From the NCBI RefSeq assembly GCF_008039615.1, contig NZ_VDUZ01000002.1, positions 229,704-293,703 of the forward strand: a stretch of 64,000 bases of DNA. Reading direction: 5' to 3'. The notes beneath the pieces are model-generated. The model saw only the letters and a program-made list of their open reading frames with translations, made no database searches and had not been told where the DNA came from. A program made the position numbers and the translations under genes. The stretch comes from Vineibacter terrae. GTDB lineage: Bacteria; Pseudomonadota; Alphaproteobacteria; Reyranellales; Reyranellaceae. Position 1 is the first letter of the stretch. Each line of letters starts with the position of its first letter. Positions 1-64,000 of this stretch are shown here, piece by piece.

Positions 1-2
1 TG

Positions 3-347
3 ACGGCGATCGGCCGCGCCCTGATGAGCCGGCCGCGCACCATCCTGCTCGACGAGCCGTCGATGGGCCTGGCGCCGCAGCTGGTCGAGGAGATCTTCGA
101 GATCGTGCAGCGGCTCAATACCGAGCAGGGCGTCTCGATCCTGCTGGCCGAGCAGAACACCAATGTCGCGCTGAAGTTCGCGCATTACGGCTACATCCTG
201 GAGAACGGCCGCGTCGTGCTGGACGGCGACGCGGCGGCGCTGCGCGAGAACGAGGATGTGAAGGAGTTCTACCTCGGCATGGCGGGCGAAGGCCGCCGCA
301 GCTTCAAGGACGTCAAGCACTACCGCCGCCGCAAGCGCTGGCTTTAG
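3..347 (+). CDS. livF: Branched-chain amino acid-type ABC transporter ATPase LivF, 3' part
   Basis: C-terminal 114 residues of a LivF-type ATP-binding subunit; the 5' part lies before the window. The fragment opens just after the ABC signature (AIGRALMS), keeps Walker B ([12 protein letters not shown]) and the H-loop region, where the usual EQ pair reads [11 protein letters not shown], and ends with the typical LivF tail. The family energises uptake of amino acids, amides or aromatic acids through LivHM on the inner face of the membrane. The PaaK-like ligase at 3663, on the same strand, is a common partner of such transporters, but an unrelated group of genes now lies between them. Confidence 0.93.
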
Positions 348-369
348 CTGTCGACCGCCGCGGCTCGCC

Positions 370-1461
370 TCATGGACCGATCACCACGTCGGCGCCGCCC
401 CCGGTGAACCGGATGCGGGCAAAGTCGCAGGCGCCGTTGCCACGCTGAAACGGACTGAGCGCGATCAGCCAGACACCCACGATCCGCCTGGGGTCATCCC
501 CGCCGACCGTCCGGCGATAGTCCTGAAGGATCGGCCGCCTTTCCTCGAGCCAGCGGCCCAGCTCGCCTGTTCCCGAGCGCACGACGACATGGGTCTCGTG
601 CCTGTCCCACCATGGCAGGGGGCACCGGAAAGCCGTCTCGACCGGCAGGCTGGAGCTCCAGAAATAGGTGAGATCCTGGCCGTTGTCGAACTCGACGGCG
701 ATGGACAGGTAGTCATGCGTCGGCACCTGGTCCTCGGCGACGCCGGATGGCAGCTCCTGGACGCGCCATGCCCACGCGAGGTCGACGCCGTCACCCAGGG
801 CGAGGTCGACCGGGTGCTTCAGGATGCCTGCATCCGCCCGGCAGCGGCAGACGATGCGCGCCGGCTCGCCGTTTCCGGCGGCCTCGCTGAAGATGCCGGT
901 CTGGCCGACGCGCCACAGCGCGGACCATCCCTTCGGCACTGGGCGCGCCTGGGCGAGGCGCGCTGCTTCGGCCGCAGCCAAGCCGCTCGCGTCCTGGCGC
1001 GCGAGCGCGCTCAGGCCGACCACCGGATCGCCGACCCACACGACGACGGCAACCGACAGGGCGCCGTCATCGAGCACCGACGCCGGATCGAAGCGTCCGC
1101 TGTCGTCTTCCCACTGCCCGGCGAGGTGGTTGATCAGCCGGAGCGGGCCATCGCGGTCGGCCGTGAAGCTCGTGGTGGCGCCCAGCGCCTTCGCGATCGG
1201 CCCATCGCCAACCCGATACCACAGCGCCAGGTTGCCCTGGACACCGACATCGAGGTCACGCGAAATCCAGAGCACGCCACATGACAGCAGCGAAACGCTC
1301 TGGCCCTTGAGCAGGTAGATGCCGGTCTCGCGCCAGTCGGCATCCTTGGCGGGCAGCCGCGTGATCACGCTGGCTCTGACGCCATCGCGTGCCCGCTCCA
1401 GCGCGTGTGCCAGAGCAGCCTCGACCCTGTCGTGGTCCTCGAGCTCGATCAGCGTGTTCAT
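370..1461 (-). CDS. DUF3047-like protein of unknown function
   Basis: About 363 residues. The C-terminal ~170 residues resemble the DUF3047 family: an aromatic-rich strand around DLTYFWSSSLP, then HVVVRSG, a GRWLEERR...DYRR stretch and the closing IVGVWLIAL. The N-terminal half is not recognised. I chose ATG 1461 because GGGAGG lies 7 bases upstream; the reading frame runs open further back through sequence that is really the divergent gene's 5' region, and ATG 1467 sits too close to the ribosome site. Transcribed divergently from the AraC gene at 1600, with 138 bp between. No signal peptide is evident. Function unknown; the family call is by eye. Confidence 0.72.
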   Translation of the reverse strand: MNTLIELEDHDRVEAALAHALERARDGVRASVITRLPAKDADWRETGIYLLKGQSVSLLSCGVLWISRDLDVGVQGNLALWYRVGDGPIAKALGATTSFTADRDGPLRLINHLAGQWEDDSGRFDPASVLDDGALSVAVVVWVGDPVVGLSALARQDASGLAAAEAARLAQARPVPKGWSALWRVGQTGIFSEAAGNGEPARIVCRCRADAGILKHPVDLALGDGVDLAWAWRVQELPSGVAEDQVPTHDYLSIAVEFDNGQDLTYFWSSSLPVETAFRCPLPWWDRHETHVVVRSGTGELGRWLEERRPILQDYRRTVGGDDPRRIVGVWLIALSPFQRGNGACDFARIRFTGGGADVVIGP

Positions 1462-1599
1462 CGGCATTCCTCCCGGATCGGCACCGCGGCGGCCTTCGCG
1501 GCCGTGCGTCCTCGCCGCCGGATAGTCGGACGTGCCGCTGCGCTTTGCTTGCCATTTGGTGCCAGCTGCCCGATCCTTCCTGGTGAAACAGGAAGCGCG

Positions 1600-2613
1600 A
1601 TGCTGGGCCTGACCAAGGTGCGGTCCATGGGACCGGTCGCGGACGCGGTGGAGCGGGCCGGCGGCAACGTCGCCCGCGTGTTCCGGCACGCCGATCTGCC
1701 GCTCCAGCTGATCGATCAGCCCGACCAGCTGATCCCGCTGCGCGACCAGCTCTGCCTCGTCGAGCACGCGGCCCGCGAGATCGGCGATCCGGCCTTGTCG
1801 GCGCGACTGTCGCTCGACTGCGGGATCGCGGGACTGGGGCTCTACGGCCAGCGGGTCTTGTCGGCCGCCCGGCTCGACGCCGCGATCTCATGGGCAAATG
1901 TGTTGATCAGCTCACTACTGCAATCCTCGACACATCTGCAGCTCACCGTCCGTGGCGGCGTGGCGAAGTGGAGCTACGTCGTCACCGACGCTTGCACCGT
2001 CGGACGGCAGAAGAACGAGATCCTCGCCCTGGGCTACATGCTCGACCTGGGGCGGCAGTTCATGGGTCGGTCATGGGCGCCGACCCGCGGCGTCGTGTCG
2101 GGCCCGATGCTGCAGGCGAGGACAACGCTGGAGATGACCCTCGGCGCCGACCTGTCGCTCGACGCCGTCGCGGGCCTGTGCTTTCCGGCGCCGCAGCTGG
2201 CGACGCCAAATCCGGCCAGATCCGCATGCCCCAACGACGGTTGCGCCGACAACGGCCCGATCGCCGACGACTTCCTCGCCTGCGTCGAGCACCTCATACA
2301 ATTGAAGCTCCTGGAGAACCGTCCTTCGATCGACTGGATAAGCCACCGGCTGGGCCTGTCACGGCGGTCCTTCCAGCGTCGCCTGTCGGAGCGCGGCACG
2401 ACGTTCGACGCCGTCATGCGCACGACACTCGAGCGCCGCGCCGAAGCGCTGCTCGCCAACGCGGATCGCTCCATATCGCAGATCGCGTACGATCTCGGCT
2501 ATGGCGATCCTGCGCACTTCGCCAGGGCGTTCCTGGCGTGGAAAGGCATGTCGCCACGCGCGTGGCGGCAGGGCCTCAGGAGAGGCGTATCCGCTCGAGC
2601 GGTGCTGCACTAG
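1600..2613 (+). CDS. AraC-family transcriptional regulator (Arabinose_bd-type N-domain)
   Basis: 337 residues. The N-terminal ~190 residues resemble the OruR/ArgR-type sensor domain (Arabinose_bd, with [12 protein letters not shown] near the start and a DLPLQL turn). The C-terminal ~100 residues are a two-helix-turn-helix AraC DNA-binding domain, with [16 protein letters not shown] for the first unit and [20 protein letters not shown] for the second. ATG 1600 follows GGAAG at 1591; the frame is open further upstream but lacks a good start. Divergent from the DUF3047-like gene, which it may control. The last bases overlap the end of the convergent DUF1328 gene. Confidence 0.88.
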
Positions 2614-2774
2614 CCTCGCCGCATCATCCCCATCACCAGGCTGATCACGAACAGCACCAGGAAGATGAAGAACAGGATGCGGGCGAAATCGGTCGCCGCC
2701 GCAGCGATGCCGCCGAAGCCGAACAAGGCGGCGACGATGGCCACGACCAGGAAGACGATGGTCCATCTGAGCAT
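2610..2774 (-). CDS. DUF1328 small membrane protein (YtjA-like)
   Basis: 54 residues starting [20 protein letters not shown], with two hydrophobic segments and the [14 protein letters not shown] middle typical of DUF1328. These tiny inner-membrane proteins are often stress induced; no biochemical role is known. ATG 2774 is preceded by AGGGAGG at the right distance. It overlaps the AraC stop codon tail to tail and sits just downstream of two other small membrane-stress genes on the same strand, so the three may share a transcript. Confidence 0.9.
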
Positions 2775-2797
2775 GAGATCCTCCCTTGAGCGGGATG

Positions 2798-3064
2798 CTA
2801 CCAGCGCCGCCGGCGCATCTGCGCCACCAGCAAGGCGATCAACGCCCCCACCAGGTAGACGCAGCCGACGATCAGCGACGCATAGACAGCACCCAGTGAC
2901 TGGGCCAGCGCCAGGAAGGCGGCGGCCGTCAGGAATCCCAGCCCGACGAGCGCCAGGACGACGATCACCAGGTACAGGCAAATCCGCGCCGCCGTGCGCC
3001 GCGCGGCGACAGCGGCCATGGCCAGGCCGTAGAGGCTGGCCGAACGGGCGAGGCTCAGCAGCAT
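2798..3064 (-). CDS. Small membrane protein, holin-superfamily-like (Phage_holin_3_6 type)
   Basis: 88 residues. Two strong hydrophobic stretches (about 28-53 and 57-80) are separated by a short turn, with an arginine-rich C-terminal tail MRRRRW. This layout fits the Phage_holin_3_6/YqjE-like proteins that are habitually encoded beside YqjD/ElaB (DUF883) proteins, as here. It is not evidence of a prophage; in this context it is probably an inner-membrane partner of the ribosome-docking neighbour. Gap of 15 bp to that gene. Confidence 0.7.
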
Positions 3065-3079
3065 GGCTGACGCCGCCCG

Positions 3080-3448
3080 TCAGCGGCGGTGTATCAGCAG
3101 CGCCACCAGACAGCCGATCCCCAGGGCAACGGCGACCGACGTCAGCGGCCGATCGCGGATCGTGTCCTCCAGGCGTTCCGTGCCCTCACGGGCCGCCGTC
3201 CTGACATGCGAGGCGGCGGCATGCGCCGAATCGCTGGCCATGTCGCGCACGTCACGGCCGAAGCCGTCGACGAACGACGTCGCCTGGGCCAGGAAATCGC
3301 GCGCCCGATCGCCGACCGCCCGCACGGCATCGCCGCCCTCGGACTTGGCCGAGGCCTCGATCGAGGCCGCAAGCTGCGCCAGCTGCTTCTTCAGCGCCGC
3401 CACCTCGGTTGTGAAATCGTCCGTCGCCGCGCTCCGGCGTAACGCCAT
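3080..3448 (-). CDS. DUF883 family protein (YqjD/ElaB-like)
   Basis: 122 residues. A polar, alanine-rich, helical N-terminal region of ~95 residues ([16 protein letters not shown]...) precedes a C-terminal hydrophobic anchor ([20 protein letters not shown]) that begins with the characteristic DRPLTSVA. Family members are C-tail-anchored inner-membrane proteins; E. coli YqjD binds ribosomes in stationary phase. ATG 3448 is preceded by GGAGGAGGGAG. First gene of a three-gene minus-strand run. Confidence 0.86.
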
Positions 3449-3662
3449 GGCTCCCTCCTCCAGGCTGTCTCGCCTGCAACAACGGCGCTGCCGTCCCAGG
3501 GTTCCATTGCCGAGCCGGCAATCGCCGCGGCGTCCGCCGCGCGCCCCTGCGGTGCGGTCCCGGCACGGCCGACCGGCTTGCGCAGCACGATCGCGGCGTG
3601 CTGAATCATGACGAGCAGCCATGCCTGCCGCCACCTGCGGCGGCTCCCCGGGGGGAACGCAC

Positions 3663-4898
3663 ATGTCCGAGCATTACGACCAGCTGGAAACCCGCTCAGC
3701 CGACGAGCGCGAACAGGCCCTGGCCGCCGCCCTGCCGGCGCAGATCGCGCACGCCAAAACCAACGCGCCGTTCTTCGCCGACTGGCTGAAGGACGTCGAT
3801 CCGACGGCGGTGAGCAGCCGCGCGGCGCTGGCCAGGCTGCCGGTGCTGCGCAAGAGCAACCTCGGCGCCGTTCAGAAGAAGAACCCGCCGATGGGCGGCC
3901 TGCTGGCCGTGCCGCTGTCGCAGGCGCTGCACATCTTCATGTCGCCGGGGCCGATCTTCGAGGTCGACACCGCCGACAAGGACTATTTCCGCGGCGCCCG
4001 CGCCATGCACGCCGCCGGCTTCCGCGCCGGCGACATCGTGCACAACACCTTCTCGTATCACATGACGCCGGCCGGCATCATGATGGAGACGGCGGCCCGG
4101 GCGCTGGGCTGCATCGTGGTCCCCGCCGGCGTCGGCCAGACCGAGCTGCAGCTCGATGCCATCGAGGCCATCCGGCCGGCCGGCTATGTCGGCACGCCGT
4201 CGTTCCTGAAGATCCTGCTGGAGAAGGGTGCCGAGCTGGGCAAGGACGTCTCGTCCGTCAAGAAGGCGTTCGTCGGCGCCGAGGCGCTGCCGCCGTCGCT
4301 GCGCCAGATGTTCCAGGACCGCGGCGTGAGGACCCAGCAGAGCTACGGCACCGCCGATCTCGGCACCATCGCCTACGAGTCCAGGGCGCTGGAAGGCATG
4401 ATCGTCGACGAGGGCGTGATCGTGGAGATCGTGCGGCCGGGCACCGGCGATCCGGTGCCCGAGGGCGAGGTCGGCGAGGTCGTGGTCACGACCTTCAGCA
4501 AGGCCTACCCGCTGGTGCGCTTCGGCACCGGCGACCTGTCGGCGGTGCTGTCCGGCACCAGTCCGTGCGGCCGCACCAACATGCGCATCAAGGGCTGGAT
4601 GGGACGCGCCGACCAGCGCACCAAGGTCAAGGGCATGTTCGTCGACCCCGAGCAGATCGCGCAGATCGCCCGCCGCCATCCCGAGCTCGGCCGCCTGCGG
4701 CTGGTGATCGACTGGATCGACCAGCAGGACGTGATGACCCTGAAGGCCGAGCTGGCCGGCGGATCGGCGGACCTCGCCAAGACCGTCGAAGGCACGGTCC
4801 AGAACATGTGCAAGGTGCGCGGCAAGGTGGAGCTCGTGGCGCCCGGCAGCCTGCCCAACGACGGCAAGGTGATCGACGACGTGCGCAAGTACACGTAG
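3663..4898 (+). CDS. PaaK-like phenylacetate-CoA ligase family protein
   Basis: 411 residues with the architecture of the PaaK branch of adenylate-forming enzymes: N-terminal helical segment, AMP-binding core with FVGAEALP (203-210) and YGTADLGTIAYES (228-240), and a C-terminal mobile domain. Such enzymes join aromatic or other carboxylates to CoA in the cytoplasm. The glycine-rich P-loop, usually SSGTTG, is replaced by MSPGPIF (93-99), and the A5 glutamate is replaced by Asp in YGTAD. That occurs in PaaK-like proteins linked to liv operons, whose substrate is unknown. ATG 3663 follows a GGGGGAA ribosome site; the frame is open upstream but without one. Confidence 0.8.
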   Translation: MSEHYDQLETRSADEREQALAAALPAQIAHAKTNAPFFADWLKDVDPTAVSSRAALARLPVLRKSNLGAVQKKNPPMGGLLAVPLSQALHIFMSPGPIFEVDTADKDYFRGARAMHAAGFRAGDIVHNTFSYHMTPAGIMMETAARALGCIVVPAGVGQTELQLDAIEAIRPAGYVGTPSFLKILLEKGAELGKDVSSVKKAFVGAEALPPSLRQMFQDRGVRTQQSYGTADLGTIAYESRALEGMIVDEGVIVEIVRPGTGDPVPEGEVGEVVVTTFSKAYPLVRFGTGDLSAVLSGTSPCGRTNMRIKGWMGRADQRTKVKGMFVDPEQIAQIARRHPELGRLRLVIDWIDQQDVMTLKAELAGGSADLAKTVEGTVQNMCKVRGKVELVAPGSLPNDGKVIDDVRKYT

Positions 4899-4937
4899 GG
4901 CCAAGCGCCGGAACTGCTGCTGGTGACGGGTCGGACC

Positions 4938-4973
4938 GCGTCGCTCCAGCGACGCACCGGCGCGTAGCGCCGG
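4938..4973. repeat. Two adjacent hairpins downstream of the PaaK-like gene
   Basis: GCGTCGCTCCAGCGACGC (4938-4955) and CCGGCGCGTAGCGCCGG (4957-4973) are perfect or near-perfect GC-rich hairpins, side by side. They lie 40 bp after the stop codon of the ligase. No T-run follows, so they are either a REP-type element or part of a processing/termination signal. The remainder of 4899-5214 shows no gene. Confidence 0.5.
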
Positions 4974-5214
4974 CTCAAGAATCATGAGCGCCGCAGGAGC
5001 GGCGCGGTCCCAGCCGTCACCAGCCCCGCTCACAACTGGCCGAACCACCGCAGGTCCCCTTGGCTGCAAAGGCAGAAGAGACTGTCGCGCCGGCGTCGAA
5101 AAACGCATCCTTCCCGCCATGTGAAACAGGCGCGCGGCGCGCGCATTGCGGCGATACCGGGCGTCGGCCACGCTGCTTCGCATAGGCGCATGATCGCCAC
5201 GCGAGGGAGCTGCG

Positions 5215-6042
5215 ATGACCAACGTATCCGGCCGCACGGCGTTCATCACCGGCGGCGCCAACGGTATCGGGCTTGGGATGGCCCGTGCCTTCGCCCGGGC
5301 CGGCGCCAGGCTGGCGCTGATCGACCAGGACGAAGAGGCCCTGGCGCGCGCCAAGGCCGAGCTCGCGGCCACCACCGAGGTCGAGACCGTGGTCCTCGAC
5401 GTGCGCGATCGCGCCGCGTTCGCCGGTGTCGCCGACCGGATCGAGGCCCGGCTGGGTCCGGTGTCGCTGGTCGTCAACAATGCCGGCGTGGCCGGCGGCG
5501 CGCCCGCCGCCAGGCTGACCTACGAGCTATGGGACTGGGGATTGGGAATCAACCTCGAGGGCGTGGTGAACGGCGTGCAGACCTTCCTGCCGCGCATGGT
5601 CGAGCGCGGCGAGGGCGGACACATCGTCAACACCGCCTCGGGCGCCGGGCTGGTGGGCAGCGATACATCGGGCGTGCTCTACGCCACCGCCAAGTTCGCC
5701 GTGGTCGGCATGTCCGAGGCGCTGCATTCCGAGCTCAAGCCGCAGGGGATCGGCGTGACCGTGCTGTGCCCCGGCCCGGTGGCGACGGGCATCATTGCCC
5801 GGACACGGCGCCTGCAGCCCAGCGTGGTCAGGTCGATGAGCGCCGAGCAGCGGGAAAGGGCAATCGCGCGCAGCGCCGTCATGACGAAGCTGCTGGCCGA
5901 CGGCGTCCAGCCGGACGCGGTCGGCGCCATGGTGCTCGACGCCGTCCAGAACGACCGGCTCTACGTGCTGACGGACCGCAGCATGGCGCAGCGGATCAAT
6001 CAGCGCACGGCGGCGCTGCTGGACGGCATGCCCGCGGCCTGA
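5215..6042 (+). CDS. Short-chain dehydrogenase/reductase
   Basis: 275 residues, classical SDR. Cofactor motif TGGANGIG at 12-19, NNAG at 88-91, Asn113 in the NLEG strand, and catalytic Ser142, Tyr156 and Lys160 (YATAK). Asp38 after the second strand suggests preference for NAD(H). The C-terminal region is typical of alcohol- or sterol-like SDRs; the substrate is not deducible. GAGGGAGCTGCG before the ATG gives a good ribosome site. Neighbours give no clear pathway. Confidence 0.93.
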   Translation: MTNVSGRTAFITGGANGIGLGMARAFARAGARLALIDQDEEALARAKAELAATTEVETVVLDVRDRAAFAGVADRIEARLGPVSLVVNNAGVAGGAPAARLTYELWDWGLGINLEGVVNGVQTFLPRMVERGEGGHIVNTASGAGLVGSDTSGVLYATAKFAVVGMSEALHSELKPQGIGVTVLCPGPVATGIIARTRRLQPSVVRSMSAEQRERAIARSAVMTKLLADGVQPDAVGAMVLDAVQNDRLYVLTDRSMAQRINQRTAALLDGMPAA

Positions 6043-6054
6043 GACACGGCCGCG

Positions 6055-7059
6055 TCAGTTCACGTCGAGCTTCAGCCCTTCCTTCTCGATCACGCCGCGC
6101 CAACGCGCGATCTGCTGCCGGACGAAGTCGTTGAACTGGGCCGGAGTCCCGTAGGCCGGGAAACCGGCCATGGTCCTGAAGCGCTCCTTGGTGGCGTCCT
6201 GCTCGAGGAAGTTCTTGATCTCGCCGTTCAGCGCGTCGACGACGTCCCTGGGTGTTCCCGCCGGAAGGAACACGCCGAACCATGTCGAGACATCGAAATC
6301 CTTCAGCTCAGGCATCGTCTCGCGGATCGGTGGCAGGTCGGGCACCATCGGGTTGCGCTGCGCCGAGGTCAGGCCCAGCGCGTTGAGCTTGCCGGCACGC
6401 ACGAACTCGATCGCCGTCGTCAGGTTGTCGAAGAAGTACTGCGTGACGCCGGCCACCAGGTCGTTGAGCGCCGGCGCCGCGCCGCGATACGGCACATGAG
6501 TCGCCTTGGCGCCGACCAGCTGCAGGAAGAGCGCACCCGACAGATGCGGTGACTGCCCGGTGCCTGACGAGGCATAGGACGCCTCGCCGTTGCGACCACG
6601 CAGCCACGTCACGAACTGCGGCACGGTCTTGGCCGGCACGGCGGGATGCGTCACGAGAACGTTCGGCGCGGTGATCACGTTGGACACCGGGATCAGGTTC
6701 TCCGGCTTGTAGGGCAGGTTCCGGTATAAGGAATAGGCGATCGACTGTGGCCCGATGTTGCCCATCAGCATCGTGAGGCCGTCGGGCGCAGCCCTGACGA
6801 CCTCGGTCGAGCCGACCACGCCGCCGGCGCCCGACTTGTTGTCGACCACCACCGATTGGCTCCAGCGCTGCTGCAGATGGCTGGCCAGCAGGCGGGCCAC
6901 GATGTCGGTCGTGCCGCCAGGCGCGGCCGGCACGACGATGCGCAGCGCCTGCTTGGGCCGCCAGCCGTCTGCCCTTGCCAGGGATGGCGCCGCCAGCGAC
7001 GGCAAGGCAGCCGCGCCGGCCAGGACCAGCCGGCGCGACACGCGCGATGAACGAACCAT
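6055..7059 (-). CDS. Tripartite tricarboxylate transporter (Bug family) substrate-binding protein
   Basis: 334 residues. An N-terminal export signal has an RRLVLAGAAAL start and an AxA-type cleavage region near residues 26-30. The mature protein shows Bug hallmarks: IVVPAAPGGTTDIVARLLA near the start, DNKSGAGGVVGS for the ligand loop, and the FGVFLPAGTP turn in domain 2. It would capture a carboxylate in the periplasm for a TctAB-type permease. No tctA or tctB is in the window, as is usual for orphan Bug proteins. ATG 7059 is chosen because GGAGGT lies 7 bases upstream; the ATG at 7080 has no ribosome site. Confidence 0.92.
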   Translation of the reverse strand: MVRSSRVSRRLVLAGAAALPSLAAPSLARADGWRPKQALRIVVPAAPGGTTDIVARLLASHLQQRWSQSVVVDNKSGAGGVVGSTEVVRAAPDGLTMLMGNIGPQSIAYSLYRNLPYKPENLIPVSNVITAPNVLVTHPAVPAKTVPQFVTWLRGRNGEASYASSGTGQSPHLSGALFLQLVGAKATHVPYRGAAPALNDLVAGVTQYFFDNLTTAIEFVRAGKLNALGLTSAQRNPMVPDLPPIRETMPELKDFDVSTWFGVFLPAGTPRDVVDALNGEIKNFLEQDATKERFRTMAGFPAYGTPAQFNDFVRQQIARWRGVIEKEGLKLDVN

Positions 7060-7316
7060 GGACGTTACCTCCAAGAACAAGCAGGGCGCTTGTCGCGACG
7101 CCCTTGCGCCGGCAAGCCGACACCGGATTCTCGCACGCCCGCGCAGTCGACGGAAGCCGACCCAGCCGGCATGGAATTCGCGTGATGCGGCGCAATTGCG
7201 CTGGCGCCGGGCAGCCCTCTCCCGTAAATAAACTTATGCTGATGGTGCCGTTTAATCACAATAAATCGCGCAGATTGCCGTCAGTTCACGCAACCCGTTG
7301 TCACGGAGGCCCGCCC

Positions 7317-8183
7317 ATGCGGCGCGCTATCAAAGGCGGGGTGGCAGCCCTCTTCGTTGCCCTGCTCGCAGTTCCGGCACTGGCTCAGTTCAAGCCCCTG
7401 CGGCCTGACCAAAGTCCGCCGATGGATTCCAAGGAAAGCTACATCGCCTGGATGAAGGCCAACCGCGGCGAGAGCGACAAGTGGCTCGGCCAGCGTTGGG
7501 ACCGTTTCGTGCACGTCGTCCGCAACAAGGACCTGTGGACCGACAAGACCAAGCGCGCCTTCCTGCTGACGCCGCGCGAAGTGTTCGCGGCCGCCAACCC
7601 GCCCGTGGCGGCACGCGGCTATGAGCACGCCTTCCTCGACATGGGCTACGGCGTCACCATGTCCGGCCCGCACCTGCAGAGCCGCATGACCGAGGTGATC
7701 GACGTCAAGCGCGGCGAGAAGGTGCTGGAGATCGGCACCGGCTCAGGCACCCAGTCGGCCTATCTCTCGGAGCTGACCGACAAGGTCTACACCATCGAGA
7801 TCATCGCGCCGCTGGCCGCGCGCACCCGCGGCGTCTACGACAAGGCGATCGCGGCCGGCTACGAGGAATTCAAGAACATCAACACCAAGCACGCCGACGG
7901 CTACTACGGCTGGCAGGAAGCCGCGCCGTTCGACAAGATCATCGTCACCACCGGCATCGACCACATTCCGCCGCCGCTGCTGCAGCAGCTCAAGCCCGGC
8001 GGCATCATGGTGATCCCGGTCGGCCCGCCCGGCGCGCAGCGCGTGCTGAAGGTGGTGAAGCAGGTCGCCGCCGACGGCGCCGTGTCGGTGACCCGTGAGG
8101 ACATCTACGGCGGCAAGATCGTGCCGTTCGTGCCCTTCACCAAGCTGGTGGACGGCGAGGTCAAGGGCACGCACAACAAGTAA
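7317..8183 (+). CDS. Exported PCMT-like (protein-L-isoaspartate) methyltransferase
   Basis: 288 residues. A clear signal peptide (MRRAIKGGVAALFVALLAVP, cleavage near ALA-Q at 23-24) is followed by a SAM-dependent methyltransferase domain with motif I VLEIGTGSGTQSAYL, an acidic post-I residue in VYTIEI and the GPHLQSRM substrate-side motif found in PIMT. PIMT normally repairs isoaspartyl damage in the cytoplasm; this one is predicted to be periplasmic, where SAM supply is uncertain. GGAGG sits 7 bases before ATG 7317. Upstream 7060-7316 is a divergent promoter region, AT-rich around 7226-7270. Confidence 0.82.
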   Translation: MRRAIKGGVAALFVALLAVPALAQFKPLRPDQSPPMDSKESYIAWMKANRGESDKWLGQRWDRFVHVVRNKDLWTDKTKRAFLLTPREVFAAANPPVAARGYEHAFLDMGYGVTMSGPHLQSRMTEVIDVKRGEKVLEIGTGSGTQSAYLSELTDKVYTIEIIAPLAARTRGVYDKAIAAGYEEFKNINTKHADGYYGWQEAAPFDKIIVTTGIDHIPPPLLQQLKPGGIMVIPVGPPGAQRVLKVVKQVAADGAVSVTREDIYGGKIVPFVPFTKLVDGEVKGTHNK

Positions 8184-8187
8184 TTGT

Positions 8188-8390
8188 CCTTCTCCCCGCG
8201 AAGGCGGGGAGAAGGTGCCCCGAAGGGGCGGATGAGGGGCTTCCCTCATCCAAGAAATATGGAAATCGATGCCATAGGTGCACATGGTCCTGAAGCATTG
8301 CCTGCCTCAGCACCGCGAAGCCCCTCATCCGGCCGCCGCTACGCGGCGTCCACCTTCTCCCCGCCTGCGCGGGGAGAAGGCATTTTGGGG
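8188..8390. repeat. Long inverted repeat, 'tctcccc' family (copy 1)
   Basis: Left arm 8188-8252 contains a hairpin CCTTCTCCCCGCG/CGGGGAGAAGG then a GATGAGGGGCTT tail. Right arm 8317-8390 carries the reverse complement (AAGCCCCTCATC...CCTTCTCCCCGC). The arms are about 65-75 bp with ~65 bp between. Same design as the elements at 33001, 40276 and 44385, so a dispersed family rather than a local accident. No gene lies in 8184-8471. Confidence 0.8.
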
Positions 8391-8471
8391 GCCTTTGTCT
8401 TTCCACATTCCCGCCATACACTCTGCTTTTGCGGGGCCATCCCCCGCCACTGAAAAACGGATCCCCCTCGC

Positions 8472-11147
8472 ATGGCACTCAAGGCCGCCGCCGGCGCATT
8501 GCCGGACGTCGACTTCGACAACAGCCCGACCCTGAGCTTCTATCTCTCGGTGGCGCTGATCGCCGGCAGCGTGATCGCGCTGCAGATCGGCATCATGCGC
8601 ATCTTCTCGGTGGGCAGCTGGGCGCATTTCGGCTCGCTGGTGGTGAGCCTGGCGATGTTCGGCTTCGGCCTGACCAGCGCCGTGATGTGCGTGGGCAAGA
8701 CGTGGTTCGAGAAGCGCTGGCGCGGCGCCGTCAAGGCCGCCCTGCTGCTGTTCGGCCCGGTGATGGTGGCGTCGAACCTGATCGCGCAACAGGTGCCGTT
8801 CAACGCCATCTTCCTGGTCTCCGACCCGACGCAGAAATGGCGGCTGTTCGCCAACTTCGTGCTCTACTTCCTGCCCTTCCTGTGCGGCGCCCTCTATCTC
8901 GGCGTCGTGTTCCTGAAGGCGCAGAAGACCTTCAACCGCGTCTACTTCGCCGACCTCGCCGGCTCGGGCGCCTGCGGCCTGCTGTTCCTGCTGGCGATGT
9001 ACGTCCTCAAGCCCGACGACCTGATCGTGGCGCCGTTGCTCTTGTGGCTGGCCGGCACGCTGCTGTGGTTCGTCGCCGTGTCGGACCGCCGCGGCCTGGC
9101 GCAGACCATCATCGTCGCCGCCCTGGCCGTGGCCGGCCACTTCGCGCTGCCGCCGGTGCTGGGCATCCCCAAGCTCGCGGTCAGCGACTACAAGGGCGTC
9201 TCCTATGCCCGCAAGTTCCCCGACGCCAAGCGCGTCTACGAGCGCGCGACACCGTTCGGGTACATGGAGATCTACGACAGCTCCTACCTGCACTTCGCGC
9301 CCGGGCAGTCCGACAACGCCGCCTTCAACCTGAAGGAGATGCCGAGCCGGGCCTATCGCGGCCTGTACATCGACAGCGACGGCCCGAGCGGCATCATCAA
9401 GACGCTGCCGGACACGCAGACCGCCTATTTCCGCTACCTCATGATGTACTACCCGTACGTCCTGAAGAAGAACCCGGAAACCTTCGTCGTGCAGTTCGGC
9501 GGCGGCCTGTCGACTGCCCTCGCGCTGCGCGCCGGCGCCAGCAGCGTCACCGTTGCCGAAGGCAACCCGATGGTGCTCAACGCCTTCCTCACCGATGCCG
9601 AGCTGAAGGCGTTCACCGGCGACATCCTGGGCGACAAGCGGGTCGAGGTCATCGACTACGACGGCCGCCTCTACGCCGCGCGCACCCAGCGCAAGTTCGA
9701 CGTCATCGACCTGGCGCTGGCCGACTCGGCCGGCCTGTCGCAGCCCGGCGGCTTCGCCATCGTCGAGAAGTTCAGCTACACGCGCGAGGCGATGCGCAAC
9801 TACATGCGGGCGCTGAAGCCGGACGGCGTGCTGGCGGTGACCTTGTGGAACAAGGAGGAGCCGCCCAAGTCGGTGCTGAAGCTGTACTCGACCATGGTGG
9901 CGGCGGCGCGCGACGTCGAGGGCCAGGACGTCGCCAACCGCTTCTTCGTCGGCGCCAACTACCTGTCGACCGCCACGGTGCTGTTCAAGAAGGACGGCTT
10001 CACGGCGGCCGAGGTCGAGACTCTGCGCAAGCACACCGCCGCCATGTCGTTCGACGAGATCTACTCGCCGGGCTTCAAGGCCGACCTGTCGCTGCTGGAG
10101 CCGACGCTGCAGGGCTACCACGACCAGTTCTTCTACGAAGGGCCGCCACCCGACCCGACCGGCCCCGGCGCCGAGGAGAAGGAGGCCAGCGATTCGCCGC
10201 CGCCGGGCGCGCCCGCCGACGATAAGCAGGAGGGCGCCAGCGATGCCGGGCCGGCCAGGCCCAAGGTGCCGGCCACCGACCTGGGGCGCCTGTGGTGGCA
10301 CCACCTGATCAACGGCGGCATCGAGAAGGTGGCGGACCGCTACGTCTTCGATTCGCGGATCCTCACCAACCACCAGCCCTACTTCGCCGCCTACATCAAG
10401 GTGCATGACCTGCTGCGCTTCACCGACCGGCTGGAGCTGGTGCAGGACGAGTGGGGCTTCCTGCTGATCTGGGCGACGCTGGCGATCGCCGGGGTCGCGG
10501 CGCTGGCGCTGGTGCTGTTCCCGGTGGTGTTCGGCTGGCGCACGATCTTCAGCCGCTACCCCGGCAAGTTCGGCGCCATGATCTACTTCCTGTGCCTGGG
10601 GCTGGGCTACATCGTGACCGAGGTCGGCCTGATCAGCCACTTCATGCTGGCCCTGAGCAACGCCACGGTCTCGGCCTCGGTGCTGATCACCGGCATGCTG
10701 GTCTTCTCCGGGCTGGGCAGCTTCATGTCCGAACGGTTCCTGGACCGCACGCGCAGCTTCATGCCCAAGGTGTTCCTGGCGATCGGCGCGCTGCTGATCG
10801 GCTATGGCTTTCTGCTCGACCCGGTGCTGGATGCCATCGGCACGCTGCCCTACCTGGTGCGCATCGCCGCCTGCTTGGCGATCATCTTCCCGCCGGCCTT
10901 CCTGATGGGCTTCCCCATGCCCACGGGCATGACCATGCTGGGCCGGCTGGGCAAGGACCACATGTTCCTGTGGGCCTGGGGCATCAACGGCTCGTTCTCG
11001 GTGCTGGGCGCCGCCCTGGTGCCGGTCGTGGCCACCTCGTTCGGCCTGCCGGCCGTGCTGATGGTGGGCGGCATCGCCTACCTGGTGGCCATCCCCGCGT
11101 TCTTCCGCGTCCTGCTGCCCCTGCCGGGCAAGCCGGTCGCAGCGTAG
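8472..11147 (+). CDS. Large membrane protein with spermidine synthase-like domain
   Basis: 891 residues in three parts. N-terminal membrane region with about six helices (residues ~20-220). Soluble Rossmann-like domain (~290-520) resembling polyamine aminopropyltransferases, with VVQFGGGLSTALALRAGA as the nucleotide-loop region, VAEGNP as the acidic strand end and FDVIDLALADSAGL. After a Pro/Asp/Glu-rich linker (~555-600) comes a C-terminal membrane region of six or more helices (~660-885). Such proteins are annotated as spermidine synthase-like or as MFS-type/PIMT-like fusions; the substrate is unknown and true synthase activity is doubtful. Followed after 6 bp by two hydrolase-like genes, probably one operon. 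Confidence 0.75.
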   Translation: MALKAAAGALPDVDFDNSPTLSFYLSVALIAGSVIALQIGIMRIFSVGSWAHFGSLVVSLAMFGFGLTSAVMCVGKTWFEKRWRGAVKAALLLFGPVMVASNLIAQQVPFNAIFLVSDPTQKWRLFANFVLYFLPFLCGALYLGVVFLKAQKTFNRVYFADLAGSGACGLLFLLAMYVLKPDDLIVAPLLLWLAGTLLWFVAVSDRRGLAQTIIVAALAVAGHFALPPVLGIPKLAVSDYKGVSYARKFPDAKRVYERATPFGYMEIYDSSYLHFAPGQSDNAAFNLKEMPSRAYRGLYIDSDGPSGIIKTLPDTQTAYFRYLMMYYPYVLKKNPETFVVQFGGGLSTALALRAGASSVTVAEGNPMVLNAFLTDAELKAFTGDILGDKRVEVIDYDGRLYAARTQRKFDVIDLALADSAGLSQPGGFAIVEKFSYTREAMRNYMRALKPDGVLAVTLWNKEEPPKSVLKLYSTMVAAARDVEGQDVANRFFVGANYLSTATVLFKKDGFTAAEVETLRKHTAAMSFDEIYSPGFKADLSLLEPTLQGYHDQFFYEGPPPDPTGPGAEEKEASDSPPPGAPADDKQEGASDAGPARPKVPATDLGRLWWHHLINGGIEKVADRYVFDSRILTNHQPYFAAYIKVHDLLRFTDRLELVQDEWGFLLIWATLAIAGVAALALVLFPVVFGWRTIFSRYPGKFGAMIYFLCLGLGYIVTEVGLISHFMLALSNATVSASVLITGMLVFSGLGSFMSERFLDRTRSFMPKVFLAIGALLIGYGFLLDPVLDAIGTLPYLVRIAACLAIIFPPAFLMGFPMPTGMTMLGRLGKDHMFLWAWGINGSFSVLGAALVPVVATSFGLPAVLMVGGIAYLVAIPAFFRVLLPLPGKPVAA

Positions 11148-11153
11148 GGCGCG

Positions 11154-12335
11154 ATGCCGGGGGGACCGCGGGCGATCCTGGATCGACGCGGCCTTGTGCG
11201 CCTGCTGATCGGGCTGGCGGCATTGCCCGCCAGCGCGCTCGCGGCGCCGCCGACCAAGACGCCGTCGCGCTCGAAGGCGCCCACCGGCCCCAAGCCGGCT
11301 TCTGCCAGGCCCAAGCCGCCACCACCGGCGCCGGCGCCGCCGCGCCAGGCGATCACCCGCATCCTGCCGTTCCGCACCGCGCCCTTTCCCTATCGCGGCC
11401 CGGGCGAGGACGGCCGCTCGCCGTTCTTCAACGTCGCGCAAGGCAGGCGGCGCGGCCGCAGCATGGCCAGCGGCGAGGTCCTGTGGGAGGACACCACCTA
11501 CGCCGATGCCGGCGTGCTGCTGCACGTGCCGGCATCGTTCGACCCGCGCAAGCCGGTGCGGCTGGTCGTGTTCTTCCATGGCCACGGCAGCTCCATTGAC
11601 CGCGTGGTGTCGGACATGGAGATCGTGCGGCAGGTCACGCAGGCCGACATCAACGCCGTGCTGATCGCGCCGCAGTTCGCACGCCTGGCCGCCGACTCCA
11701 GCGCCGGCAAGTTCTGGCAGCCCGGCGCGCTGGCGCGCTTCCTGGAGGAGGCGGCGGTGCGCCTGACCGACGCGGCGTCCGTCAATGCCGCCGACCGGCC
11801 GGTCGTCGCGGCGGCGCTGCGCGCCGCGCCGGTGATCCTGGTGGCCTTCAGCGGCGGCTACAAGCCGGCGGCCTTCGTGCTCGACCGCGGCGGCGCCACC
11901 GGCCGGATCGTGGGGGTGCTGCTGCTGGATGCGCTCTATGACGAGGAGGACCGCTACGCCCGCTGGTTCGGGGCGGCGCGCCGGCGCGGCTTCCTGGTGA
12001 GCCTGTACACCGACTCGACCGCGCCGCGGCAGGCCATCCTGATCGACAGGCTGCGCCAGCGCGGCGTCGGCATCGGCACCGCCCTGCCGGCCACGGTGCA
12101 GGCAGGCACCGCTGCCTTCGTGCCCTGCGGCTCGATCATGCGGCATGGCCGGTTCGTGCTGGACGGGCCGCCGCACGATCCGATGCGTGTCGTGCTGACG
12201 GCGACGCGTCCGCCGCCACTGCCGCCCAAGCCGCCGGTCGCCACCAAGCCGGCCGCGGGCAAGCCGCCGGCCACGACCAGCAAGGCGCGCCCGCCCGTCA
12301 AGAGACCTGCGGCGGCAAAGCCCCGGTCACGGTAG
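11154..12335 (+). CDS. Exported alpha/beta-hydrolase-like protein (tandem paralogue 1)
   Basis: 393 residues. Signal peptide (LVRLLIGLAALPASALA, cut near residue 30), a Pro/Lys/Ala-rich segment to ~65, a globular domain 66-345, and another Pro/Lys/Ala-rich tail from ~350. The domain has FFHGHG (141-145), the oxyanion-type strand of alpha/beta hydrolases, IAPQ (171-174), and VAFSGGYKPAA (230-240) where the nucleophile elbow would lie. A canonical GxSxG is absent; Ser233 in FSGGY is the best nucleophile candidate, with Asp259 in LLLDALYDEE. The next gene is a clear paralogue. The basic Pro-rich tails suggest binding to the cell envelope. Enzymatic role unproven. Confidence 0.68.
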   Translation: MPGGPRAILDRRGLVRLLIGLAALPASALAAPPTKTPSRSKAPTGPKPASARPKPPPPAPAPPRQAITRILPFRTAPFPYRGPGEDGRSPFFNVAQGRRRGRSMASGEVLWEDTTYADAGVLLHVPASFDPRKPVRLVVFFHGHGSSIDRVVSDMEIVRQVTQADINAVLIAPQFARLAADSSAGKFWQPGALARFLEEAAVRLTDAASVNAADRPVVAAALRAAPVILVAFSGGYKPAAFVLDRGGATGRIVGVLLLDALYDEEDRYARWFGAARRRGFLVSLYTDSTAPRQAILIDRLRQRGVGIGTALPATVQAGTAAFVPCGSIMRHGRFVLDGPPHDPMRVVLTATRPPPLPPKPPVATKPAAGKPPATTSKARPPVKRPAAAKPRSR

Positions 12336-12342
12336 GCGCGCC

Positions 12343-13239
12343 ATGGATGAGAGCGATTTCGTCGGCGCGCTGGTTCCGGGACATCCCTGGCCACGCATCG
12401 AGGTGCTGCGGCACGGGCCGTTCCCCTGCCCCGGCGTCGAGGGCCCTGACGGCGTGTTCGGCGATGCGCGCACGCTGCTGCATGTGACGCCGCGCTTCGA
12501 CCCGGCCCGGCCGTTCGTGGCGATCGCCTTCCTGCACGGCTGGTGCGCCACCCTGACCCGGCGCATCGGCGGGCACCGCTATCACGTCGTCGAGTCCTAT
12601 CGCCTGATCGAGCAGGTCGACGCCGCCGGCCTCAACGCCGTCGTGGTCGCGCCGCAGCTGGCGCGCGATGCCGACACGGCCATCGCCGCGATGCCGGGCC
12701 ATCCCGGCGGGTTCGCCGTGCCCGGCGCCTTCGCACGCTATCTCGACGAGGCGCTGACGCAGATCGCGCAGCGACGCGGCGACGGCGTCGATGCCTACCG
12801 GCGCGCGCCGCTCCTGCTGATGTCGTTCAGCGGCGGCTATCGCGCCGCGGCCAAGGTGCTGACGGTGGGCGGCGTCGCCGATCGCCTGATCGGGTTCATC
12901 GGCCTGGACACGATCTACGGCGAGACCGACGCGTTCGCCGCGTGGTTCGCGGCCCATCACCGCCACGCCTTCATCGCCGCCGTCTATACCGGCGGACGGG
13001 AGCATGCGCATGCGTCGGCGGGTGTGACACAGGCGCTGGCCCGCTCGCTTGGCGCCCTGGGGCTGGCCGGCGTGCGCGTCAGCGACACGCTGCCGCGACG
13101 CCTGCGCGCCGGCGTCGCCGCTTTCCGCCATGTAGGCGATCCGAGCCTGCATCTCGACCTCGTCGCCGACGGCTGGCCGCGCTTCGATCGCCCGGTCCGG
13201 CGATTGCTGGCACGCGTGGCCGGATTCGGCGGCGTGTAG
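12343..13239 (+). CDS. Alpha/beta-hydrolase-like protein (tandem paralogue 2)
   Basis: 298 residues, 7 bp after its paralogue and probably co-transcribed. Shares FLHGW (63-67), NAVVVAPQ (98-105), MSFSGGYRAAA (160-170) and a GLDTIYGETDAFAAWF segment (187-202) with the upstream gene, but has no signal peptide and no Pro-rich tails, so it is predicted to be cytoplasmic. Ser163 in FSGGY and Asp189 are candidate catalytic residues. Duplication followed by relocation of one copy is the simple reading. Substrate unknown. Confidence 0.65.
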   Translation: MDESDFVGALVPGHPWPRIEVLRHGPFPCPGVEGPDGVFGDARTLLHVTPRFDPARPFVAIAFLHGWCATLTRRIGGHRYHVVESYRLIEQVDAAGLNAVVVAPQLARDADTAIAAMPGHPGGFAVPGAFARYLDEALTQIAQRRGDGVDAYRRAPLLLMSFSGGYRAAAKVLTVGGVADRLIGFIGLDTIYGETDAFAAWFAAHHRHAFIAAVYTGGREHAHASAGVTQALARSLGALGLAGVRVSDTLPRRLRAGVAAFRHVGDPSLHLDLVADGWPRFDRPVRRLLARVAGFGGV

Positions 13240-13247
13240 AGCTGGCC

Positions 13248-13781
13248 TCACAGCAGCAGCTTGCCCTCGTGCACGAGCAGCCAGCGCTTGGTCTCGACGC
13301 TGCCGCGGCCGGAGTAGCCCACCATGCGGTTGCCGGCGCCCAGCACGCGATGGCACGGGATGATGAGCGGGATCGGATTGGAGCCGCAGGCCGTGCCCAC
13401 GGCGCGCGCGACGCCGCCGACCGCATCGGCCATCTCGCCGTAGGTCATGGTCTGGCCGTAGGGGATGTCGCACATCAGCCGCCAGATGTCGCGCTCGAAG
13501 GGCGAGCCGGCAGGTGCCAGCGGCAGATCGAAGACCTTCAAGCGCCCAGCGAAATAGGCGACAAGCTGCTGCCGCGCCTCGGCCAGCAGGCCGCTTGCGG
13601 CAACGGCGTCGGCTGTGTCATCGACCCAGCGCACGGCGATGATGGCATCGGAGGTGGCCTCGATCTCGAGGCCACCCACCGGGCTGCCGACGCGCACGCG
13701 CTGCGTGCCGGCAGCGACGTCGATCTGTGGCGCGGGCTGCAGCACTGTCGGTGCCGCAGGGCGATCCGGAAGCGATGTCAT
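13248..13781 (-). CDS. ogt: Methylated-DNA--protein-cysteine methyltransferase
   Basis: 177 residues. C-terminal active-site domain with DIWRLMCDIPYGQTMTYGEMA (helix-turn-helix region; Arg-finger ARAVGTACGSN) and the suicide motif IPCHRV (141-146, acceptor Cys143), then GYSGRGSVETKRWLL. The N-terminal domain is short. It removes alkyl groups from O6-alkylguanine in DNA onto Cys143, irreversibly. No Ada-type regulatory domain, hence Ogt-like. Convergent with the hydrolase gene before it and divergent from the next. Confidence 0.94.
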   Translation of the reverse strand: MTSLPDRPAAPTVLQPAPQIDVAAGTQRVRVGSPVGGLEIEATSDAIIAVRWVDDTADAVAASGLLAEARQQLVAYFAGRLKVFDLPLAPAGSPFERDIWRLMCDIPYGQTMTYGEMADAVGGVARAVGTACGSNPIPLIIPCHRVLGAGNRMVGYSGRGSVETKRWLLVHEGKLLL

Positions 13782-13844
13782 GCCACAACGCTAGCTTGGA
13801 CGGTCGCGATTTGCCAACATGGCCGCGACAGGAGATGAGGAGTC

Positions 13845-15239
13845 ATGGCCGGCGCAGACACGCCCTTTCGAATCGGCCGACGCAGCGTGGTGGCCGCGGG
13901 CTTCGCAGCCGCGGTCGCAGGCACGGCGCAGGCGCAGCAACGCCAGCAGCAGCGCGGCGCACCGCCGGCGTCGCAGCTGCCGGCGGTTGTGTTCGTGCAC
14001 GGCAACGGCGACACCGCGGCATTGTGGCATACCACGATCTGGCGTTTTGAATCCAACGGCTGGCCGCGCAACCTGCTGCAGGCCATCGACTTCAGCTATC
14101 CCACCGCCCGCAGCGACGATTCGCGGCCGCAGCCCTTCCGCTCGTCGACCAGCGACCAGCGCGAGGAGCTGGCCGCCTTCGTGAAGAAGGCGCTGGCGGA
14201 GACGCGGCGGCGCAAGGTGGTGCTGATCGGCAGCTCGCGCGGCGGCAACCCGATCCGCAACTTTCTCAAGAACGGCGGCGGCGCCGAGGTCACGTCGCAT
14301 GCCGTGCTGTGCGGCTGCACCAACCACGGCGTGATCATCTCGGACACGGTGCTCAAGGGCAGCGAGTTCAACGGCGCGGCGCCGTTCCTGCGCCAGCTCA
14401 ACGACGGGCCGACGGAAACCGTGCCCGGCGTGGCCTTCCTGACCCTGCGCAGCGACAAGCTCGACAAGTACGCCCAGCCCGACGGCCAGTTCATCGGCAT
14501 GCCCGGCAAGCCGACCGGCATCTCCTACGACGCGCCGGCGCTGAAGGGTGCCACCAACCTGGTGCTGCCCGGCCTCGACCATCGCGAGATCGCCTTCGAC
14601 AAGCTGGCGTTCCAGAAGACGTACGAGTTCATCATCGGGCGTCCGCCCACGACGCTGTTCATCGCGCCGGAGCGCGAGCCGGTGCTGAACGGGCGTGTCA
14701 CGGGCGTCGCCGACGAAGGCGTCTACACCAACCTGCCGGTGACGGGCACCACGGTCGAGGTCTGGGAGGTCGACGGCCGCACCGGCGAGCGCAAGACCTT
14801 GGGGCCGGTGCATCGCCGCACGACCGGTGCCGACGGCGTCTGGGGGCCGTTCAAGGGCCGCCAGGATGCCTACTATGAGTTCGTGATCGCCGTCAGCGGC
14901 AGCCCCATCACGCATATCTACCGTTCGCCCTTCCTGCGCTCCAGCGACGTGATCCACCTGCGCCCGGGCGTGTTCGGCAAGGACGACGACAAGGCCGGCG
15001 CGGTCGTCGTCATGACCCGCCCGCGCGGCTATTTCGGCCACGGGCGCGACAAGTTCACGCTCGACGGCAAGGTGCCCTCCGGCATCAACGAGGGCGTGCC
15101 CGGCACCTCGACCGGCAAGCTGCTGCTGCCGGAAGGGCCGGCCCGCACCGTGGTCGCGGCGTTCAACCTCGAGACCATCCCGACGCGGACCTGGCCGGTG
15201 AAGGACAACCGGCTGGTGCTGGCCGAATTCCACAATTGA
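13845..15239 (+). CDS. Exported alpha/beta hydrolase
   Basis: 464 residues. Tat-like signal (FRIGRRSVVAAGFAAAVAG; twin Arg at 12-13, cut near AQA at 28-30), then an alpha/beta hydrolase core with VVFVHGNGD (48-56) and nucleophile elbow GSSRGG (129-134, Ser131). His592-type residues cannot be assigned with certainty, but GLDHRE near 248 is a good catalytic-His candidate. The C-terminal ~190 residues form an extra beta-rich domain (VTGVADEG..., TTVEVWEVDG), as in some secreted lipases or twin-domain esterases. Folded export to the periplasm is predicted. Substrate unknown. Confidence 0.72.
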   Translation: MAGADTPFRIGRRSVVAAGFAAAVAGTAQAQQRQQQRGAPPASQLPAVVFVHGNGDTAALWHTTIWRFESNGWPRNLLQAIDFSYPTARSDDSRPQPFRSSTSDQREELAAFVKKALAETRRRKVVLIGSSRGGNPIRNFLKNGGGAEVTSHAVLCGCTNHGVIISDTVLKGSEFNGAAPFLRQLNDGPTETVPGVAFLTLRSDKLDKYAQPDGQFIGMPGKPTGISYDAPALKGATNLVLPGLDHREIAFDKLAFQKTYEFIIGRPPTTLFIAPEREPVLNGRVTGVADEGVYTNLPVTGTTVEVWEVDGRTGERKTLGPVHRRTTGADGVWGPFKGRQDAYYEFVIAVSGSPITHIYRSPFLRSSDVIHLRPGVFGKDDDKAGAVVVMTRPRGYFGHGRDKFTLDGKVPSGINEGVPGTSTGKLLLPEGPARTVVAAFNLETIPTRTWPVKDNRLVLAEFHN

Positions 15240-15304
15240 CCGCGGCATCTGCCTGCTGCGCGGCCGAGCTCGAGCCGGTCGTCCCATCGCCCTGCCTCAA
15301 TCAT

Positions 15305-15323
15305 GATAATGATTCGCAATTGC
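15305..15323 (+). promoter_or_regulatory. Fur-box-like site upstream of the haem operon
   Basis: GATAATGATTCGCAATTGC matches 13 of 19 positions of the classical Fur consensus, including its first nine (GATAATGAT). It lies 113 bp before the receptor start, in an otherwise GC-rich region, where an iron-responsive promoter is expected. Binding by Fur, or by Irr/RirA in an alphaproteobacterium, would repress the operon when iron is plentiful. Read directly from sequence; the regulator is inferred. Confidence 0.62.
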
Positions 15324-15435
15324 ATTGATTTGCCGACAGCCGTCTGCTAGAGCCGAAGCAGAGCCAGCCGGGAAACCTTCCCGCCAGCCAAGTCGGCGCC
15401 AGAACGGCGCCACGCGACAAGGTTGGGGTTCGGGG

Positions 15436-17460
15436 ATGGCGCGGTGTGGTTCGGCCGTGGTGATGGTGATGGCGGCAATGTCGGCCAGCGAAGCGCTTGG
15501 GCAGATGACGCCGTCCGGCATGCCGGACCAGGCGCAGGTGCCGATCGCGCCGCTCGATCCGATCACCGTGACCGGCACGCGCACCGAGCGCAGCCTCTAC
15601 GATGTGCCCGGCTCGGCCTCGACCGTCACCAGGCAGACCGTGGACCAGCGCCAGCCGCAGCGGCTGGATGACCTGCTGCGCGACCTTCCCGGCGTGGAGA
15701 TCAGCGGCGGCCCGCGGCCCGGCGCCGGCGAGCCCAATGTGCGCGGCCTCGAGGGCGAGCGGGTGCTGATCCGCCTCGACGGCGCGCGGCAGGACTTCCA
15801 GTCGGGCCACAAAGGCCGCATCTTCCTGGACCCCGACCTGATCAAGCAGGTCGACGTCGTGCGCGGCCCCAACTCGGTGCTGTACGGGTCGGGCGCGCTG
15901 GCCGGCGTGATCAACATCACGATGCGGGACGCCACCGATTTCCTGCGCCCCGGCGAAAAGGCCGGCTACCGCGTCAAGACGGGCTTCCAGTCGGTCAACG
16001 ACATGGTGATGGCGCAGGTCGTGGGCTTCGCCAATGTCGCCGGCTTCGACTTGCTGGGCGGGCTGACCTATCGCAACAGCGGCGACTACTCGTTCGGCGG
16101 CAAGGGCCACCTCGCCAACTCGGGCGCCGAGGTGGTGAGCGGCCTGGTCAAGGGCGGCTACACCTTCCAGCCGGGGCAGCGGCTGGGCCTGTCGCTGATC
16201 GCCTTCGACGACCGCGACATCTCGACGACGGCGCCCAACACCGCCGCCACGACGGCGCCGGCCGACCGCACCACCCAGCAGCTCACCGGGTCGGTCACCT
16301 ACGACCATCGTGATCCCAACCTGCCCTGGCTCGACCTGAAGGCGGTCGCCTATCACAACCGCGTCTACATCCGCGAGAAGCTGCTGCGGCCGTCGCCGTT
16401 CACCGGCCCGCGCCTGGATGAGACGGCGATGCGCACTTCAGGCACCGACGTGCAGAACACCAGCCGGTTCGCCATATCGGATGCTGTGGCGGTGGCGCTG
16501 ACCTACGGCGTCGACGGCCGGGTGGAGTCGACCGACGGCGAGCGCAACAACGTGCCGCGTCCGGAGTTCCCCGACGCGCATGGGCGGGTCGCCGGCGCCT
16601 TCGTGCAGCCCGAGATCCGGTTGTGGGACAGCGTCAGCCTGACCCCGGGGCTGCGCTTCGACTACTACTACCGCAAGCCCGATTCAGCGGCCGTCGGCCC
16701 GTCGCTGTCTGAATCGCGTGTCTCGCCGCGGATCGGCGTGCAGTGGGATGCCACCAAGTGGTTCTCGGCCTATGCGCTCTACGCCGAGGCCTTCCGCGCG
16801 CCGTCGCTGTCGGAGCTCTACGTCTCGGGCACGCATTTTCCCGGCAACCGCTTCATCCCCAATCCCAACCTGAAGCCGGAGATCGGCAAGAACAAGGAAG
16901 TCGGCGTCACCCTGAAGCTCGACGACGCGGTGCAGCCCGGCGACAAGCTGCGCTTCCGGGTCTCGGGCTTCCACACCAATTACCGCGACTTCATCGACCT
17001 CATTGTCACCGCCACGACCACGACGCCGGTCAACGTCACCCGCGCCACCATCTGGGGCGTGGAGCTCGAAGGCGGCTACATGAGCGGCAACTGGTTCGGC
17101 ACGCTGGGCGCATCGATCATCCGCGGCGACAACAAGTCGACGCACCAGCCGCTGGCCTCGATCCCGGGCGACAAGGTGGCGCTCACCGTCGGCTATCAGT
17201 TCCCGGAATGGGATCTCGTGATCGGCGGCCGCAGCAAGCTCGTGGCAGCGCAGAACCGCGTGCCCACCGGGGTCCGCAAGACCGACGGTTATGCCCTGTT
17301 CGACCTGTTCCTGAGCTGGCAGCCGTCGGACGGTCCGTTGCGCGGCGCCCGCTTCGATCTCGGCATCGATAACCTGACCGACAAGCGCTACCGCGACCAT
17401 CTCACCCCGAACCTGGATCCCGGCCGCAATTTCAAGCTGGCCGCAAGCTTCCAGTTCTAG
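15436..17460 (+). CDS. TonB-dependent haem receptor
   Basis: 674 residues. Signal peptide, then a TonB-box-like [10 protein letters not shown], a plug domain ([12 protein letters not shown] ... [16 protein letters not shown] ... [23 protein letters not shown]) and a beta-barrel ending in Phe (LAASFQF). The barrel has the haem-receptor boxes [10 protein letters not shown] and NPNLKPE on either side of a His-containing loop (SGTHFPGN), the signature of HmuR/HemR/BhuR-type receptors. It binds haem or haemoproteins at the surface and imports haem with TonB energy. ATG 15436 is preferred; the longer frame has no signal peptide at its end. First gene of the haem operon. Confidence 0.93.
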
Positions 17461-17575
17461 GCCGACGGACGCACGGAGAACCACCATGCACGCAGGCGAC
17501 CGGCAACCGGAGCTCTCCCTCAGAGGCCGCGCCGCACGCATGGATGCGCAAGACTCGCATCGAGAGGACGACAGC

Positions 17576-17776
17576 ATGCACCAGGGCAACCCGCCCATGA
17601 GCGCGCCGCCATCGCGTGGCGGCGGCTATCAGGGACGCCCGCCGCGGGCGCCGCAGATCCGACGCATCGGCAGCCGCGAGCTGATGGGCCCCAGCGGCCA
17701 GCTCATCATCCGGCATGCCGGCGACGACTACCGCCTGCGCGTCACCAGCAAGGGCAAGCTGATCCTCACCAAGTAG
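17576..17776 (+). CDS. hemP: Haemin uptake protein HemP
   Basis: About 66 residues. The C-terminal ~40 residues are the HemP domain: [16 protein letters not shown], then [17 protein letters not shown] at the very end. The N-terminus is Pro/Gly-rich and not conserved. HemP is a small cytoplasmic protein of haem operons; in Bradyrhizobium and Burkholderia relatives it activates transcription of the receptor. ATG 17576 is chosen for GAGAGGA upstream; an ATG at 17597 is also possible and the frame runs open to 17486. Confidence 0.9.
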
Positions 17777-17898
17777 TTCCCGAGGTCCGCAAGCGGCCGA
17801 CATCCCTTGCCGGTCGCGTGGCCAGTCAGCCAGGTCGCCGCACATTTGCTTCCTCTCGCGGCACCCAGCCAGCCCGCCACGAATTCCAGGAGATCACC

Positions 17899-18936
17899 AT
17901 GACGAAGGCTTCCGATCTGCGCCAGCGGCTGCGCGATCTGCGTGCCGGGCAGCCCGGCGTGCGCGCCCGCGATGCCGCCCAGGCGCTGGGCGTGAGCGAG
18001 GCCGAGCTGGTCGCCAGCGGCGTCGAGGAGACCGCGACATGCCTGAGCACGGCCTGGCGCGACATGCTGGGCGCGATGCCGACACTGGGCCGCGTGATGT
18101 GCCTGACGCGCAATGACCACTGCGTGCACGAGCGCCACGGCCGCTTCGAGCAGGTGAGCGCCAACGGACCGCACGGGCTGGTGCTGGGCCCCGACATCGA
18201 CCTGCGCATCTTCTTCGGCCAATGGCATGCCGGCTTCGCGGTCGCCGAGGAGACTCGCAGCGGCCCGCGCCGCAGCCTGCAGTTCTTCGATGCGCACGGC
18301 ACCGCGGTGCACAAGATCTACGCCACCGCCGAGACCGACATGGCGGCCTTCGATGCCCTGATCGCGCAATTCCGCGCCGCGGCGCAGAGCACCGAGCTCG
18401 CGGTGACGGCGCGCCCGGCCGCCGCCACCGACCGCCCTGACGCGGACATCGATCGCCAGGCGCTGCGCAGCGCCTGGCGCGGCATGCGCGACACGCACGA
18501 GTTCTTCGGCATCCTGCAGAAGCACAAGGTGGGCCGCGTGCAGGCCCTGCGGCTGGCCGGCGACGACCTGGCGCAGGCGCTGCCGACGGACAGCGTGCGC
18601 GCGGTGCTGAACGCATCGGCGGCCAGCGAAACGCCGATCATGGTGTTCGTGGGCAGCCCCGGCTGCATCCAGATCCATACCGGGCCGGTGCAGAAGCTGG
18701 TGCCGACCGGGCCGTGGTTCAACGTGCTCGACCCGACCTTCAACCTGCACCTGCGCGAGGATGCGATCGTGCACACCTTCATCGTGCGCAAGCCCACCGA
18801 TGACGGCGTCGTGACGTCGGTCGAGGCCTTCGACACGGCGGGGCGGACCATCGCGCTGTTCTTCGGCGCCCGCAAACCGGGACAGCCAGAGCGCGGCGCC
18901 TGGCGCGACATCGCCGAGGCGCGGGCAGCGGCATGA
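17899..18936 (+). CDS. hmuS: Haem-degrading/haem-transport factor HmuS
   Basis: 345 residues built as two repeats of the HemS/ChuX-like fold (about 20-165 and 190-335). RLRDLRAGQPGVRARDAAQALGVSEAEL is the usual N-terminal helix-turn-helix-like opening (here given over several motifs: ARDAAQALGVSEAELV). Other family strings are VMCLTRNDHCVHERHG, RIFFGQWHAGFAV, SLQFFDAHGTAVHKIY and IQIHTGPV. It accepts haem in the cytoplasm after HmuTUV import and passes it on or degrades it. ATG 17899 follows CCAGGAGA. Confidence 0.93.
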   Translation: MTKASDLRQRLRDLRAGQPGVRARDAAQALGVSEAELVASGVEETATCLSTAWRDMLGAMPTLGRVMCLTRNDHCVHERHGRFEQVSANGPHGLVLGPDIDLRIFFGQWHAGFAVAEETRSGPRRSLQFFDAHGTAVHKIYATAETDMAAFDALIAQFRAAAQSTELAVTARPAAATDRPDADIDRQALRSAWRGMRDTHEFFGILQKHKVGRVQALRLAGDDLAQALPTDSVRAVLNASAASETPIMVFVGSPGCIQIHTGPVQKLVPTGPWFNVLDPTFNLHLREDAIVHTFIVRKPTDDGVVTSVEAFDTAGRTIALFFGARKPGQPERGAWRDIAEARAAA

Positions 18937-18960
18937 GGCGGGTGGCACCCACGGCAAACC

Positions 18961-19069
18961 GCTTCATGGTGAGCACAGGTAAATGCTGCGCATTTACCGA
19001 GTCGAACCATGAAGCGGCTCGCACCATCGTCGTGCGAAGCCTTCATGGTTCGACGGGCTCACCATGAAG
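18961..19069. repeat. Inverted repeat 'cttcatggt...accatgaag' overlapping the hmuT start
   Basis: CTTCATGGT and GTCGAACCATGAAG at 18962-19014 pair with CTTCATGGTTCGAC (19040-19053) and GGCTCACCATGAAG (19055-19068). The result is a nested palindrome around an inner AAATGCTGCGCATTT hairpin (18981-18995). The right arm supplies the ATG used as the hmuT start. Related palindromes are common between alphaproteobacterial genes. It sits between hmuS and hmuT and could modulate their relative expression. Confidence 0.7.
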
Positions 19070-20002
19070 GCCGCCTGGAGCGTGAGCTTGCGCCGGCGGC
19101 CGTTCGTCGCGTCGCTGGCGGCGGCGACAACGATCGCCATCGCCGGCCGCGCGGCGGCGCAGGTGTCGGTGGCCGATCATGCCGGGCGCATGGTCGAGAT
19201 CCGCGACACCTCGCGCGTCATCGCCGTCGGCGGCTCGGTGACCGAGATCATCTATGCGCTGGATGCCGGCGGAAGGCTGGTCGGCGCCGACACCACCAGC
19301 CTCTACCCCGAGGCCGCGACGCGCCTGCCGCGGGTCGGCTACATGCGGCAGATCTCGGCCGAAGGCGTGCTCTCGCTGCGCCCGACGCTGATCATATCGA
19401 CCACGGCCGCCGGTCCGGCCGCGGCGTTCGACCAGCTGCGCAGCGCCGGGGTGCCGACGCTGGTGCTGGCCGACGACTATGATATCGACAGCGTGCTGCG
19501 CAAGATCGAGGGCATCGGCCACGCCCTGGGCCGCGACGAGGCGGCACGCACGCTGATCGCGGCGCGCCGCGCCGAGATGGCGGACCTCGCCGGCAAGCTG
19601 GCGGCCATCGGCGGGCGCCCCAAGGTGCTGTCGCTGCTGTCGGTCTCGCAGGGGCCGCCGCAGGCCGCCGGACGCATCACCGCCGCCGAGGGCATCATCC
19701 GGCTCGCCGGCGGCGTCAATGCCATCACCAGCTACGAAGGCTACCGGCCGATCACGGCCGAAGGCGCGCTGGCGCTGGCGCCCGACGCGCTCATGGTCGC
19801 AGCGCAGACGCTGGAGGCGCTGGGCGGGTTCGACGGCCTGCTGGGGGCCGCGTCGCTGGCGCTCACGCCCGCCGGCAAGGCCCGGCGTGTCTTCGCGCTC
19901 GATGCGCTGCTGCTGCTGGGCTTCGGCCCGCGCACGCCCGAGGCGGCACGGCGGCTGGCCGATTTCCTGCATCCCGGGCACGGCCCGGCGCAGGCGCCAT
20001 GA
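19064..20002 (+). CDS. hmuT: Haem ABC transporter substrate-binding protein HmuT
   Basis: 312 residues. Signal peptide (RRRPFVASLAAATTIAIAGRAAA, cut near residue 32), then a class III binding-protein fold: RVIAVGGSVTEIIYAL, GADTTSLYPEAA (Tyr ligand candidate in SLYP), VGYMRQISAEGVLSLRPTLII, and a second domain with GGVNAITSYEGYRPITAEGA (second Tyr). It carries haem in the periplasm to HmuUV. The first few codons (MKAAW) derive from the palindromic repeat; a GTG at residue 7 is the alternative start. Confidence 0.92.
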   Translation: MKAAWSVSLRRRPFVASLAAATTIAIAGRAAAQVSVADHAGRMVEIRDTSRVIAVGGSVTEIIYALDAGGRLVGADTTSLYPEAATRLPRVGYMRQISAEGVLSLRPTLIISTTAAGPAAAFDQLRSAGVPTLVLADDYDIDSVLRKIEGIGHALGRDEAARTLIAARRAEMADLAGKLAAIGGRPKVLSLLSVSQGPPQAAGRITAAEGIIRLAGGVNAITSYEGYRPITAEGALALAPDALMVAAQTLEALGGFDGLLGAASLALTPAGKARRVFALDALLLLGFGPRTPEAARRLADFLHPGHGPAQAP

Positions 20003-20021
20003 AGGACCCGCGGTCAGGACT

Positions 20022-20100
20022 GTCATCCCGAGCGAAGCGAGGGATCTCCTGCGAACGGAGCCTCGACCCTCGGGAGATCCCTCGCTTCGCTCGGGATGAC
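20022..20100. repeat. Inverted repeat, 'gtcatcccgagcg' family (copy 1)
   Basis: GTCATCCCGAGCGAAGCGAG GGATCTCC at the left and its reverse complement (GGAGATCCCTCGCTTCGC TCGGGATGAC) at the right. Arms are ~28 bp, separated by ~23 bp. The same arms recur at 28521, 34580 and 41908. Here it lies between hmuT and hmuU within the operon, where the RNA would form a very stable stem-loop. Confidence 0.88.
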
Positions 20101-20132
20101 GAGATGCGTAAAGACGGCAGGGAATTCAGCCC

Positions 20133-21208
20133 ATGACCGTCGCGGTGCTGAAGGCGGGTGGCGGCGCGCGGCGGCCGGGCGTCGTGCCCGTGCTGCTGGC
20201 GCTGGCGGTGCTGGCCGCCGTGGCCGGCCTCGTCGGGCTGGCGCTGGGCCCGCTGCGCATCGGGCTCGCCGACATGCTGGCGGCCGTCGCCCATCGCCTT
20301 GGCCTGGCGGATGCCGGCGTCGCGCCGCAGGAGGAGGCGGTGCTGTTCGCCATCCGCCTGCCGCGCGTGCTGCTGTCGCTGGCCGTCGGCGCGGCGCTGG
20401 CGGCATCGGGCGCTGCCATGCAGGGGCTGTTCCGCAACCCGCTGGCCGATCCCGGCCTGGTCGGCGTGTCGAGCGGCGCGGCGCTGGCGGCCGTGGCCAC
20501 CATCGTGCTGGGCGACAAGGTGCTGCACCTGCTCGATGCCGCGGCGCGATCCTGGGCGCTGCCGGCGGCCGCCTTTGTGGGCGGACTCGCGGCGACGGAA
20601 CTGGTGCGCCGCTTCGGCCTGCGCGACGGGCAAGCGTCGGTGGCCACCATCCTGCTGGCCGGCGTGGCGATCAACGCGCTGTGCGCCGCCGGCATCGGCT
20701 TCCTCACCTTCGTCGCCGACGAGCAGCAGCTGCGCAGCCTGGTGTTCTGGACCATGGGCAGCCTGGGTGCCGCGACCTGGACGGCGCTGCCGCTGGCCCT
20801 GCCGCTGATCGTGATCCCCACCATCCTGATCATGCGCACGACGCGGGCGCTCGACGCCTTCGCCCTGGGCGAGCGCGAGGCCGCTCATCTCGGCGTCGAC
20901 GTCGAGCGCCTGAAGCGCCGCCTGCTGATCCTGGTGGCGCTGGCGACCAGCGCTTCGGTGTCGGTGTGCGGCATCATCGGTTTCGTGGGGCTGGTGGTGC
21001 CGCACCTGCTGCGGCTGGCGTGCGGTCCGGGCCACAGGCTGGTGCTGCCCGGCGCCGCCCTGCTCGGCGCGGCGCTGCTGACCGCCGCCGACCTGGCGGC
21101 ACGCCTGGCCGTGGCGCCGGCCGAGCTGCCGATCGGCGTCGTCACGGCGCTGGTCGGCGGTCCGTTCTTCCTGTGGCTGCTGGTGCGCCGCCTGCGGCTT
21201 GCCGACTC

Positions 21209-21212
<4 letters not shown>
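20133..21212 (+). CDS. hmuU: Haem ABC transporter permease HmuU
   Basis: 359 residues of the FecCD/BtuC permease family with about nine to ten membrane helices. Family strings: RLPRVLLSLAVGAALAASGAAMQGLFRNPLADPGLVGVSSGAAL (quoted here only as RLPRVL, AMQGLFRNPLADP and GVSSGAAL), FWTMGSLG, the cytoplasmic coupling loop ALGEREAAHLGV, and GIIGFVGLVVPHLLRL. A homodimer forms the haem channel. Its stop overlaps the hmuV start (ATGA), indicating translational coupling. Confidence 0.95.
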
Positions 21213-22015
<803 letters not shown>

Positions 22016-22041
22016 CGCGACCCGCCGGGCGCGGCGGCGCC

Positions 22042-22944
22042 TCAGGCGCCGAACAGGACGATGTCCGTGCGCCGCTTGCGCCGGTTGCGCGGCGTGTCGT
22101 GCCCGATGCGCCGATAGAGGGCGGCCTGCACCAGCTCCTCGAGGCTGCGCGCGTCGTTCTCCTCGGGCCGGTTGCGGTGGCCGCGATAAACCCCGGGAGA
22201 CCGCTGCATCCAGGCGCCGGATTCGGAGAAGCGCTGGCCGTAGGTGGCGCGCAGCCAGTCGTTCACCTCGTCGAGCGGCAGGCGCCGGAACCACGCGGGC
22301 GTGGCCGATTGCAGATAGCAAGCGAAGCCGTCGCGCTGCCGGTCGGCATGCTGCGCGACCGCCAGCGGAATGCGCATGCGATCGGCGATAAGATGCGCCC
22401 GCTGCGTCGCCGTCAGGTACCGTGGATCGTCGTCGATGGCGTCCATGCACGAGGTCACGACGCACGATTTGATGGCGCCCCAGGCCGGAAGCCGCTGCGT
22501 GACCTCCACCGCCCGCGCGTCCGGCAACCGCAGATTGCCGGCGGCCAGGCCTTGGGCGATGCGGTAGAACTGCTCGGCATGCCGCGTCTCGTGATAGACC
22601 GTGCTGCACAGCTCGACGAAGTCGTTGTAGCGGATCGCATCCTGGCCGGTGTAGCACTGGTTGATCCGCAGCTTCCAACGCGTCCAGTTGAAGGCGCCCC
22701 AGCCGCCGCTGGTCGCGAACTCGACGCTGGGCCGTACCATGAACGTCGTCAGCCGGCCCACCGTGGCCCTGAAGCGGCGTTCCCGTCGCTGCTTGCGGCT
22801 GGCGGCGCTGCCCGGCGAGCCGTCCTGCAGCCAGCTGCGCCAGATCGCGGCGCAGTCCTCGACAAAAGACTCCAGTACTGAATCCGATTGCAAAGTTGCG
22901 GCGGCCTCGCCCACGACATCCCGTCCCAATGTTTGCCCGCGCAC
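22042..22944 (-). CDS. Unrecognised protein with an HETRH motif
   Basis: About 300 residues (GTG start at 22944; a later start is possible). Not recognised as a named family. YHETRHAEQFYRIAQ at about 117-131 contains HExxH, the zinc-metallopeptidase core, on a likely helix. Cys is frequent around SCVVTSCMDA. A conserved-looking aromatic segment WGAFNWTRWKLRINQCY precedes the motif, and the C-terminus is highly basic (RNRRKRR). No signal peptide. It could be a peptidase or a toxin-like enzyme. Composition is a little less GC-rich in its N-terminal 60 codons than its neighbours. Confidence 0.6.
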   Translation of the reverse strand: MRGQTLGRDVVGEAAATLQSDSVLESFVEDCAAIWRSWLQDGSPGSAASRKQRRERRFRATVGRLTTFMVRPSVEFATSGGWGAFNWTRWKLRINQCYTGQDAIRYNDFVELCSTVYHETRHAEQFYRIAQGLAAGNLRLPDARAVEVTQRLPAWGAIKSCVVTSCMDAIDDDPRYLTATQRAHLIADRMRIPLAVAQHADRQRDGFACYLQSATPAWFRRLPLDEVNDWLRATYGQRFSESGAWMQRSPGVYRGHRNRPEENDARSLEELVQAALYRRIGHDTPRNRRKRRTDIVLFGA

Positions 22945-23215
22945 CGGAATATCGGGGATGCACGGCCAGGCGCGAGGCGCCTGGGAGTGAATAAATAGTG
23001 CGTGCCAACGCGGGATGCCCGCCGCGCAATGCTTGTCGCAAGCAACCGCGCCCTCGCGAGACGTCCGACAGACACGTCTTTATGCTCGGCATCTAATGCG
23101 AAATCACTGTGGCTTGTACAGGGCGAAATGATGCCGAAACCCTTCCGGCATCAGGATCAACCCCACCTTCATGGCGCAACACGGATGTCTCGCCATGAAG
23201 GTGCGGACGCAGTGG
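22945..23215. other. Intergenic region without a recognisable gene
   Basis: Mildly AT-richer than its surroundings near 22985-23000 and 23075-23115, consistent with promoters for the minus-strand gene at 22944. Apart from the small frame described next (23216-23350), I see no gene up to the acetyl-CoA synthetase start at 23618, and no clear repeat. Confidence 0.4.
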
Positions 23216-23350
23216 CTATTGCGGTGAACGCAGCTCGCTCTCGTGCCGCACACAGCGCTCGTAGCGCGGGGTGCCGGGCACCAGTCCGTAATAGGCGCAG
23301 GCACGCTCCGAATCCGACACGATCCGGGCCGCGCCATGCTCGCAGTTCAT
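23216..23350 (-). CDS. Possible small Cys-containing protein
   Basis: 44 residues: MNCEHGAARIVSDSERACAY, then YGLVPGTPRYERCVRHESEL and a short tail. The string ACAYYGLVPGTPRYERC resembles the C-terminal motif (C..YG..PGT..Y..C) of many small, uncharacterised proteobacterial lipoprotein-like proteins, where two cysteines bracket a PGT turn. The usual signal peptide is missing, so it may be a fragment of a longer ancestral gene. A purine-rich stretch lies upstream of the ATG but at poor spacing. Confidence 0.4.
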   Translation of the reverse strand: MNCEHGAARIVSDSERACAYYGLVPGTPRYERCVRHESELRSPQ

Positions 23351-23617
23351 GCGGCCCAGGCGGCGCCTCGCCCCCTGCCCTTGCCGGGCCGGAAATGATC
23401 AGCGACTTCAATCCGTTGCCGGCGCCACGGCCGGTTTTTCCGGGGTCGCGGGGTGCCGTGGCCTTTTCCGGGCCGCCACGCGATGGGTGTGCTCGTTGCC
23501 GTCGTCGTGCGACATTTTCCTGCTGTGGCGCAACACAGCTTGGCAGGCGGCTCCCCCGCTCGCTACAACCGGAGCAACAAGCAGCGCGCTGACATGGATG
23601 CCCAGCGGGAGGGAAGG

Positions 23618-25558
<1,941 letters not shown>

Positions 25559-25677
25559 CACGGGGGTTGGTCTGCGATGGACCGGAAGGGAGTCGCGCGG
25601 ACGCTCACTTCATGTATATGATCCACCCTCGGGGCAAGATACGTGGGCCGGACAGGCCGGCGTGCCACGAGGGGGAC

Positions 25678-26664
25678 ATGCTGCGCACTGACCTGTCGCG
25701 CGACAACAGCTTGGTGGCCGACGTGCGCCAGGCCCGGCTGATCACCCCGTTGTGGCTGGCGATCCCCCTAGGGGGCGGACTGCTGATCGTGGTCACGGCC
25801 TTGCTGGCGCCGCTGGCGGTGCCGCCGCTGGGCCGGCTGCTCAAGGCGTTATCCGAGCCGGTCTACGCGACCTACTTCTCGTCGATCGTGACGATCCTTG
25901 CCTTCGCCTTCACCGCCCTGGTGCTGTTCCTGTGGGTGCGGCTGGTCGAAGGCAGGCCCTTCCACACCATCGGCTTCCGCATCCGCGGCGCCCTGTTGGG
26001 CATCCCGCTGGGGCTGGGGCTGGCGTTGCTGTTCACCACGCTGATCATGGGCGGGCTGAGCGCCTTCGGCATGGCGACGCCACGGCCGCCGGGCAACGAC
26101 CCGATCGGCATGGCCGCGATGCAGGGCATCGTCGTCGCGGCGGTGATGTTCGGGGTCCAGGCCTCGACCGAGGAGATGCTCTATCGCGGCTGGATGCAGA
26201 ACGTCATCGCCGTGCGCCAGGGGGCGTTCCTGGCCATCCTCATCGTGACCGTGGCCTTCACCTGGGCGCATTCGCGCAACCCGGGCTTCAGCCTGCTGCC
26301 GGGTGTGAACCTGGTGCTGTTCGCCGTGTTCCTGTCGCTGCTGACGCTGCGCACCGGGGGGCTGTGGGCTGGCTGCGCCTGGCACGCCGGCTGGAACTGG
26401 TCGCTGTCCAACCTGTGGGGCGTGCCGCTGAGCGGCATCGAGCCCGAAGGCGGCTCGGCGATGGCCTGGCACCTGTCGGGGCCGGCGGTGCTGACCGGCG
26501 GCGCCTGGGGGCCGGAGGGCGGCCTGCTGGCCACGGCCGTGCTCGCCGGCGCCACCGTCTGGGTGGCGCTATGGCGCGGCCTGGGCGCGCGGATCCCGGC
26601 GCCGGCGCCCGCGATGACGCCCGAGGCCCGGCTGGCCGCCTACCGCGCGACACATCGGCGGTGA
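25678..26664 (+). CDS. CPBP family intramembrane metalloprotease
   Basis: 328 residues with about eight membrane helices. The three CPBP (Abi/Rce1) motifs are present: EEMLYR (165-170), FTWAH (194-198) and HAGWN (236-240), supplying two Glu, two His and Asn for the intramembrane zinc site. Family members cleave or modify membrane-embedded substrates or confer bacteriocin immunity; the substrate here is unknown. Start ATG 25678 (MLRTDLSRD) has CGAGGGGG upstream. It begins 119 bp after acsA and may have its own promoter in the AT-richer 25608-25640 stretch. Confidence 0.88.
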   Translation: MLRTDLSRDNSLVADVRQARLITPLWLAIPLGGGLLIVVTALLAPLAVPPLGRLLKALSEPVYATYFSSIVTILAFAFTALVLFLWVRLVEGRPFHTIGFRIRGALLGIPLGLGLALLFTTLIMGGLSAFGMATPRPPGNDPIGMAAMQGIVVAAVMFGVQASTEEMLYRGWMQNVIAVRQGAFLAILIVTVAFTWAHSRNPGFSLLPGVNLVLFAVFLSLLTLRTGGLWAGCAWHAGWNWSLSNLWGVPLSGIEPEGGSAMAWHLSGPAVLTGGAWGPEGGLLATAVLAGATVWVALWRGLGARIPAPAPAMTPEARLAAYRATHRR

Positions 26665-26788
26665 CACACCGGAAGCGGCGGCATGGCGCGACGAATGCTG
26701 GCGCATCGACTGGAACGGGTGTGGCGCATCAAGGCGCCGCGGCGATTGGTGAAATCCTTCGATGCAGGCGATCACTGACAGGGCGATG

Positions 26789-27013
26789 TCACGGCCATTC
26801 GCCTTCGACGATCACCAGTGTCTTGGCATAGACATAGGTTCTGACTTCCCTGCCGGCGAGCTCGAACGTGTCCTCGCCGAACCGCGTGAAGCGGAACTTG
26901 TCGCCCTCGAGCTTCTCCATCTTCCATTCCGCTTCAGTCACGGGATAGCGCCCGCCCTCGACCCAGCGGCTGACAATACCTTTGACCTGCACCTTCCACA
27001 TACCGAGGCTCAT
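26789..27013 (-). CDS. Small hypothetical protein
   Basis: 74 residues beginning MSLGMWKVQVKGIVSRWVEG. The composition is coding-like: alternating charged and hydrophobic residues suggesting a small beta-barrel, then EWKMEKLEGDKFRFTRFGEDTF and a terminal VYAKTLVIVEGEWP. No membrane segment or signal. I do not recognise the family. GGAGCT before the ATG is a moderate ribosome site; the frame continues open upstream to 27112 without a better start. Confidence 0.6.
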   Translation of the reverse strand: MSLGMWKVQVKGIVSRWVEGGRYPVTEAEWKMEKLEGDKFRFTRFGEDTFELAGREVRTYVYAKTLVIVEGEWP

Positions 27014-27170
27014 AGCTCCGCTTCGGGGAGACGGGTTGATACATAAGGCTACCCTACCATGATAGCCCAGCTTGCCGGTGATGTGCACGTACCGCAACGG
27101 GCGCGTCGACATCCCGTGGACGCATGCACGACCACGAAAAAAGACCGCCGCACGCGATCGCGTGCCAGCC

Positions 27171-28409
27171 TCACTCGGCGGCGACAGGTCGAGGCGCCGC
27201 CGGTGCCGGCCGCGTGATCACCGTGAGGAGTGACAGCAGGATGAAGCCGCAGATCAGGGCGAAGATCAGGTGCGGCTGGCCGCGGTCCATCAGCCAGCCA
27301 TAGAGCAGCGGCGATACCATGCCGCCGATATTGAAGCCGGTGGACACGAAGCCGAACACCTTGCCGAAAGCGCCCGGCGGCGTCACCGCGCGCACCATCA
27401 TGTCGCGCGACGGCTGGATGATGCCGTTGAGCAGGCCGCCGATGGACATGGTGCAGATCAGCAGGACGGCGTTCAGGTCGACCCAGCCGACCAGCGCCAC
27501 CATCGTCGAGGTCGCGGCGAAGCACAGCGCCGCCACGCGCTCATGGCGCGACGTGCGATCGGCGATGATGCCGCCGACCAGCACCCCCACCGCGCTCAGC
27601 AGCAGGAAGCCGGACAAGGCGAAGTTCGCCGTCGATGCCGGCGTGCCGTGCAGCGATCCCAGCGCCACCACCGAAAAATTCTGCAAGCCGCCATTGGCCA
27701 TCGCCAGCAGCGCGAAGAACACCAGGTTGCGCAGGATCGGCGCCGAGAACAGCAGGCGCCAGCCATCGGAGCCGGCCGTCGCGGTCGCGGCCCCAGGGCG
27801 GGCCGCCGGCGTCGCCGGGCGCATCAGCACCTGGCCCTGCAGCATCAGCAGCAGCGCAACGGCGATGCCCATCGCGGAGGCCAGCAGGAAGGCGCTGCGC
27901 CACCCCCACATCGCGGCGCAGAGAAGGATGATCGGCGGCGCCATGCCGCTGCCGAGGAAGCCGGCAAAGGTGTGGATCGAGAACGCCTTGCCGATGCGCT
28001 TGCCCTCGATCGTGGCCGACAGGATGGCGTAGTCGCAGGGATGGTAGACGGTGTTGGCCAGCCCCAGCAGGGCGAACGCGACCACCAGCAGCCAATAGCC
28101 CGGCACCAGGGCCGCGACCGCGATCGCACCGGCACCCAGCAGCAGGCCGCCTGTGAGGATGGCGCGCGGCCCGACCCGGTCGACCAGGAAGCCCGTCGGC
28201 GTCTGCAGGGCCGCGGAAACGACGTTGAAGGCCGTCAGCGCCAGGCCGATCGCGGTATAGCTGACACCATACTCCGCTTTCACCAGTCCAAAGATCGGCG
28301 GCAGCAGCAGGATGTAGAAATGACTGACGAAATGCGCGGCGCTGATCAGACCGATCACGCGCGCGTCGCGCCGCCACGCCGAACCCGTTTCCTCGGCCAC
28401 GAGCACCAC
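27171..28409 (-). CDS. MFS transporter
   Basis: About 412 residues with twelve predicted helices. The MFS loop 2-3 motif appears as GFLVDRVGPRAILTGG, with the helix-5 segment ATIEGKRIGKAFSIHTFAGFLGSGMAPP resembling the fosmidomycin-resistance/bacterial MFS_1 group. The second half opens after an Ala/Pro/Gly-rich cytoplasmic loop (~205-225). The substrate is not deducible. Two adjacent GTG codons at 28409/28406 (VVLVAEE) are the likely start; the frame is open to a GTG at 28475. The TauD-type gene upstream lies on the same strand beyond a palindromic repeat. Confidence 0.88.
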   Translation of the reverse strand: MVLVAEETGSAWRRDARVIGLISAAHFVSHFYILLLPPIFGLVKAEYGVSYTAIGLALTAFNVVSAALQTPTGFLVDRVGPRAILTGGLLLGAGAIAVAALVPGYWLLVVAFALLGLANTVYHPCDYAILSATIEGKRIGKAFSIHTFAGFLGSGMAPPIILLCAAMWGWRSAFLLASAMGIAVALLLMLQGQVLMRPATPAARPGAATATAGSDGWRLLFSAPILRNLVFFALLAMANGGLQNFSVVALGSLHGTPASTANFALSGFLLLSAVGVLVGGIIADRTSRHERVAALCFAATSTMVALVGWVDLNAVLLICTMSIGGLLNGIIQPSRDMMVRAVTPPGAFGKVFGFVSTGFNIGGMVSPLLYGWLMDRGQPHLIFALICGFILLSLLTVITRPAPAAPRPVAAE

Positions 28410-28520
28410 TTCTCGCCGTTGTCGTGTTCTGAAATTGGCCGAGACCGATGCTGGCGACAAGCCTCGCCGCAGCACGCCAGCCCTGAGATTGCCGAAGAGG
28501 TCGAGCTATCGCGTCACGCT

Positions 28521-28605
28521 GTCATCCCGAGCGCAGCGAGGGATCTCCCGGGAATGACGCATGGTACGCCATTCGCAGGAGATCCCTCGCTTCGCTCGGG
28601 ATGAC
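28521..28605. repeat. Inverted repeat, 'gtcatcccgagcg' family (copy 2)
   Basis: Left arm GTCATCCCGAGCGCAGCGAG plus GGATCTCC, right arm GGAGATCCCTCGCTTCGCTC plus GGGATGAC. The arms are ~28 bp, the loop ~29 bp. One base differs between arms (GCAGCG against CTTCGC). It lies between the MFS gene and the dioxygenase gene on the same strand. Confidence 0.88.
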
Positions 28606-28621
28606 TGTGGCGACGTATCCG

Positions 28622-29680
28622 TCAGGTCACCTGAGCGATACCACCCCGTCGCACGCCGGCATCGATGCTGCCCCACAGCACCTCGTGGCCGGCCGGCAGG
28701 GCGCGGTTGTTGGGCATCGACAGCCACAGACGCAGCAGCAGCCGGTCCTGGCCGGCGGCCTTGTCATCCTCGAACGGCGTGCGGCCGTGGTAGGTGACAT
28801 GGCTGTTGAGGAACTGGATATCGCCCGGCGCCAGGGTCATTTCGAAGCACAGCTCCTCGGACAGCGCCATCAGCATGTCGATGGCCTCGCGCTGCGCCGC
28901 CGTCAGCTTGGGCACGCCGGGGACCAGCTCGGCCGCCTCGATGTAGGTCAACGAGTAGTGGCTGGTGAAGCGGCCGTCGCGCACGCCGAAGATCGGCAGC
29001 GGGTAGACGGTCTCGGCCTTGTCCGATTCCTCGCCCAGGCGGCTGCGCCAGAAATCCTGGAACATCACCTCGAGCAGATCGGGTCGCCGCTGCAGGAAGG
29101 CATTGTGCACGGCGGCCGAGCTGCAGATCTTGCTGACGCCGCCCGATTTCGCCTGACGCACACACAGCAGGGACACGACGTCGGTGCGATCGGTATGGAA
29201 GCGCAGGCGGCCGTTGCTCAGGGTGCGGGCGTAGGATGACAGGAACGGCTTGCCGTCCCCTTTGCCCTCGATCTGGCCGTAGCGCTGGCCGAGGTCGCCG
29301 CCTTCGTCGCGGATGCCGCGCATCAGCTCGCCGCGCCGGTTCTGGAAGACGGGTGCGCCGACATGGGTGCCGATGCCGAAATAGATCTGCTGCAGCGCCG
29401 CTTCATCGTACCGAGCCACCGGAACGCCGCGCAGCTTGACCATGCCGCAGCCGTTCTCGAGCTCCTCGGCAATGTCCTCGAACAGCGCGTCGAGCGTCGG
29501 CAAAGGGAAGTCGGCGCGCGTGATCTGATGCCAGGCAAGGCCCTTGCGGCGCACCGCCTGCAGCGCCGCGTCGATCTCATCCGCCGCGCCTGCTGGCAGG
29601 TCGCGGATCCAGCGGGTGGAAGATGCCATCTCGGGACCGAGCCAGACGCTGGCACCGGTCAATGGAGCGCGCCCTGTCAT
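28622..29680 (-). CDS. TauD/TfdA-family Fe(II)/2-oxoglutarate dioxygenase
   Basis: 352 residues. Facial triad: His162 and Asp164 in FHTDRTD, distal His298 in LNSHVTYHGR; the 2-oxoglutarate-binding arginine is in the following RLLLRLWLS. The core GTHVGAPVFQNRRGELM is typical of the TfdA-like branch acting on aliphatic or aromatic acids or sulfonates. Cytoplasmic oxygenase of unknown substrate. ATG 29680 follows a GAGGCG site. It could feed the transporter and catabolic genes that follow, but is separated by 94 bp from livF. Confidence 0.87.
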   Translation of the reverse strand: MTGRAPLTGASVWLGPEMASSTRWIRDLPAGAADEIDAALQAVRRKGLAWHQITRADFPLPTLDALFEDIAEELENGCGMVKLRGVPVARYDEAALQQIYFGIGTHVGAPVFQNRRGELMRGIRDEGGDLGQRYGQIEGKGDGKPFLSSYARTLSNGRLRFHTDRTDVVSLLCVRQAKSGGVSKICSSAAVHNAFLQRRPDLLEVMFQDFWRSRLGEESDKAETVYPLPIFGVRDGRFTSHYSLTYIEAAELVPGVPKLTAAQREAIDMLMALSEELCFEMTLAPGDIQFLNSHVTYHGRTPFEDDKAAGQDRLLLRLWLSMPNNRALPAGHEVLWGSIDAGVRRGGIAQVT

Positions 29681-29774
29681 GACGCATCGCCTCGTGTCGG
29701 TGGAACGCTGCAACGCAGTTTCGCAGGTGTCGTACACCGCCGGGGACCGGCTGCCAACCCTGGGCCGGCGCGCC

Positions 29775-30482
29775 TCACAGCCCGAGATAGGCCTTGCGCA
29801 GACTGTCGTCGCCACGGATGTCGCCCGGCGCCGCGGATCGGGCGATGCCGCCGTTCTCAAGGACATAGACCCAATCGGCGAGACCGAGGCTGAGATGGAC
29901 AGCCTGCTCGACCAGCAGGATAGACTGGCCCTCGGCCGCCAGGCGGCGCAGGGTGGCGAACAGCTCCTTGGCCAGGCGCGGGCTGAGGCCCAGCGACGGC
30001 TCGTCCAGCAGCAGCAGGCGCGGGCACGACATCAAGGCGCGCGCGATCGCCAGCATCTGCTGCTCGCCGCCGCTCATGGTGCGGGCAAGCTGATGGCGCC
30101 GCTCGGCCAGGCGCGGAAACAGCGCCAGCATGCGCTCCAGGCCGGCCGCTTCCGCCTGTCGCGCGCGCCGCGCATAGGCACCCAGGCGCAGATTGTCCAG
30201 CACGCTCATCTCGCCGAACAGCCGGCGGCCCTCCGGGACCAGGGCGATGCCGTGCTCGACGATGCGATGCGGCGGCGCGGCCTGCAGCGTCGCGCCGTCG
30301 AACGTGATGCGGGCGCCCGGCTGGGCTGGGATGATGCCGGCAACCGCGTTGAGCAAGGTCGTCTTGCCGGCGCCGTTGGCGCCGAGGATCACCACCGTGC
30401 GGCCGGCCTCGACGCGCAGCGACACCGCGCGCAGCGCCTCGTGCTTGCCGTAGGCGACGCTGAGGTTCTCGACCTCAAGCAT
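29775..30482 (-). CDS. livF: LIV-type ABC transporter ATPase LivF (system 2)
   Basis: 235 residues. Walker A GANGAGKTT (~33-41), signature MSGGEQQMLAIARALM, Walker B LLLDEPSLGLSP, H-loop LLVEQAVHLSLG. Compact LivF type without the LivG C-terminal extension. ATG 30482 follows GGGAGAGG and overlaps the end of livG by 8 bp. Last gene of the five-gene SBP-H-M-G-F transporter operon. Confidence 0.94.
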   Translation of the reverse strand: MLEVENLSVAYGKHEALRAVSLRVEAGRTVVILGANGAGKTTLLNAVAGIIPAQPGARITFDGATLQAAPPHRIVEHGIALVPEGRRLFGEMSVLDNLRLGAYARRARQAEAAGLERMLALFPRLAERRHQLARTMSGGEQQMLAIARALMSCPRLLLLDEPSLGLSPRLAKELFATLRRLAAEGQSILLVEQAVHLSLGLADWVYVLENGGIARSAAPGDIRGDDSLRKAYLGL

Positions 30483-31209
30483 CGTCCTCTCCCAGGTAGA
30501 CGCGCGCGACCTCAGGATCGCTGAGCACGGCATCGGGGGCGCCGGATGCGATCAAGGCGCCGGCGCTCATCACCACGACATGGTCGCACAGCGCCCGGAT
30601 CGCCTCCATGACATGCTCGATCATGACGATCGTCACGCCCTCGTCCCGCAGGCGCCGGATCAGCGCGATGCCGATCTGCAGCTCGCTGGGGTTGAGGCCC
30701 GCCAGCCACTCGTCCAGCAGCAGCACTCGCGGCCGCGTCGCCAGCGCACGGGCGAGCTCGACGCGCTTCTGGTCGATATAGGTGAGCTGCGATCCGGCCT
30801 GGTCCGCCCGCGCCGCCAGCCCGACACACTCCAGCAGCGCACCGACCTCATCCCGGGCCCGTGCCGGCGTCGTCGGCTCGGCGCCGAAGAGGCGGCCGAC
30901 CATGACGTTCTCGCGCGTCGTCATGCCCGGAAGGATGCGCACGAGCTGGAAGGTGCGCGCGATGCGCGACCGGCAGACGCGGAACGCCGGCAGGCCGATC
31001 ATCTCCTGGCCGGCAAGGCGGACCGAGCCGCCGTCGGCCGCGATCTCGCCGGTGACGAGGTTCAGCACCGTCGTCTTGCCTGAGCCGTTGGGACCGATCA
31101 GGCCCACGATCGCGCCGTCGGCGACGTCGAGATCGACGCCGCGCACGGCCTGCAGGCCGCCGAACGACTTGCGAAGCCCGCGGATCGCCAGCAGCGGCTC
31201 GGCCGTCAC
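30475..31209 (-). CDS. livG: LIV-type ABC transporter ATPase LivG (system 2)
   Basis: 244 residues. Walker A GPNGSGKTT, Q-loop ARTFQLVRILPGMT, signature replaced by LTYIDQKRVELARAL (the LSGG core reads LTYI), Walker B LLLDEWLAGLNPSE, H-loop MIEHVMEAI. The deviant signature and DEW instead of DEP occur in some LivG subunits where the partner LivF provides the better active site. GTG start at 31209 overlaps the livM stop (GTGA). Confidence 0.92.
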   Translation of the reverse strand: MTAEPLLAIRGLRKSFGGLQAVRGVDLDVADGAIVGLIGPNGSGKTTVLNLVTGEIAADGGSVRLAGQEMIGLPAFRVCRSRIARTFQLVRILPGMTTRENVMVGRLFGAEPTTPARARDEVGALLECVGLAARADQAGSQLTYIDQKRVELARALATRPRVLLLDEWLAGLNPSELQIGIALIRRLRDEGVTIVMIEHVMEAIRALCDHVVVMSAGALIASGAPDAVLSDPEVARVYLGEDDA

Positions 31210-32108
31210 GGTGCCCTCCCGCGCACGCGGTCCACCAGGCCCATCAGGCCGCCCGGCAGATAGTAGACGATGATCACGAAGCACAGGCCCAAGGCGATGC
31301 CGAAATGATGCGGGAAGGTGCCGGACAGCAGCTCGAACAGCAGCACCAGCGGCACGGCGCCCAGCGCCGGCCCCCAGGGCCGGCCGACTCCGCCCAGCAA
31401 GGCCATGATCAGGACCTGGAAGGCGACCAGCGAATTGAAGGCGATATTGGGATCGACATAGGTGTAGCGCAGCGACAGCACGGCGCCTACCAGCGACATC
31501 ACCGCCGAGGTCGCGGCGAAGACCAGCACCTTGACGCGCGTCGTGTCGATGCCGGCATGGCGCGCCACCATCTCGTCCTCGCCGATGACGCGCAGCGCGT
31601 AGCCGAGCCGCGCCTGCGACAGCCACCAGACGCCGCCGATGACCACCGCCGCGATGGCCAGCAGCAGCTCGTAGATCAGCGTGCCGCCGGCATTGACGAA
31701 GATGTAGCGCGCCAGGGTCTTGGTCTGGTTGATCTCGAACCAGATCACCAGCTGCTTGATCAGCTCGGCCAGGCCGAAGGTGAAGATCACGAAGTAGACG
31801 CCGCTCAGCCGCAGGGTCGAGAGCCCGACGCCGAACGCCACCGCGAAGCCCACGACCGGTGCGATGGCCAGCACCAGCGGCAGCGGCAGGTGGTCGCCCA
31901 GCAGGGCCACGGTATAGGTGCCGATGCCGACGAAGGCGGCAGTGGCCAGCGAGATATAGCGGGTGCGGCCGGAGAAGAAGGCCCAGGCCGTGGCCAGCGA
32001 GACATAGGCCAGGATGCTGATCAGCAGCGACACGGTGTAGGCCGACACGACCAGCGGCAGGGCCGCCAGCACGGCCACGCCCACGGCGACAAGCGCGAGC
32101 CTAGCCAC
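31206..32108 (-). CDS. livM: LIV-type ABC transporter permease LivM (system 2)
   Basis: 300 residues with eight or more membrane helices. LivM hallmarks: SLATAAFVGIGTYTVALL, LSGVYFVIFTFGLAELIKQ, the cytoplasmic loop ARLGYALRVIGEDEMVARHAGID cited by its core RVIGEDE, and MALLGGVGRPWGPALGAV. Pairs with LivH to form the channel. Overlaps livH by 8 bp. Confidence 0.94.
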   Translation of the reverse strand: MARLALVAVGVAVLAALPLVVSAYTVSLLISILAYVSLATAWAFFSGRTRYISLATAAFVGIGTYTVALLGDHLPLPLVLAIAPVVGFAVAFGVGLSTLRLSGVYFVIFTFGLAELIKQLVIWFEINQTKTLARYIFVNAGGTLIYELLLAIAAVVIGGVWWLSQARLGYALRVIGEDEMVARHAGIDTTRVKVLVFAATSAVMSLVGAVLSLRYTYVDPNIAFNSLVAFQVLIMALLGGVGRPWGPALGAVPLVLLFELLSGTFPHHFGIALGLCFVIIVYYLPGGLMGLVDRVRGRAP

Positions 32109-32970
32109 GGCTGAAGAGCCCCTGCGGGCGCACGAGCAGCACCAGGAGGAACAGCGCGAAGTTGATGGCCAGTGTCAGGCCGGGGTCGACCAGGTAGGCG
32201 CCCAGCGCCTCGGCGACCCCCAGGATCAGGCCCGCGGCCAGGCAGCCCAGCATGCGGCCGACACCGCCCATGATCACCACGATCAGCGCCTTGAGCGTGT
32301 AGACGATGCCGATCGAGGCATTGAACGACAGGAACATGCTGACCAGCGTGCCGGCCACCGCCATGATCGCGCCGCCGGCGGCGAAGGCCAGCGCCGACAG
32401 GCGCGGCACGTCGATGGCGACAAGCTGCGCCGCGACGGGATCGATCGCGATCGCCCGCAATGCGCCGCCAAGCCTGGTGGCGCGCAGCAGCCAGTACAGG
32501 GCCAGCGCCAGCGCCACCGCGGCCACGAATGCCAGCACGCGGTTCAGCGCCACGGTGGCGCCCAGCACATGCACCGGCACCGCAAGGTAGGTGTAGCCGC
32601 GGTACTCGCCGCCCCATTGCACCAGCGCCACGCCCTGGAAGACGAACAGCAGGCCGAAAGTGACCAGGATGGTGTCGGCCTCGAGCACGTCCCGGTTGGC
32701 GGCGCGGCGCACCAGCGGCGTCAGCAGATAGCGGTAGATCAGCCAGTTGCCGCAGAACGCCACCGGCACGCTGAACAGCAGGCTGGCCAGGGGATCGATG
32801 CGCCACAGCGTGAGGAACCAGAAGGCGGTGAAGGCGCCGCCCATGAGCGTCTCGCCATAGGCGAGGTTCATCATGCGCGCGATGCCGTATTGCAGGTTCA
32901 GCCCCAGCGCGATCAGGCCGTACATGCCGCCGACCAGCACGCCGCTCAGGATGGCTTCGAACAGGACCAC
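32101..32970 (-). CDS. livH: LIV-type ABC transporter permease LivH (system 2)
   Basis: 289 residues, about eight helices. Hallmarks: GLIALGLNLQYGIARMMNLAYGE (core GIARMMNLAYGE), LEADTILVTFGLLFVFQGVA, the coupling loop RAIAIDPVAAQLVAIDV, and VIMGGVGRMLGCLAAGLILG. Upstream of it lies a 270-bp interval with a palindromic element, then the binding-protein gene on the same strand. Confidence 0.94.
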   Translation of the reverse strand: MVLFEAILSGVLVGGMYGLIALGLNLQYGIARMMNLAYGETLMGGAFTAFWFLTLWRIDPLASLLFSVPVAFCGNWLIYRYLLTPLVRRAANRDVLEADTILVTFGLLFVFQGVALVQWGGEYRGYTYLAVPVHVLGATVALNRVLAFVAAVALALALYWLLRATRLGGALRAIAIDPVAAQLVAIDVPRLSALAFAAGGAIMAVAGTLVSMFLSFNASIGIVYTLKALIVVIMGGVGRMLGCLAAGLILGVAEALGAYLVDPGLTLAINFALFLLVLLVRPQGLFSRG

Positions 32971-33000
32971 GGCGCGGCGCCCTTAACCGAGTCCTTCCTG

Positions 33001-33178
33001 TTCCCCCCTCGCCCCGCGGCAGCGGGGAGAGGGAGGGGCCCATCGCGAAGCGATGGGAGGGTGAGGGGTACGCGCGGTCAGTCCCTGTTCTTGCCGCATG
33101 GCTCGATCGTCCCTACCCCTCACCTTCCCATGCCTTCGGCATGGGCCCCTTCCTCTCCCCGCTGCCGCGGGGCGAGGA
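33001..33178. repeat. Long inverted repeat, 'tctcccc' family (copy 2)
   Basis: Left arm (33005-33070) reads CCCTCGCCCCGCGGCAGCGG then GGAGAGGGAGGGGCCCATCG with an inner CGATGGGAGGGTGAGGGG tail. The right arm (33114-33178) is its complement, TACCCCTCACCTTCCCATGC ... CTCTCCCCGCTGCCGCGGGG. Arms ~65 bp, spacer ~45 bp. It lies between the binding-protein gene and livH, an interval where a strong stem could set the excess of binding protein over permease. Confidence 0.85.
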
Positions 33179-33243
33179 GACGGCAGCAGCGCGTTCATAT
33201 GTGATCGCCCTTCCCCCTCCGGGGGAAGGCGGGACGCGCGAAA

Positions 33244-34452
33244 TCACCACTTGGGCTTGGGGAACATCAGCGGCTTGGCGCCGCGCTTGTCGGCAGGATA
33301 GATGCCAACCACCTCGTCGCCCTGCCATTGTCCGACGGCCCAGGCCGTCTGATGGACCTGGTCCTTGAACGTGTACACGTCGGCAATGGTCTCGAACGTG
33401 CCTGACGCGATGGCGTCGCGGATCTTCTTGCGGTCGATCTCGCCCACCTGCTCGATCGCCTTCTGCAGGATCTGCAGGGTGCCATAGGTGCCGATGGAGC
33501 CGATCTCGACGCCGCGATTGAACATCGCCTTGTGCCGCTCGATGTACTCCTTCTGGCCCGGCGCCGTGGTGTCGACGGCGCCGTACAGCAGCACGCCATT
33601 CTTCTTGGCGCCGAACTTGGCGACATAGGCCGGGAACGGCGTGCCCACCCCGGTGTAGAAGATCGGCGGGCTGAAGCCCACCACCTGCGCCTGCTCGGTC
33701 ACCATGAAGGTGTCGGTCGGATAGCTGAAGCAGAAGAAGGCATCGGGCTCGAGCGCCATCACCTCGCGGATCTGCGGCTGCAGGTCCGACACGCCCAGCG
33801 GGTAGCTCTTGTTGTAGACGACCTCGACAGCGGCCTTCTTGCAGGCGTCGACCATGGCGGTGGCCATCTCGACGCCGAGCTGGTCGGCGACATGCATGAT
33901 GGCGATGCGGCCCTTGATCTTGCCTTCCTTCTTCAGCTGCGCGCACATCGCCGCCAGCGGTTCGGTGCCGTTGTCGGGCTGCACCAGGGCCCAGAAGGAA
34001 TAGGGCCAGCGGGGGCCGAGCTGGCGCACGCGCATCGCCGAGGCGGTGTAGTGGATCGCCGGGTACTCGTGCTTGTTGAAGACCGGCGCCGTCGCGAGGT
34101 TGGTGGCGGTGCCCCAGGGCGGCAGCACGAGGTCGACCTTGTCGTTGAGGATCAGGCGCTCGACCAGGCGGATCGCTTCCTCGATCTGGCTGCGGTCGTC
34201 GTAGTCGATCAGCTCGATCGGGACCTTGCGGTCATGCTTCTTCAGGAAGATGCCGCCGGCGTCGTTCACGTCCTTGGCCCAGAGCTTGTACTGCGACCAG
34301 GTCGTCGACTGCGCGCCGGGCGCATAAGGGCCCGACAGCGACACGGCATAGCCGATGCGGATCGATTTCGGCGCCTGCGCCCGCGCGACCATCGGCGCGC
34401 CGGCAGCGGCAAGCAGGGACACTCCACCCTTCAGAACGGTTCGCCTCTGCAT
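33244..34452 (-). CDS. LIV-type ABC transporter substrate-binding protein (system 2)
   Basis: 402 residues. Tat-like signal (MQRRTVLKGGVSLLAAAG, cut near ARA at 23-25), then a type I periplasmic binding protein (Peripla_BP_6) with RIGYAVSLSGPYAPGAQ, IELIDYDDRSQIEEAIRLV, DLVLPPWGTATNLATAPV and MHVADQLGVEMATAMV. Captures the substrate outside the inner membrane for LivHMGF. ATG 34452 follows GGGAGAG. The region before it holds a 15-bp palindrome that recurs in front of the monooxygenase gene at 35692. Confidence 0.93.
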   Translation of the reverse strand: MQRRTVLKGGVSLLAAAGAPMVARAQAPKSIRIGYAVSLSGPYAPGAQSTTWSQYKLWAKDVNDAGGIFLKKHDRKVPIELIDYDDRSQIEEAIRLVERLILNDKVDLVLPPWGTATNLATAPVFNKHEYPAIHYTASAMRVRQLGPRWPYSFWALVQPDNGTEPLAAMCAQLKKEGKIKGRIAIMHVADQLGVEMATAMVDACKKAAVEVVYNKSYPLGVSDLQPQIREVMALEPDAFFCFSYPTDTFMVTEQAQVVGFSPPIFYTGVGTPFPAYVAKFGAKKNGVLLYGAVDTTAPGQKEYIERHKAMFNRGVEIGSIGTYGTLQILQKAIEQVGEIDRKKIRDAIASGTFETIADVYTFKDQVHQTAWAVGQWQGDEVVGIYPADKRGAKPLMFPKPKW

Positions 34453-34495
34453 GGCGTCTCTCCCACGTTGCGCTTGTTTGTTTTGTCGAACAATT

Positions 34496-34510
34496 GTTCG
34501 CATTGCGCAC
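34496..34510. promoter_or_regulatory. Candidate IclR operator, site A
   Basis: GTTCGCATTGCGCAC, a 15-bp near-perfect palindrome (one mismatched pair), 44 bp before the binding-protein start. An almost identical copy, differing only at the central base, is at 35624-35638. The context ACAA.T precedes both. IclR-family proteins bind such short palindromes near promoters, and the IclR gene lies between the two sites. Confidence 0.6.
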
Positions 34511-34579
34511 GCACAAGAGCGTAACTGTGGCCGTCGCCTCCTGTCAATGAATGGTTGAAATCAAACAATCGACGCGCCC

Positions 34580-34665
34580 GTCATCCCGAGCGCAGCGAGG
34601 GATCTCCCGCGACATGATGCACGGTGCGTCAATCGCGGGAGATCCCTCGCTGCGCTCGGGATGAC
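34580..34665. repeat. Inverted repeat, 'gtcatcccgagcg' family (copy 3)
   Basis: Arms GTCATCCCGAGCGCAGCGAG + GGATCTCCCGCG and CGCGGGAGATCCCTCGCTGC + GCTCGGGATGAC are perfect over ~31 bp, with a ~24-bp loop. It lies between the 5' end of the binding-protein gene and the 3' end of iclR, so it could end the iclR transcript. Confidence 0.9.
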
Positions 34666-34681
34666 GGGTACGTGCCCAAGA

Positions 34682-35542
34682 TCACCGCGCCATGGGACGA
34701 CCGGGCAGATTGCGGATCGCCATCTCGATGTTGCGAGCCGCCTCGCGCAGGTCGGGCAGGATCTTGCCCACCGCGTCGCGCCGGCGCAGGCGGCTGCTGG
34801 GCGCGCTGAGATTGAGCGACGCCACCGCCGCGCCCGTCGCGTCGCGGATCGGCACGGCGATGCAGTTCACGCCGTAGTCGAGCTCCTCGTCGGTGAAGGC
34901 GTAGCCGTCGCGCCGCGCCTGGTCGACGAGCTTGCGCACGCCGGCCGGCGTATGCACCGTGTGCTTGGTCAGCGGCCGCATCACCGCCGTCTCGAAATAG
35001 GCATCGAGCGCGTCGGGCGGCAGCCCGCCCAGCAGGATGCGGCCTGGCGAGGTGCAGTAGGCCGGCAGCCGGCCGCCGGCCGGCACCAGCATCACGCCGT
35101 GCCGTGTCGCGGGCACGCGCACCGCATAGGCGATGTCGTGACCGTCGAGCACCGACACCGAGCAGGTCTCGCCGTGGATCTCGGCCAGCTCGCGCAGGTG
35201 CGTGAGCGCCACCTCCGACCAGCCCATCGACGACAGGTAGGCATAGCCCAGCCGCAGCGCCCGCGGCCGCAAGGTAAAGAGCTTGCCATCGGTGGCGGCA
35301 TAGCCGAGATCGCACAAGGTCAGCAGCAGGCGCCGCGCCGTGGCGCGTGTGATGCCGGCACGCTTGGCGACGTCGCTCAGCGTCAGCGCCCGGGCATCGT
35401 GGAACACCTCGATCGCCGCCAGCCCGCGCGCCAGCGCCTGCACGAAATAGCGCCCGCTGTCCGGCTGCCGGCGCGCGCCCGAAGCGGCACGACGCTTGGC
35501 CGCTGCAGCGGCCGGCCTGACGAATTCGACGACGCCCGACAT
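34682..35542 (-). CDS. IclR-family transcriptional regulator
   Basis: 286 residues. Winged helix-turn-helix at ~30-95 (FVQALARGLAAIEVF, LTLSDVAKRAGITRATARRL, LCDLGYAATDGKLFTLRP) followed by the IclR effector domain (SVLDGHDIAYAVRVPATR, RLPAYCTSPGRILLGGLPPD, GYAFTDEELDYGVNCIAVPI). This is the PcaR/PobR/PcaU branch, which governs aromatic catabolism. ATG 35542 follows CCAGGAGAG. It faces away from the monooxygenase operon across a 149-bp gap holding operator site B, and the transporter's operator site A lies beyond its 3' end. Confidence 0.93.
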   Translation of the reverse strand: MSGVVEFVRPAAAAAKRRAASGARRQPDSGRYFVQALARGLAAIEVFHDARALTLSDVAKRAGITRATARRLLLTLCDLGYAATDGKLFTLRPRALRLGYAYLSSMGWSEVALTHLRELAEIHGETCSVSVLDGHDIAYAVRVPATRHGVMLVPAGGRLPAYCTSPGRILLGGLPPDALDAYFETAVMRPLTKHTVHTPAGVRKLVDQARRDGYAFTDEELDYGVNCIAVPIRDATGAAVASLNLSAPSSRLRRRDAVGKILPDLREAARNIEMAIRNLPGRPMAR

Positions 35543-35623
35543 GTGCTTCTCTCCTGGACCGCGGCGGCGCCGATATTGACTCGATCTCGGGCCGCAGAGC
35601 ATATTATGCAAAATCGTACAAAT

Positions 35624-35638
35624 GTTCGCAATGCGCAC
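35624..35638. promoter_or_regulatory. Candidate IclR operator, site B
   Basis: GTTCGCAATGCGCAC, matching site A at 34496-34510 in 14 of 15 positions. It lies in the divergent intergenic region, 54 bp before the monooxygenase start and 82 bp before iclR. A TATTATGC stretch (35602-35609) nearby could be part of a promoter. Confidence 0.6.
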
Positions 35639-35691
35639 AAAGAGGCCGCGGCACGAATGTCGACGGCACCAGCGCCGGGATGGAGGACGCA

Positions 35692-36873
35692 ATGCCGAGG
35701 CCGGACGACCTGCAGTTCAATATGTTCCATTTCATGCCGTACATCCACTTGCCGGAGGATCACAAGAAATACGAGTCGGTGTGGGTCGATTTCCCCAACA
35801 CGATCTATGACCCGGTGAAAGGCAACCAGCTCTACACGCGCTACCTGCGCGAGATGGCGCTGGCCGACAAGCTGGGCTTCGACGGGCTGGTCGTCAACGA
35901 GCACCACTCGACCAGCTACAGCATGATGCCGGCGCCGAGCCTGATCGCCGCGGCGCTGATCCCGCAGACCAGCCGCGCCAAGCTGTGCGTCTTCGGCACG
36001 CCGCTCAACCTCGAGTACCCGCATCGCGTGGCCGAGGAGTACGGCATGCTGGATGTCATGTCGGGCGGCCGCCTCGAGGTCGCGCTGCCGCTGGGCACCG
36101 GCATGGAGTACTGGGTGAACCCGATCAACCCCGCCACCGCCCGCGCCCGCTTCCGCGAATCGATCGACATCCTGCTCAAGGCCTGGCGCGAGGACGGGCC
36201 GCTGGCCTACGAGGGCGATTTCTACACCTACCGCTACCTCAACGTCTGGCCCAAGCCCTACCAGAAGCCGCATCCCAAGATGTACCTGGTGGGCACCGGC
36301 AGCCCCGAGACGGTGCAGCTCGCGGCCGAGCTGGGCCTGGGCTACTCGTCGGTGTTCGTGCCGATCAGCAAGCAGATGCAGGCCTTCGCCGAGCTGCGCG
36401 AGCGCTCGCCGTCATACGGCCACACCTTCACGCGCGACAAGGCGATCATCGGCATCATGGCCTATGTCGCCGAGACCAAGGAGAAGGCCGAGCAGGAGTG
36501 GATGGAGCACCTGTTCTTCTTCTTCAAGGACGCGCTGCGCACCACGCCGCGCTATCTCGTGCCGCCCGGCTACGTGACGCCGGCCGAGTTCCGCAAGCGC
36601 ATCTCCGGCCCCAACCTGCATGGCGAGCTGACCTGGGAGGGGCTCACCGAGCAGTTCTTCGTGGTCTGCGGCACGCCCGACATGGTGGCCGAATCGATCG
36701 CGGCCTGGTCCGAGCAGGCCCACTCCAGCCGCATCAACTGCTTCCTTCACCTCGGCACCATGCCGCACTGGATGACGGTCAAGAACATGACGCTGTTCGC
36801 CGAGGAGGTGATCCCCAGGCTGCGCAGCAAGGCGCCCGACATGCGCCAGTCCCTGCCGCAGGCCGCCGAGTAG
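35692..36873 (+). CDS. Luciferase-like (LLM class) flavin-dependent monooxygenase
   Basis: 393 residues, bacterial luciferase-like TIM-barrel family. GFDGLVVNEHHSTSYSMMP is the conserved strand-2/helix motif; EEYGMLDVMSGGRLEVALPLG and PKMYLVGTGSPETVQLAAELG follow, with an HLGTMPH tail segment. It uses reduced flavin, normally from a separate reductase, and O2 to oxidise a substrate; none of the neighbours is an obvious reductase. ATG 35692 has GGAGG 5 bases upstream; an ATG at 35680 is possible. Likely co-transcribed with the hydrolase 10 bp downstream, and a candidate for the step feeding the hydroquinone pathway. Confidence 0.9.
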   Translation: MPRPDDLQFNMFHFMPYIHLPEDHKKYESVWVDFPNTIYDPVKGNQLYTRYLREMALADKLGFDGLVVNEHHSTSYSMMPAPSLIAAALIPQTSRAKLCVFGTPLNLEYPHRVAEEYGMLDVMSGGRLEVALPLGTGMEYWVNPINPATARARFRESIDILLKAWREDGPLAYEGDFYTYRYLNVWPKPYQKPHPKMYLVGTGSPETVQLAAELGLGYSSVFVPISKQMQAFAELRERSPSYGHTFTRDKAIIGIMAYVAETKEKAEQEWMEHLFFFFKDALRTTPRYLVPPGYVTPAEFRKRISGPNLHGELTWEGLTEQFFVVCGTPDMVAESIAAWSEQAHSSRINCFLHLGTMPHWMTVKNMTLFAEEVIPRLRSKAPDMRQSLPQAAE

Positions 36874-36883
36874 GAGCGCCGCC

Positions 36884-37648
36884 ATGACCGCTTTCACGCG
36901 CGAGGAAATCACCGTCGGCGGCGTCAAGACCGTCTACCTGACGGCCGGCAAGGGCGAGCCGCTGCTCTTCCTCCATGGCGGTGGCACGTTCCACGGCTTC
37001 GAGTTCGCCAAGCCCTGGGCCGAGCATTTCCGTGTCCTGCTGCCCTACCACCCCGGTTTCGGCGAATCGGACGACGATCCCGGGCTGTCGTCCATGCAGG
37101 ACTACGTGATGCACTACATCGAGCTGCTGGACCAGCTCGGCCTGGACAAGGTGAACCTGGTTGGCTTCTCGCTGGGCGGCTGGCTGGCGGCGAGCTTCGC
37201 CACCCAGCACACGCGGCGGATCCGCAAGCTGGTGCTGGTGGCGCCCGCCGGGCTGCGCGTCAAGGAGGCGCCCACGGCCGACCTCTTCCGCATCCCCGGC
37301 GAGCAGGTCCCGGCCATGCTGGTGCACAATTTCGACGTCATCAAGCCGCACCTCCCGGCCGGCTTCGACGTCGACTTTACGGTCGACCGCTTCCGCGAGA
37401 TCACGACCGTGGCGCGCGTGGCCTGGGAGCGGTCACATGACCCCAAGCTGCCGCGCTGGCTGCACCGGGTGACCGTGCCCACCATGCTGGTCTACGGCGA
37501 GCAGGACCGTATCGTGCCGGCGGCGCAGGGCCCGCACTGGGCCAGGCTGATCCCGGGCGCCACGGTCAGGACCTTCCCCGAGGCGGGCCACCTGGTCCTC
37601 GACGAGAAGCCGGAGGCGGTGAAGGCGGTGCAGCAGTTCCTGCAGTGA
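36884..37648 (+). CDS. Alpha/beta hydrolase
   Basis: 254 residues with the full catalytic set: HGGG oxyanion loop (LLFLHGGGTFHGFEF), nucleophile elbow GFSLGG (~94-99, Ser96), acid Asp in LVYGEQDRIVP, and His in EAGHLVLDEKP. It resembles the meta-cleavage-product hydrolase/esterase group. Beside a luciferase-like monooxygenase that could make an ester by a Baeyer-Villiger-type step, it could release a phenol such as hydroquinone; that pairing is inference. Confidence 0.92.
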   Translation: MTAFTREEITVGGVKTVYLTAGKGEPLLFLHGGGTFHGFEFAKPWAEHFRVLLPYHPGFGESDDDPGLSSMQDYVMHYIELLDQLGLDKVNLVGFSLGGWLAASFATQHTRRIRKLVLVAPAGLRVKEAPTADLFRIPGEQVPAMLVHNFDVIKPHLPAGFDVDFTVDRFREITTVARVAWERSHDPKLPRWLHRVTVPTMLVYGEQDRIVPAAQGPHWARLIPGATVRTFPEAGHLVLDEKPEAVKAVQQFLQ

Positions 37649-37732
37649 CAACCTTCCGACACGGCGATTGAATTGACCGGGGCTTTGGAGTTCACTGGGC
37701 GACCATCGTCTGTCTCATCATGGTCAGACACG

Positions 37733-38617
37733 ATGCAAGCAAGGTCGGTCTTCGGGGCAGGTGAAACGCACGGAATCCTGCAGCAGGTCGGCGCGCAGGT
37801 GAGCGCCTCCAGCGACGGGCTGGGGTGGACATCCGCGTTCGCGTCGACGCAGCGCGAGCAGCCCTTCGAAGCGCGCTTCCACGCCCATGCCGACTGCCTG
37901 ATGGTCCTGCATCGCGGCGGTCCCGTCGACATGATCTACAACACGGGACGCCACGCCGTGTCCCGGCACATCCCCAAAGGCGGCGTCTTCTTCCTGCCGG
38001 CGGGACAGGAGTGCCATGTCCACCTGCGCGGCCCGCTCGACACCACGCATATCTACCTGCGCGCGTCGCTGTTCGAGCGCGAGAACGGACCGATCGCCGC
38101 CCTGACGGGCCTGGCACCGCTGCTGGGCGAGCGCGATCCCGTCCTGGAGCATCTGGCCGGGGCGGTCGGCACGATCATCGCCGAAGCGGCCCCCTCGCTG
38201 GCGGTCGACCCGATCGCCACCGCGCTTGCCGGGCGCTTCATCGACATGAACTTCAGGCAGCGCCCGGCCGAGCCGCGCCGGCGCTACCAGCTGACCGGCC
38301 GGCAGCTGCGCCGCGTGCACGACTTCGTCGAGGCCAATATCGGCGCCGACATCCGTCTCGACGCCATGGCCCGGACCTGCGGCGTCAGCCCCGATCATTT
38401 CCTGCGCACGTTCAAGGCCACCGCCGGCGTCTCGCCGTACCAGTACGTCCTCACCCGCCGCGTCGAGCGGGCCAAGCGGCTGCTGACCGAGGAGGCCGGC
38501 TCGAGCCTGGCCGACATCGCCGCGCGCTGCGGGTTCTCGCACCAGGAGCACCTGAGCCGGATGTTCCGCCGCTTCACAGGCAGCACACCCGGCCGCTATC
38601 GGCGCGACGGCAGCTGA
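37733..38617 (+). CDS. AraC-family transcriptional regulator
   Basis: 294 residues. Cupin-like N-terminal sensor domain (~30-190; FHAHADCLMVLHRGG, GGVFFLPAGQECHVHLRG) and a C-terminal AraC DNA-binding domain with two helix-turn-helix units (LDAMARTCGVSPDHFLRTFK and LADIAARCGFSHQEHLSRMF). The immediately downstream direct repeat at 38673-38703 is a likely binding site. ATG 37733 is the best start although its ribosome site is weak; a TTG further upstream at 37673 keeps the frame open. Confidence 0.9.
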   Translation: MQARSVFGAGETHGILQQVGAQVSASSDGLGWTSAFASTQREQPFEARFHAHADCLMVLHRGGPVDMIYNTGRHAVSRHIPKGGVFFLPAGQECHVHLRGPLDTTHIYLRASLFERENGPIAALTGLAPLLGERDPVLEHLAGAVGTIIAEAAPSLAVDPIATALAGRFIDMNFRQRPAEPRRRYQLTGRQLRRVHDFVEANIGADIRLDAMARTCGVSPDHFLRTFKATAGVSPYQYVLTRRVERAKRLLTEEAGSSLADIAARCGFSHQEHLSRMFRRFTGSTPGRYRRDGS

Positions 38618-38672
38618 GGCGCTCTTCGCCGCGCTCGGGATGGCAGGTGGGGTTGGCGCAACGTTTTCTCGA

Positions 38673-38703
38673 TTTCGTGCAGAACCGTCCGGGTTTCGTG
38701 CAG
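38673..38703 (+). promoter_or_regulatory. Direct repeat, candidate AraC-type operator
   Basis: TTTCGTGCAG occurs at 38673-38682 and again at 38694-38703, start to start 21 bp, which is two helical turns on the same face. It is 60 bp before the dioxygenase small-subunit gene and right after the araC-like gene. This is the arrangement expected for AraC-family half-site pairs placed at a -35 region. Confidence 0.6.
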
Positions 38704-38762
38704 GCCGCACGGCCGCCGTCCGGATAGCATGGCGTTCAAGAACAAGAGCCCACGAGGAAACC

Positions 38763-39269
38763 ATGCCCGATGTGAAGACCGTCTTCGGCTCTCTGGCGGA
38801 TTACCAGAAGGGCGGCATCCAGGTCATCAACGATGACCCCCGGAACTATGTGTTCTCCAACGTCTTCGAGGTGGCGTCGAAGGCCAGGCCCTACGAGCGG
38901 ATCGCCGTCGGCAAGAACTTCGAGTACGTGATCGAGTGCCTGCGCGCCGAGGGCACCTCGCCCTGGTTCACCTGCGACCATGACGAGTTCGCCCTGGTCA
39001 TGGACGGCACCGTGGAGGTGCGGCTGCAGAAGCCGGGTGCCGGCCAGGCGGCGCCGGCCGGCAGCGACGGCGCGATCCAGATGAAGGACGCGCCGGGCGG
39101 CCCCCGGATGGGACGCATGGTCTGCCGGCGCGGCCACATGGCGCTGCTGCCCAAGGGCGCCGCCTACCAGTTCCACGCCGACGCGCCGGGCGTCATCACC
39201 ATCCAGACCGTGCACGGCCCGCTCACCATCGAGCGCTGGGCCGAGATCTGCGAGACCAGGTCGATCTGA
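38763..39269 (+). CDS. hapC: Hydroquinone 1,2-dioxygenase small subunit (HapC/PnpC type)
   Basis: 168 residues (~18 kDa), matching the small subunit of the two-component hydroquinone dioxygenases (HapC of Pseudomonas fluorescens ACB, PnpC). Cupin-like fold with WFTCDHDEFALVMDGTVEV and RRGHMALLPKGAAYQFHAD. The partner is encoded 12 bp downstream, in the same order as in hap and pnp clusters. The heterotetramer opens hydroquinone with O2 and Fe(II) to 4-hydroxymuconic semialdehyde. The small subunit is thought to be structural. ATG follows GAGGAAACC. Confidence 0.85.
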   Translation: MPDVKTVFGSLADYQKGGIQVINDDPRNYVFSNVFEVASKARPYERIAVGKNFEYVIECLRAEGTSPWFTCDHDEFALVMDGTVEVRLQKPGAGQAAPAGSDGAIQMKDAPGGPRMGRMVCRRGHMALLPKGAAYQFHADAPGVITIQTVHGPLTIERWAEICETRSI

Positions 39270-39281
39270 AGGAGATCCGAG

Positions 39282-40265
39282 ATGTCGAGCGCCATCGCCG
39301 TCCAGGCCTCCGAGCCGGACAACTACTACGGCTATCGCAGCTTCAAGAAGGGCAAGTTCGAGTTCAGCCGCGACGAGTATTTCGTGAAGGTGAAGTGGCC
39401 CAAGGGCAGCCACCTGATGCCGGCCGACGTCTTCCTGCGCGCCCTGCAGCGCGACGTGGCCTGGAACTTCTTCTACGGCACGGTCAACTTCGACCATGTC
39501 TTCGGCACGCTGAACCACTACGGCACGGTCGACATGTTCGCCGGCCGCTTCAACGACGCCTACCGCAATGCCGGCCTCGACTACGTCGAGACGTTCTCGT
39601 CGGACGACCTGATGGCCACGTTCAAGGCCGTCCTCGACGACTGGACCAACAAGGGCTACGACCCGTTCGCGGCGCCGGAGGAGACGGCCAACCCTTACGG
39701 CCGCAAGAACGGCAGCAACGTCGACGCCATCAGCCGCCAGCGCGTGACGGCGCAGCGCATGGTGGGTTGCGCCGGCGACACGCCGGTCCGCACCGACGCC
39801 AACGGCTATCCCGTGAACCGGCATTTCGCCGACGTGCCGCAGGACCAGCCCGAGATCCATGCCGAGCAGGGCTTCGAGGACGAGGTGCGGGCCTTCAACC
39901 TGTTCGGCTACCTCTCGCGCTCGGACGTGACCTGGAACCCCAGCGTCTGCTCCGTCGTGCGCGAGAGCCTGTACTGCCCGACCTCGGAGGAGTTCATCCT
40001 GCCGGTCGAGCATGGCAACGACCGCGTCGAATGGTTCCTGCAGATGTCCGACGAGATCACCTGGGTGGTCAAGGACAAGGAGACCGGCGCGCCGCGCGCC
40101 AACGTCACCATGCGGGCGGGCGACATCGCCGCCATGCCGGCCGACATCCGCCACCAGGGCTATTCGGCCAAGCGCTCGATGCTGCTGGTGTGGGAGAACA
40201 ACTCCGGCAAGATCCCCGAGCTGATCGCCAGCGGCAAGGCGCCGGTCACGCCGGTGAAGTTCTGA
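39282..40265 (+). CDS. hapD: Hydroquinone 1,2-dioxygenase large subunit (HapD/PnpD type)
   Basis: 327 residues (~37 kDa), the size of HapD/PnpD, which carries the iron. The C-terminal cupin region has EFILPVEHGNDRVEWFLQ (His244) and MPADIRHQGYSAKRS (His291), candidate iron ligands. Identification rests on length, cupin content and the four-gene synteny dioxygenase small and large subunits, aldehyde dehydrogenase, maleylacetate reductase, which is diagnostic for the hydroquinone pathway. GGAG precedes the ATG. Confidence 0.86.
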   Translation: MSSAIAVQASEPDNYYGYRSFKKGKFEFSRDEYFVKVKWPKGSHLMPADVFLRALQRDVAWNFFYGTVNFDHVFGTLNHYGTVDMFAGRFNDAYRNAGLDYVETFSSDDLMATFKAVLDDWTNKGYDPFAAPEETANPYGRKNGSNVDAISRQRVTAQRMVGCAGDTPVRTDANGYPVNRHFADVPQDQPEIHAEQGFEDEVRAFNLFGYLSRSDVTWNPSVCSVVRESLYCPTSEEFILPVEHGNDRVEWFLQMSDEITWVVKDKETGAPRANVTMRAGDIAAMPADIRHQGYSAKRSMLLVWENNSGKIPELIASGKAPVTPVKF

Positions 40266-40275
40266 GCCGTTCCCA

Positions 40276-40413
40276 ACCTCTCCCGCAAGCGGGAGAGGTT
40301 GGCGCGCGAAGCGCGGCGGGTGAGGGCTTCACGCACGGCACCCCCGTGTGACGCCCTCACCTTCCCATCGCTGACGCGATGGGCCCCTTCCTCTCCCGCT
40401 TGCGGGAGAGGAG
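40276..40413. repeat. Long inverted repeat, 'tctcccc' family (copy 3)
   Basis: Arms CCTCTCCCGCAAGCGGGAGA near 40277-40300 and CCTCTCCCGCTTGCGGGAGA near 40390-40410, joined by GGGTGAGGGC and its complement GCCCTCACC. The design is the same as at 33001. It fills the space between hapD and the dehydrogenase gene and would form a stem in the operon mRNA. Confidence 0.83.
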
Positions 40414-40433
40414 ATCAAGAGTGAGAAAACGCG

Positions 40434-41903
40434 ATGGGCTACCAGACCAGGCTCTTCATCGGCGGCGACTTCGTGCCGGCGCTCGATGGCGCCACGTTCC
40501 CGACGCTCAACCCGCATGACGGGTCGGTGATCGCCGAGGTGGCGGAAGCGAAGGCCGCCGATGTCGACCGCGCCGTCGCGGCGGCGCGCAAGGCATTCCC
40601 GGCCTGGCGCGACATGCCGGCGGCCGATCGCGGCCGGCTGCTGCTGAAGCTGGCCGACAAGATCGAGGAGAATGTCGACGCGCTGGCGCGGCTGGAGGCG
40701 ATCGACACCGGCCACCCCCTGAAGGACGCGCACGTGCTGGACGTGCCGCGCACGGCCGCGACCTTCCGCTATTTCGGCGGCATGGCCGACAAGGTCCAGG
40801 GCTCGGTGGTGCCGGTCGAGGCGGGGTTCCTGAACTACGTGCAGCGCGAGCCTCTGGGCGTGGTGGGCCAGATCGTGCCCTGGAACTTCCCGCTGATGTT
40901 CACGAGCTGGAAGATGGGCCCGGCGCTAGCCGCGGGCAACACGGTGGTGCTCAAGCCCGCCGAGCTGACGCCGCTGTCGACCCTGCGCATCGCCGAGCTG
41001 ATGGCCGAGGTCGGCTTCCCCGAGGGCGTGGTGAACATCGTGCCCGGCTACGGCGCCACGGCCGGGCAGCGCCTGGCCGAGCATCCGGCCGTCGCCAAGA
41101 TCGCCTTCACCGGCTCGACCGTCACCGGCCGGCGGATCGTCGAAGCGTCGGCCGGCAATCTCAAGCGCGTGCAGCTCGAGTTGGGCGGCAAGGGCGCCAA
41201 CATCGTGTTCGACGACGCCGACCTGCAGGCGGCGATCGGCGGCTCGGCCTTCGCGATCTTCCACAACCAGGGCCAGGCCTGCATCGCCGGCTCCCGCCTG
41301 CTGCTGCACGAGAAGATCGCCGATCAGTTCCTCGACGGCTTCGTGAAGCTCGCCAGCTCCATACGCGTGGGCGATCCGCTCGACCCGGCGACGGAGATGG
41401 GCCCGCTGACCTCGGCCGGCCATCGCGACCGGGTGCTGGCCTACTGCAAGATCGCGCACCAGGCCGGCAGCGAGATCCTCACCGGCGGCGGGCCACCGGC
41501 GGATGCGGCGCTGAGCAAGGGCTACTACGTCAAGCCCACCGTGGTGACGGCACAGCCGCAGGACCGGATCTGCATGGAGGAGGTGTTCGGCCCGTTCGTC
41601 AGCGTCACACGCTTCAAGGACGAGGACGAGGTGATCCGCATCGCCAACAGCACCGACTACGGGCTGGGCGGCGGCCTGTGGACGGCCAACCTGCAGCGCG
41701 CCCACCGCGTCGCCGGCGCCATGCAGGCGGGCATGGTGTGGATCAACTCGTACAAGCGCGTGAATCCGGGCTCGCCGTTCGGCGGCGTCAAGGCCTCGGG
41801 CTACGGCCGCGAGATGGGCTTCGAGGCGATGCACGACTACACCGATGCCAAGTCGGTGTGGGTCAACGTCGACGCCCGCCTGCCGCCCTGGTACCCGCGA
41901 TGA
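40434..41903 (+). CDS. hapE: 4-Hydroxymuconic semialdehyde dehydrogenase (HapE type)
   Basis: 489 residues, NAD(P)-dependent aldehyde dehydrogenase. PWNFP (149-153, Asn151), FTGSTVTGRRI (225-235), catalytic Glu249 in LELGGKG and nucleophile Cys283 in NQGQACIAGSR; EVFGPFVSVTRF later. ALDH sequence alone does not set specificity; the place between the ring-cleavage dioxygenase and maleylacetate reductase points to oxidation of 4-hydroxymuconic semialdehyde to maleylacetate. Start ATG 40434 with a weak GAGTGAGAA site. Confidence 0.88.
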   Translation: MGYQTRLFIGGDFVPALDGATFPTLNPHDGSVIAEVAEAKAADVDRAVAAARKAFPAWRDMPAADRGRLLLKLADKIEENVDALARLEAIDTGHPLKDAHVLDVPRTAATFRYFGGMADKVQGSVVPVEAGFLNYVQREPLGVVGQIVPWNFPLMFTSWKMGPALAAGNTVVLKPAELTPLSTLRIAELMAEVGFPEGVVNIVPGYGATAGQRLAEHPAVAKIAFTGSTVTGRRIVEASAGNLKRVQLELGGKGANIVFDDADLQAAIGGSAFAIFHNQGQACIAGSRLLLHEKIADQFLDGFVKLASSIRVGDPLDPATEMGPLTSAGHRDRVLAYCKIAHQAGSEILTGGGPPADAALSKGYYVKPTVVTAQPQDRICMEEVFGPFVSVTRFKDEDEVIRIANSTDYGLGGGLWTANLQRAHRVAGAMQAGMVWINSYKRVNPGSPFGGVKASGYGREMGFEAMHDYTDAKSVWVNVDARLPPWYPR

Positions 41904-41907
41904 TCCC

Positions 41908-41986
41908 GTCATCCCGAGCGCAGCGAGGGATCTCCCGCGAGTGGGGTCTCGCTTCGCAGGAGATCCCTCGCTGCGCTCGGGATGAC
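41908..41986. repeat. Inverted repeat, 'gtcatcccgagcg' family (copy 4)
   Basis: GTCATCCCGAGCGCAGCGAG + GGATCTCC and GGAGATCCCTCGCTGCGCTC + GGGATGAC, arms perfect over 28 bp, loop ~23 bp. It begins 5 bp after the dehydrogenase stop codon, inside the hap operon. Confidence 0.9.
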
Positions 41987-42021
41987 AGTTTGCACAGCTG
42001 GCATGATGGATTGAATCAACC

Positions 42022-43086
42022 ATGATCCGTCCCTTCACCTATGACCAGCTGCCCGGCCGGGTGGTGTTCGGCGCCGGCACGCTTGCGTGCCTGCCGGACG
42101 AGGTCGTGCGCCTGGGCGCCGAGCGCGCCATCGTGCTGTCGACGCCCGAGCAGACCGCCGTGGCGCAGAACGTCGCTCGCCATCTCGGCGCGCGCAGCGC
42201 CGGAATCTTCCCCAAGGCCGTCATGCATGTGCCGATCGAGACGGCGCGTGAAGCGCGTGCCGAGGCGCGGCGCCTGAACGCCGACTGCGCCATCGCTGTC
42301 GGCGGCGGCTCGACCACCGGGCTGGGCAAGGCGATCGCGCTCGACAGTGGCCTGCCGATCATCGCGGTGCCCACCACCTACGCCGGCTCGGAGATGACGC
42401 CGATCTGGGGCCTCACCGAGGGTGGCCTGAAGAAGACTGGCCGCGATCCGCGCGTACTGCCGCGCACCGTGATCTACGATCCGACATTGACCTTGAGCCT
42501 GCCGGCGGCGCTGTCGGCCACCAGCGGCATGAACGCCATCGCCCATTGCGTGGAGGCGCTCTACGCCGTCGACGCCAATCCGATTGTGTCGATGTGGGCG
42601 GCGGAGGGCATTCGCGCGTTGGCCGCCGCGCTGCCCGCCATCATGGCCAGGCCGGACGATCTTGCCGCCCGCTCGGATGCGCTCTATGGCGCCTGGCTGG
42701 CCGGCGCCTCGCTGGGTGCGGTCAGCATGGCGCTGCACCACAAGCTGTGCCACACGCTGGGCGGCACCTTCAACCTGCCGCACGCCGAGACGCACACGAT
42801 CGTGCTGCCGCATGCCACGGCCTACAACCGCGACGCGGCGCCCGAGGCGATGGCCCGCATCGCGCACGCCCTGGGCGCCGATGACGCGGCGCTGGGATTG
42901 CACGCGCTGGCGCAGCGGCTGGGCGCGCCGACGGCGCTGCGCACCCTGGGCGTGCAGGAAGCCGACCTCGACCGCGCCGCCGACATCGCCAGCCGCGAGC
43001 CCTACCCCAACCCGCGCCCGATCGATCGCGCCGCCATCCGGGCGCTGCTGCAGGACGCCTGGTCGGGCGCGCCGCCGTCTGCCTGA
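42022..43086 (+). CDS. hapF: Maleylacetate reductase (HapF type)
   Basis: 354 residues, Fe-type alcohol dehydrogenase-like family in its maleylacetate reductase branch. NAD-binding GGGSTTGLGKA (94-104), VPTTYAGSEMTPIWG (117-131), and the active-site segment HHKLCHTLGGTFNLPHAETH (core His240, His244, His254). Reduces maleylacetate to 3-oxoadipate with NAD(P)H; the 3-oxoadipate then goes to the TCA cycle by genes outside the window. Follows a palindromic repeat, 118 bp after hapE. Confidence 0.93.
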   Translation: MIRPFTYDQLPGRVVFGAGTLACLPDEVVRLGAERAIVLSTPEQTAVAQNVARHLGARSAGIFPKAVMHVPIETAREARAEARRLNADCAIAVGGGSTTGLGKAIALDSGLPIIAVPTTYAGSEMTPIWGLTEGGLKKTGRDPRVLPRTVIYDPTLTLSLPAALSATSGMNAIAHCVEALYAVDANPIVSMWAAEGIRALAAALPAIMARPDDLAARSDALYGAWLAGASLGAVSMALHHKLCHTLGGTFNLPHAETHTIVLPHATAYNRDAAPEAMARIAHALGADDAALGLHALAQRLGAPTALRTLGVQEADLDRAADIASREPYPNPRPIDRAAIRALLQDAWSGAPPSA

Positions 43087-43113
43087 GAAACGTACATAAC
43101 AAGGGAGGACACG

Positions 43114-44382
43114 ATGAGGGAGATCACACGCCGCGGGGCGCTCAAAGGCTCCGCCGCCGGCCTTGCCGCGGCCGGCGTCATCGGCGCGCCGGCGATCGCC
43201 CAGGCCAGGCGCATCAAGATCGGCTATGTCAGCCCGCAGACCGGGCCGCTGGCGCCGTTCGCCGAGGCCGACAACTTCGTGATCGCGGGCGTGCGCGAGG
43301 CGACCAAGGCGGGGCTGTCGATCGGCGGCCGCAACCAGCCGTTCGAGATCCTGGTCAAGGACAGCCAGTCCAACCCCAACCGTGCCGCCGAGGTGGCGAG
43401 CGACCTGATCCTGAAGGACGAGGTCGACCTGATGCTGGTGGCCTCGACACCGGAGACCACCAACCCGGTATGCGACCAGTGCGAGGTCAACGAGGTGCCG
43501 TGCGTGTCGTCGGTGGCGCCGTGGCAGCCCTGGTTCTTCGCGCGCGGCGGCAAGCCCGACACCGGCTTCAAGTACACCTATCACTTCTTCTGGGGCCTGG
43601 AGGACGTGATCGCGGTCTACACCAACATGTGGGGCCAGGTGCCGACCAACAAGTCGGTCGGCGGGCTGTTCCCCAACGACGGCGACGGCAACGCCTGGGG
43701 CGACAAGGAGCGCGGCTTCCCGCCGGTGCTGGGCAAGCTGGGCTACAAGCTCACCGATCCCGGCCGCTTCCAGAACCTCAACGACAATTTCTCGGCCCAG
43801 ATCTCGGCCTTCAAGGCGGCCAATGTCGAGGTCGTCACCGGCGTCGTGATCCCGCCCGACCTCACCACGTTCTGGAACCAGGCGCAGCAGCAGGGCTTCA
43901 AGCCCAAGGCCGTGTCGATCGGCAAGGCGCTGCTGTTCCCGGTCGTGCTCGAGGGCCTGGGCAATGCCGGGCACAACCTCTCGACCGAGGTGTGGTGGAC
44001 GCCGCACCATCCGTTCAAGTCGTCGCTGACCGGCGCCCGCGCCCAGCAGCTCGCCGACGGCTACACCCAGGCGAGCAAGAAGCAGTGGACGCAGCCGATC
44101 GGCTTCGTGCATGCGCTGTTCGAGGTCGCGGTCGACGTGATGAAGCGCTCCAAGGGCGCCGGCGAGCGCGCCAGCGTGCTGGACGCCGCCGCCAAGACCA
44201 GGCTCGACACCATTGTCGGCCCCATCGCCTGGGGCGCGGGACCGGTGAAGAACGTCGCCAAGACGCCGCTGGTAGGCGGCCAATGGCGCCGCGGCGGCAC
44301 CTTCAAGTACGACCTGGTGATCACCGACAACCAGACCGCGCCCAACATCCCGATCGCGGGCAAGATGGAAGCGATCGGGTGA
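43114..44382 (+). CDS. LIV-type ABC transporter substrate-binding protein (system 3)
   Basis: 422 residues. Tat signal ITRRGALKGSAAGLAAAG (cut near AQA at ~27-30), then a Peripla_BP_6 domain: KIGYVSPQTGPLAPFAEADN, VKDSQSNPNRAAEVASDLIL, DLMLVASTPETTNPV. It lies 27 bp after maleylacetate reductase on the same strand with GGGAGGA before its ATG. It probably binds the aromatic precursor of the hydroquinone pathway. Confidence 0.93.
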   Translation: MREITRRGALKGSAAGLAAAGVIGAPAIAQARRIKIGYVSPQTGPLAPFAEADNFVIAGVREATKAGLSIGGRNQPFEILVKDSQSNPNRAAEVASDLILKDEVDLMLVASTPETTNPVCDQCEVNEVPCVSSVAPWQPWFFARGGKPDTGFKYTYHFFWGLEDVIAVYTNMWGQVPTNKSVGGLFPNDGDGNAWGDKERGFPPVLGKLGYKLTDPGRFQNLNDNFSAQISAFKAANVEVVTGVVIPPDLTTFWNQAQQQGFKPKAVSIGKALLFPVVLEGLGNAGHNLSTEVWWTPHHPFKSSLTGARAQQLADGYTQASKKQWTQPIGFVHALFEVAVDVMKRSKGAGERASVLDAAAKTRLDTIVGPIAWGAGPVKNVAKTPLVGGQWRRGGTFKYDLVITDNQTAPNIPIAGKMEAIG

Positions 44383-44384
44383 AT

Positions 44385-44514
44385 CCCTCCCCCAACGAAG
44401 TTGGGGGAGGTGGCCGAAGGCCGGAGGGGGATCCGACGTGATCTCTGCAACCAAGATCACCTTGGCTTCCCTCCGCCCCTTCGGGGCACCTCCCCAGCAA
44501 AGCTGGGGAGGAAG
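44385..44514. repeat. Long inverted repeat, 'tctcccc' family (copy 4)
   Basis: CCTCCCCCAACGAAGTTGGG + GGAGGTGGCCGAAGGCCGGA at the left; CCCTCCGCCCCTTCGGGGCA + CCTCCCCAGCAAAGCTGGGG + AGG at the right. Each side is itself a hairpin, and the two sides pair imperfectly. It separates the binding-protein gene from livG. Confidence 0.8.
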
Positions 44515-44520
44515 AAAGCC

Positions 44521-45252
44521 ATGACCACGATCCTGCGGCTTGACGGCGTCTCCAAATCGTTCGGTGCGCTCAAGGTGATCGACGATCTGTCGATCAGCCT
44601 GGCGCAAGGCGAGGCGCTGGGCGTGATCGGGCCCAACGGCGCCGGCAAGAGCACGATGTTCAACCTGATCACCGGCGGCGTGGCGCCGGGCGCCGGACGC
44701 ATCCTGTTCGCGGACCGCGACATCACGCGGCTGGCGCCGCCGGCGCGCTGCCGGCTGGGCATCGGCCGCTCGTACCAGATCCCGCAGCCGTTCGCCGGCA
44801 TGACGGTGTTCGAGAACGTGCTGGTCGGCGCCACGTTCGGCGGCGGGCGGCCCGAGCGGCACTGCCACGACTCGTGCATCGCGGTGCTGCAGACAACGGG
44901 CCTGCTGGGCAAGGCCAACCGGCTGGCCGGCTCGCTCACCCTGCTGGAGCGCAAGCGCCTGGAGCTGGCGCGCGCGCTCTCGATCGGCCCCAAGGTGCTG
45001 CTGCTGGACGAGATCGCCGGCGGCCTCACCGAGGGCGAATGCCAGGCGCTGGTCGAGACCATCCGCGCCGTGCACCGCAGCGGCGTGTCGCTGATCTGGA
45101 TCGAGCACGTCGTGCATGCGCTGCTGTCGGTGGCCAGCCGCCTGGTGGTGATCAATTTCGGCCGGCTGCTGGCCGACGGCGAGCCGCAGGCGGTGATGAA
45201 CGATGCGCGCGTGCAGTCGGTGTACATGGGCATCGACGAGGCGGCGGCGTGA
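44521..45252 (+). CDS. livG: LIV-type ABC transporter ATPase LivG (system 3)
   Basis: 243 residues. Walker A GPNGAGKST, Q-loop IGRSYQIPQPFAGMT, signature LTLLERKRLELARAL (LSGG replaced by LTLL), Walker B LLLDEIAGGLTEGE, H-loop WIEHVVHALL. As in system 2, the signature is divergent. GGAGGAAG lies before ATG 44521. Its stop overlaps the livF start (GTGA). Confidence 0.92.
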   Translation: MTTILRLDGVSKSFGALKVIDDLSISLAQGEALGVIGPNGAGKSTMFNLITGGVAPGAGRILFADRDITRLAPPARCRLGIGRSYQIPQPFAGMTVFENVLVGATFGGGRPERHCHDSCIAVLQTTGLLGKANRLAGSLTLLERKRLELARALSIGPKVLLLDEIAGGLTEGECQALVETIRAVHRSGVSLIWIEHVVHALLSVASRLVVINFGRLLADGEPQAVMNDARVQSVYMGIDEAAA

Positions 45253-45953
45253 GGGCGGCACTGCTGGAGACGCATGGGCTGGAAGCCTTCTACGGCGACT
45301 TCCAGGCGCTGTTCGGCATCGATGTCGCGATCGCGCCGGGCGAGACCATCGCCATCATCGGCGCCAACGGCGCCGGCAAGTCGACCTTCCTGCGCGCCGT
45401 CTGCGGCGTGCTCGCCGCCGAGCCCGGCCGCATCCGCCATCGCGGCAGCGCGATCGGCGGCATGCCGCCCGACCGGATCGTGGCCCGCGGCATCGCCATG
45501 GTGCCCGAGGGGCGCCGGCTTTTCAGCTCGCTCAGCGTCGAGGAGAATCTGCGGATCGGCGCCGATGTCGGCCGCCAGGGACCATGGTCGCTGGAGCGGC
45601 TCTACCGCCTGTTCCCGGTGCTGGCCGAGCGGCGCCGCGCCGCGCCCACGTCGCTGTCGGGTGGCCAGCAGCAGATGGCCGCGATCGGCCGGGCGCTGAT
45701 GACCAACCCCGAGCTGCTGCTGTGCGACGAGGTCTCGCTGGGCCTGGCGCCGGTCGTGATCCGCGACCTGTACGCCGCCCTGCCCGCGATCCGCGCCGAG
45801 GGCACGGCGATCGTCGTGGTCGAGCAGGACATCAACCAGGCGCTGCAGGTGGCCGACCGGGTCTACTGCTTCATGGAAGGGCGCGTGACGTTGAGCGGCA
45901 CGCCCAAAGAGCTGTCGCGCGAGCAGATCCGCGCCGCCTATTTCGGGATGTAG
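45249..45953 (+). CDS. livF: LIV-type ABC transporter ATPase LivF (system 3)
   Basis: 234 residues. Walker A GANGAGKST, signature LSGGQQQMAAIGRALM, Walker B LLCDEVSLGLAP (DEV rather than DEP), H-loop VVEQDINQAL. GTG start 45249 is translationally coupled to livG. Followed by a 300-bp repeat-filled gap before livH, so the ATPase genes precede the permease genes in this operon, the reverse of system 2. Confidence 0.92.
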   Translation: MRAALLETHGLEAFYGDFQALFGIDVAIAPGETIAIIGANGAGKSTFLRAVCGVLAAEPGRIRHRGSAIGGMPPDRIVARGIAMVPEGRRLFSSLSVEENLRIGADVGRQGPWSLERLYRLFPVLAERRRAAPTSLSGGQQQMAAIGRALMTNPELLLCDEVSLGLAPVVIRDLYAALPAIRAEGTAIVVVEQDINQALQVADRVYCFMEGRVTLSGTPKELSREQIRAAYFGM

Positions 45954-45970
45954 CGTTGTGACTCTCTGTT

Positions 45971-46235
45971 GTCCTGAGCGAAGCGAAGGACCTTGCGGTG
46001 CGCCAACTGTCCGCGGTGGTGCGGGTGAAGCACCGTTGAAAGACTCCACCACAGAGACACAGAGGTCACAGAGCGACACAGAGAACGGCTTGTCGCGCGC
46101 CTGCGGCGCGCAATCATTTCTTCTCTCTGTGTACCTCGGTGACCTCTGTGTCTCTGTGGTGAAGCCTTCCTCTCTCAAACGCACCAGCGCGTTCGATCGA
46201 CGCACCGCAAGGTCCTTCGCTGCGCTCAGAACGAC
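45971..46235. repeat. Nested inverted repeats inside the liv operon
   Basis: Outer arms: GTCCTGAGCGAAGCGAAGGA + CCTTGCGGTGCG (45971-46002) and CGCACCGCAAGGTCCTTCGC (46201-46220) onward. Inner arms: CACCACAGAGACACAGAGGT (46048-46067) onward and ACCTCTGTGTCTCTGTGGTG (46142-46161), about 38 bp each. A third hairpin (GCGCGCCTGCGGCGCGC) sits in the centre. The inner element (CACAGAGACACAGAG) is a motif widespread as a dispersed repeat in bacteria. No gene in 45954-46253. Confidence 0.85.
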
Positions 46236-46253
46236 ACGGAGGAGACGAAACCC

Positions 46254-47123
46254 ATGACCGCGGCGATCGACACGGTGCTGCAGGGCGCGCTACTGGGCGG
46301 GCTTTATGCCCTGTTCGCGGCCGGGCTGAGCCTGATCTTCGGCATCATGCGCCTGGTCAACATCGCGCATGGCGACCTGATCGTGCTGGCGGCCTACATC
46401 GCGCTGGTGGTGGTGCAGGCCACCGGCATCGGGCCGATCGAGAGCCTGGCGGTCGTGGTGCCTGTCATGTTCGCGATCGGCTATGTCCTGCAGCGCGGGC
46501 TGCTGAACCTGACCTTGGATCGCGGCATCCTGCCGCCGCTGCTGGTCACCTTCGGCCTGTCGATCATCATCCAGAACGTGCTGCTGGAAGGCTTCTCCGC
46601 CGACAGCCGCAAGCTGCAGGCCGGCGCCTTCGAGACCGCGAGCCTGCGGCTCGGCGCCGACCTCGCCGTCGGGTGGTTCCCGCTCCTGATCTTCGTGACG
46701 GCCGTGGCGGTGATCGCCGGCCTGCAGGCGCTGCTCTACCGCACCCGGCTGGGCCGCGCCTTCCGCGCCGTGTCGGACGATCCCGAGGCGGCCCGCTTCT
46801 ACGGCGTCGACAACCGGCACCTGTTCGCGCTGGCCATGGCGCTGGCGCTGGCGGTCGTGTCGATCGCGGCGGTGTTCCTGGCGGTGCGCACCAACTTCGA
46901 TCCCGCCGTCGGGCCGGCGCGGCTGCTGTTCGCCTTCGAGGCGGTGATCATCGGCGGCCTGGGCAGCCTGTGGGGCACGCTCGCCGGCGGCATCATCCTG
47001 GGCGTGGCGCAGAGCGTCGGTGCCCGCATCGATCCGGCCTGGCAGCTGCTGGCCGGTCATGTCGCGTTCCTGCTGGTTCTGGTGATGCGGCCACGCGGCC
47101 TCTTCCCGCGCGCGGTGGATTGA
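46254..47123 (+). CDS. livH: LIV-type ABC transporter permease LivH (system 3)
   Basis: 289 residues, about eight helices. IFGIMRLVNIAHGDLIVLAAY at the front, RGILPPLLVTFGLSIIIQNVL, coupling loop RAVSDDPEAARFYGVDN, and IIGGLGSLWGTLAGGIILGV. Overlap-free, 6 bp before livM. GGAGGAGACG precedes ATG 46254. Confidence 0.95.
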   Translation: MTAAIDTVLQGALLGGLYALFAAGLSLIFGIMRLVNIAHGDLIVLAAYIALVVVQATGIGPIESLAVVVPVMFAIGYVLQRGLLNLTLDRGILPPLLVTFGLSIIIQNVLLEGFSADSRKLQAGAFETASLRLGADLAVGWFPLLIFVTAVAVIAGLQALLYRTRLGRAFRAVSDDPEAARFYGVDNRHLFALAMALALAVVSIAAVFLAVRTNFDPAVGPARLLFAFEAVIIGGLGSLWGTLAGGIILGVAQSVGARIDPAWQLLAGHVAFLLVLVMRPRGLFPRAVD

Positions 47124-47128
47124 AGGCG

Positions 47129-48142
47129 ATGGCGAGCCCGCACACGGTGCATGCCGGCACGCGCGCCGGCCGGCTCGGCGCCCTGCTCGGCGCGGCGACC
47201 CTGCTGGGCCTGCTGAGCGTGCCGTTCTGGGCCGGCCGCGCCGACATGCGCCTGATCGTCGAGATGGCCTGCTTCCTGGCGCTGGCGCAGATGTGGAACC
47301 TGATGGCGGGCTATGCCGGCCTGGTCTCGATCGGCCAGCAGGCCTATGTCGGCATCGGCGGCTACGCGCTGTTCGCGCTGGCCATGCATGGTGGCGTGCC
47401 GCCGCTGCTGGCGCTGCCCCTGGCCGGCCTGATCGCGGCGCTGGTGGCGGTGCCGACGGCGTTCGTGGTGTTCCGCCTGCGCGGCGCCTACTTCGCCATC
47501 GGCACCTGGGTCGTGGCCGAGGTGTTCCGCCTCAGCCTGGCGCAGGTGACGGCGCTGGGCGGCGGCACCGGCCAGAGCCTGCCGGCGGCGATCGTGCGGG
47601 CCATCGCCGCCAGCGCCGAGGGCCGCGACCGGCTGATCTACTTCACCGGCATCGCGCTGGCGGTCGGCGCCACGGCGCTGGTGTTCCTGCTGCTGCGCTC
47701 GCGCCACGGCCTGGCGCTGACGGCGCTGCGCGACGCCGAAGGCGCGGCCGAGAGCCTGGGCGTCGACAGCTTCCGCACGCGGCTGTGGGTCTACATCGTG
47801 GCGGCGCTGGGCACCGGCATGATCGGCGCACTGATCTTCCTGCAGAAGCTGCGGATCTCGCCCGATGCCGCCTTCAGCGTCGGCGACTGGACGGCGAACG
47901 TGATCTTCATCGTGGTGATCGGCGGCATCGGCCGCATCGAAGGACCGATCGTCGGCACCCTCGTCTTCTTCGCGCTGCGCGCGCTGCTGGCCGATTACGG
48001 CACCTGGTACATGATCGTGCTGGGGGCGGTCGCGGTCGTGGTCATGCTCAAGGCGCCGCAGGGCCTGTGGGGCCTGGTCGCCGACCGCTTCGACCTCGAC
48101 TTCTTCCCGGTGCGCCGCCTGGTGCGCGGGCCGACCCCGTAA
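47129..48142 (+). CDS. livM: LIV-type ABC transporter permease LivM (system 3)
   Basis: 337 residues. Long N-terminal segment, then LAQMWNLMAGYAGLVSIGQQ, YVGIGGYALFALAM, RLRGAYFAIGTWVVAEVFRL, coupling loop LTALRDAEGAAESLGVDS, and VIGGIGRIEGPIVGTLVFF. Last gene of the catabolic island; the C-terminal tail is basic. The ATG at 47129 lies 6 bp after livH, with GAAGGCG as ribosome site. Confidence 0.94.
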   Translation: MASPHTVHAGTRAGRLGALLGAATLLGLLSVPFWAGRADMRLIVEMACFLALAQMWNLMAGYAGLVSIGQQAYVGIGGYALFALAMHGGVPPLLALPLAGLIAALVAVPTAFVVFRLRGAYFAIGTWVVAEVFRLSLAQVTALGGGTGQSLPAAIVRAIAASAEGRDRLIYFTGIALAVGATALVFLLLRSRHGLALTALRDAEGAAESLGVDSFRTRLWVYIVAALGTGMIGALIFLQKLRISPDAAFSVGDWTANVIFIVVIGGIGRIEGPIVGTLVFFALRALLADYGTWYMIVLGAVAVVVMLKAPQGLWGLVADRFDLDFFPVRRLVRGPTP

Positions 48143-48469
48143 GAAAAGATGTCGGTATTTCAGGCACATACGGATTTTCACCCTCGGGAAGGCGTGACGC
48201 AAACGTCGGAAAATACGGAAATTCGGCTCCTCCTCGCGTGTAACGATGTGAGCATGCACAGACTGGCCGGCGCGATGACTGCGCCGACGACGGATTCGAC
48301 TGTGGTGAGGATCGCTTCTTTTGTCACGAATTCAAGAAAAAGTCAAGACAAGACATCGCAATGAGCAGGGCAATCACATTCCGATTCGTCCTCTCGGAAC
48401 GACAGGAACGCACCTGCCCGGGCATGCGGAGCCGCGCGAGCTTTCGCAGGCCGGCGCGACGGTCATATC
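48143..48469. other. Junction between catabolic island and CRISPR region; no gene seen
   Basis: Less GC-rich than the flanks, particularly 48300-48360 (AATTCAAGAAAAAGTCAAGA). Both livM and the next gene end here, converging. A short plus-strand frame (48149-48364) has no coding character. The region may mark the boundary of the horizontally acquired CRISPR-Cas segment. Confidence 0.4.
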
Positions 48470-48889
48470 TCAGACCAGCTTGAAACCAGACGGTGCCTTG
48501 CCCGAGATGCGCTTTTGATAGGGTGATATGTACAGCGTCGCTAGCTTCCCGCCGTTCGGATGAGATATCTCGTAGGCATCCACCGGATATGCAACCGTGT
48601 CGGACACGACAGAAAAGGCACGCTCATAGACGACCTTGCCTCCGTCTGCGGCTCGAAGACGAGCAAGATACGCGATGCTGCCAAAGACCGTTTTGCACGG
48701 GATGGGGTTGGAAGGGCTTAGGCCAAATTCACCGTGGCCGTTCGGCAATTCATCGGCGTCGACACCGACCGCCTCGCAGAGGCGGCTCAACATCTCAAAC
48801 AGTTGCCGTTGCTCCTGGAAAATTGGATTCTGCTGCAGCGCCTCCCAGGCCGTCGGCTTCCTTCTCCGGAACCAGTCGAACAAGCTCAT
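48470..48889 (-). CDS. Hypothetical protein (NP-I-PVNGPIGE-like family)
   Basis: 139 residues from MSLFDWFRRRKPTAW. Strings such as SPSNPIPCKTVFGSIAYLAR, LRAADGGKVVYERAFSVVSD, VDAYEISHPNGG and LYISPYQKRISGKAPSGFKL resemble an uncharacterised bacterial family in which NPI..NG..GE..YL..LR precedes VD.YEV...DG..W..L..D.YHPR.S..AP.GY. Function unknown; relatives are scattered near polymorphic or mobile loci. An earlier ATG at 48949 is in frame. GC content is lower than in the catabolic island. Lies beyond the leader-distal end of the array. Confidence 0.6.
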   Translation of the reverse strand: MSLFDWFRRRKPTAWEALQQNPIFQEQRQLFEMLSRLCEAVGVDADELPNGHGEFGLSPSNPIPCKTVFGSIAYLARLRAADGGKVVYERAFSVVSDTVAYPVDAYEISHPNGGKLATLYISPYQKRISGKAPSGFKLV

Positions 48890-48982
48890 CTCGCACCATC
48901 GTCGAAAGCACGGGCGGTTCTTGGCGGCGAACGCAGGGTTGGGATTCATGCCGGTGGTTGAGCCGACCGACGGGCATGAATC

Positions 48983-49013
48983 GAGGCATCCTTTTATCGG
49001 GTCCGCCTCTCAC
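48983..49013. repeat. Decayed CRISPR repeat copy outside the array
   Basis: GGCATCCTTTTATCGGGTCC + GCCTCTCAC aligns with the array repeat (GATCCCCTTTTCATCGGGTC + TGCTGCTCATC) with small deletions and substitutions. It lies 65 bp before the first clear unit. Together with the mutated units at 49078, 49145 and 49218, it shows progressive decay towards low coordinates, the leader-distal end. Confidence 0.55.
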
Positions 49014-49077
49014 GTGGGAACGGCCACAAGCTTGTGGACGAACTTCGTCACCTATCAGAACCGCTCCCTTGGCGGGC

Positions 49078-52000
49078 GTCCATCCCCTTTTCATCGGGTC
49101 TGCTGTTCATCCAGAACGTGATCTTCAAGGGCTACGGCCCGGACGTCTTGATCCCCTTTTTCATCGGGTCTGCTGCTCATCCGTGTACACGCTCGACAAG
49201 ATCGCGGATATCGCACAGTCTGGATCCCCTTTTCGTCGGGTCTGCTGCTCATCAGTCGGTTGACCCTAAGAAGTCCCGTCTGACCCGTAGTCTTGATCCC
49301 CTTTTCATCGGGTCTGCTGCTCATCGCCCGGAGATCTACTGCCTCCTGGAGGCCGCTACAGTCTTGATCCCCTTTTCATCGGGTCTGCTGCTCATCTTCG
49401 TGAGCTACGACAGCCCATTCGGACCGCTCTAGTCTTGATCCCCTTTTCATCGGGTCTGCTGCTCATCAAGGGTTCAAGTCCCTTGCCCGCCACCACATGT
49501 CTTGATCCCCTTTTCATCGGGTCTGCTGCTCATCTGGCGCTCCAGTGCCATGCCCGGCAAGCGATCCGTCTTGATCCCCTTTTCATCGGGTCTGCTGCTC
49601 ATCGCACCTGCGGCCCCACCCTCAAGATCAGGGTCAGGTCTTGATCCCCTTTTCATCGGGTCTGCTGCTCATCGGTGGTGGCGTTGCACTGGCGACCGCG
49701 CTGGTTGGGTCTTGATCCCCTTTTCATCGGGTCTGCTGCTCATCCCACCCCATGGTTGCGAAGGTGCGTCAGTACATTGAGTCTTGATCCCCTTTTCATC
49801 GGGTCTGCTGCTCATCCTTACCCGGCTCGCCGTCCTTCGGCTTCGGGAGTCTTGATCCCCTTTTCATCGGGTCTGCTGCTCATCCTGCATCCGGTTCGAT
49901 GCCGGGCAGTACTGACGTCTTGATCCCCTTTTCATCGGGTCTGCTGCTCATCCGGAGGCGAAGGTCCAGCCAGACGTGAATGCGTCTTGATCCCCTTTTC
50001 ATCGGGTCTGCTGCTCATCTGAGGGCACCCATCGGCTGCACGCCGCTCACCAGGTCTTGATCCCCTTTTCATCGGGTCTGCTGCTCATCCAACATGACTA
50101 GACTGTATGTGCCTCGGCACGATGTCTTGATCCCCTTTTCATCGGGTCTGCTGCTCATCGGCGGGGCAACACGCGACGTTCGCCTAACCCGCGTCTTGAT
50201 CCCCTTTTCATCGGGTCTGCTGCTCATCCTTGCGGACGAAATTCGCTACAACGGCGAGAAAAGTCTTGATCCCCTTTTCATCGGGTCTGCTGCTCATCTT
50301 GGGAGGCTACACATACAACATTCGCGACGGCGTCTTGATCCCCTTTTCATCGGGTCTGCTGCTCATCTCACCGCAGGAGTAGCATGGGGTATCGTGAGGC
50401 GTCTTGATCCCCTTTTCATCGGGTCTGCTGCTCATCTTGGGAGGCTACACATACAACATTCGCGACGGCGTCTTGATCCCCTTTTCATCGGGTCTGCTGC
50501 TCATCTCGAGCAAGTCGACGACGACGCGTAGGGTCGCGCGGTCTTGATCCCCTTTTCATCGGGTCTGCTGCTCATCCAAGCTCGCAGCGAGCATGTTCGC
50601 CCTGTCTGGGGTCTTGATCCCCTTTTCATCGGGTCTGCTGCTCATCGGCGCCTTGGGTCGAGGTCGTTGCGGAGTCCGCGGAGTCTTGATCCCCTTTTCA
50701 TCGGGTCTGCTGCTCATCCTATCCCAAGCAGAGCATGCGCGGCCTCGCCTGCCGTCTTGATCCCCTTTTCATCGGGTCTGCTGCTCATCGGCAGCGGAGT
50801 GATGACCATGCCCACCTTCAGTCTTGATCCCCTTTTCATCGGGTCTGCTGCTCATCGTTGTCGATCCACCAATTCGTGGACAATGGCTGGGGTCTTGATC
50901 CCCTTTTCATCGGGTCTGCTGCTCATCTCCGCGCCATCGCACGCGGTGACCACAAGCGTCTTGATCCCCTTTTCATCGGGTCTGCTGCTCATCGCTCGCC
51001 GCGGACATGTTCGCTCTGTCCGGGTCTTGATCCCCTTTTCATCGGGTCTGCTGCTCATCCGTACGTGGAAACTTTCTCCGTACGACGCTTGGCGTCTTGA
51101 TCCCCTTTTCATCGGGTCTGCTGCTCATCGGGGCAGGAGGCATAGGCCATGGCGCTACCGTGGTCTTGATCCCCTTTTCATCGGGTCTGCTGCTCATCGG
51201 TAGCGATTGAGGCATGGCGTAATCGCTGACGTCTTGATCCCCTTTTCATCGGGTCTGCTGCTCATCCACTTCCGAATCGGCATTGCGCCCAAGTGGGCGG
51301 TCTTGATCCCCTTTTCATCGGGTCTGCTGCTCATCCCCAACCGCGCCGACCACATTTCCCAGATCGCCTGGTCTTGATCCCCTTTTCATCGGGTCTGCTG
51401 CTCATCCTGGATGACGGCTTGCACCCTGTGCCTTGTCCGGCCGTCTTGATCCCCTTTTCATCGGGTCTGCTGCTCATCATCGGGGGCGACTGGTACATCT
51501 GGTCCGTTACGCGCGTCTTGATCCCCTTTTCATCGGGTCTGCTGCTCATCACCGCGGTCAAGACCGACATGATCGGCCTGGCCGAGTCTTGATCCCCTTT
51601 TCATCGGGTCTGCTGCTCATCAGACCCGCTCGCAGATGGACCTAGCCGGTGAGCGTCTTGATCCCCTTTTCATCGGGTCTGCTGCTCATCCGAAAGGGTC
51701 CCGGTCGCCCCGCCACGGGCAGGGGTCTTGATCCCCTTTTCATCGGGTCTGCTGCTCATCCTGACGTTGGTGATCGGTTTGCAAGCCCAGACCCGTCTTG
51801 ATCCCCTTTTCATCGGGTCTGCTGCTCATCGGGTTCCAGTCCCGCTCTATTGTCCAGATGACAGGTCTTGATCCCCTTTTCATCGGGTCTGCTGCTCATC
51901 CTCTATCAGACCATCAACGCCCAGTACGTTGTGGTCTTGATCCCCTTTTCATCGGGTCTGCTGCTCATCACAACGGCGACGTCGAATGGTTTTGCGCTTC

Positions 52001-52244
52001 CGTTGTCTTGATCCCCTTTTCATCGGGTCTGCTGCTCATCGGTAATCCAATCACCATTTCAATCTGATCGAGGTCTTGATCCCCTTTTCATCGGGTCTGC
52101 TGCTCATCGACGGATGGCATCAACATGCCCCGACAAATCAGTCTTGATCCCCTTTTCATCGGGTCTGCTGCTCATCCATAGGCCATGCGCCACTACATTT
52201 CCGATTATGTCTTGATCCCCTTTTCATCGGGTCTGCTGCTCATC
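49078..52244 (-). CRISPR. CRISPR array, 46 repeat units, 45 spacers, type III-A
   Basis: 36-bp repeat that reads GTCTTGATCCCC...CTGCTGCTCATC on the plus strand. On the minus strand it has a CCC/GGG hairpin followed by exactly 8 nt, ATCAAGAC, the expected type III 5' crRNA tag; this argues for transcription leftwards, with the cas operon. Spacers are 30-36 nt. Units at 49078 (34 bp, several changes), 49145 (37 bp, extra T) and 49218 (two changes) are degenerate, as at a trailer end; from 49290 on the repeats are identical. The spacer at 50299-50331 is repeated at 50437-50469. Many apparent small frames here are translations of the repeat. Confidence 0.98.
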
Positions 52245-52367
52245 CGAGCTGATCCAAATCTCCATATACATCAACAGACTGGCGCCACCGTTGACGGAAC
52301 CTGACGCACATGTCGAGTTGACCGGCACAGGCGGCACATGGACGCGATCTCTTCACAGCCTCATCCG
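52245..52367 (-). promoter_or_regulatory. Presumed CRISPR leader
   Basis: 123 bp between the last (newest) repeat and the stop codon of the nearest cas2. Somewhat AT-richer next to the repeat (TCCAAATCTCCATATACATC at 52253-52272). Given leftward transcription, it is the place where a leader and new-spacer insertion would lie. It is short for a leader, so the array might also be read through from the cas operon. Confidence 0.5.
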
Positions 52368-52703
52368 TCATCTTGGAGCATTACCCTCCGGTTCTGTCCA
52401 GTGTCTGATCGGCGTATAGATACCGTCCGGCAGTATCGGGCGGCCAATGACATGGACCTGGAGGTTGACCGGAAGCGGATACAGCCTGACATCGTCGCGC
52501 GACGGATCGATGATGCGCGCGATGCGCGTGAGCGCGCCGCGGCATCCGGCCAGCGTGAAGTCGCCGAGGAACACGGAATATTGGACCGGCAGGCAGTCCT
52601 CCTTGAGGGCGTTCCGCAGCCGGGTCAACCGCCGCGCCATGCGGCGGATGCTGGGGTCGCTGACATCGTAGCAGACCAGGTAGCGCGTCCTCACGGCCGT
52701 CAT
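52368..52703 (-). CDS. cas2: Cas2 (second copy, array-proximal)
   Basis: 111 residues. Ferredoxin-like Cas2 fold: RYLVCYDVSDPSIRRMARRL with the conserved Asp after strand 1 (YDVSD), VQYSVFLGDFTLAGCRGAL for strands 2-3, and VRLYPLPVN later. It would form the dimer that bridges Cas1 dimers in the integration complex. Its ATG overlaps the stop of the Cas1-like gene (ATGA). It is distinct in sequence from the other Cas2 at 54449, so this locus has two cas2 genes. Confidence 0.9.
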   Translation of the reverse strand: MTAVRTRYLVCYDVSDPSIRRMARRLTRLRNALKEDCLPVQYSVFLGDFTLAGCRGALTRIARIIDPSRDDVRLYPLPVNLQVHVIGRPILPDGIYTPIRHWTEPEGNAPR

Positions 52704-53491
52704 TGCCTGCGATCCCACAGCCAGATTTCCAGGCGCCGCAGCCGGCGCGACGTCGCAGCGGCCACGGCCGGGCCGACTGCCTCGTAGGCCCGCGCCACGC
52801 GGCGTTGCCCGTCGCCTGCCCTGCGCCAGGCTCGCGGGTGGCGACGCCGATGCGCCAGCACCCGGGACAGCGCCGGCAGCAGCAGCCAGCCGGCAGCCCG
52901 GGCGCAGGCGCCGAACACATCGGCCTGCCGGTCTGGCGCCGGTGCTACCCAGGGCATGCCGACCCCGGCATCCTTCAGGAGCTGCACCATGTGCGCCGCG
53001 AGCAGCCCTTCCAGCCGCCGCAAGACGGCGGTCGCCCAGGGCTGATCCTCGCCGGCAGCCGCGAGGAAAGCGGCGCGCAGGAACGCCGGCCGCAGGTCGC
53101 GAGCAGGCATCATCCGTGGATGGCGCCGCAACAGATCAAGAATAGCCCGACGCTCTTCCGCACGGGCCCAATCGCCGAACGCACCGATGCTGCGCACATC
53201 GTTCTCGAAGGCTGCCAGCAGCCGGGAAAGGTTCACCGCCCGCTGTCGTGCCGGCACACAGTAGCCGACCGGATCGCCATCGGTGGAGACGAAGGTGACC
53301 GGCACGCCGAGCGTCAGGCACCGGGCCAGAGCCTCGGTCGACCACTCGGTGCCCTGGCGGCTCGTGATTCGCGATACCAGGCGCAGCGGCACGCGGGCGT
53401 CCAGCGGCGACAGGCTGGTCGCCACCCGCAGCGCCGGACCATCGAGGCAGACCTGACGCGCCTCGCCGCCGAGATAGAGTGGGCGAGTCAT
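52700..53491 (-). CDS. Cas1-like protein lacking recognisable catalytic residues
   Basis: 263 residues. Residues 1-80 look like the Cas1 N-terminal beta domain: LYLGGEARQVCLDGPALRV at the start, LRLVSRITSRQGTEWSTEAL and GVPVTFVSTDGDPVG. The rest is helical (for example WATAVLRRLEGLLAAHMVQL, DVFGACARAAGWLLLPALSR) and keeps the general spacing of Cas1, but I find neither the Glu of the EG.A motif nor the GFLH histidine; only Asp in RQADVF might correspond to the third ligand. It sits between the canonical cas1 (4-bp overlap) and the second cas2 (4-bp overlap). A degenerate paralogue that could serve as a non-catalytic integrase subunit, or a decaying copy; the intact frame and coupling favour function. 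Confidence 0.7.
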   Translation of the reverse strand: MTRPLYLGGEARQVCLDGPALRVATSLSPLDARVPLRLVSRITSRQGTEWSTEALARCLTLGVPVTFVSTDGDPVGYCVPARQRAVNLSRLLAAFENDVRSIGAFGDWARAEERRAILDLLRRHPRMMPARDLRPAFLRAAFLAAAGEDQPWATAVLRRLEGLLAAHMVQLLKDAGVGMPWVAPAPDRQADVFGACARAAGWLLLPALSRVLAHRRRHPRAWRRAGDGQRRVARAYEAVGPAVAAATSRRLRRLEIWLWDRRQ

Positions 53492-54459
53492 GGCCCATCA
53501 CCGGCGGCGCTGCGTGCCAGCCGCGCAAGCCCGGCCGTGACATGGCGCAGGCGCCGCCGCTCGCGCACAGCGATCGCCTCGAACGCCTCGTAGTAGGCGG
53601 CGCGGCCCGTCTTGCCCAGCAGGCAGGCCCCCTCGACCATGCGGAAGTGGTCGCCGCGCAGCGTGCGGTCGCGAAACAGCGACCACACCAGCTCGTCGAC
53701 CGCGGGACGGCACATCTCGACCAGATCGCAGCCCAGCGATTCGCGCCCGGCCAGCAGCGCATGCAGGAAGCCGATCTGCGGGTCGAGGCCTGCTGTCCAC
53801 GCCGCCCTGACCGCCTCGCCATGCAGCAGGGTGTAGCCCAGCGACAGGCAGGCATTGACCGGGTCGCGGGGCGGGCGCCGGTTGCGCCCAATGAATCCAA
53901 GCGAGTCCGGGAACAGCGTCATGTAGGCCCGGAAAAAGGACGCGGCCGCGGCACCTTCGCTGCCGCGCAATGCCTCCAACGCCGTCACGGCGGGCAGGCG
54001 CGCCAGGATCCCGTCGATCTCCGCCAGGGCATCGAACATGGGCTTGCGCAAGTCCGGCCGCTGCTGCATCGCGAGCGCGATCAGCCGCCGGTGCCCCGTG
54101 ACCTTGGCGTGGACGGCGTGCCGCGCGAGGTCGACCACCCGCTGGCTTCGTGCGGCCAGGCGCATCTGTCCAAAGCGGACGGACGCGTCGCCATGCGGGC
54201 AGCCAAGCAGGTGGGCGCGGGGAGCGCCCGTCCTGCCGCCCAGGACGAAAAGCCCGATCCCGCGCTCGCCCAACTCCGCCAGAAGCCGGACGCTGACGGT
54301 GCCGGCACGCCGCAGCACCACCCGGTCGGCGCCCGCCAGCGGCAGGCCGGCGACCCGCTCACCATCGAGCCGCACGACCAGGGCGCCATGGTCGACATCG
54401 AGATGCGGTTCCTTGCGGTCAATGTAGATGGCGGGCATCGCGGCCTCGTCATCCGACAT
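53488..54459 (-). CDS. cas1: CRISPR-associated endonuclease Cas1
   Basis: 323 residues. Canonical catalytic residues: Glu168 in LRGSEGAAAASFFRAY, His233 in IGFLHALLAGRESLG and Asp245 in GCDLVEMCRP. N-terminal beta domain (MPAIYIDRKEPHLDVD) with VSVRLLAELGERGIGLFVL. Integrates new spacers with Cas2. ATG 54459 overlaps the upstream cas2 by 11 bp; ATG 54438 (MPAIYID) with GAGG upstream is an equally good start. Confidence 0.95.
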   Translation of the reverse strand: MSDDEAAMPAIYIDRKEPHLDVDHGALVVRLDGERVAGLPLAGADRVVLRRAGTVSVRLLAELGERGIGLFVLGGRTGAPRAHLLGCPHGDASVRFGQMRLAARSQRVVDLARHAVHAKVTGHRRLIALAMQQRPDLRKPMFDALAEIDGILARLPAVTALEALRGSEGAAAASFFRAYMTLFPDSLGFIGRNRRPPRDPVNACLSLGYTLLHGEAVRAAWTAGLDPQIGFLHALLAGRESLGCDLVEMCRPAVDELVWSLFRDRTLRGDHFRMVEGACLLGKTGRAAYYEAFEAIAVRERRRLRHVTAGLARLARSAAGDGP

Positions 54460-54736
54460 AGAAGAAGGGCTCGTCCCGCGGCTTCACCGCGATGCCGAGC
54501 GCATGCACGCCCATGCGTGGATCGAGCCGCAGGATGAAGACCGAGTCCTCGCGTGGTTCAACCAGCGACCCGAGCACCCGGCGCAGCCCGGCCAGCTCGC
54601 CCGGCGACAGGAAGCACTCGTGGACCGATTTCTGGCCGCCGGTCGAGTATTCCTTGACGGCGTCGTGAACGCGGGCCAGCCGGGCCGGCTCGGCGATATC
54701 GTAGCTGACGATGTGAAGAGGGCGGGATCTGGACAT
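54449..54736 (-). CDS. cas2: Cas2 (first copy)
   Basis: 95 residues. LHIVSYDIAEPARLARVHDA is strand 1 with the conserved Asp, followed by a Q..VHECFLSPGELAGLRRVL segment and SVFILRLDPRM. Typical short Cas2. ATG 54736 (MSRSRPLHIV); the frame is open further upstream but that part is not Cas2-like. Overlaps cas1. A 49-bp gap separates it from the effector genes, so the adaptation genes may have their own translation unit. Confidence 0.92.
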   Translation of the reverse strand: MSRSRPLHIVSYDIAEPARLARVHDAVKEYSTGGQKSVHECFLSPGELAGLRRVLGSLVEPREDSVFILRLDPRMGVHALGIAVKPRDEPFFYVG

Positions 54737-54785
54737 GCCGGCAGCAAAGCACCGCTTCGCGGCCGCGGGGATCGTCACAAGCTTG

Positions 54786-56081
54786 TCAAGCACCGGCGAA
54801 ATCGAGGAAGCGCACCGTTTCCTGGTCGCGCCGGAAGGCCGCGTCATCAGCGTGATCGTGGCGCAGCAGATCCTCCAAGGTTTCGAGCAGCCGACGCCAG
54901 GCGCCATGGTCGCGCAATGCCTGGGCGGTGAAGCCGTGATTCAGCACACTGAGGTTCCGCGACCTCACACCCAGAGCCTCGCTGTTGCCCAGCTGCAGCA
55001 AACGCTGGGCCAGCGGATCCTTCTTCTGCTTGAGCAGGCTTGCGGCGGCCTCACGGGCCAGGCTCACTGTCCCGCCGCGGCTCTCCGATATATCGCGCCG
55101 CCGTTGGCGCAAGGCAATGACGTCGGGATCGTCGGCCGGCACCCGGCTGCTGTCGATGCCGAGGTCGAACAGGCGCGCCTGGCCGACCAGCTCGAGGACC
55201 CGATACGCCCGCACCAGCGCATCCTCGAACTGGCCATGGCGCACCCGGCGGCCGGCATTTGCCAGCAGGTCGATGCTGAGCAGCCGCAGCCATCGCGCCA
55301 TCGCCGCGGAATCGGCCTGATCCGGCTGGTCCGCCAGCGTTCGTATCCATGCCCGCACGGAGGGCGGCGGCACCAGCAGCTTCCAGGCCGCCGGCAGCGC
55401 GTCGGTATCGATGGCCAGGTCGCGCACCGCCTCGGCCCTGTAGTCGAGGCGATCCCAGGCCGCGAAGGCCCGCGCCATCGCCCGCATGGCCCGCAGGGCA
55501 CCGATTTCCGACGCCTCGATCAACCCGACGGCGAGGGGCGCATCGGGGTCGGGCAGCAGGTCGGCGGCCGCCGTGAAAGCCCCTTGCCGCATCAGGCCGC
55601 AGGCCAGATCGACGCGACGCCGGTCCGCGACCTTGCTCGCGGGGACCTCGCGAATGATCTCGGCGCCCGGGACGACGGACCCGACACTGCTGCGCTCGCC
55701 GGTGATGTAGCGCAGCCGCGGCAGCTCGTGCCGCATGGCCGCGAGCACGAGGGCGGCGCTCATCGCCTTGGTGCCGCGCGTGAAGTCGACCAGGATGTCC
55801 TGAGGCGCGCACCCGCCGCGCCGCAGCGTCTCGATCACCGCGTCGAAGTGCCGGAAGCAGGCGTCGGCATCGTCCTCGAGGCCCGCCTGCGGCAGCGGGC
55901 GGATGTCGTAACAGCGGGCCGGGTCGAGCGCTGCGGCGTTCGCCGCGGTCAACGTCGAGGTCAGCAGAACGACCGTGTCCCATTCGCCTGTCTCGATGGA
56001 TTTCCGCAGCGGCGCCAGGAGCGATCCCTCCAGGTTGTTGCGATCGCCGGTGCCGACGGTGAGAACCAGTGCCCGTCCCAT
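54786..56081 (-). CDS. CARF-HEPN ancillary RNase (TIGR02710 / Csm6-Csx1-like)
   Basis: 431 residues. N-terminal CARF domain: ALVLTVGTGDRNNLEGSLL, WDTVVLLTS, ILVDFTRGTKAMSAALVLAA (a nucleotide-binding loop) and RLRYITGERSS. A helical C-terminal half ends with a HEPN active site R-x6-H, RNLSVLNH (Arg375, His382). This is the cas02710 family: activated by cyclic oligoadenylate from Cas10, it would cleave RNA unspecifically. It is encoded directly after csm5 (2-bp gap). Confidence 0.86.
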   Translation of the reverse strand: MGRALVLTVGTGDRNNLEGSLLAPLRKSIETGEWDTVVLLTSTLTAANAAALDPARCYDIRPLPQAGLEDDADACFRHFDAVIETLRRGGCAPQDILVDFTRGTKAMSAALVLAAMRHELPRLRYITGERSSVGSVVPGAEIIREVPASKVADRRRVDLACGLMRQGAFTAAADLLPDPDAPLAVGLIEASEIGALRAMRAMARAFAAWDRLDYRAEAVRDLAIDTDALPAAWKLLVPPPSVRAWIRTLADQPDQADSAAMARWLRLLSIDLLANAGRRVRHGQFEDALVRAYRVLELVGQARLFDLGIDSSRVPADDPDVIALRQRRRDISESRGGTVSLAREAAASLLKQKKDPLAQRLLQLGNSEALGVRSRNLSVLNHGFTAQALRDHGAWRRLLETLEDLLRHDHADDAAFRRDQETVRFLDFAGA

Positions 56082-56083
56082 CG

Positions 56084-57361
56084 TCAGTCCTCGACCTTCA
56101 ATCGGTGGCGTGAAACCCACTCGGTATCGCGGGTGTCGAGCCAGCGAACAAGGACTTCGCTGCCCTTGTCATCCAGCACCTCGACGGCCTCGCCGTCGAC
56201 CGTGGCGCGCCGGGATGTCCGTGCCGACACACCTGGTCGCCGGCCGGCGGCGGGCGCCGCCGCCCTGGCAAGCCCGGCCGCGAACGTCCGAGCGGCGTCT
56301 TCGCCATCGAACAGGGCGAGCCAGCCAAAGCCCCAAGGTTCGTGCTCGCTGCCGACCACGGCCCGTGTCCCCCCCTCGTCCATGTCCTGCCGGTTCTGCG
56401 GTGACCATCCGCGACGCAACCCGTCAATGGAAGCGCTCTCGAAATGACTGAACCGCCCCACGCGCAACAGGATCGGGTACCGCGACGGGCGGCCGGAAGG
56501 CAGGTCGCGCACGGGCGCTCGCGCGTAGAAGCGTTGCTTCTCCGCCGCCCAGCGCCCGCGGAAAAAGCCGTCGACGGCGTCGAGGAGCTCATTGACGGCG
56601 ATCGGCGATCCGGGCGCCTTGTGTCCATCCCTGCGCGCCGCCCGCACGGCCTGGTCGACGTCAACCCGCAATTCCAGTGGGAACATCGTCCCCGCCCGCA
56701 GCGCTTCGAAATGCATCTGCATGTCGTTCGACCTGCCGTCGCGGCGGCGGTTCTTCACGTGCTCGATCCGCGTCGCCTCGGGCGGCAGCAGCGTATCGGC
56801 CACCCGGATGAAGCGGAACGGGTCGGCGTCGGTCTCCAGCCTCCCCCCGGCCCCAAGCAGCTCCGCCTGGATCTGGTCGGAGACGCGCCCCCACCGTCCA
56901 CCCCTGACGTCGGCGCGCGCGGCGATCTGCCGAAGCGCCGGCAACCGGCTGCTGGCGCGCGCGCTCAGCAGCGCCGTGCGGATGGCCCCCTTCACCGCGC
57001 TGCCGGGCAGGAACGGCCGGCCGCCGCTGCGGATGAAGGCATGGATGCGGCCTGCCCGGAGCGGGTTGGCGACGGCATCGCCTATCTCGCGGACGGAGTC
57101 GGGCGACACCTCGATCCGGTCGAGGACGTGCCGGTCGCCGACCACGTTGTGAAGGAGCTGCTGCGCCTGCTTCAGCTCGCCGTTGTCCACGGCCTGGCGG
57201 AAACGGACCTGATCCTTCGCTGTGAGGCTGGCGGCCACCACGGCGGGCTCGAACCGTTCCAGGCGGGTGCCGCGAAGCCGGAAGGCTTCGGGGGTCCAGG
57301 TCGAACCATCGCCGACATGGACCGGCACCATGGCCACCGCATGCAAGGGGAGGAGGGTCAC
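56084..57361 (-). CDS. csm5: Type III-A effector subunit Csm5
   Basis: 425 residues, Cas7-like RAMP at the 3' end of crRNA. PVHVGDGSTWTPEAF near the N-terminus, ...IHAFIRSGGRPFLPGSAVKGAIRTAL (quoted by its core LPGSAVKGAIRTAL) as the glycine-rich RAMP motif, and GFGWLALFDGEDAARTF late. Longer than average Csm5, with a C-terminal ~45-residue extension after an Ala/Arg/Pro linker (SARTSRRATVDG...) that looks like a small beta domain. Starts within csm4 (ATGA). Confidence 0.92.
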   Translation of the reverse strand: MTLLPLHAVAMVPVHVGDGSTWTPEAFRLRGTRLERFEPAVVAASLTAKDQVRFRQAVDNGELKQAQQLLHNVVGDRHVLDRIEVSPDSVREIGDAVANPLRAGRIHAFIRSGGRPFLPGSAVKGAIRTALLSARASSRLPALRQIAARADVRGGRWGRVSDQIQAELLGAGGRLETDADPFRFIRVADTLLPPEATRIEHVKNRRRDGRSNDMQMHFEALRAGTMFPLELRVDVDQAVRAARRDGHKAPGSPIAVNELLDAVDGFFRGRWAAEKQRFYARAPVRDLPSGRPSRYPILLRVGRFSHFESASIDGLRRGWSPQNRQDMDEGGTRAVVGSEHEPWGFGWLALFDGEDAARTFAAGLARAAAPAAGRRPGVSARTSRRATVDGEAVEVLDDKGSEVLVRWLDTRDTEWVSRHRLKVED

Positions 57362-58317
57362 TGCAGGGCCTCCGTGAAGCGCACGGCGACGTGGCGCGCG
57401 TCGTGACGGATGCTGCCGTCTTCCTCGTGCACGTCGCGCAGCAGGATACCGAACGGCTCGTCACCCTCGGCGGCGAACGTCGCGCCCGGACGCGCCAACA
57501 GGATCGGCCGCTTCCACGGCCGGCGGCCGCGCCGCGCCATGCCCTCGCCGATCTTCCCGAAATGCGTGACGAGCCGGTAGCGCGGCGACCGCATCCCGTC
57601 CGTGATCACGCCGTGCGACAGGCTGAGCCAACGATTGCCGGTCGGGCTGTCCAGCATTGCATCGCGCCTGACATCGGCGACGTCGAAGCGGCCGCGCCCC
57701 CAGGTAGCGTCGCGCCCGTAACCCATCTCGCCCACGCTCTGGAACAGATTTCTGACCGCATCGGCAGACGCCGGCGTGCGCACATAGACGTCGCGCAACC
57801 CGCCGTCCGCCTCGTCGGCAAAGCGCCAGTCCTCGCCGACGAAGAACAGGCCGCCCTCCTTGGGGGTGGTTCCCGTTCGCCGGTCGATGCGGTTGTGAGC
57901 AACGCGCACATCGGCCAGCGACGACGACGACGGCTCAATGGCAAGCCGCGGCACCAGGGCATTCTCGTTCAGCCCGTTGCGGATCGCCTGGAAATCCTCG
58001 ACCTTGACCCAGGGCCGCCGCGCCTGGCTTTTGCGCGCGGCGGCCGCGTCGGCGACGGCGCTGGGCGATGCGCCGGTCGGCATCGGGGTCCGCAACGCCG
58101 GCGAGAGAAGGGGCCGCGGCAGCAGCCCGGCCGGGAAGCCGTCCGAAACGACCCATGGCGTCTCGTTCTGGTCTTCCAGGAAGCGCTGCAGCCGTGCGTC
58201 GCCCTCGCGCTCCAGCACGGCCCAGCACAAATGACCGAACAGCGTGCCCGACGTAAGCGGTGTGCCCAGCGGCGCGCGCAGGCGCAGACGCACGCGATAC
58301 AGCGGCGGAGGCATCAC
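57358..58317 (-). CDS. csm4: Type III-A effector subunit Csm4
   Basis: 319 residues, Cas5-like subunit that binds the 5' crRNA tag next to Cas10. PLGTPLTSGTLFGHLCWAVL is the typical Csm4 opening, RIDRRTGTTPKEGGLFF follows, and the RAMP glycine loop reads GYGRDATWGRGRF. Overlaps csm3 and csm5 by 4 bp each. Confidence 0.94.
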   Translation of the reverse strand: MMPPPLYRVRLRLRAPLGTPLTSGTLFGHLCWAVLEREGDARLQRFLEDQNETPWVVSDGFPAGLLPRPLLSPALRTPMPTGASPSAVADAAAARKSQARRPWVKVEDFQAIRNGLNENALVPRLAIEPSSSSLADVRVAHNRIDRRTGTTPKEGGLFFVGEDWRFADEADGGLRDVYVRTPASADAVRNLFQSVGEMGYGRDATWGRGRFDVADVRRDAMLDSPTGNRWLSLSHGVITDGMRSPRYRLVTHFGKIGEGMARRGRRPWKRPILLARPGATFAAEGDEPFGILLRDVHEEDGSIRHDARHVAVRFTEALQ

Positions 58318-59093
58318 GCGGCCTTGAGCGTGACGAGGCGCGGCGCCTGGTGCGGATCGAAGCGCTCGACGCGGAAGCGGTTGTCGATGGCGTGCTGCTT
58401 ACCATCAAGGTCGCGGTACTGCAGGCCTTCGAAGCGGACGCGGCCGTAGCCGCGCGACCCGGAGCCGCCGAGCGCGTCCTGCTCCAGCAGCGAAAGACCG
58501 GCCAGCAGCCAGTTGAGGCACTCTTCGTCACGAGCGCCGCCATCGCCGGTGTCGTACACGCGGAAGACAAGGTCGAGGTCGAACTTCGCCCCGGCCGGCA
58601 CGCGCTCGGTCTGGCGCGGCCCGATCCGGTCATGGGCCTTGCCGGCGATACGGTCGATGACCACCTCCGTCTTCTCCTCGGTCAGGGGCAGTCCGCGGTC
58701 GGTGGCGTGCTGCCGCCATTCGCCGTCGAGCATGGCATCGCGTACCAGCAGGCGGGTGGGCCCGCCCTTCCACACTTCCTTGCCGATCGGCGAACCGAAG
58801 ATGCGCAGGATCGGGTCCGCTTCGTCGGCCGTGGCGTTCTCGCTGCGTTCGTTGGCGCCCCACGGCTGGCCGTCCTGACGGATCTTGTCGAACGCCCATT
58901 CCAGCAGGAAGCGCAGCCTTCCCTTGATGCTGGAGCCGGGAATGTACGGTTCCTGGGTGTGCGGGTGCTTGATCACCGGATTGTCGATGCCACCAATCTC
59001 GATGACATCCTTTCCCGCACCGATATGCAGGCCGGATAGAAGAAGGATCTTGCCCGTGATCGCGGCACGTCCGAGCAAGGCGAGGTCGGTCAT
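58314..59093 (-). CDS. csm3: Type III-A backbone subunit and target RNase Csm3
   Basis: 259 residues, Cas7 family. GLHIGAG (21-27), catalytic Asp37 in IGGIDNPVIKHP (the residue that cuts target RNA at 6-nt intervals), YIPGSSIKGRLR, and C-terminal LGGSGSRGYGRVRFEG. The catalytic Asp is present, so RNA cleavage should be active. Separated from csm2 by 2 bp. Confidence 0.96.
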   Translation of the reverse strand: MTDLALLGRAAITGKILLLSGLHIGAGKDVIEIGGIDNPVIKHPHTQEPYIPGSSIKGRLRFLLEWAFDKIRQDGQPWGANERSENATADEADPILRIFGSPIGKEVWKGGPTRLLVRDAMLDGEWRQHATDRGLPLTEEKTEVVIDRIAGKAHDRIGPRQTERVPAGAKFDLDLVFRVYDTGDGGARDEECLNWLLAGLSLLEQDALGGSGSRGYGRVRFEGLQYRDLDGKQHAIDNRFRVERFDPHQAPRLVTLKAA

Positions 59094-59095
59094 GG

Positions 59096-59581
59096 TCAGT
59101 TCCCGGGTCGCTTGGTTTCGTAGAACTTGTGGTAGGCGATGACCGCTTCGAACACGCGCCGAAACGCCTCGTAGCTCGTCCGGTCCGTGACGGCAGCAGC
59201 ATGGCTGACGAAGAACTTCAAGAGTTCCCGCGGAATCTGCTTGCGGCCGCTCGCATAGGCCGCCTTGGCCTTCAGCAAAGCCATCTGCGTGCAGATTGCC
59301 TCGTCAGAGATGCCTGATCGTCGGCCGATCGCCAGCACATCGCCGTAGAAGCGGCGGATCTGGCTGGCAGGCGTCGCCGCGATGCTCTGTGCGAGCTCTT
59401 CCGCCTGCTCGCCAACCAGCGCCGCATTGGGCCGGCGTCGGTCCGCGTCGACGAAGTACCTGATGTCGTCCGGCTTCGGCATCGTCACCGTCTCGCCGCC
59501 GCCCGGACCACCGGGACCGCGCGGCCCCGAGCCGCCGCGCGGTCCATGATTCTGCGGCTGCCTGTCATACGGTCCCACCAT
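59096..59581 (-). CDS. csm2: Type III-A small subunit Csm2
   Basis: 161 residues. N-terminal ~35 residues are Gly/Pro-rich and disordered (GPRGGSGPRGPGGPGGGE). The rest is a helical bundle: DDIRYFVDADRRRPNAALV, AEELAQSIAATPASQIRRFY, LLKAKAAYASGRKQIPREL and VFEAVIAYHKFYE, all Csm2-like. It lines the crRNA-target duplex. The Gly/Pro tail is an unusual addition. ATG 59581 follows GGGAGA. Confidence 0.92.
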   Translation of the reverse strand: MVGPYDRQPQNHGPRGGSGPRGPGGPGGGETVTMPKPDDIRYFVDADRRRPNAALVGEQAEELAQSIAATPASQIRRFYGDVLAIGRRSGISDEAICTQMALLKAKAAYASGRKQIPRELLKFFVSHAAAVTDRTSYEAFRRVFEAVIAYHKFYETKRPGN

Positions 59582-59591
59582 GCGTGTCTCC

Positions 59592-62129
59592 CTAGCGATT
59601 GCGATAGAGCGCGATGACCAGCGGCACGACCGCCGACGGCAATGCCTCGCCGCCGCCGGCCATAAGGCCGCTGTCCATGAGCGAGTCGAAGTACCGCAGC
59701 TCGCCCTCGTTATCGCGCCCCGGAAACTGGCGGCGCAGATGATAGGCCCAGCGCGCGCGCCAGTCGGCGGCGCGCAGCGAGAGCACCTCGCCCTGCGCGG
59801 CTGCCTTCTCCCGGGAAAACGAAAGGCATCGATAGAGGAAAGCCGTGCTGACCGTGTTGCCACGGATACGCGTGCTGACCTGGTCGGCGACCGCGATCGA
59901 CCGCGCGAGGGCCGGCCATGTGAGAGGCAGCTCGTCGATCAGGGACACCTTGTTGCGGCCGCCGTCCTTGGCCTGGTCGAGCCGCCCCTCCGCCCGCGCG
60001 ACGGCGCGGGGCAGCGGCTCGGAGACGCCGCACAGCTCGATCGCCGCCGAGAGCGTGACGCTCGGATTGGCACCGACATGCGCCCTGAACGCCACCTCCA
60101 GCGCGGCTGCGAGCGTCACGATCCTGTTCCACGGGCCGATCAGCAGCAGGTCGTCGCCGCCGGCGTAGACCGTATAGGTATCGGGAAACTCCCGGCGCAG
60201 CAGGTCCGGCAGCACGACCGTGAAGAAGGCGTCCATCATGCGGGACAGGGTTGCAAGGCGGCCGAGGCTCAGGCCGCTGCCAAGGCCGACCGAAAAGACC
60301 TGCCCGAGGCGATCGACATCCGCCTTCAGCACCCCCAGCATGGGGCGCCCGACGAGGGCGCCATCCTTGCCGTCAGCCTCGCGCGACAGCGCCGCGAGAT
60401 GCTCGAAGGTCATCATGTCGCCTGTGTCCAGGTCGCGCGCGTCAGGGCTCAGATCGGCAAAGCGCCGATCCTGGGCATCGTTCTCCGCCAGCCGAGGCAC
60501 ATAGTTCGCGACGAACCGGCGCGCCGCCGGACGGGTGCTCGCGTTCCCGGCCTCAGCAGGATCGGCGACCCGCCAGCCGCTGACCACGCGGCGCCACGCT
60601 TCGACATCGCCAGCCGGCAGAGAGTCCTCGAGGAGGGCGAGGGTCAGATCCCCGGGCACGCTGATCTGGCGCAGCACCTTGCCTTCCGGCAACGGACGAT
60701 GGCACCACAGGACCGTGTGCGTCCTGGGCAACGCCCGGCCGATCTCGTACTCGTCCGAGCAGGCTTCGCAGCGCACGACGTCGTCGACCACGCGCGAGGC
60801 CGGGCGGACGCCACAGGCCGGGCAGGCACCGTCGGCGCCATAGGTGACGGCGAGCGTGCCCATCGCCTGGGTCGACAAGGCTCGATGCTTGGCATCCTCC
60901 GCGACACGCTGCGCTTCAGCCCAGGTGGCGCCGAAGCGATCCTGCAGCAGATCGTGGCCGCAGAACGCCGGCCCGAGGCCGAGGTTCAACACAAGGTCGC
61001 CGTAGTAGCGCGCACGCAGCCATGAATCGAGCGACCGACGGATGTCGGCGACGGCGGATTCGGTTTCCGCCAGAGCCGGGACCAGCAGCACGAAGCGCCC
61101 GCCGGCGGCCATCAGCTCGCAGTAGGGCGGCAGGCCAAGCTTGCGCCGACACAGCAGGGAAGCCGTCTCGACCAGCGCACCCATCAGGAAGGAGCGGGCC
61201 CGCAGGATGCGGGCGCTGCCCTTGACCTGCTGCGCCGCAAGGCGGAACAGCGTCGACTGGATCCCCGAAAGATCGCCGGTCAGGAAGCGAAACTTGCGGC
61301 GCGCGCGGTCCTGGATGGCGGCGGCGTCGTGCAACTCGCCGTGCGCCTCGTGGAAGCGGTGCAGGCAGCTGGCGATCGCAGCCACCGACTTGTTGTGGTC
61401 GTGCAGCGGCACGTCGGGCTGGTCGATTGTCGAGGACGGGATCGCCCAGGTGAAACGCTCCGACAACGACAGCAGACCCGCGTGGAACAACTCCGGGTCG
61501 GGCTCGGCACGGCAAAGCTCGACGAAGGCATCGAAGAATTTCGGCCAAGCCTCGGCGTAGGCCGCCTTCTGCACCTCGCCAGCGATTGGCTCCGGCGCCA
61601 GCGTCGCCGGGCCAAGCTCCGCAACCTTGTGGTTCAGCCTCCGCCTGTCCGGCGGATCGCCGCGCCCGAGGTCGATGCCGGCGAAGATGCTGCGCAGCGG
61701 CGTGCGCCGGAAGCCGTCCCGCCGCAGCGCCGGCCTGCCGACAGCCCCGCCATCCTCCTCCTCGGCGGCTTCGTCCTTCTTCTTGCGATCCATGCCGGCC
61801 GACAGCCGGTCGGCCTCGGCCGAGAGCCAATGGAGCGACGTCGCCGGGTTGTGATGGTAGACCGCGGCATCGCGCACACGGTTGGCGTTGATGCCAGCCG
61901 GAAAGGCGACACCGCGCTGCTCGAGGGCATGGAAGAAGGCGTCGGCCCACAGCGCGTGCCAGTGCGTCGAGCGGCCCTTGAAGCCAGGCAGCACCACGGA
62001 TGCGCGGCTGCGCACCTGCTCCGGCAGGGCGTCGTAGCCATCATGGGCACGCTGCATGAACTTGCCGATGTCCTCGAGAAATGCACCGAGGGCCACTTCG
62101 TTCAGGTTCGGGGTATCACTCGGCGCCAT
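59592..62129 (-). CDS. cas10: Type III-A Cas10/Csm1, cyclic oligoadenylate synthase
   Basis: 845 residues. N-terminal HD-like region ALGAFLEDIGKFMQRA: the histidine of the HD pair is Glu19, followed by Asp20, so the ssDNase is probably defective although HHNP (~91-94) is kept. First Palm domain, zinc ribbon CPACGV...CEACSDE (four Cys), second Palm with the cyclase motif YAGGDDLLLIG (GGDD ~657-660), and a helical C-terminal domain. On target binding it makes cyclic oligoadenylate that activates the CARF proteins encoded nearby. Confidence 0.95.
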   Translation of the reverse strand: MAPSDTPNLNEVALGAFLEDIGKFMQRAHDGYDALPEQVRSRASVVLPGFKGRSTHWHALWADAFFHALEQRGVAFPAGINANRVRDAAVYHHNPATSLHWLSAEADRLSAGMDRKKKDEAAEEEDGGAVGRPALRRDGFRRTPLRSIFAGIDLGRGDPPDRRRLNHKVAELGPATLAPEPIAGEVQKAAYAEAWPKFFDAFVELCRAEPDPELFHAGLLSLSERFTWAIPSSTIDQPDVPLHDHNKSVAAIASCLHRFHEAHGELHDAAAIQDRARRKFRFLTGDLSGIQSTLFRLAAQQVKGSARILRARSFLMGALVETASLLCRRKLGLPPYCELMAAGGRFVLLVPALAETESAVADIRRSLDSWLRARYYGDLVLNLGLGPAFCGHDLLQDRFGATWAEAQRVAEDAKHRALSTQAMGTLAVTYGADGACPACGVRPASRVVDDVVRCEACSDEYEIGRALPRTHTVLWCHRPLPEGKVLRQISVPGDLTLALLEDSLPAGDVEAWRRVVSGWRVADPAEAGNASTRPAARRFVANYVPRLAENDAQDRRFADLSPDARDLDTGDMMTFEHLAALSREADGKDGALVGRPMLGVLKADVDRLGQVFSVGLGSGLSLGRLATLSRMMDAFFTVVLPDLLRREFPDTYTVYAGGDDLLLIGPWNRIVTLAAALEVAFRAHVGANPSVTLSAAIELCGVSEPLPRAVARAEGRLDQAKDGGRNKVSLIDELPLTWPALARSIAVADQVSTRIRGNTVSTAFLYRCLSFSREKAAAQGEVLSLRAADWRARWAYHLRRQFPGRDNEGELRYFDSLMDSGLMAGGGEALPSAVVPLVIALYRNR

Positions 62130-62136
62130 GATTGGA

Positions 62137-63270
62137 TCACTTCGACAAGGCAGATTCGATCACGATATCGGTCAGGGTGTCAGACAGTCCATACCGCGAT
62201 GCTGGCCGGCGCCCCGACCGGACGATGCGGTATGGCGCGGCGGCATAGCCCAGCGCATCAACCACAAGCTTGTTGACGCGCGAGACGCGCTCCTCGAGCC
62301 AGTCCTTGTCGATGCCGTCGGCGAGCGCCCGCCGGACGCGCCCGGACTGGCGGCGCGCCGCGGCCGGGAGGGAATCGAAATTGTCAAGAAACTCGGCGAC
62401 CGGGACATTCTGCGGATACACGATCGCGCCCTGCGCCGGCGCCCGCTGGCGCCGCCGCGCCAGCCACAGATAGAAGGCGAAATCCACCGGCGGCAGCCGG
62501 AGCACGCGGCCAGCGCAAACCAGCTCCAGCCTGGCGGGCACGATGCGCACCGCGTGTGGGCCCAGCGCTGCCTGCGCTTCCGCGACCGTCTCGGCAAAGC
62601 CGCGGCCGCCGTCGAGCAGCAGGCGCGGCAGCCCCGCGCGCAGGCGCAGGAACGGGATGTCGGTGAGAACCACCCGCGCATCGTCCGTGCAGATCGGCCG
62701 GTTGTCGCGTGGCGCGATCAGGACGCGCGGCCTGGCCGGTGGGAAGAAGAATTCGGGATGGTTCTCGAAGGGCGACGCGACCAGGACATGCGTGAGGCGG
62801 TCCTGCGGGCGGCCATAGAGCGACAGGGCATAGCCCAGCAGGAAGCCCATGGTCTTGCGGCCACCGGCAATCGATGCGCAGATCGCCGAATCCCGCCGGG
62901 CCGTCTCGGCCCTGACGATCTCGACGATGCGGTCCGCCGCGACCATCGAGTCTTCCGCGGATGTGATGTCCACGAGCGGGGTGCCGGACGCGCCATCGAG
63001 CACATCGATCCGGGTCGCCTTCGTGACCTTCAGAACCTGCCGGCAATGCTGCCGTGCGAAGCTGCCAAAGGCACCGGAACGGCTGTCCAGAAGCTGCAGG
63101 CGGATTCGCTCCGCCCCATCCATCGTCGTTATCAGCCGGATGTGGGTCGGGATGAAGGGCGGGTCGGTGCGCTTCACCAGAGCGAACAGCGTCTCGGTCA
63201 CGATCTGGGGGGTCAGTCCGACGACGGCCAACAACAGGCGCCTGGGATACGCGGCAGGCTCGCTGGTCAT
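62137..63270 (-). CDS. CARF protein of NE0113 type (putative ring nuclease Csm6-like)
   Basis: 377 residues. N-terminal CARF-like domain: RRLLLAVVGLTPQIVTETLF, IRLITTMDGAERIRLQLL, VDITSAEDSMVAADRIVEIV, CASIAGGRKTMGFLLGYAL and HVLVASPFENHPEFFFP, hallmarks of the NE0113/TIGR02584 family. The C-terminal ~120 residues (DFAFYLWLARRRQRAPAQGA ... VNKLVVDALG ... SRYGLSDTL) look like a winged helix. I see no HEPN R-x4-6-H motif. The family is often called a CRISPR-associated ring nuclease; it may degrade or sense cyclic oligoadenylate. Its ATG overlaps the cas6 stop. Confidence 0.82.
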   Translation of the reverse strand: MTSEPAAYPRRLLLAVVGLTPQIVTETLFALVKRTDPPFIPTHIRLITTMDGAERIRLQLLDSRSGAFGSFARQHCRQVLKVTKATRIDVLDGASGTPLVDITSAEDSMVAADRIVEIVRAETARRDSAICASIAGGRKTMGFLLGYALSLYGRPQDRLTHVLVASPFENHPEFFFPPARPRVLIAPRDNRPICTDDARVVLTDIPFLRLRAGLPRLLLDGGRGFAETVAEAQAALGPHAVRIVPARLELVCAGRVLRLPPVDFAFYLWLARRRQRAPAQGAIVYPQNVPVAEFLDNFDSLPAAARRQSGRVRRALADGIDKDWLEERVSRVNKLVVDALGYAAAPYRIVRSGRRPASRYGLSDTLTDIVIESALSK

Positions 63271-63851
63271 GCATGCCCGGCTGCAGCGACGCGGTACTGG
63301 CCCAGACCCATGCTCGCGCTCTTGCCGGCCCCGACCCATTGGCCTATCGACAGCCAAGGGAAGAGCTCGGCCGCGCCCTCGGCCAGATCGACCGTGCAGC
63401 TTCCTACGATTCCGCCCATCTTCATGCGCGTGCCCTGGCGAGCCGAATAGCGCTGCCAATCACGCCACTCGACCTGCCGGTCACGAATCCGGCTCGCCAT
63501 CGCCAGCATCTTCACGCGAACATAGTCGATGTCGAGGGGAGCACCAGCGTGGAAGGCAGCGAGGGCCGATACGCGCCGCACGGCCGCACCGATGATATGA
63601 GATGCTTCCAGGCGGTCCGGGGTTATCAGGTCGCCATCGATCTTGAGACGCAGCGGTGTGCGCAGCTCAACCCTGATCGTCCGTTGCGGCGGCTCCGGAT
63701 CGGGGCTGACCGGAGAGACCGCGCGACAGCAGTCCGCGCCCGCGAACACGACTTCGGACAAATCGCCGCCGATCGTCCGTTCGTGCAAGACCTCCCGCAG
63801 CTCGAGCCGTGCCCTGCCGGGCCCGATACCGCCAAGACCGGCCTCAGCCAT
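63267..63851 (-). CDS. cas6: Cas6 crRNA-processing endoribonuclease, N-terminally incomplete in the window
   Basis: 194 residues from the first in-window ATG, all from the C-terminal RAMP half: GLGGIGPGRARLELREV, TPLRLKIDGDLITPD, EWRDWQRYSARQGTRMKMGG, LSIGQWVGAGKSASMGLGQY. Full Cas6 is usually 250-320 residues. The frame continues open past the ATG (FGLAYVIRAM-AEAG reads as Cas6) and stays open to base 64000, but beyond about 63885 the sequence turns AT-rich and does not look like Cas6. It would cut repeats to leave the 8-nt ATCAAGAC tag. Either truncated by an insertion or its N-terminus is atypical. Confidence 0.78.
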   Translation of the reverse strand: MAEAGLGGIGPGRARLELREVLHERTIGGDLSEVVFAGADCCRAVSPVSPDPEPPQRTIRVELRTPLRLKIDGDLITPDRLEASHIIGAAVRRVSALAAFHAGAPLDIDYVRVKMLAMASRIRDRQVEWRDWQRYSARQGTRMKMGGIVGSCTVDLAEGAAELFPWLSIGQWVGAGKSASMGLGQYRVAAAGHA

Positions 63852-63884
63852 GGCGCGGATGACATAGGCTAGGCCGAAGTTACC

Positions 63885-64000
63885 CCTGACAGAGTCAGGT
63901 AAGTATTTGGCTTTGTTGAAAAAAGCGGCGATTTTGCGTCCAGTATGTAGGCATGTAAATGGTGTTTTTGAGTAGCAATTATGGATATATTGTGCTACGG
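63885..64000. mobile_element. Possible insertion-sequence end abutting cas6
   Basis: The G+C content falls from about two thirds to roughly 40% in the last ~100 bases. CCTGACAGAGTCAGG (63885-63899) is a perfect palindrome. GGCTTTGTTGAAAAAAGC (from 63909) resembles the terminal inverted repeat GGCTTTGTTG... of IS5/IS903-type elements. No transposase is visible within the window. Confidence 0.38.

Follow-up and report, generated by a model that had tools for sequence, protein, structure and literature searches.

Organization of the locus

The window, by which we mean the whole 64,000-nucleotide stretch of DNA analyzed here, carries four adaptation genes on its minus strand in the order cas2A-cas1-cas1'-cas2B, flanked by a type III-A effector operon on one side and a CRISPR array of 44 repeats on the other. 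The first gene, cas2A (54449..54736), encodes a 95-aa Cas2 with YDI and GGQKS motifs and a C-terminal FFYVG tail (TIGR01573, 31.2 bits; Pfam, 45.4 bits). It is followed by cas1 (53488..54459), whose product has the full catalytic triad E168, H233, and D245 (Pfam Cas_Cas1, 218 bits; model pLDDT, 93.8); by cas1' (52700..53491), which encodes a diverged 263-aa Cas1 lacking the triad (PADLOC PDLC01185, E 7e-11); and by cas2B (52368..52703), a Cas2 gene with YDV and QYSVF motifs (TIGR01573, 37.6 bits; Pfam, 54.2 bits). Both Cas2 proteins score above the NCBIfam cas2 (TIGR01573) cutoff of 24.5 bits. The four-gene order proposed in an earlier, sequence-only reading is present as described, and the tight coupling of the genes is likewise supported: cas1 and cas1' overlap by 4 bp, as do cas1' and cas2B given a cas2B start at the ATG at 52703 (the open frame extends to a GTG at 52718). 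With two cas1-like and two cas2 genes, the locus does not match the standard module of one cas1 and one cas2 and is best read as an unusual adaptation module.

The effector genes lie on the same strand and comprise a gene for a Csm6-like CARF-HEPN protein (54786..56120; TIGR02710, 126.4 bits, cutoff 83.9), csm5 (56084..57361; TIGR01899, 58.7 bits, cutoff 38.3), csm4 (57358..58317; TIGR01903, 65.9 bits, cutoff 55), csm3 (58314..59093; TIGR02582, 212 bits), csm2 (59096..59863; TIGR01870, 52.4 bits, the match falling in the final third of the ORF, whose actual start is likely farther downstream), cas10/csm1 (59592..62129; PADLOC Cas10, 344 bits; Pfam Cas10 palm2 and Csm1_B), a gene for a CARF protein of the NE0113 family (62137..63459; TIGR02584, 199.7 bits), and cas6 (63267..63851; Pfam CRISPR_Cas6, 54.5 bits). 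The presence of cas10/csm1 together with csm2 to csm5 identifies the system as type III-A. No reverse transcriptase (RT) match was found in the four module genes or in the other cas genes scanned in the window, and the locus is accordingly not an RT-Cas1 module.

On the other side of the module, a leader of ∼123 bp (52245..52367, minus strand), assigned by its position and a leader block, separates cas2B from the first repeat. The array (49146..52244, minus strand) consists of 44 repeats of 36 nt with an exact common 23-mer and a mean spacer length of 33.5, and more degenerate repeat copies occur at its far end, from ∼49078. The 3' end of the repeat on the minus strand, AAGGGGATCAAGAC, resembles the AAGGGATTAAGAC of most related loci.

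Cas1' is a diverged Cas1 without the catalytic triad

In the active Cas1, Glu168, His233, and Asp245 stand at the positions given in the sequence-only reading, and each is invariant in all 80 rows of the partner-Cas1 alignment. The same reading held that the second Cas1 lacks the Glu and the His; in a profile-profile alignment, both residues indeed fall opposite gaps in the window Cas1', and Ala195 lies opposite Asp245. The Glu-His-Asp triad of PF01867 is therefore missing from Cas1'. Across the family, 46 of 74 proteins keep an Asp opposite Asp245, a second Asp occurs four residues ahead of it in 37, and Glu occupies position 237 in 51, none of these columns being invariant. From the absent Glu and His, we infer that the whole Cas1' family is probably inactive.

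Despite this divergence, structure prediction—the check suggested at the outset—returned a Cas1 fold for Cas1' (pLDDT, 93.3), with the N-terminal beta domain and helical C-terminal domain of the Cas1 architecture. Among the matches listed by Foldseek and VIA-align for this model, all were Cas1 or casposase structures, and hhalign of Cas1' against Cas1 gave 98.5% over 256 columns. The Pfam Cas_Cas1 model (PF01867) matches Cas1' over residues 7 to 110 only, at 26.6 bits against a cutoff of 22.3; of three relatives, those at loci L062 and L019 also exceed the cutoff, and that at L002 falls below it, at 19.9.

The N-terminal beta domain of Cas1 serves pairing. Over the same 65 loci, mean pairwise identity was 36% for the N-domain and 20% for the C-domain of Cas1', compared with 43% and 50%, respectively, for Cas1. 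The conservation pattern of Cas1' is thus inverted relative to Cas1, with the N-terminal domain better kept than the catalytic one, which fits a protein that has retained its pairing domain and lost catalysis. In 15 chosen pairs, the dN/dS of cas1' ranged from 0.01 to 0.50 (≤0.27 in 13), and cas1' is under purifying selection, although the identity of Cas1' was below that of Cas1 in 14 of the 15 pairs, with one tie. A local decaying duplicate was rejected as a candidate on the basis of dN/dS and the conserved loci described below.

Distribution and history of the module

Related loci were fetched from GTDB genomes by their Cas1, and the 80 nearest partner-Cas1 loci were retained, with start codons picked by script. 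Of these, 65 contain cas1': 59 in the plain four-gene order, 5 that reach a contig end or lack a recognized cas2B, and 1 with an internal partial duplication. That 59 of the 80 loci retrieved through Cas1 share this order rules out chance, and the proviso in the sequence-only reading that no other genome might preserve the gene pair does not apply. The carriers span at least three phyla (Pseudomonadota, Nitrospirota, and Acidobacteriota) and, judging from record titles and gene order, include the cultured organisms Methylotuvimicrobium buryatense, Thauera phenylacetica, Ectothiorhodospira mobilis, and Halochromatium glycolicum. In an even draw of 398 Pseudomonadota genomes, 7 gave a strong Cas1' match (88 to 226 bits), the window's own genome included. 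In all seven, Cas1' follows cas2A-cas1, with cas2B next in six and the seventh leaving its contig, and none has Cas1' without Cas1. A scan of viral contigs with Cas1' yielded 14 stretches matching a pattern, with no relative among them, and a tblastn search of plasmids using two Cas1' proteins as queries returned no match.

Neither RT nor Cas4 domains were found in the four genes or in the 25 of 67 families listed for 129 neighboring ORFs (selected by size, 200 to 520 aa, with at most two taken per locus from the strand of cas1 and the selection capped at 129); a further tally took one ORF of at least 500 aa from each of 56 of the 80 loci.

Five nested three-gene loci (L011, L014, L027, L042, and L088) lack cas1' and retain cas1. 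Their cas2B is open in four, is maybe short at its start in L027, and is apparently frame-broken in L042; the cas1-cas2B interval of L014 contains a 66-aa frame that weakly matches the Cas1' model (E 0.019) and is perhaps a remnant. Given that cas1 is kept in these loci, Cas1' is dispensable there, and Cas1 presumably pairs with itself. All recognized Cas1' copies not ended by a contig edge are open frames of at least 245 aa, by a search for open frames that would miss broken copies.

In a tree of 20 Cas1' and 49 Cas1 rows, the Cas1' proteins form one side of a branch (support, 100). They lie at similar distances from the partner Cas1 proteins, the Cas1 proteins of three-gene loci, and other Cas1 proteins, pointing to no one Cas1 group as their origin. 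In the Cas1 tree, L008, an ordinary long-branch Cas1 intended as the outgroup, falls inside the cas1'-carrier group, and the history of the module is therefore not firmly rooted. L006 and L028 (the latter apparently duplicating L009) are left out of that tree. The alignment of Cas1' proteins (A3) comprises 64 loci, P0002, and nine further proteins and omits L006, the truncated L067, L059 and L080 (start mis-set), and the near-copies L020, L023, L028, and L070. Alignment A4 omits L006, L020, L023, L028, L046, L067, L070, L071, and the controls L008 and L010, and the Cas2 tree omits L020, L023, L028, and L067.

The Cas2 tree separates Cas2A from Cas2B (support, 98 for each group), with one Cas2 protein of the window in each group. 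Both groups occur without cas1' in 13 of the 80 loci, all nine outer loci among them, and Cas2B is thus independent of Cas1'. The final residue of Cas2A is G, A, H, S, or Q in 72 of 72 cas1' carriers and V, L, or I in 9 of 9 outer three-gene loci; this is a matching change in a likely contact partner, although a single evolutionary event may account for it.

Leader and spacer comparisons

Two roles suggested for Cas1' from the sequence, leader binding and the setting of prespacer length, could be compared across loci. A leader block (defined by a regular expression picked after looking) was found in 27 of 33 leaders, compared with a mean of 3.1 and a maximum of 10 in shuffled leaders. It is present in 22 of 28 four-gene leaders and also in 5 of 5 three-gene leaders, so that leader binding peculiar to Cas1' was not borne out. 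Nor did mean spacer length differ with and without cas1' (38 versus 8 arrays; p 0.58), as it should if Cas1' set mean prespacer length. The within-array spread did differ, being larger with cas1' (mean SD, 1.35 versus 0.89 and 1.05; p 0.034, uncorrected, with kinship ignored and each of the near-copies L019 and L020 included). A ruler function of Cas1' for mean spacer length was consequently rejected, the difference in spread speaking against that rejection.

A proposed integrase and its alternatives

Cas1' is likely a dedicated noncatalytic partner of the active Cas1 in a Cas1-Cas2 integrase that would be centered on two different Cas2 proteins, a reading that we hold at somewhat better than even odds. 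The Pseudomonas aeruginosa Cas1-2/3 complex has four Cas1 and two Cas2/3 subunits, and the available excerpt of its description places active Cas1 at the ends, with inactive subunits walling the repeat channel (PMC12259127). Such inactive subunits offer a ready place for a dedicated one. The proposal would follow the known division of labor, in which one Cas1 per dimer joins DNA ends and the other is structural. Cas1' would take on the structural role by means of its conserved N-terminal beta domain, which would leave the active Cas1 always at the two ends that react, and Cas2A would pair with Cas2B at the center of the complex. Less certainly, the complex might tell its two halves apart and hence fix the orientation of spacer insertion. 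A fuller version, which we advance tentatively and at rather less than even odds, is a four-subunit integrase in which active Cas1 and obligately inactive Cas1' surround a Cas2A-Cas2B heterodimer. Polarity would then reside in subunit composition rather than in the PAM or host factors, the two-Cas2 form being first or outside and the inactive Cas1 having been added once.

Several observations sit less easily with a noncatalytic partner in the integrase. Weak conservation of the Cas1' C-domain is unexpected if that domain lines the DNA channel. The loss of Cas1' from five nested loci, its identity below that of Cas1 in 14 of the 15 pairs, and the Asp that 46 of 74 proteins keep opposite Asp245 also count against it.

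Some of these features would suit an accessory DNA-binding or docking protein outside the Cas1 dimer, one that would hold prespacer ends, help locate the leader, or recruit a nuclease or the type III effector. The ∼5 apparent losses of cas1' with cas1 kept, the low identity and weakly conserved C-domain, and the wider spacer spread (p 0.034, uncorrected) would all agree with this role. We nonetheless consider it unlikely: the best-conserved part of Cas1' is the beta domain, which is the pairing domain in Cas1, the leader block is shared by loci without cas1' (5/5), and mean spacer length is unchanged.

The sequence-only reading partnered the pseudo-Cas1 with its own Cas2, and a second Cas1'-Cas2B complex might operate alongside a normal Cas1-Cas2A integrase. 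The adjacency of cas1' and cas2B, which lie within 10 bp or overlap in 52 of 62 loci (counts that omit the window, L028, L031, L059, and L080), would fit such a complex; 13 of the 80 loci, however, have cas2A and cas2B but no cas1', every one of the nine outer loci among them, a pattern that does not bear out the partnership and makes it improbable. More doubtful still is another enzymatic activity, such as prespacer trimming with the kept Asp at the heart of a rearranged metal site: the Asp opposite Asp245 (46/74), the Asp four residues before (37/74), and the Glu at position 237 (51/74) could contribute to one, but no column among them is invariant, and in the window Cas1', Ala stands opposite Asp245. 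A functionless duplicate, whether redundant or decaying, to which the missing catalytic residues, the five loci without cas1', and the possible 66-aa remnant in L014 might point, is very improbable in view of a dN/dS of ≤0.50 in 15 of 15 pairs, retention in three phyla, and recognized copies that, clear of contig ends, are all open at ≥245 aa (broken copies would be missed).

Comparison with known systems

RT-Cas1 and Cas4-Cas1 fusions represent elaborated adaptation modules of type III or type I systems. The RT or Cas4 domain that marks them is absent from the four genes of the window. An existing PADLOC model, PDLC01185, described as "Cas1, diverged variant, second in the loci," matches 74 of 74 Cas1' proteins (E ≤0.001; best, 6.7e-147). 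From matches of this strength and completeness, the model was probably built from the Cas1' family. Its label gives position and divergence only and is silent on lost catalysis, the two Cas2 groups, and function.

In the published record, Methylobacter sp. KS41 has a type III-A locus with "two copies of cas1/cas2" (PMC6119699); our locus L062, which bears this strain's name as its title, has the order cas2A-cas1-cas1'-cas2B, and the available excerpt lists the copies without remark on divergence or catalytic residues. A contig list, also available in part, shows cas2-cas1-cas1-RT (PMC11742911). Matches to "diverged cas1" in PMC12669027 were not confirmed as Cas1, the excerpted text concerning diverged Cas10, and the excerpt of PMC3150331 holds nothing on a second Cas1. 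Within open-license literature, as far as its excerpts extend and with most subscription papers outside this scope, we found one descriptive mention (PMC6119699) and no analysis of the arrangement. The suggestion that this may be a new adaptation complex stands in part: the family already has a PADLOC model, and the open-license papers yielded no study of it.

To our knowledge, type III adaptation has been little studied. The Cas1-Cas2 integrases of P. aeruginosa (Cas1-2/3) and Escherichia coli (Cas1-Cas2) share with the window a triad-bearing Cas1, a Cas2, and a leader and array beside the genes. In known integrases, the same Cas2 chain serves in both halves of the center. Likewise, the same Cas1 chain is both catalytic and structural, and in P. 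aeruginosa, some Cas1 subunits are inactive, according to the available excerpt (PMC12259127). Whereas the P. aeruginosa complex is built from one Cas1 and one Cas2 gene, the window carries two Cas1 genes that have diverged from each other, together with Cas2 genes of two groups. Both roles appear to be split into separate genes here, which would allow functions to be assigned to the individual Cas1 positions and the setting of insertion polarity in type III systems to be examined.

Gene order and active-site loss in the module

On the minus strand of the window, cas6, a CARF protein gene, cas10, csm2, csm3, csm4, csm5, and a Csm6-like gene are followed by the module cas2A (54736-54449), cas1 (54459-53488), cas1' (53491-52700), and cas2B (52703-52368), after which come a leader of ~123 bp and a CRISPR array of 44 repeats, also on the minus strand. 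Here, cas1' denotes a diverged second cas1 whose product lacks the catalytic triad, and cas2A and cas2B are the upstream and downstream cas2 genes. The gene coordinates and catalytic residue positions assigned in the sequence-only reading were correct: the window Cas1 has Glu168, His233, and Asp245. Profile-profile alignment of 74 Cas1' proteins against 80 Cas1 proteins (98.5% probability, 256 columns) places gaps of the window Cas1' opposite Glu168 and His233 and its Ala195 opposite Asp245.

Structure prediction, which that reading had proposed as a check of the fold, gave a Cas1-type two-domain model (mean pLDDT 93.3, pTM 0.74, with a 74-row alignment as input), in which a beta domain is predicted for the N-terminal part as far as ~residue 84 and the C-terminal domain is helical; the partner Cas1 was modeled with a pLDDT of 93.8. 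The structural matches listed for Cas1' (50 from Foldseek and 50 from VIA-align) are nearly all Cas1, Cas1-Cas2, or casposase by title, the exceptions being 2yzs, which matches the Cas1 profile, and 3god, which we take to be a Cas1. Full-length superpositions of Cas1' gave rmsd values of >11, probably reflecting a different angle between the two domains of the model; alignment of the C-domain only gave 2.9 over 160 residues (8flj_B).

Within the window array, an identical spacer occurs twice (50305-50331 and 50443-50469), two repeat units apart and inside 107-nt identical segments, which suggests that an array segment was duplicated. The one further cas1 of this genome lies in a second CRISPR locus with a different repeat (contig C77, loci L092/L093); it encodes a Cas1 of the ordinary type as part of an open frame of 603 aa that may be a fusion.

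Conservation of the module across genomes

Relatives were gathered by scanning one genome per species (84,980 species) with the partner-Cas1 alignment, which returned at least 590 stretches, at least 559 of them encoding a relative. The best 80 of these (at least) 559 make up our locus set, which is by design tilted toward kin of the window's Cas1. The four-gene order cas2A-cas1-cas1'-cas2B, sought as a sign of preservation, is present in 59 of these 80 nearest loci. In 5 loci, cas2A-cas1-cas1' is followed by a contig end or by no recognized cas2B, 13 have cas2A-cas1-cas2B without cas1', and 2 have cas2A-cas1 alone (L071 ends there, and cas2B of L042 is apparently frame-broken). The remaining locus, L031, has the four-gene order with an internal partial tandem duplication (8806-11847), in which an apparently frame-broken first cas2A and a cas1 precede a second cas2A that is intact, a remnant of cas1, cas1', and cas2B.

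Frequency was estimated from 398 genomes drawn evenly from the Pseudomonadota. Seven, including the window's own, gave a strong Cas1' match (88-226 bits), adjoining cas1 in all 7; 44 further genomes matched at ≤65 bits, and all 23 weaker loci inspected among them match the Cas1 model. The PADLOC model "Cas1, diverged variant, second in the loci" matches 74/74 of our Cas1' proteins. It retrieved 8/398 in the phylum (the 7 real cases plus one ordinary Cas1, L008), 3/385 in the class (an ordinary Cas1, L010, besides the own genome and genome G512), and 4/74 in family f38 (3 real cases plus L008).

Selection was gauged in 15 pairs hand-picked among close relatives, with some loci used in two pairs. 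The dN/dS of cas1' was 0.01 to 0.50, and ≤0.27 in 13 of the 15; protein identity was lower for Cas1' than for Cas1 in 14 pairs, with one tie. Across 65 loci in which both proteins were compared, identity in the N and C domains was 36% and 20% for Cas1' versus 43% and 50% for Cas1, i.e., the direction of conservation is inverted relative to Cas1. No invariant columns were found in the Cas1' C-domain alignment.

History of cas1' and the two Cas2 groups

In the partner-Cas1 tree, the 71 cas1' carriers fall inside one 78-row group (support 99), within which five absences are nested (L011, L014, L027, L042, and L088); nine three-gene loci fall outside (outer three-gene loci). The presence label changes six times on this tree, four of these being forced by well-supported branches alone. 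Judged from these sequences, a single gain followed by about five losses is the likelier history; against so clean a story stand the ordinary Cas1 L008, which lands inside the carrier group, and the long branches of the two intended outgroup rows. On a tree with 49 Cas1 rows, the 20 Cas1' proteins included are set apart by a single branch (support 100). Between cas1 and cas2B of L014, a 66-aa frame weakly matching the Cas1' model (E 0.019) is perhaps a cas1' remnant. The last residue of Cas2A is G, A, H, S, or Q in 72/72 carriers and V, L, or I in 9/9 outer three-gene loci, and is still G or A in the 5 nested absences. This pattern hints that the Cas2A tail may touch Cas1'; the tail difference may be one change on the tree.

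The Cas2 tree splits 84 upstream from 77 downstream proteins (support 98, one label change), and mean identity is 48% within group A, 41% within group B, and 26% between both Cas2 proteins of one locus. Given this split and low identity, the doubled Cas2 is taken as stable rather than recently copied; since it is also found without Cas1', it is the wider of the two features. A single Cas1 is flanked by two different Cas2 proteins in L011, L014, L015, L021, L027, L029, L032, L033, L044, L046, L058, L064, and L088, and such three-gene modules may merit separate study.

Arrays, leaders, and neighboring effectors

Cas1' had been proposed to set prespacer length or to bind the leader. The former is without clear support, as mean spacer length is alike with and without cas1' (33.6 across 38 four-gene arrays, 33.8 across 5 arrays of outer three-gene loci, and 33.5 across 3 arrays of loci with nested absences; p = 0.58). 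Within-array spread is somewhat greater in four-gene loci (p = 0.034, uncorrected). Leaders of 33 loci were compared over the 60 bp preceding the first repeat. A block defined by a regular expression picked after inspection occurs in 27 of these leaders (shuffled mean, 3.1; maximum, 10); being common to three-gene (5/5) and four-gene (22/28) leaders, it lends no clear support to a role specific to Cas1'. The block reads approximately CAAC, then GCAAG, then TTGA, some 25 to 45 bp upstream of the first repeat. Across the arrays of L011-L090 and the window, the 3' end GGGATTAAGAC is common to most repeats; repeats are 37 nt long in 32/38 four-gene arrays and 36 nt in 5/5 outer three-gene arrays and the window.

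Of the largest ORFs lying outside the module in 56 loci, 19 match Cas10/Csm1 and 13 match Cas10/Cmr2, where one protein may match both; Cmr3 is matched by 5 of 129 further neighbor ORFs, and csm2 or csm5 relatives are present in other module loci. With both Csm-type and Cmr-type neighbors, the module thus serves both type III-A and type III-B. Among the 25 of 67 families listed for the 129 neighbor ORFs, none is a reverse transcriptase. Adenosine deaminase models match 5 of the 56 largest neighbor ORFs, which are perhaps CARF-adenosine deaminase effectors.

Comparison with known systems

The suggestion that the complex may be new stands in part. The family is already named in PADLOC; the portions of the open-licence literature covered yielded no description of the triad loss, the two Cas2 groups, or the inverted conservation, and no functional or structural treatment of the family. 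Methylobacter sp. KS41, the strain name carried by our locus L062, is credited in a paper on methanotrophs with "two copies of cas1/cas2" in its III-A system (PMC6119699). A mechanistic parallel is the Pseudomonas aeruginosa Cas1-2/3 complex, in which active Cas1 sits at the ends and inactive Cas1 forms the repeat-channel walls (PMC12259127). With its N-terminal domain kept and catalysis lost, Cas1' would fit the inactive wall position of that complex and, more weakly, the two Cas2 groups suggest an asymmetric integrase center.
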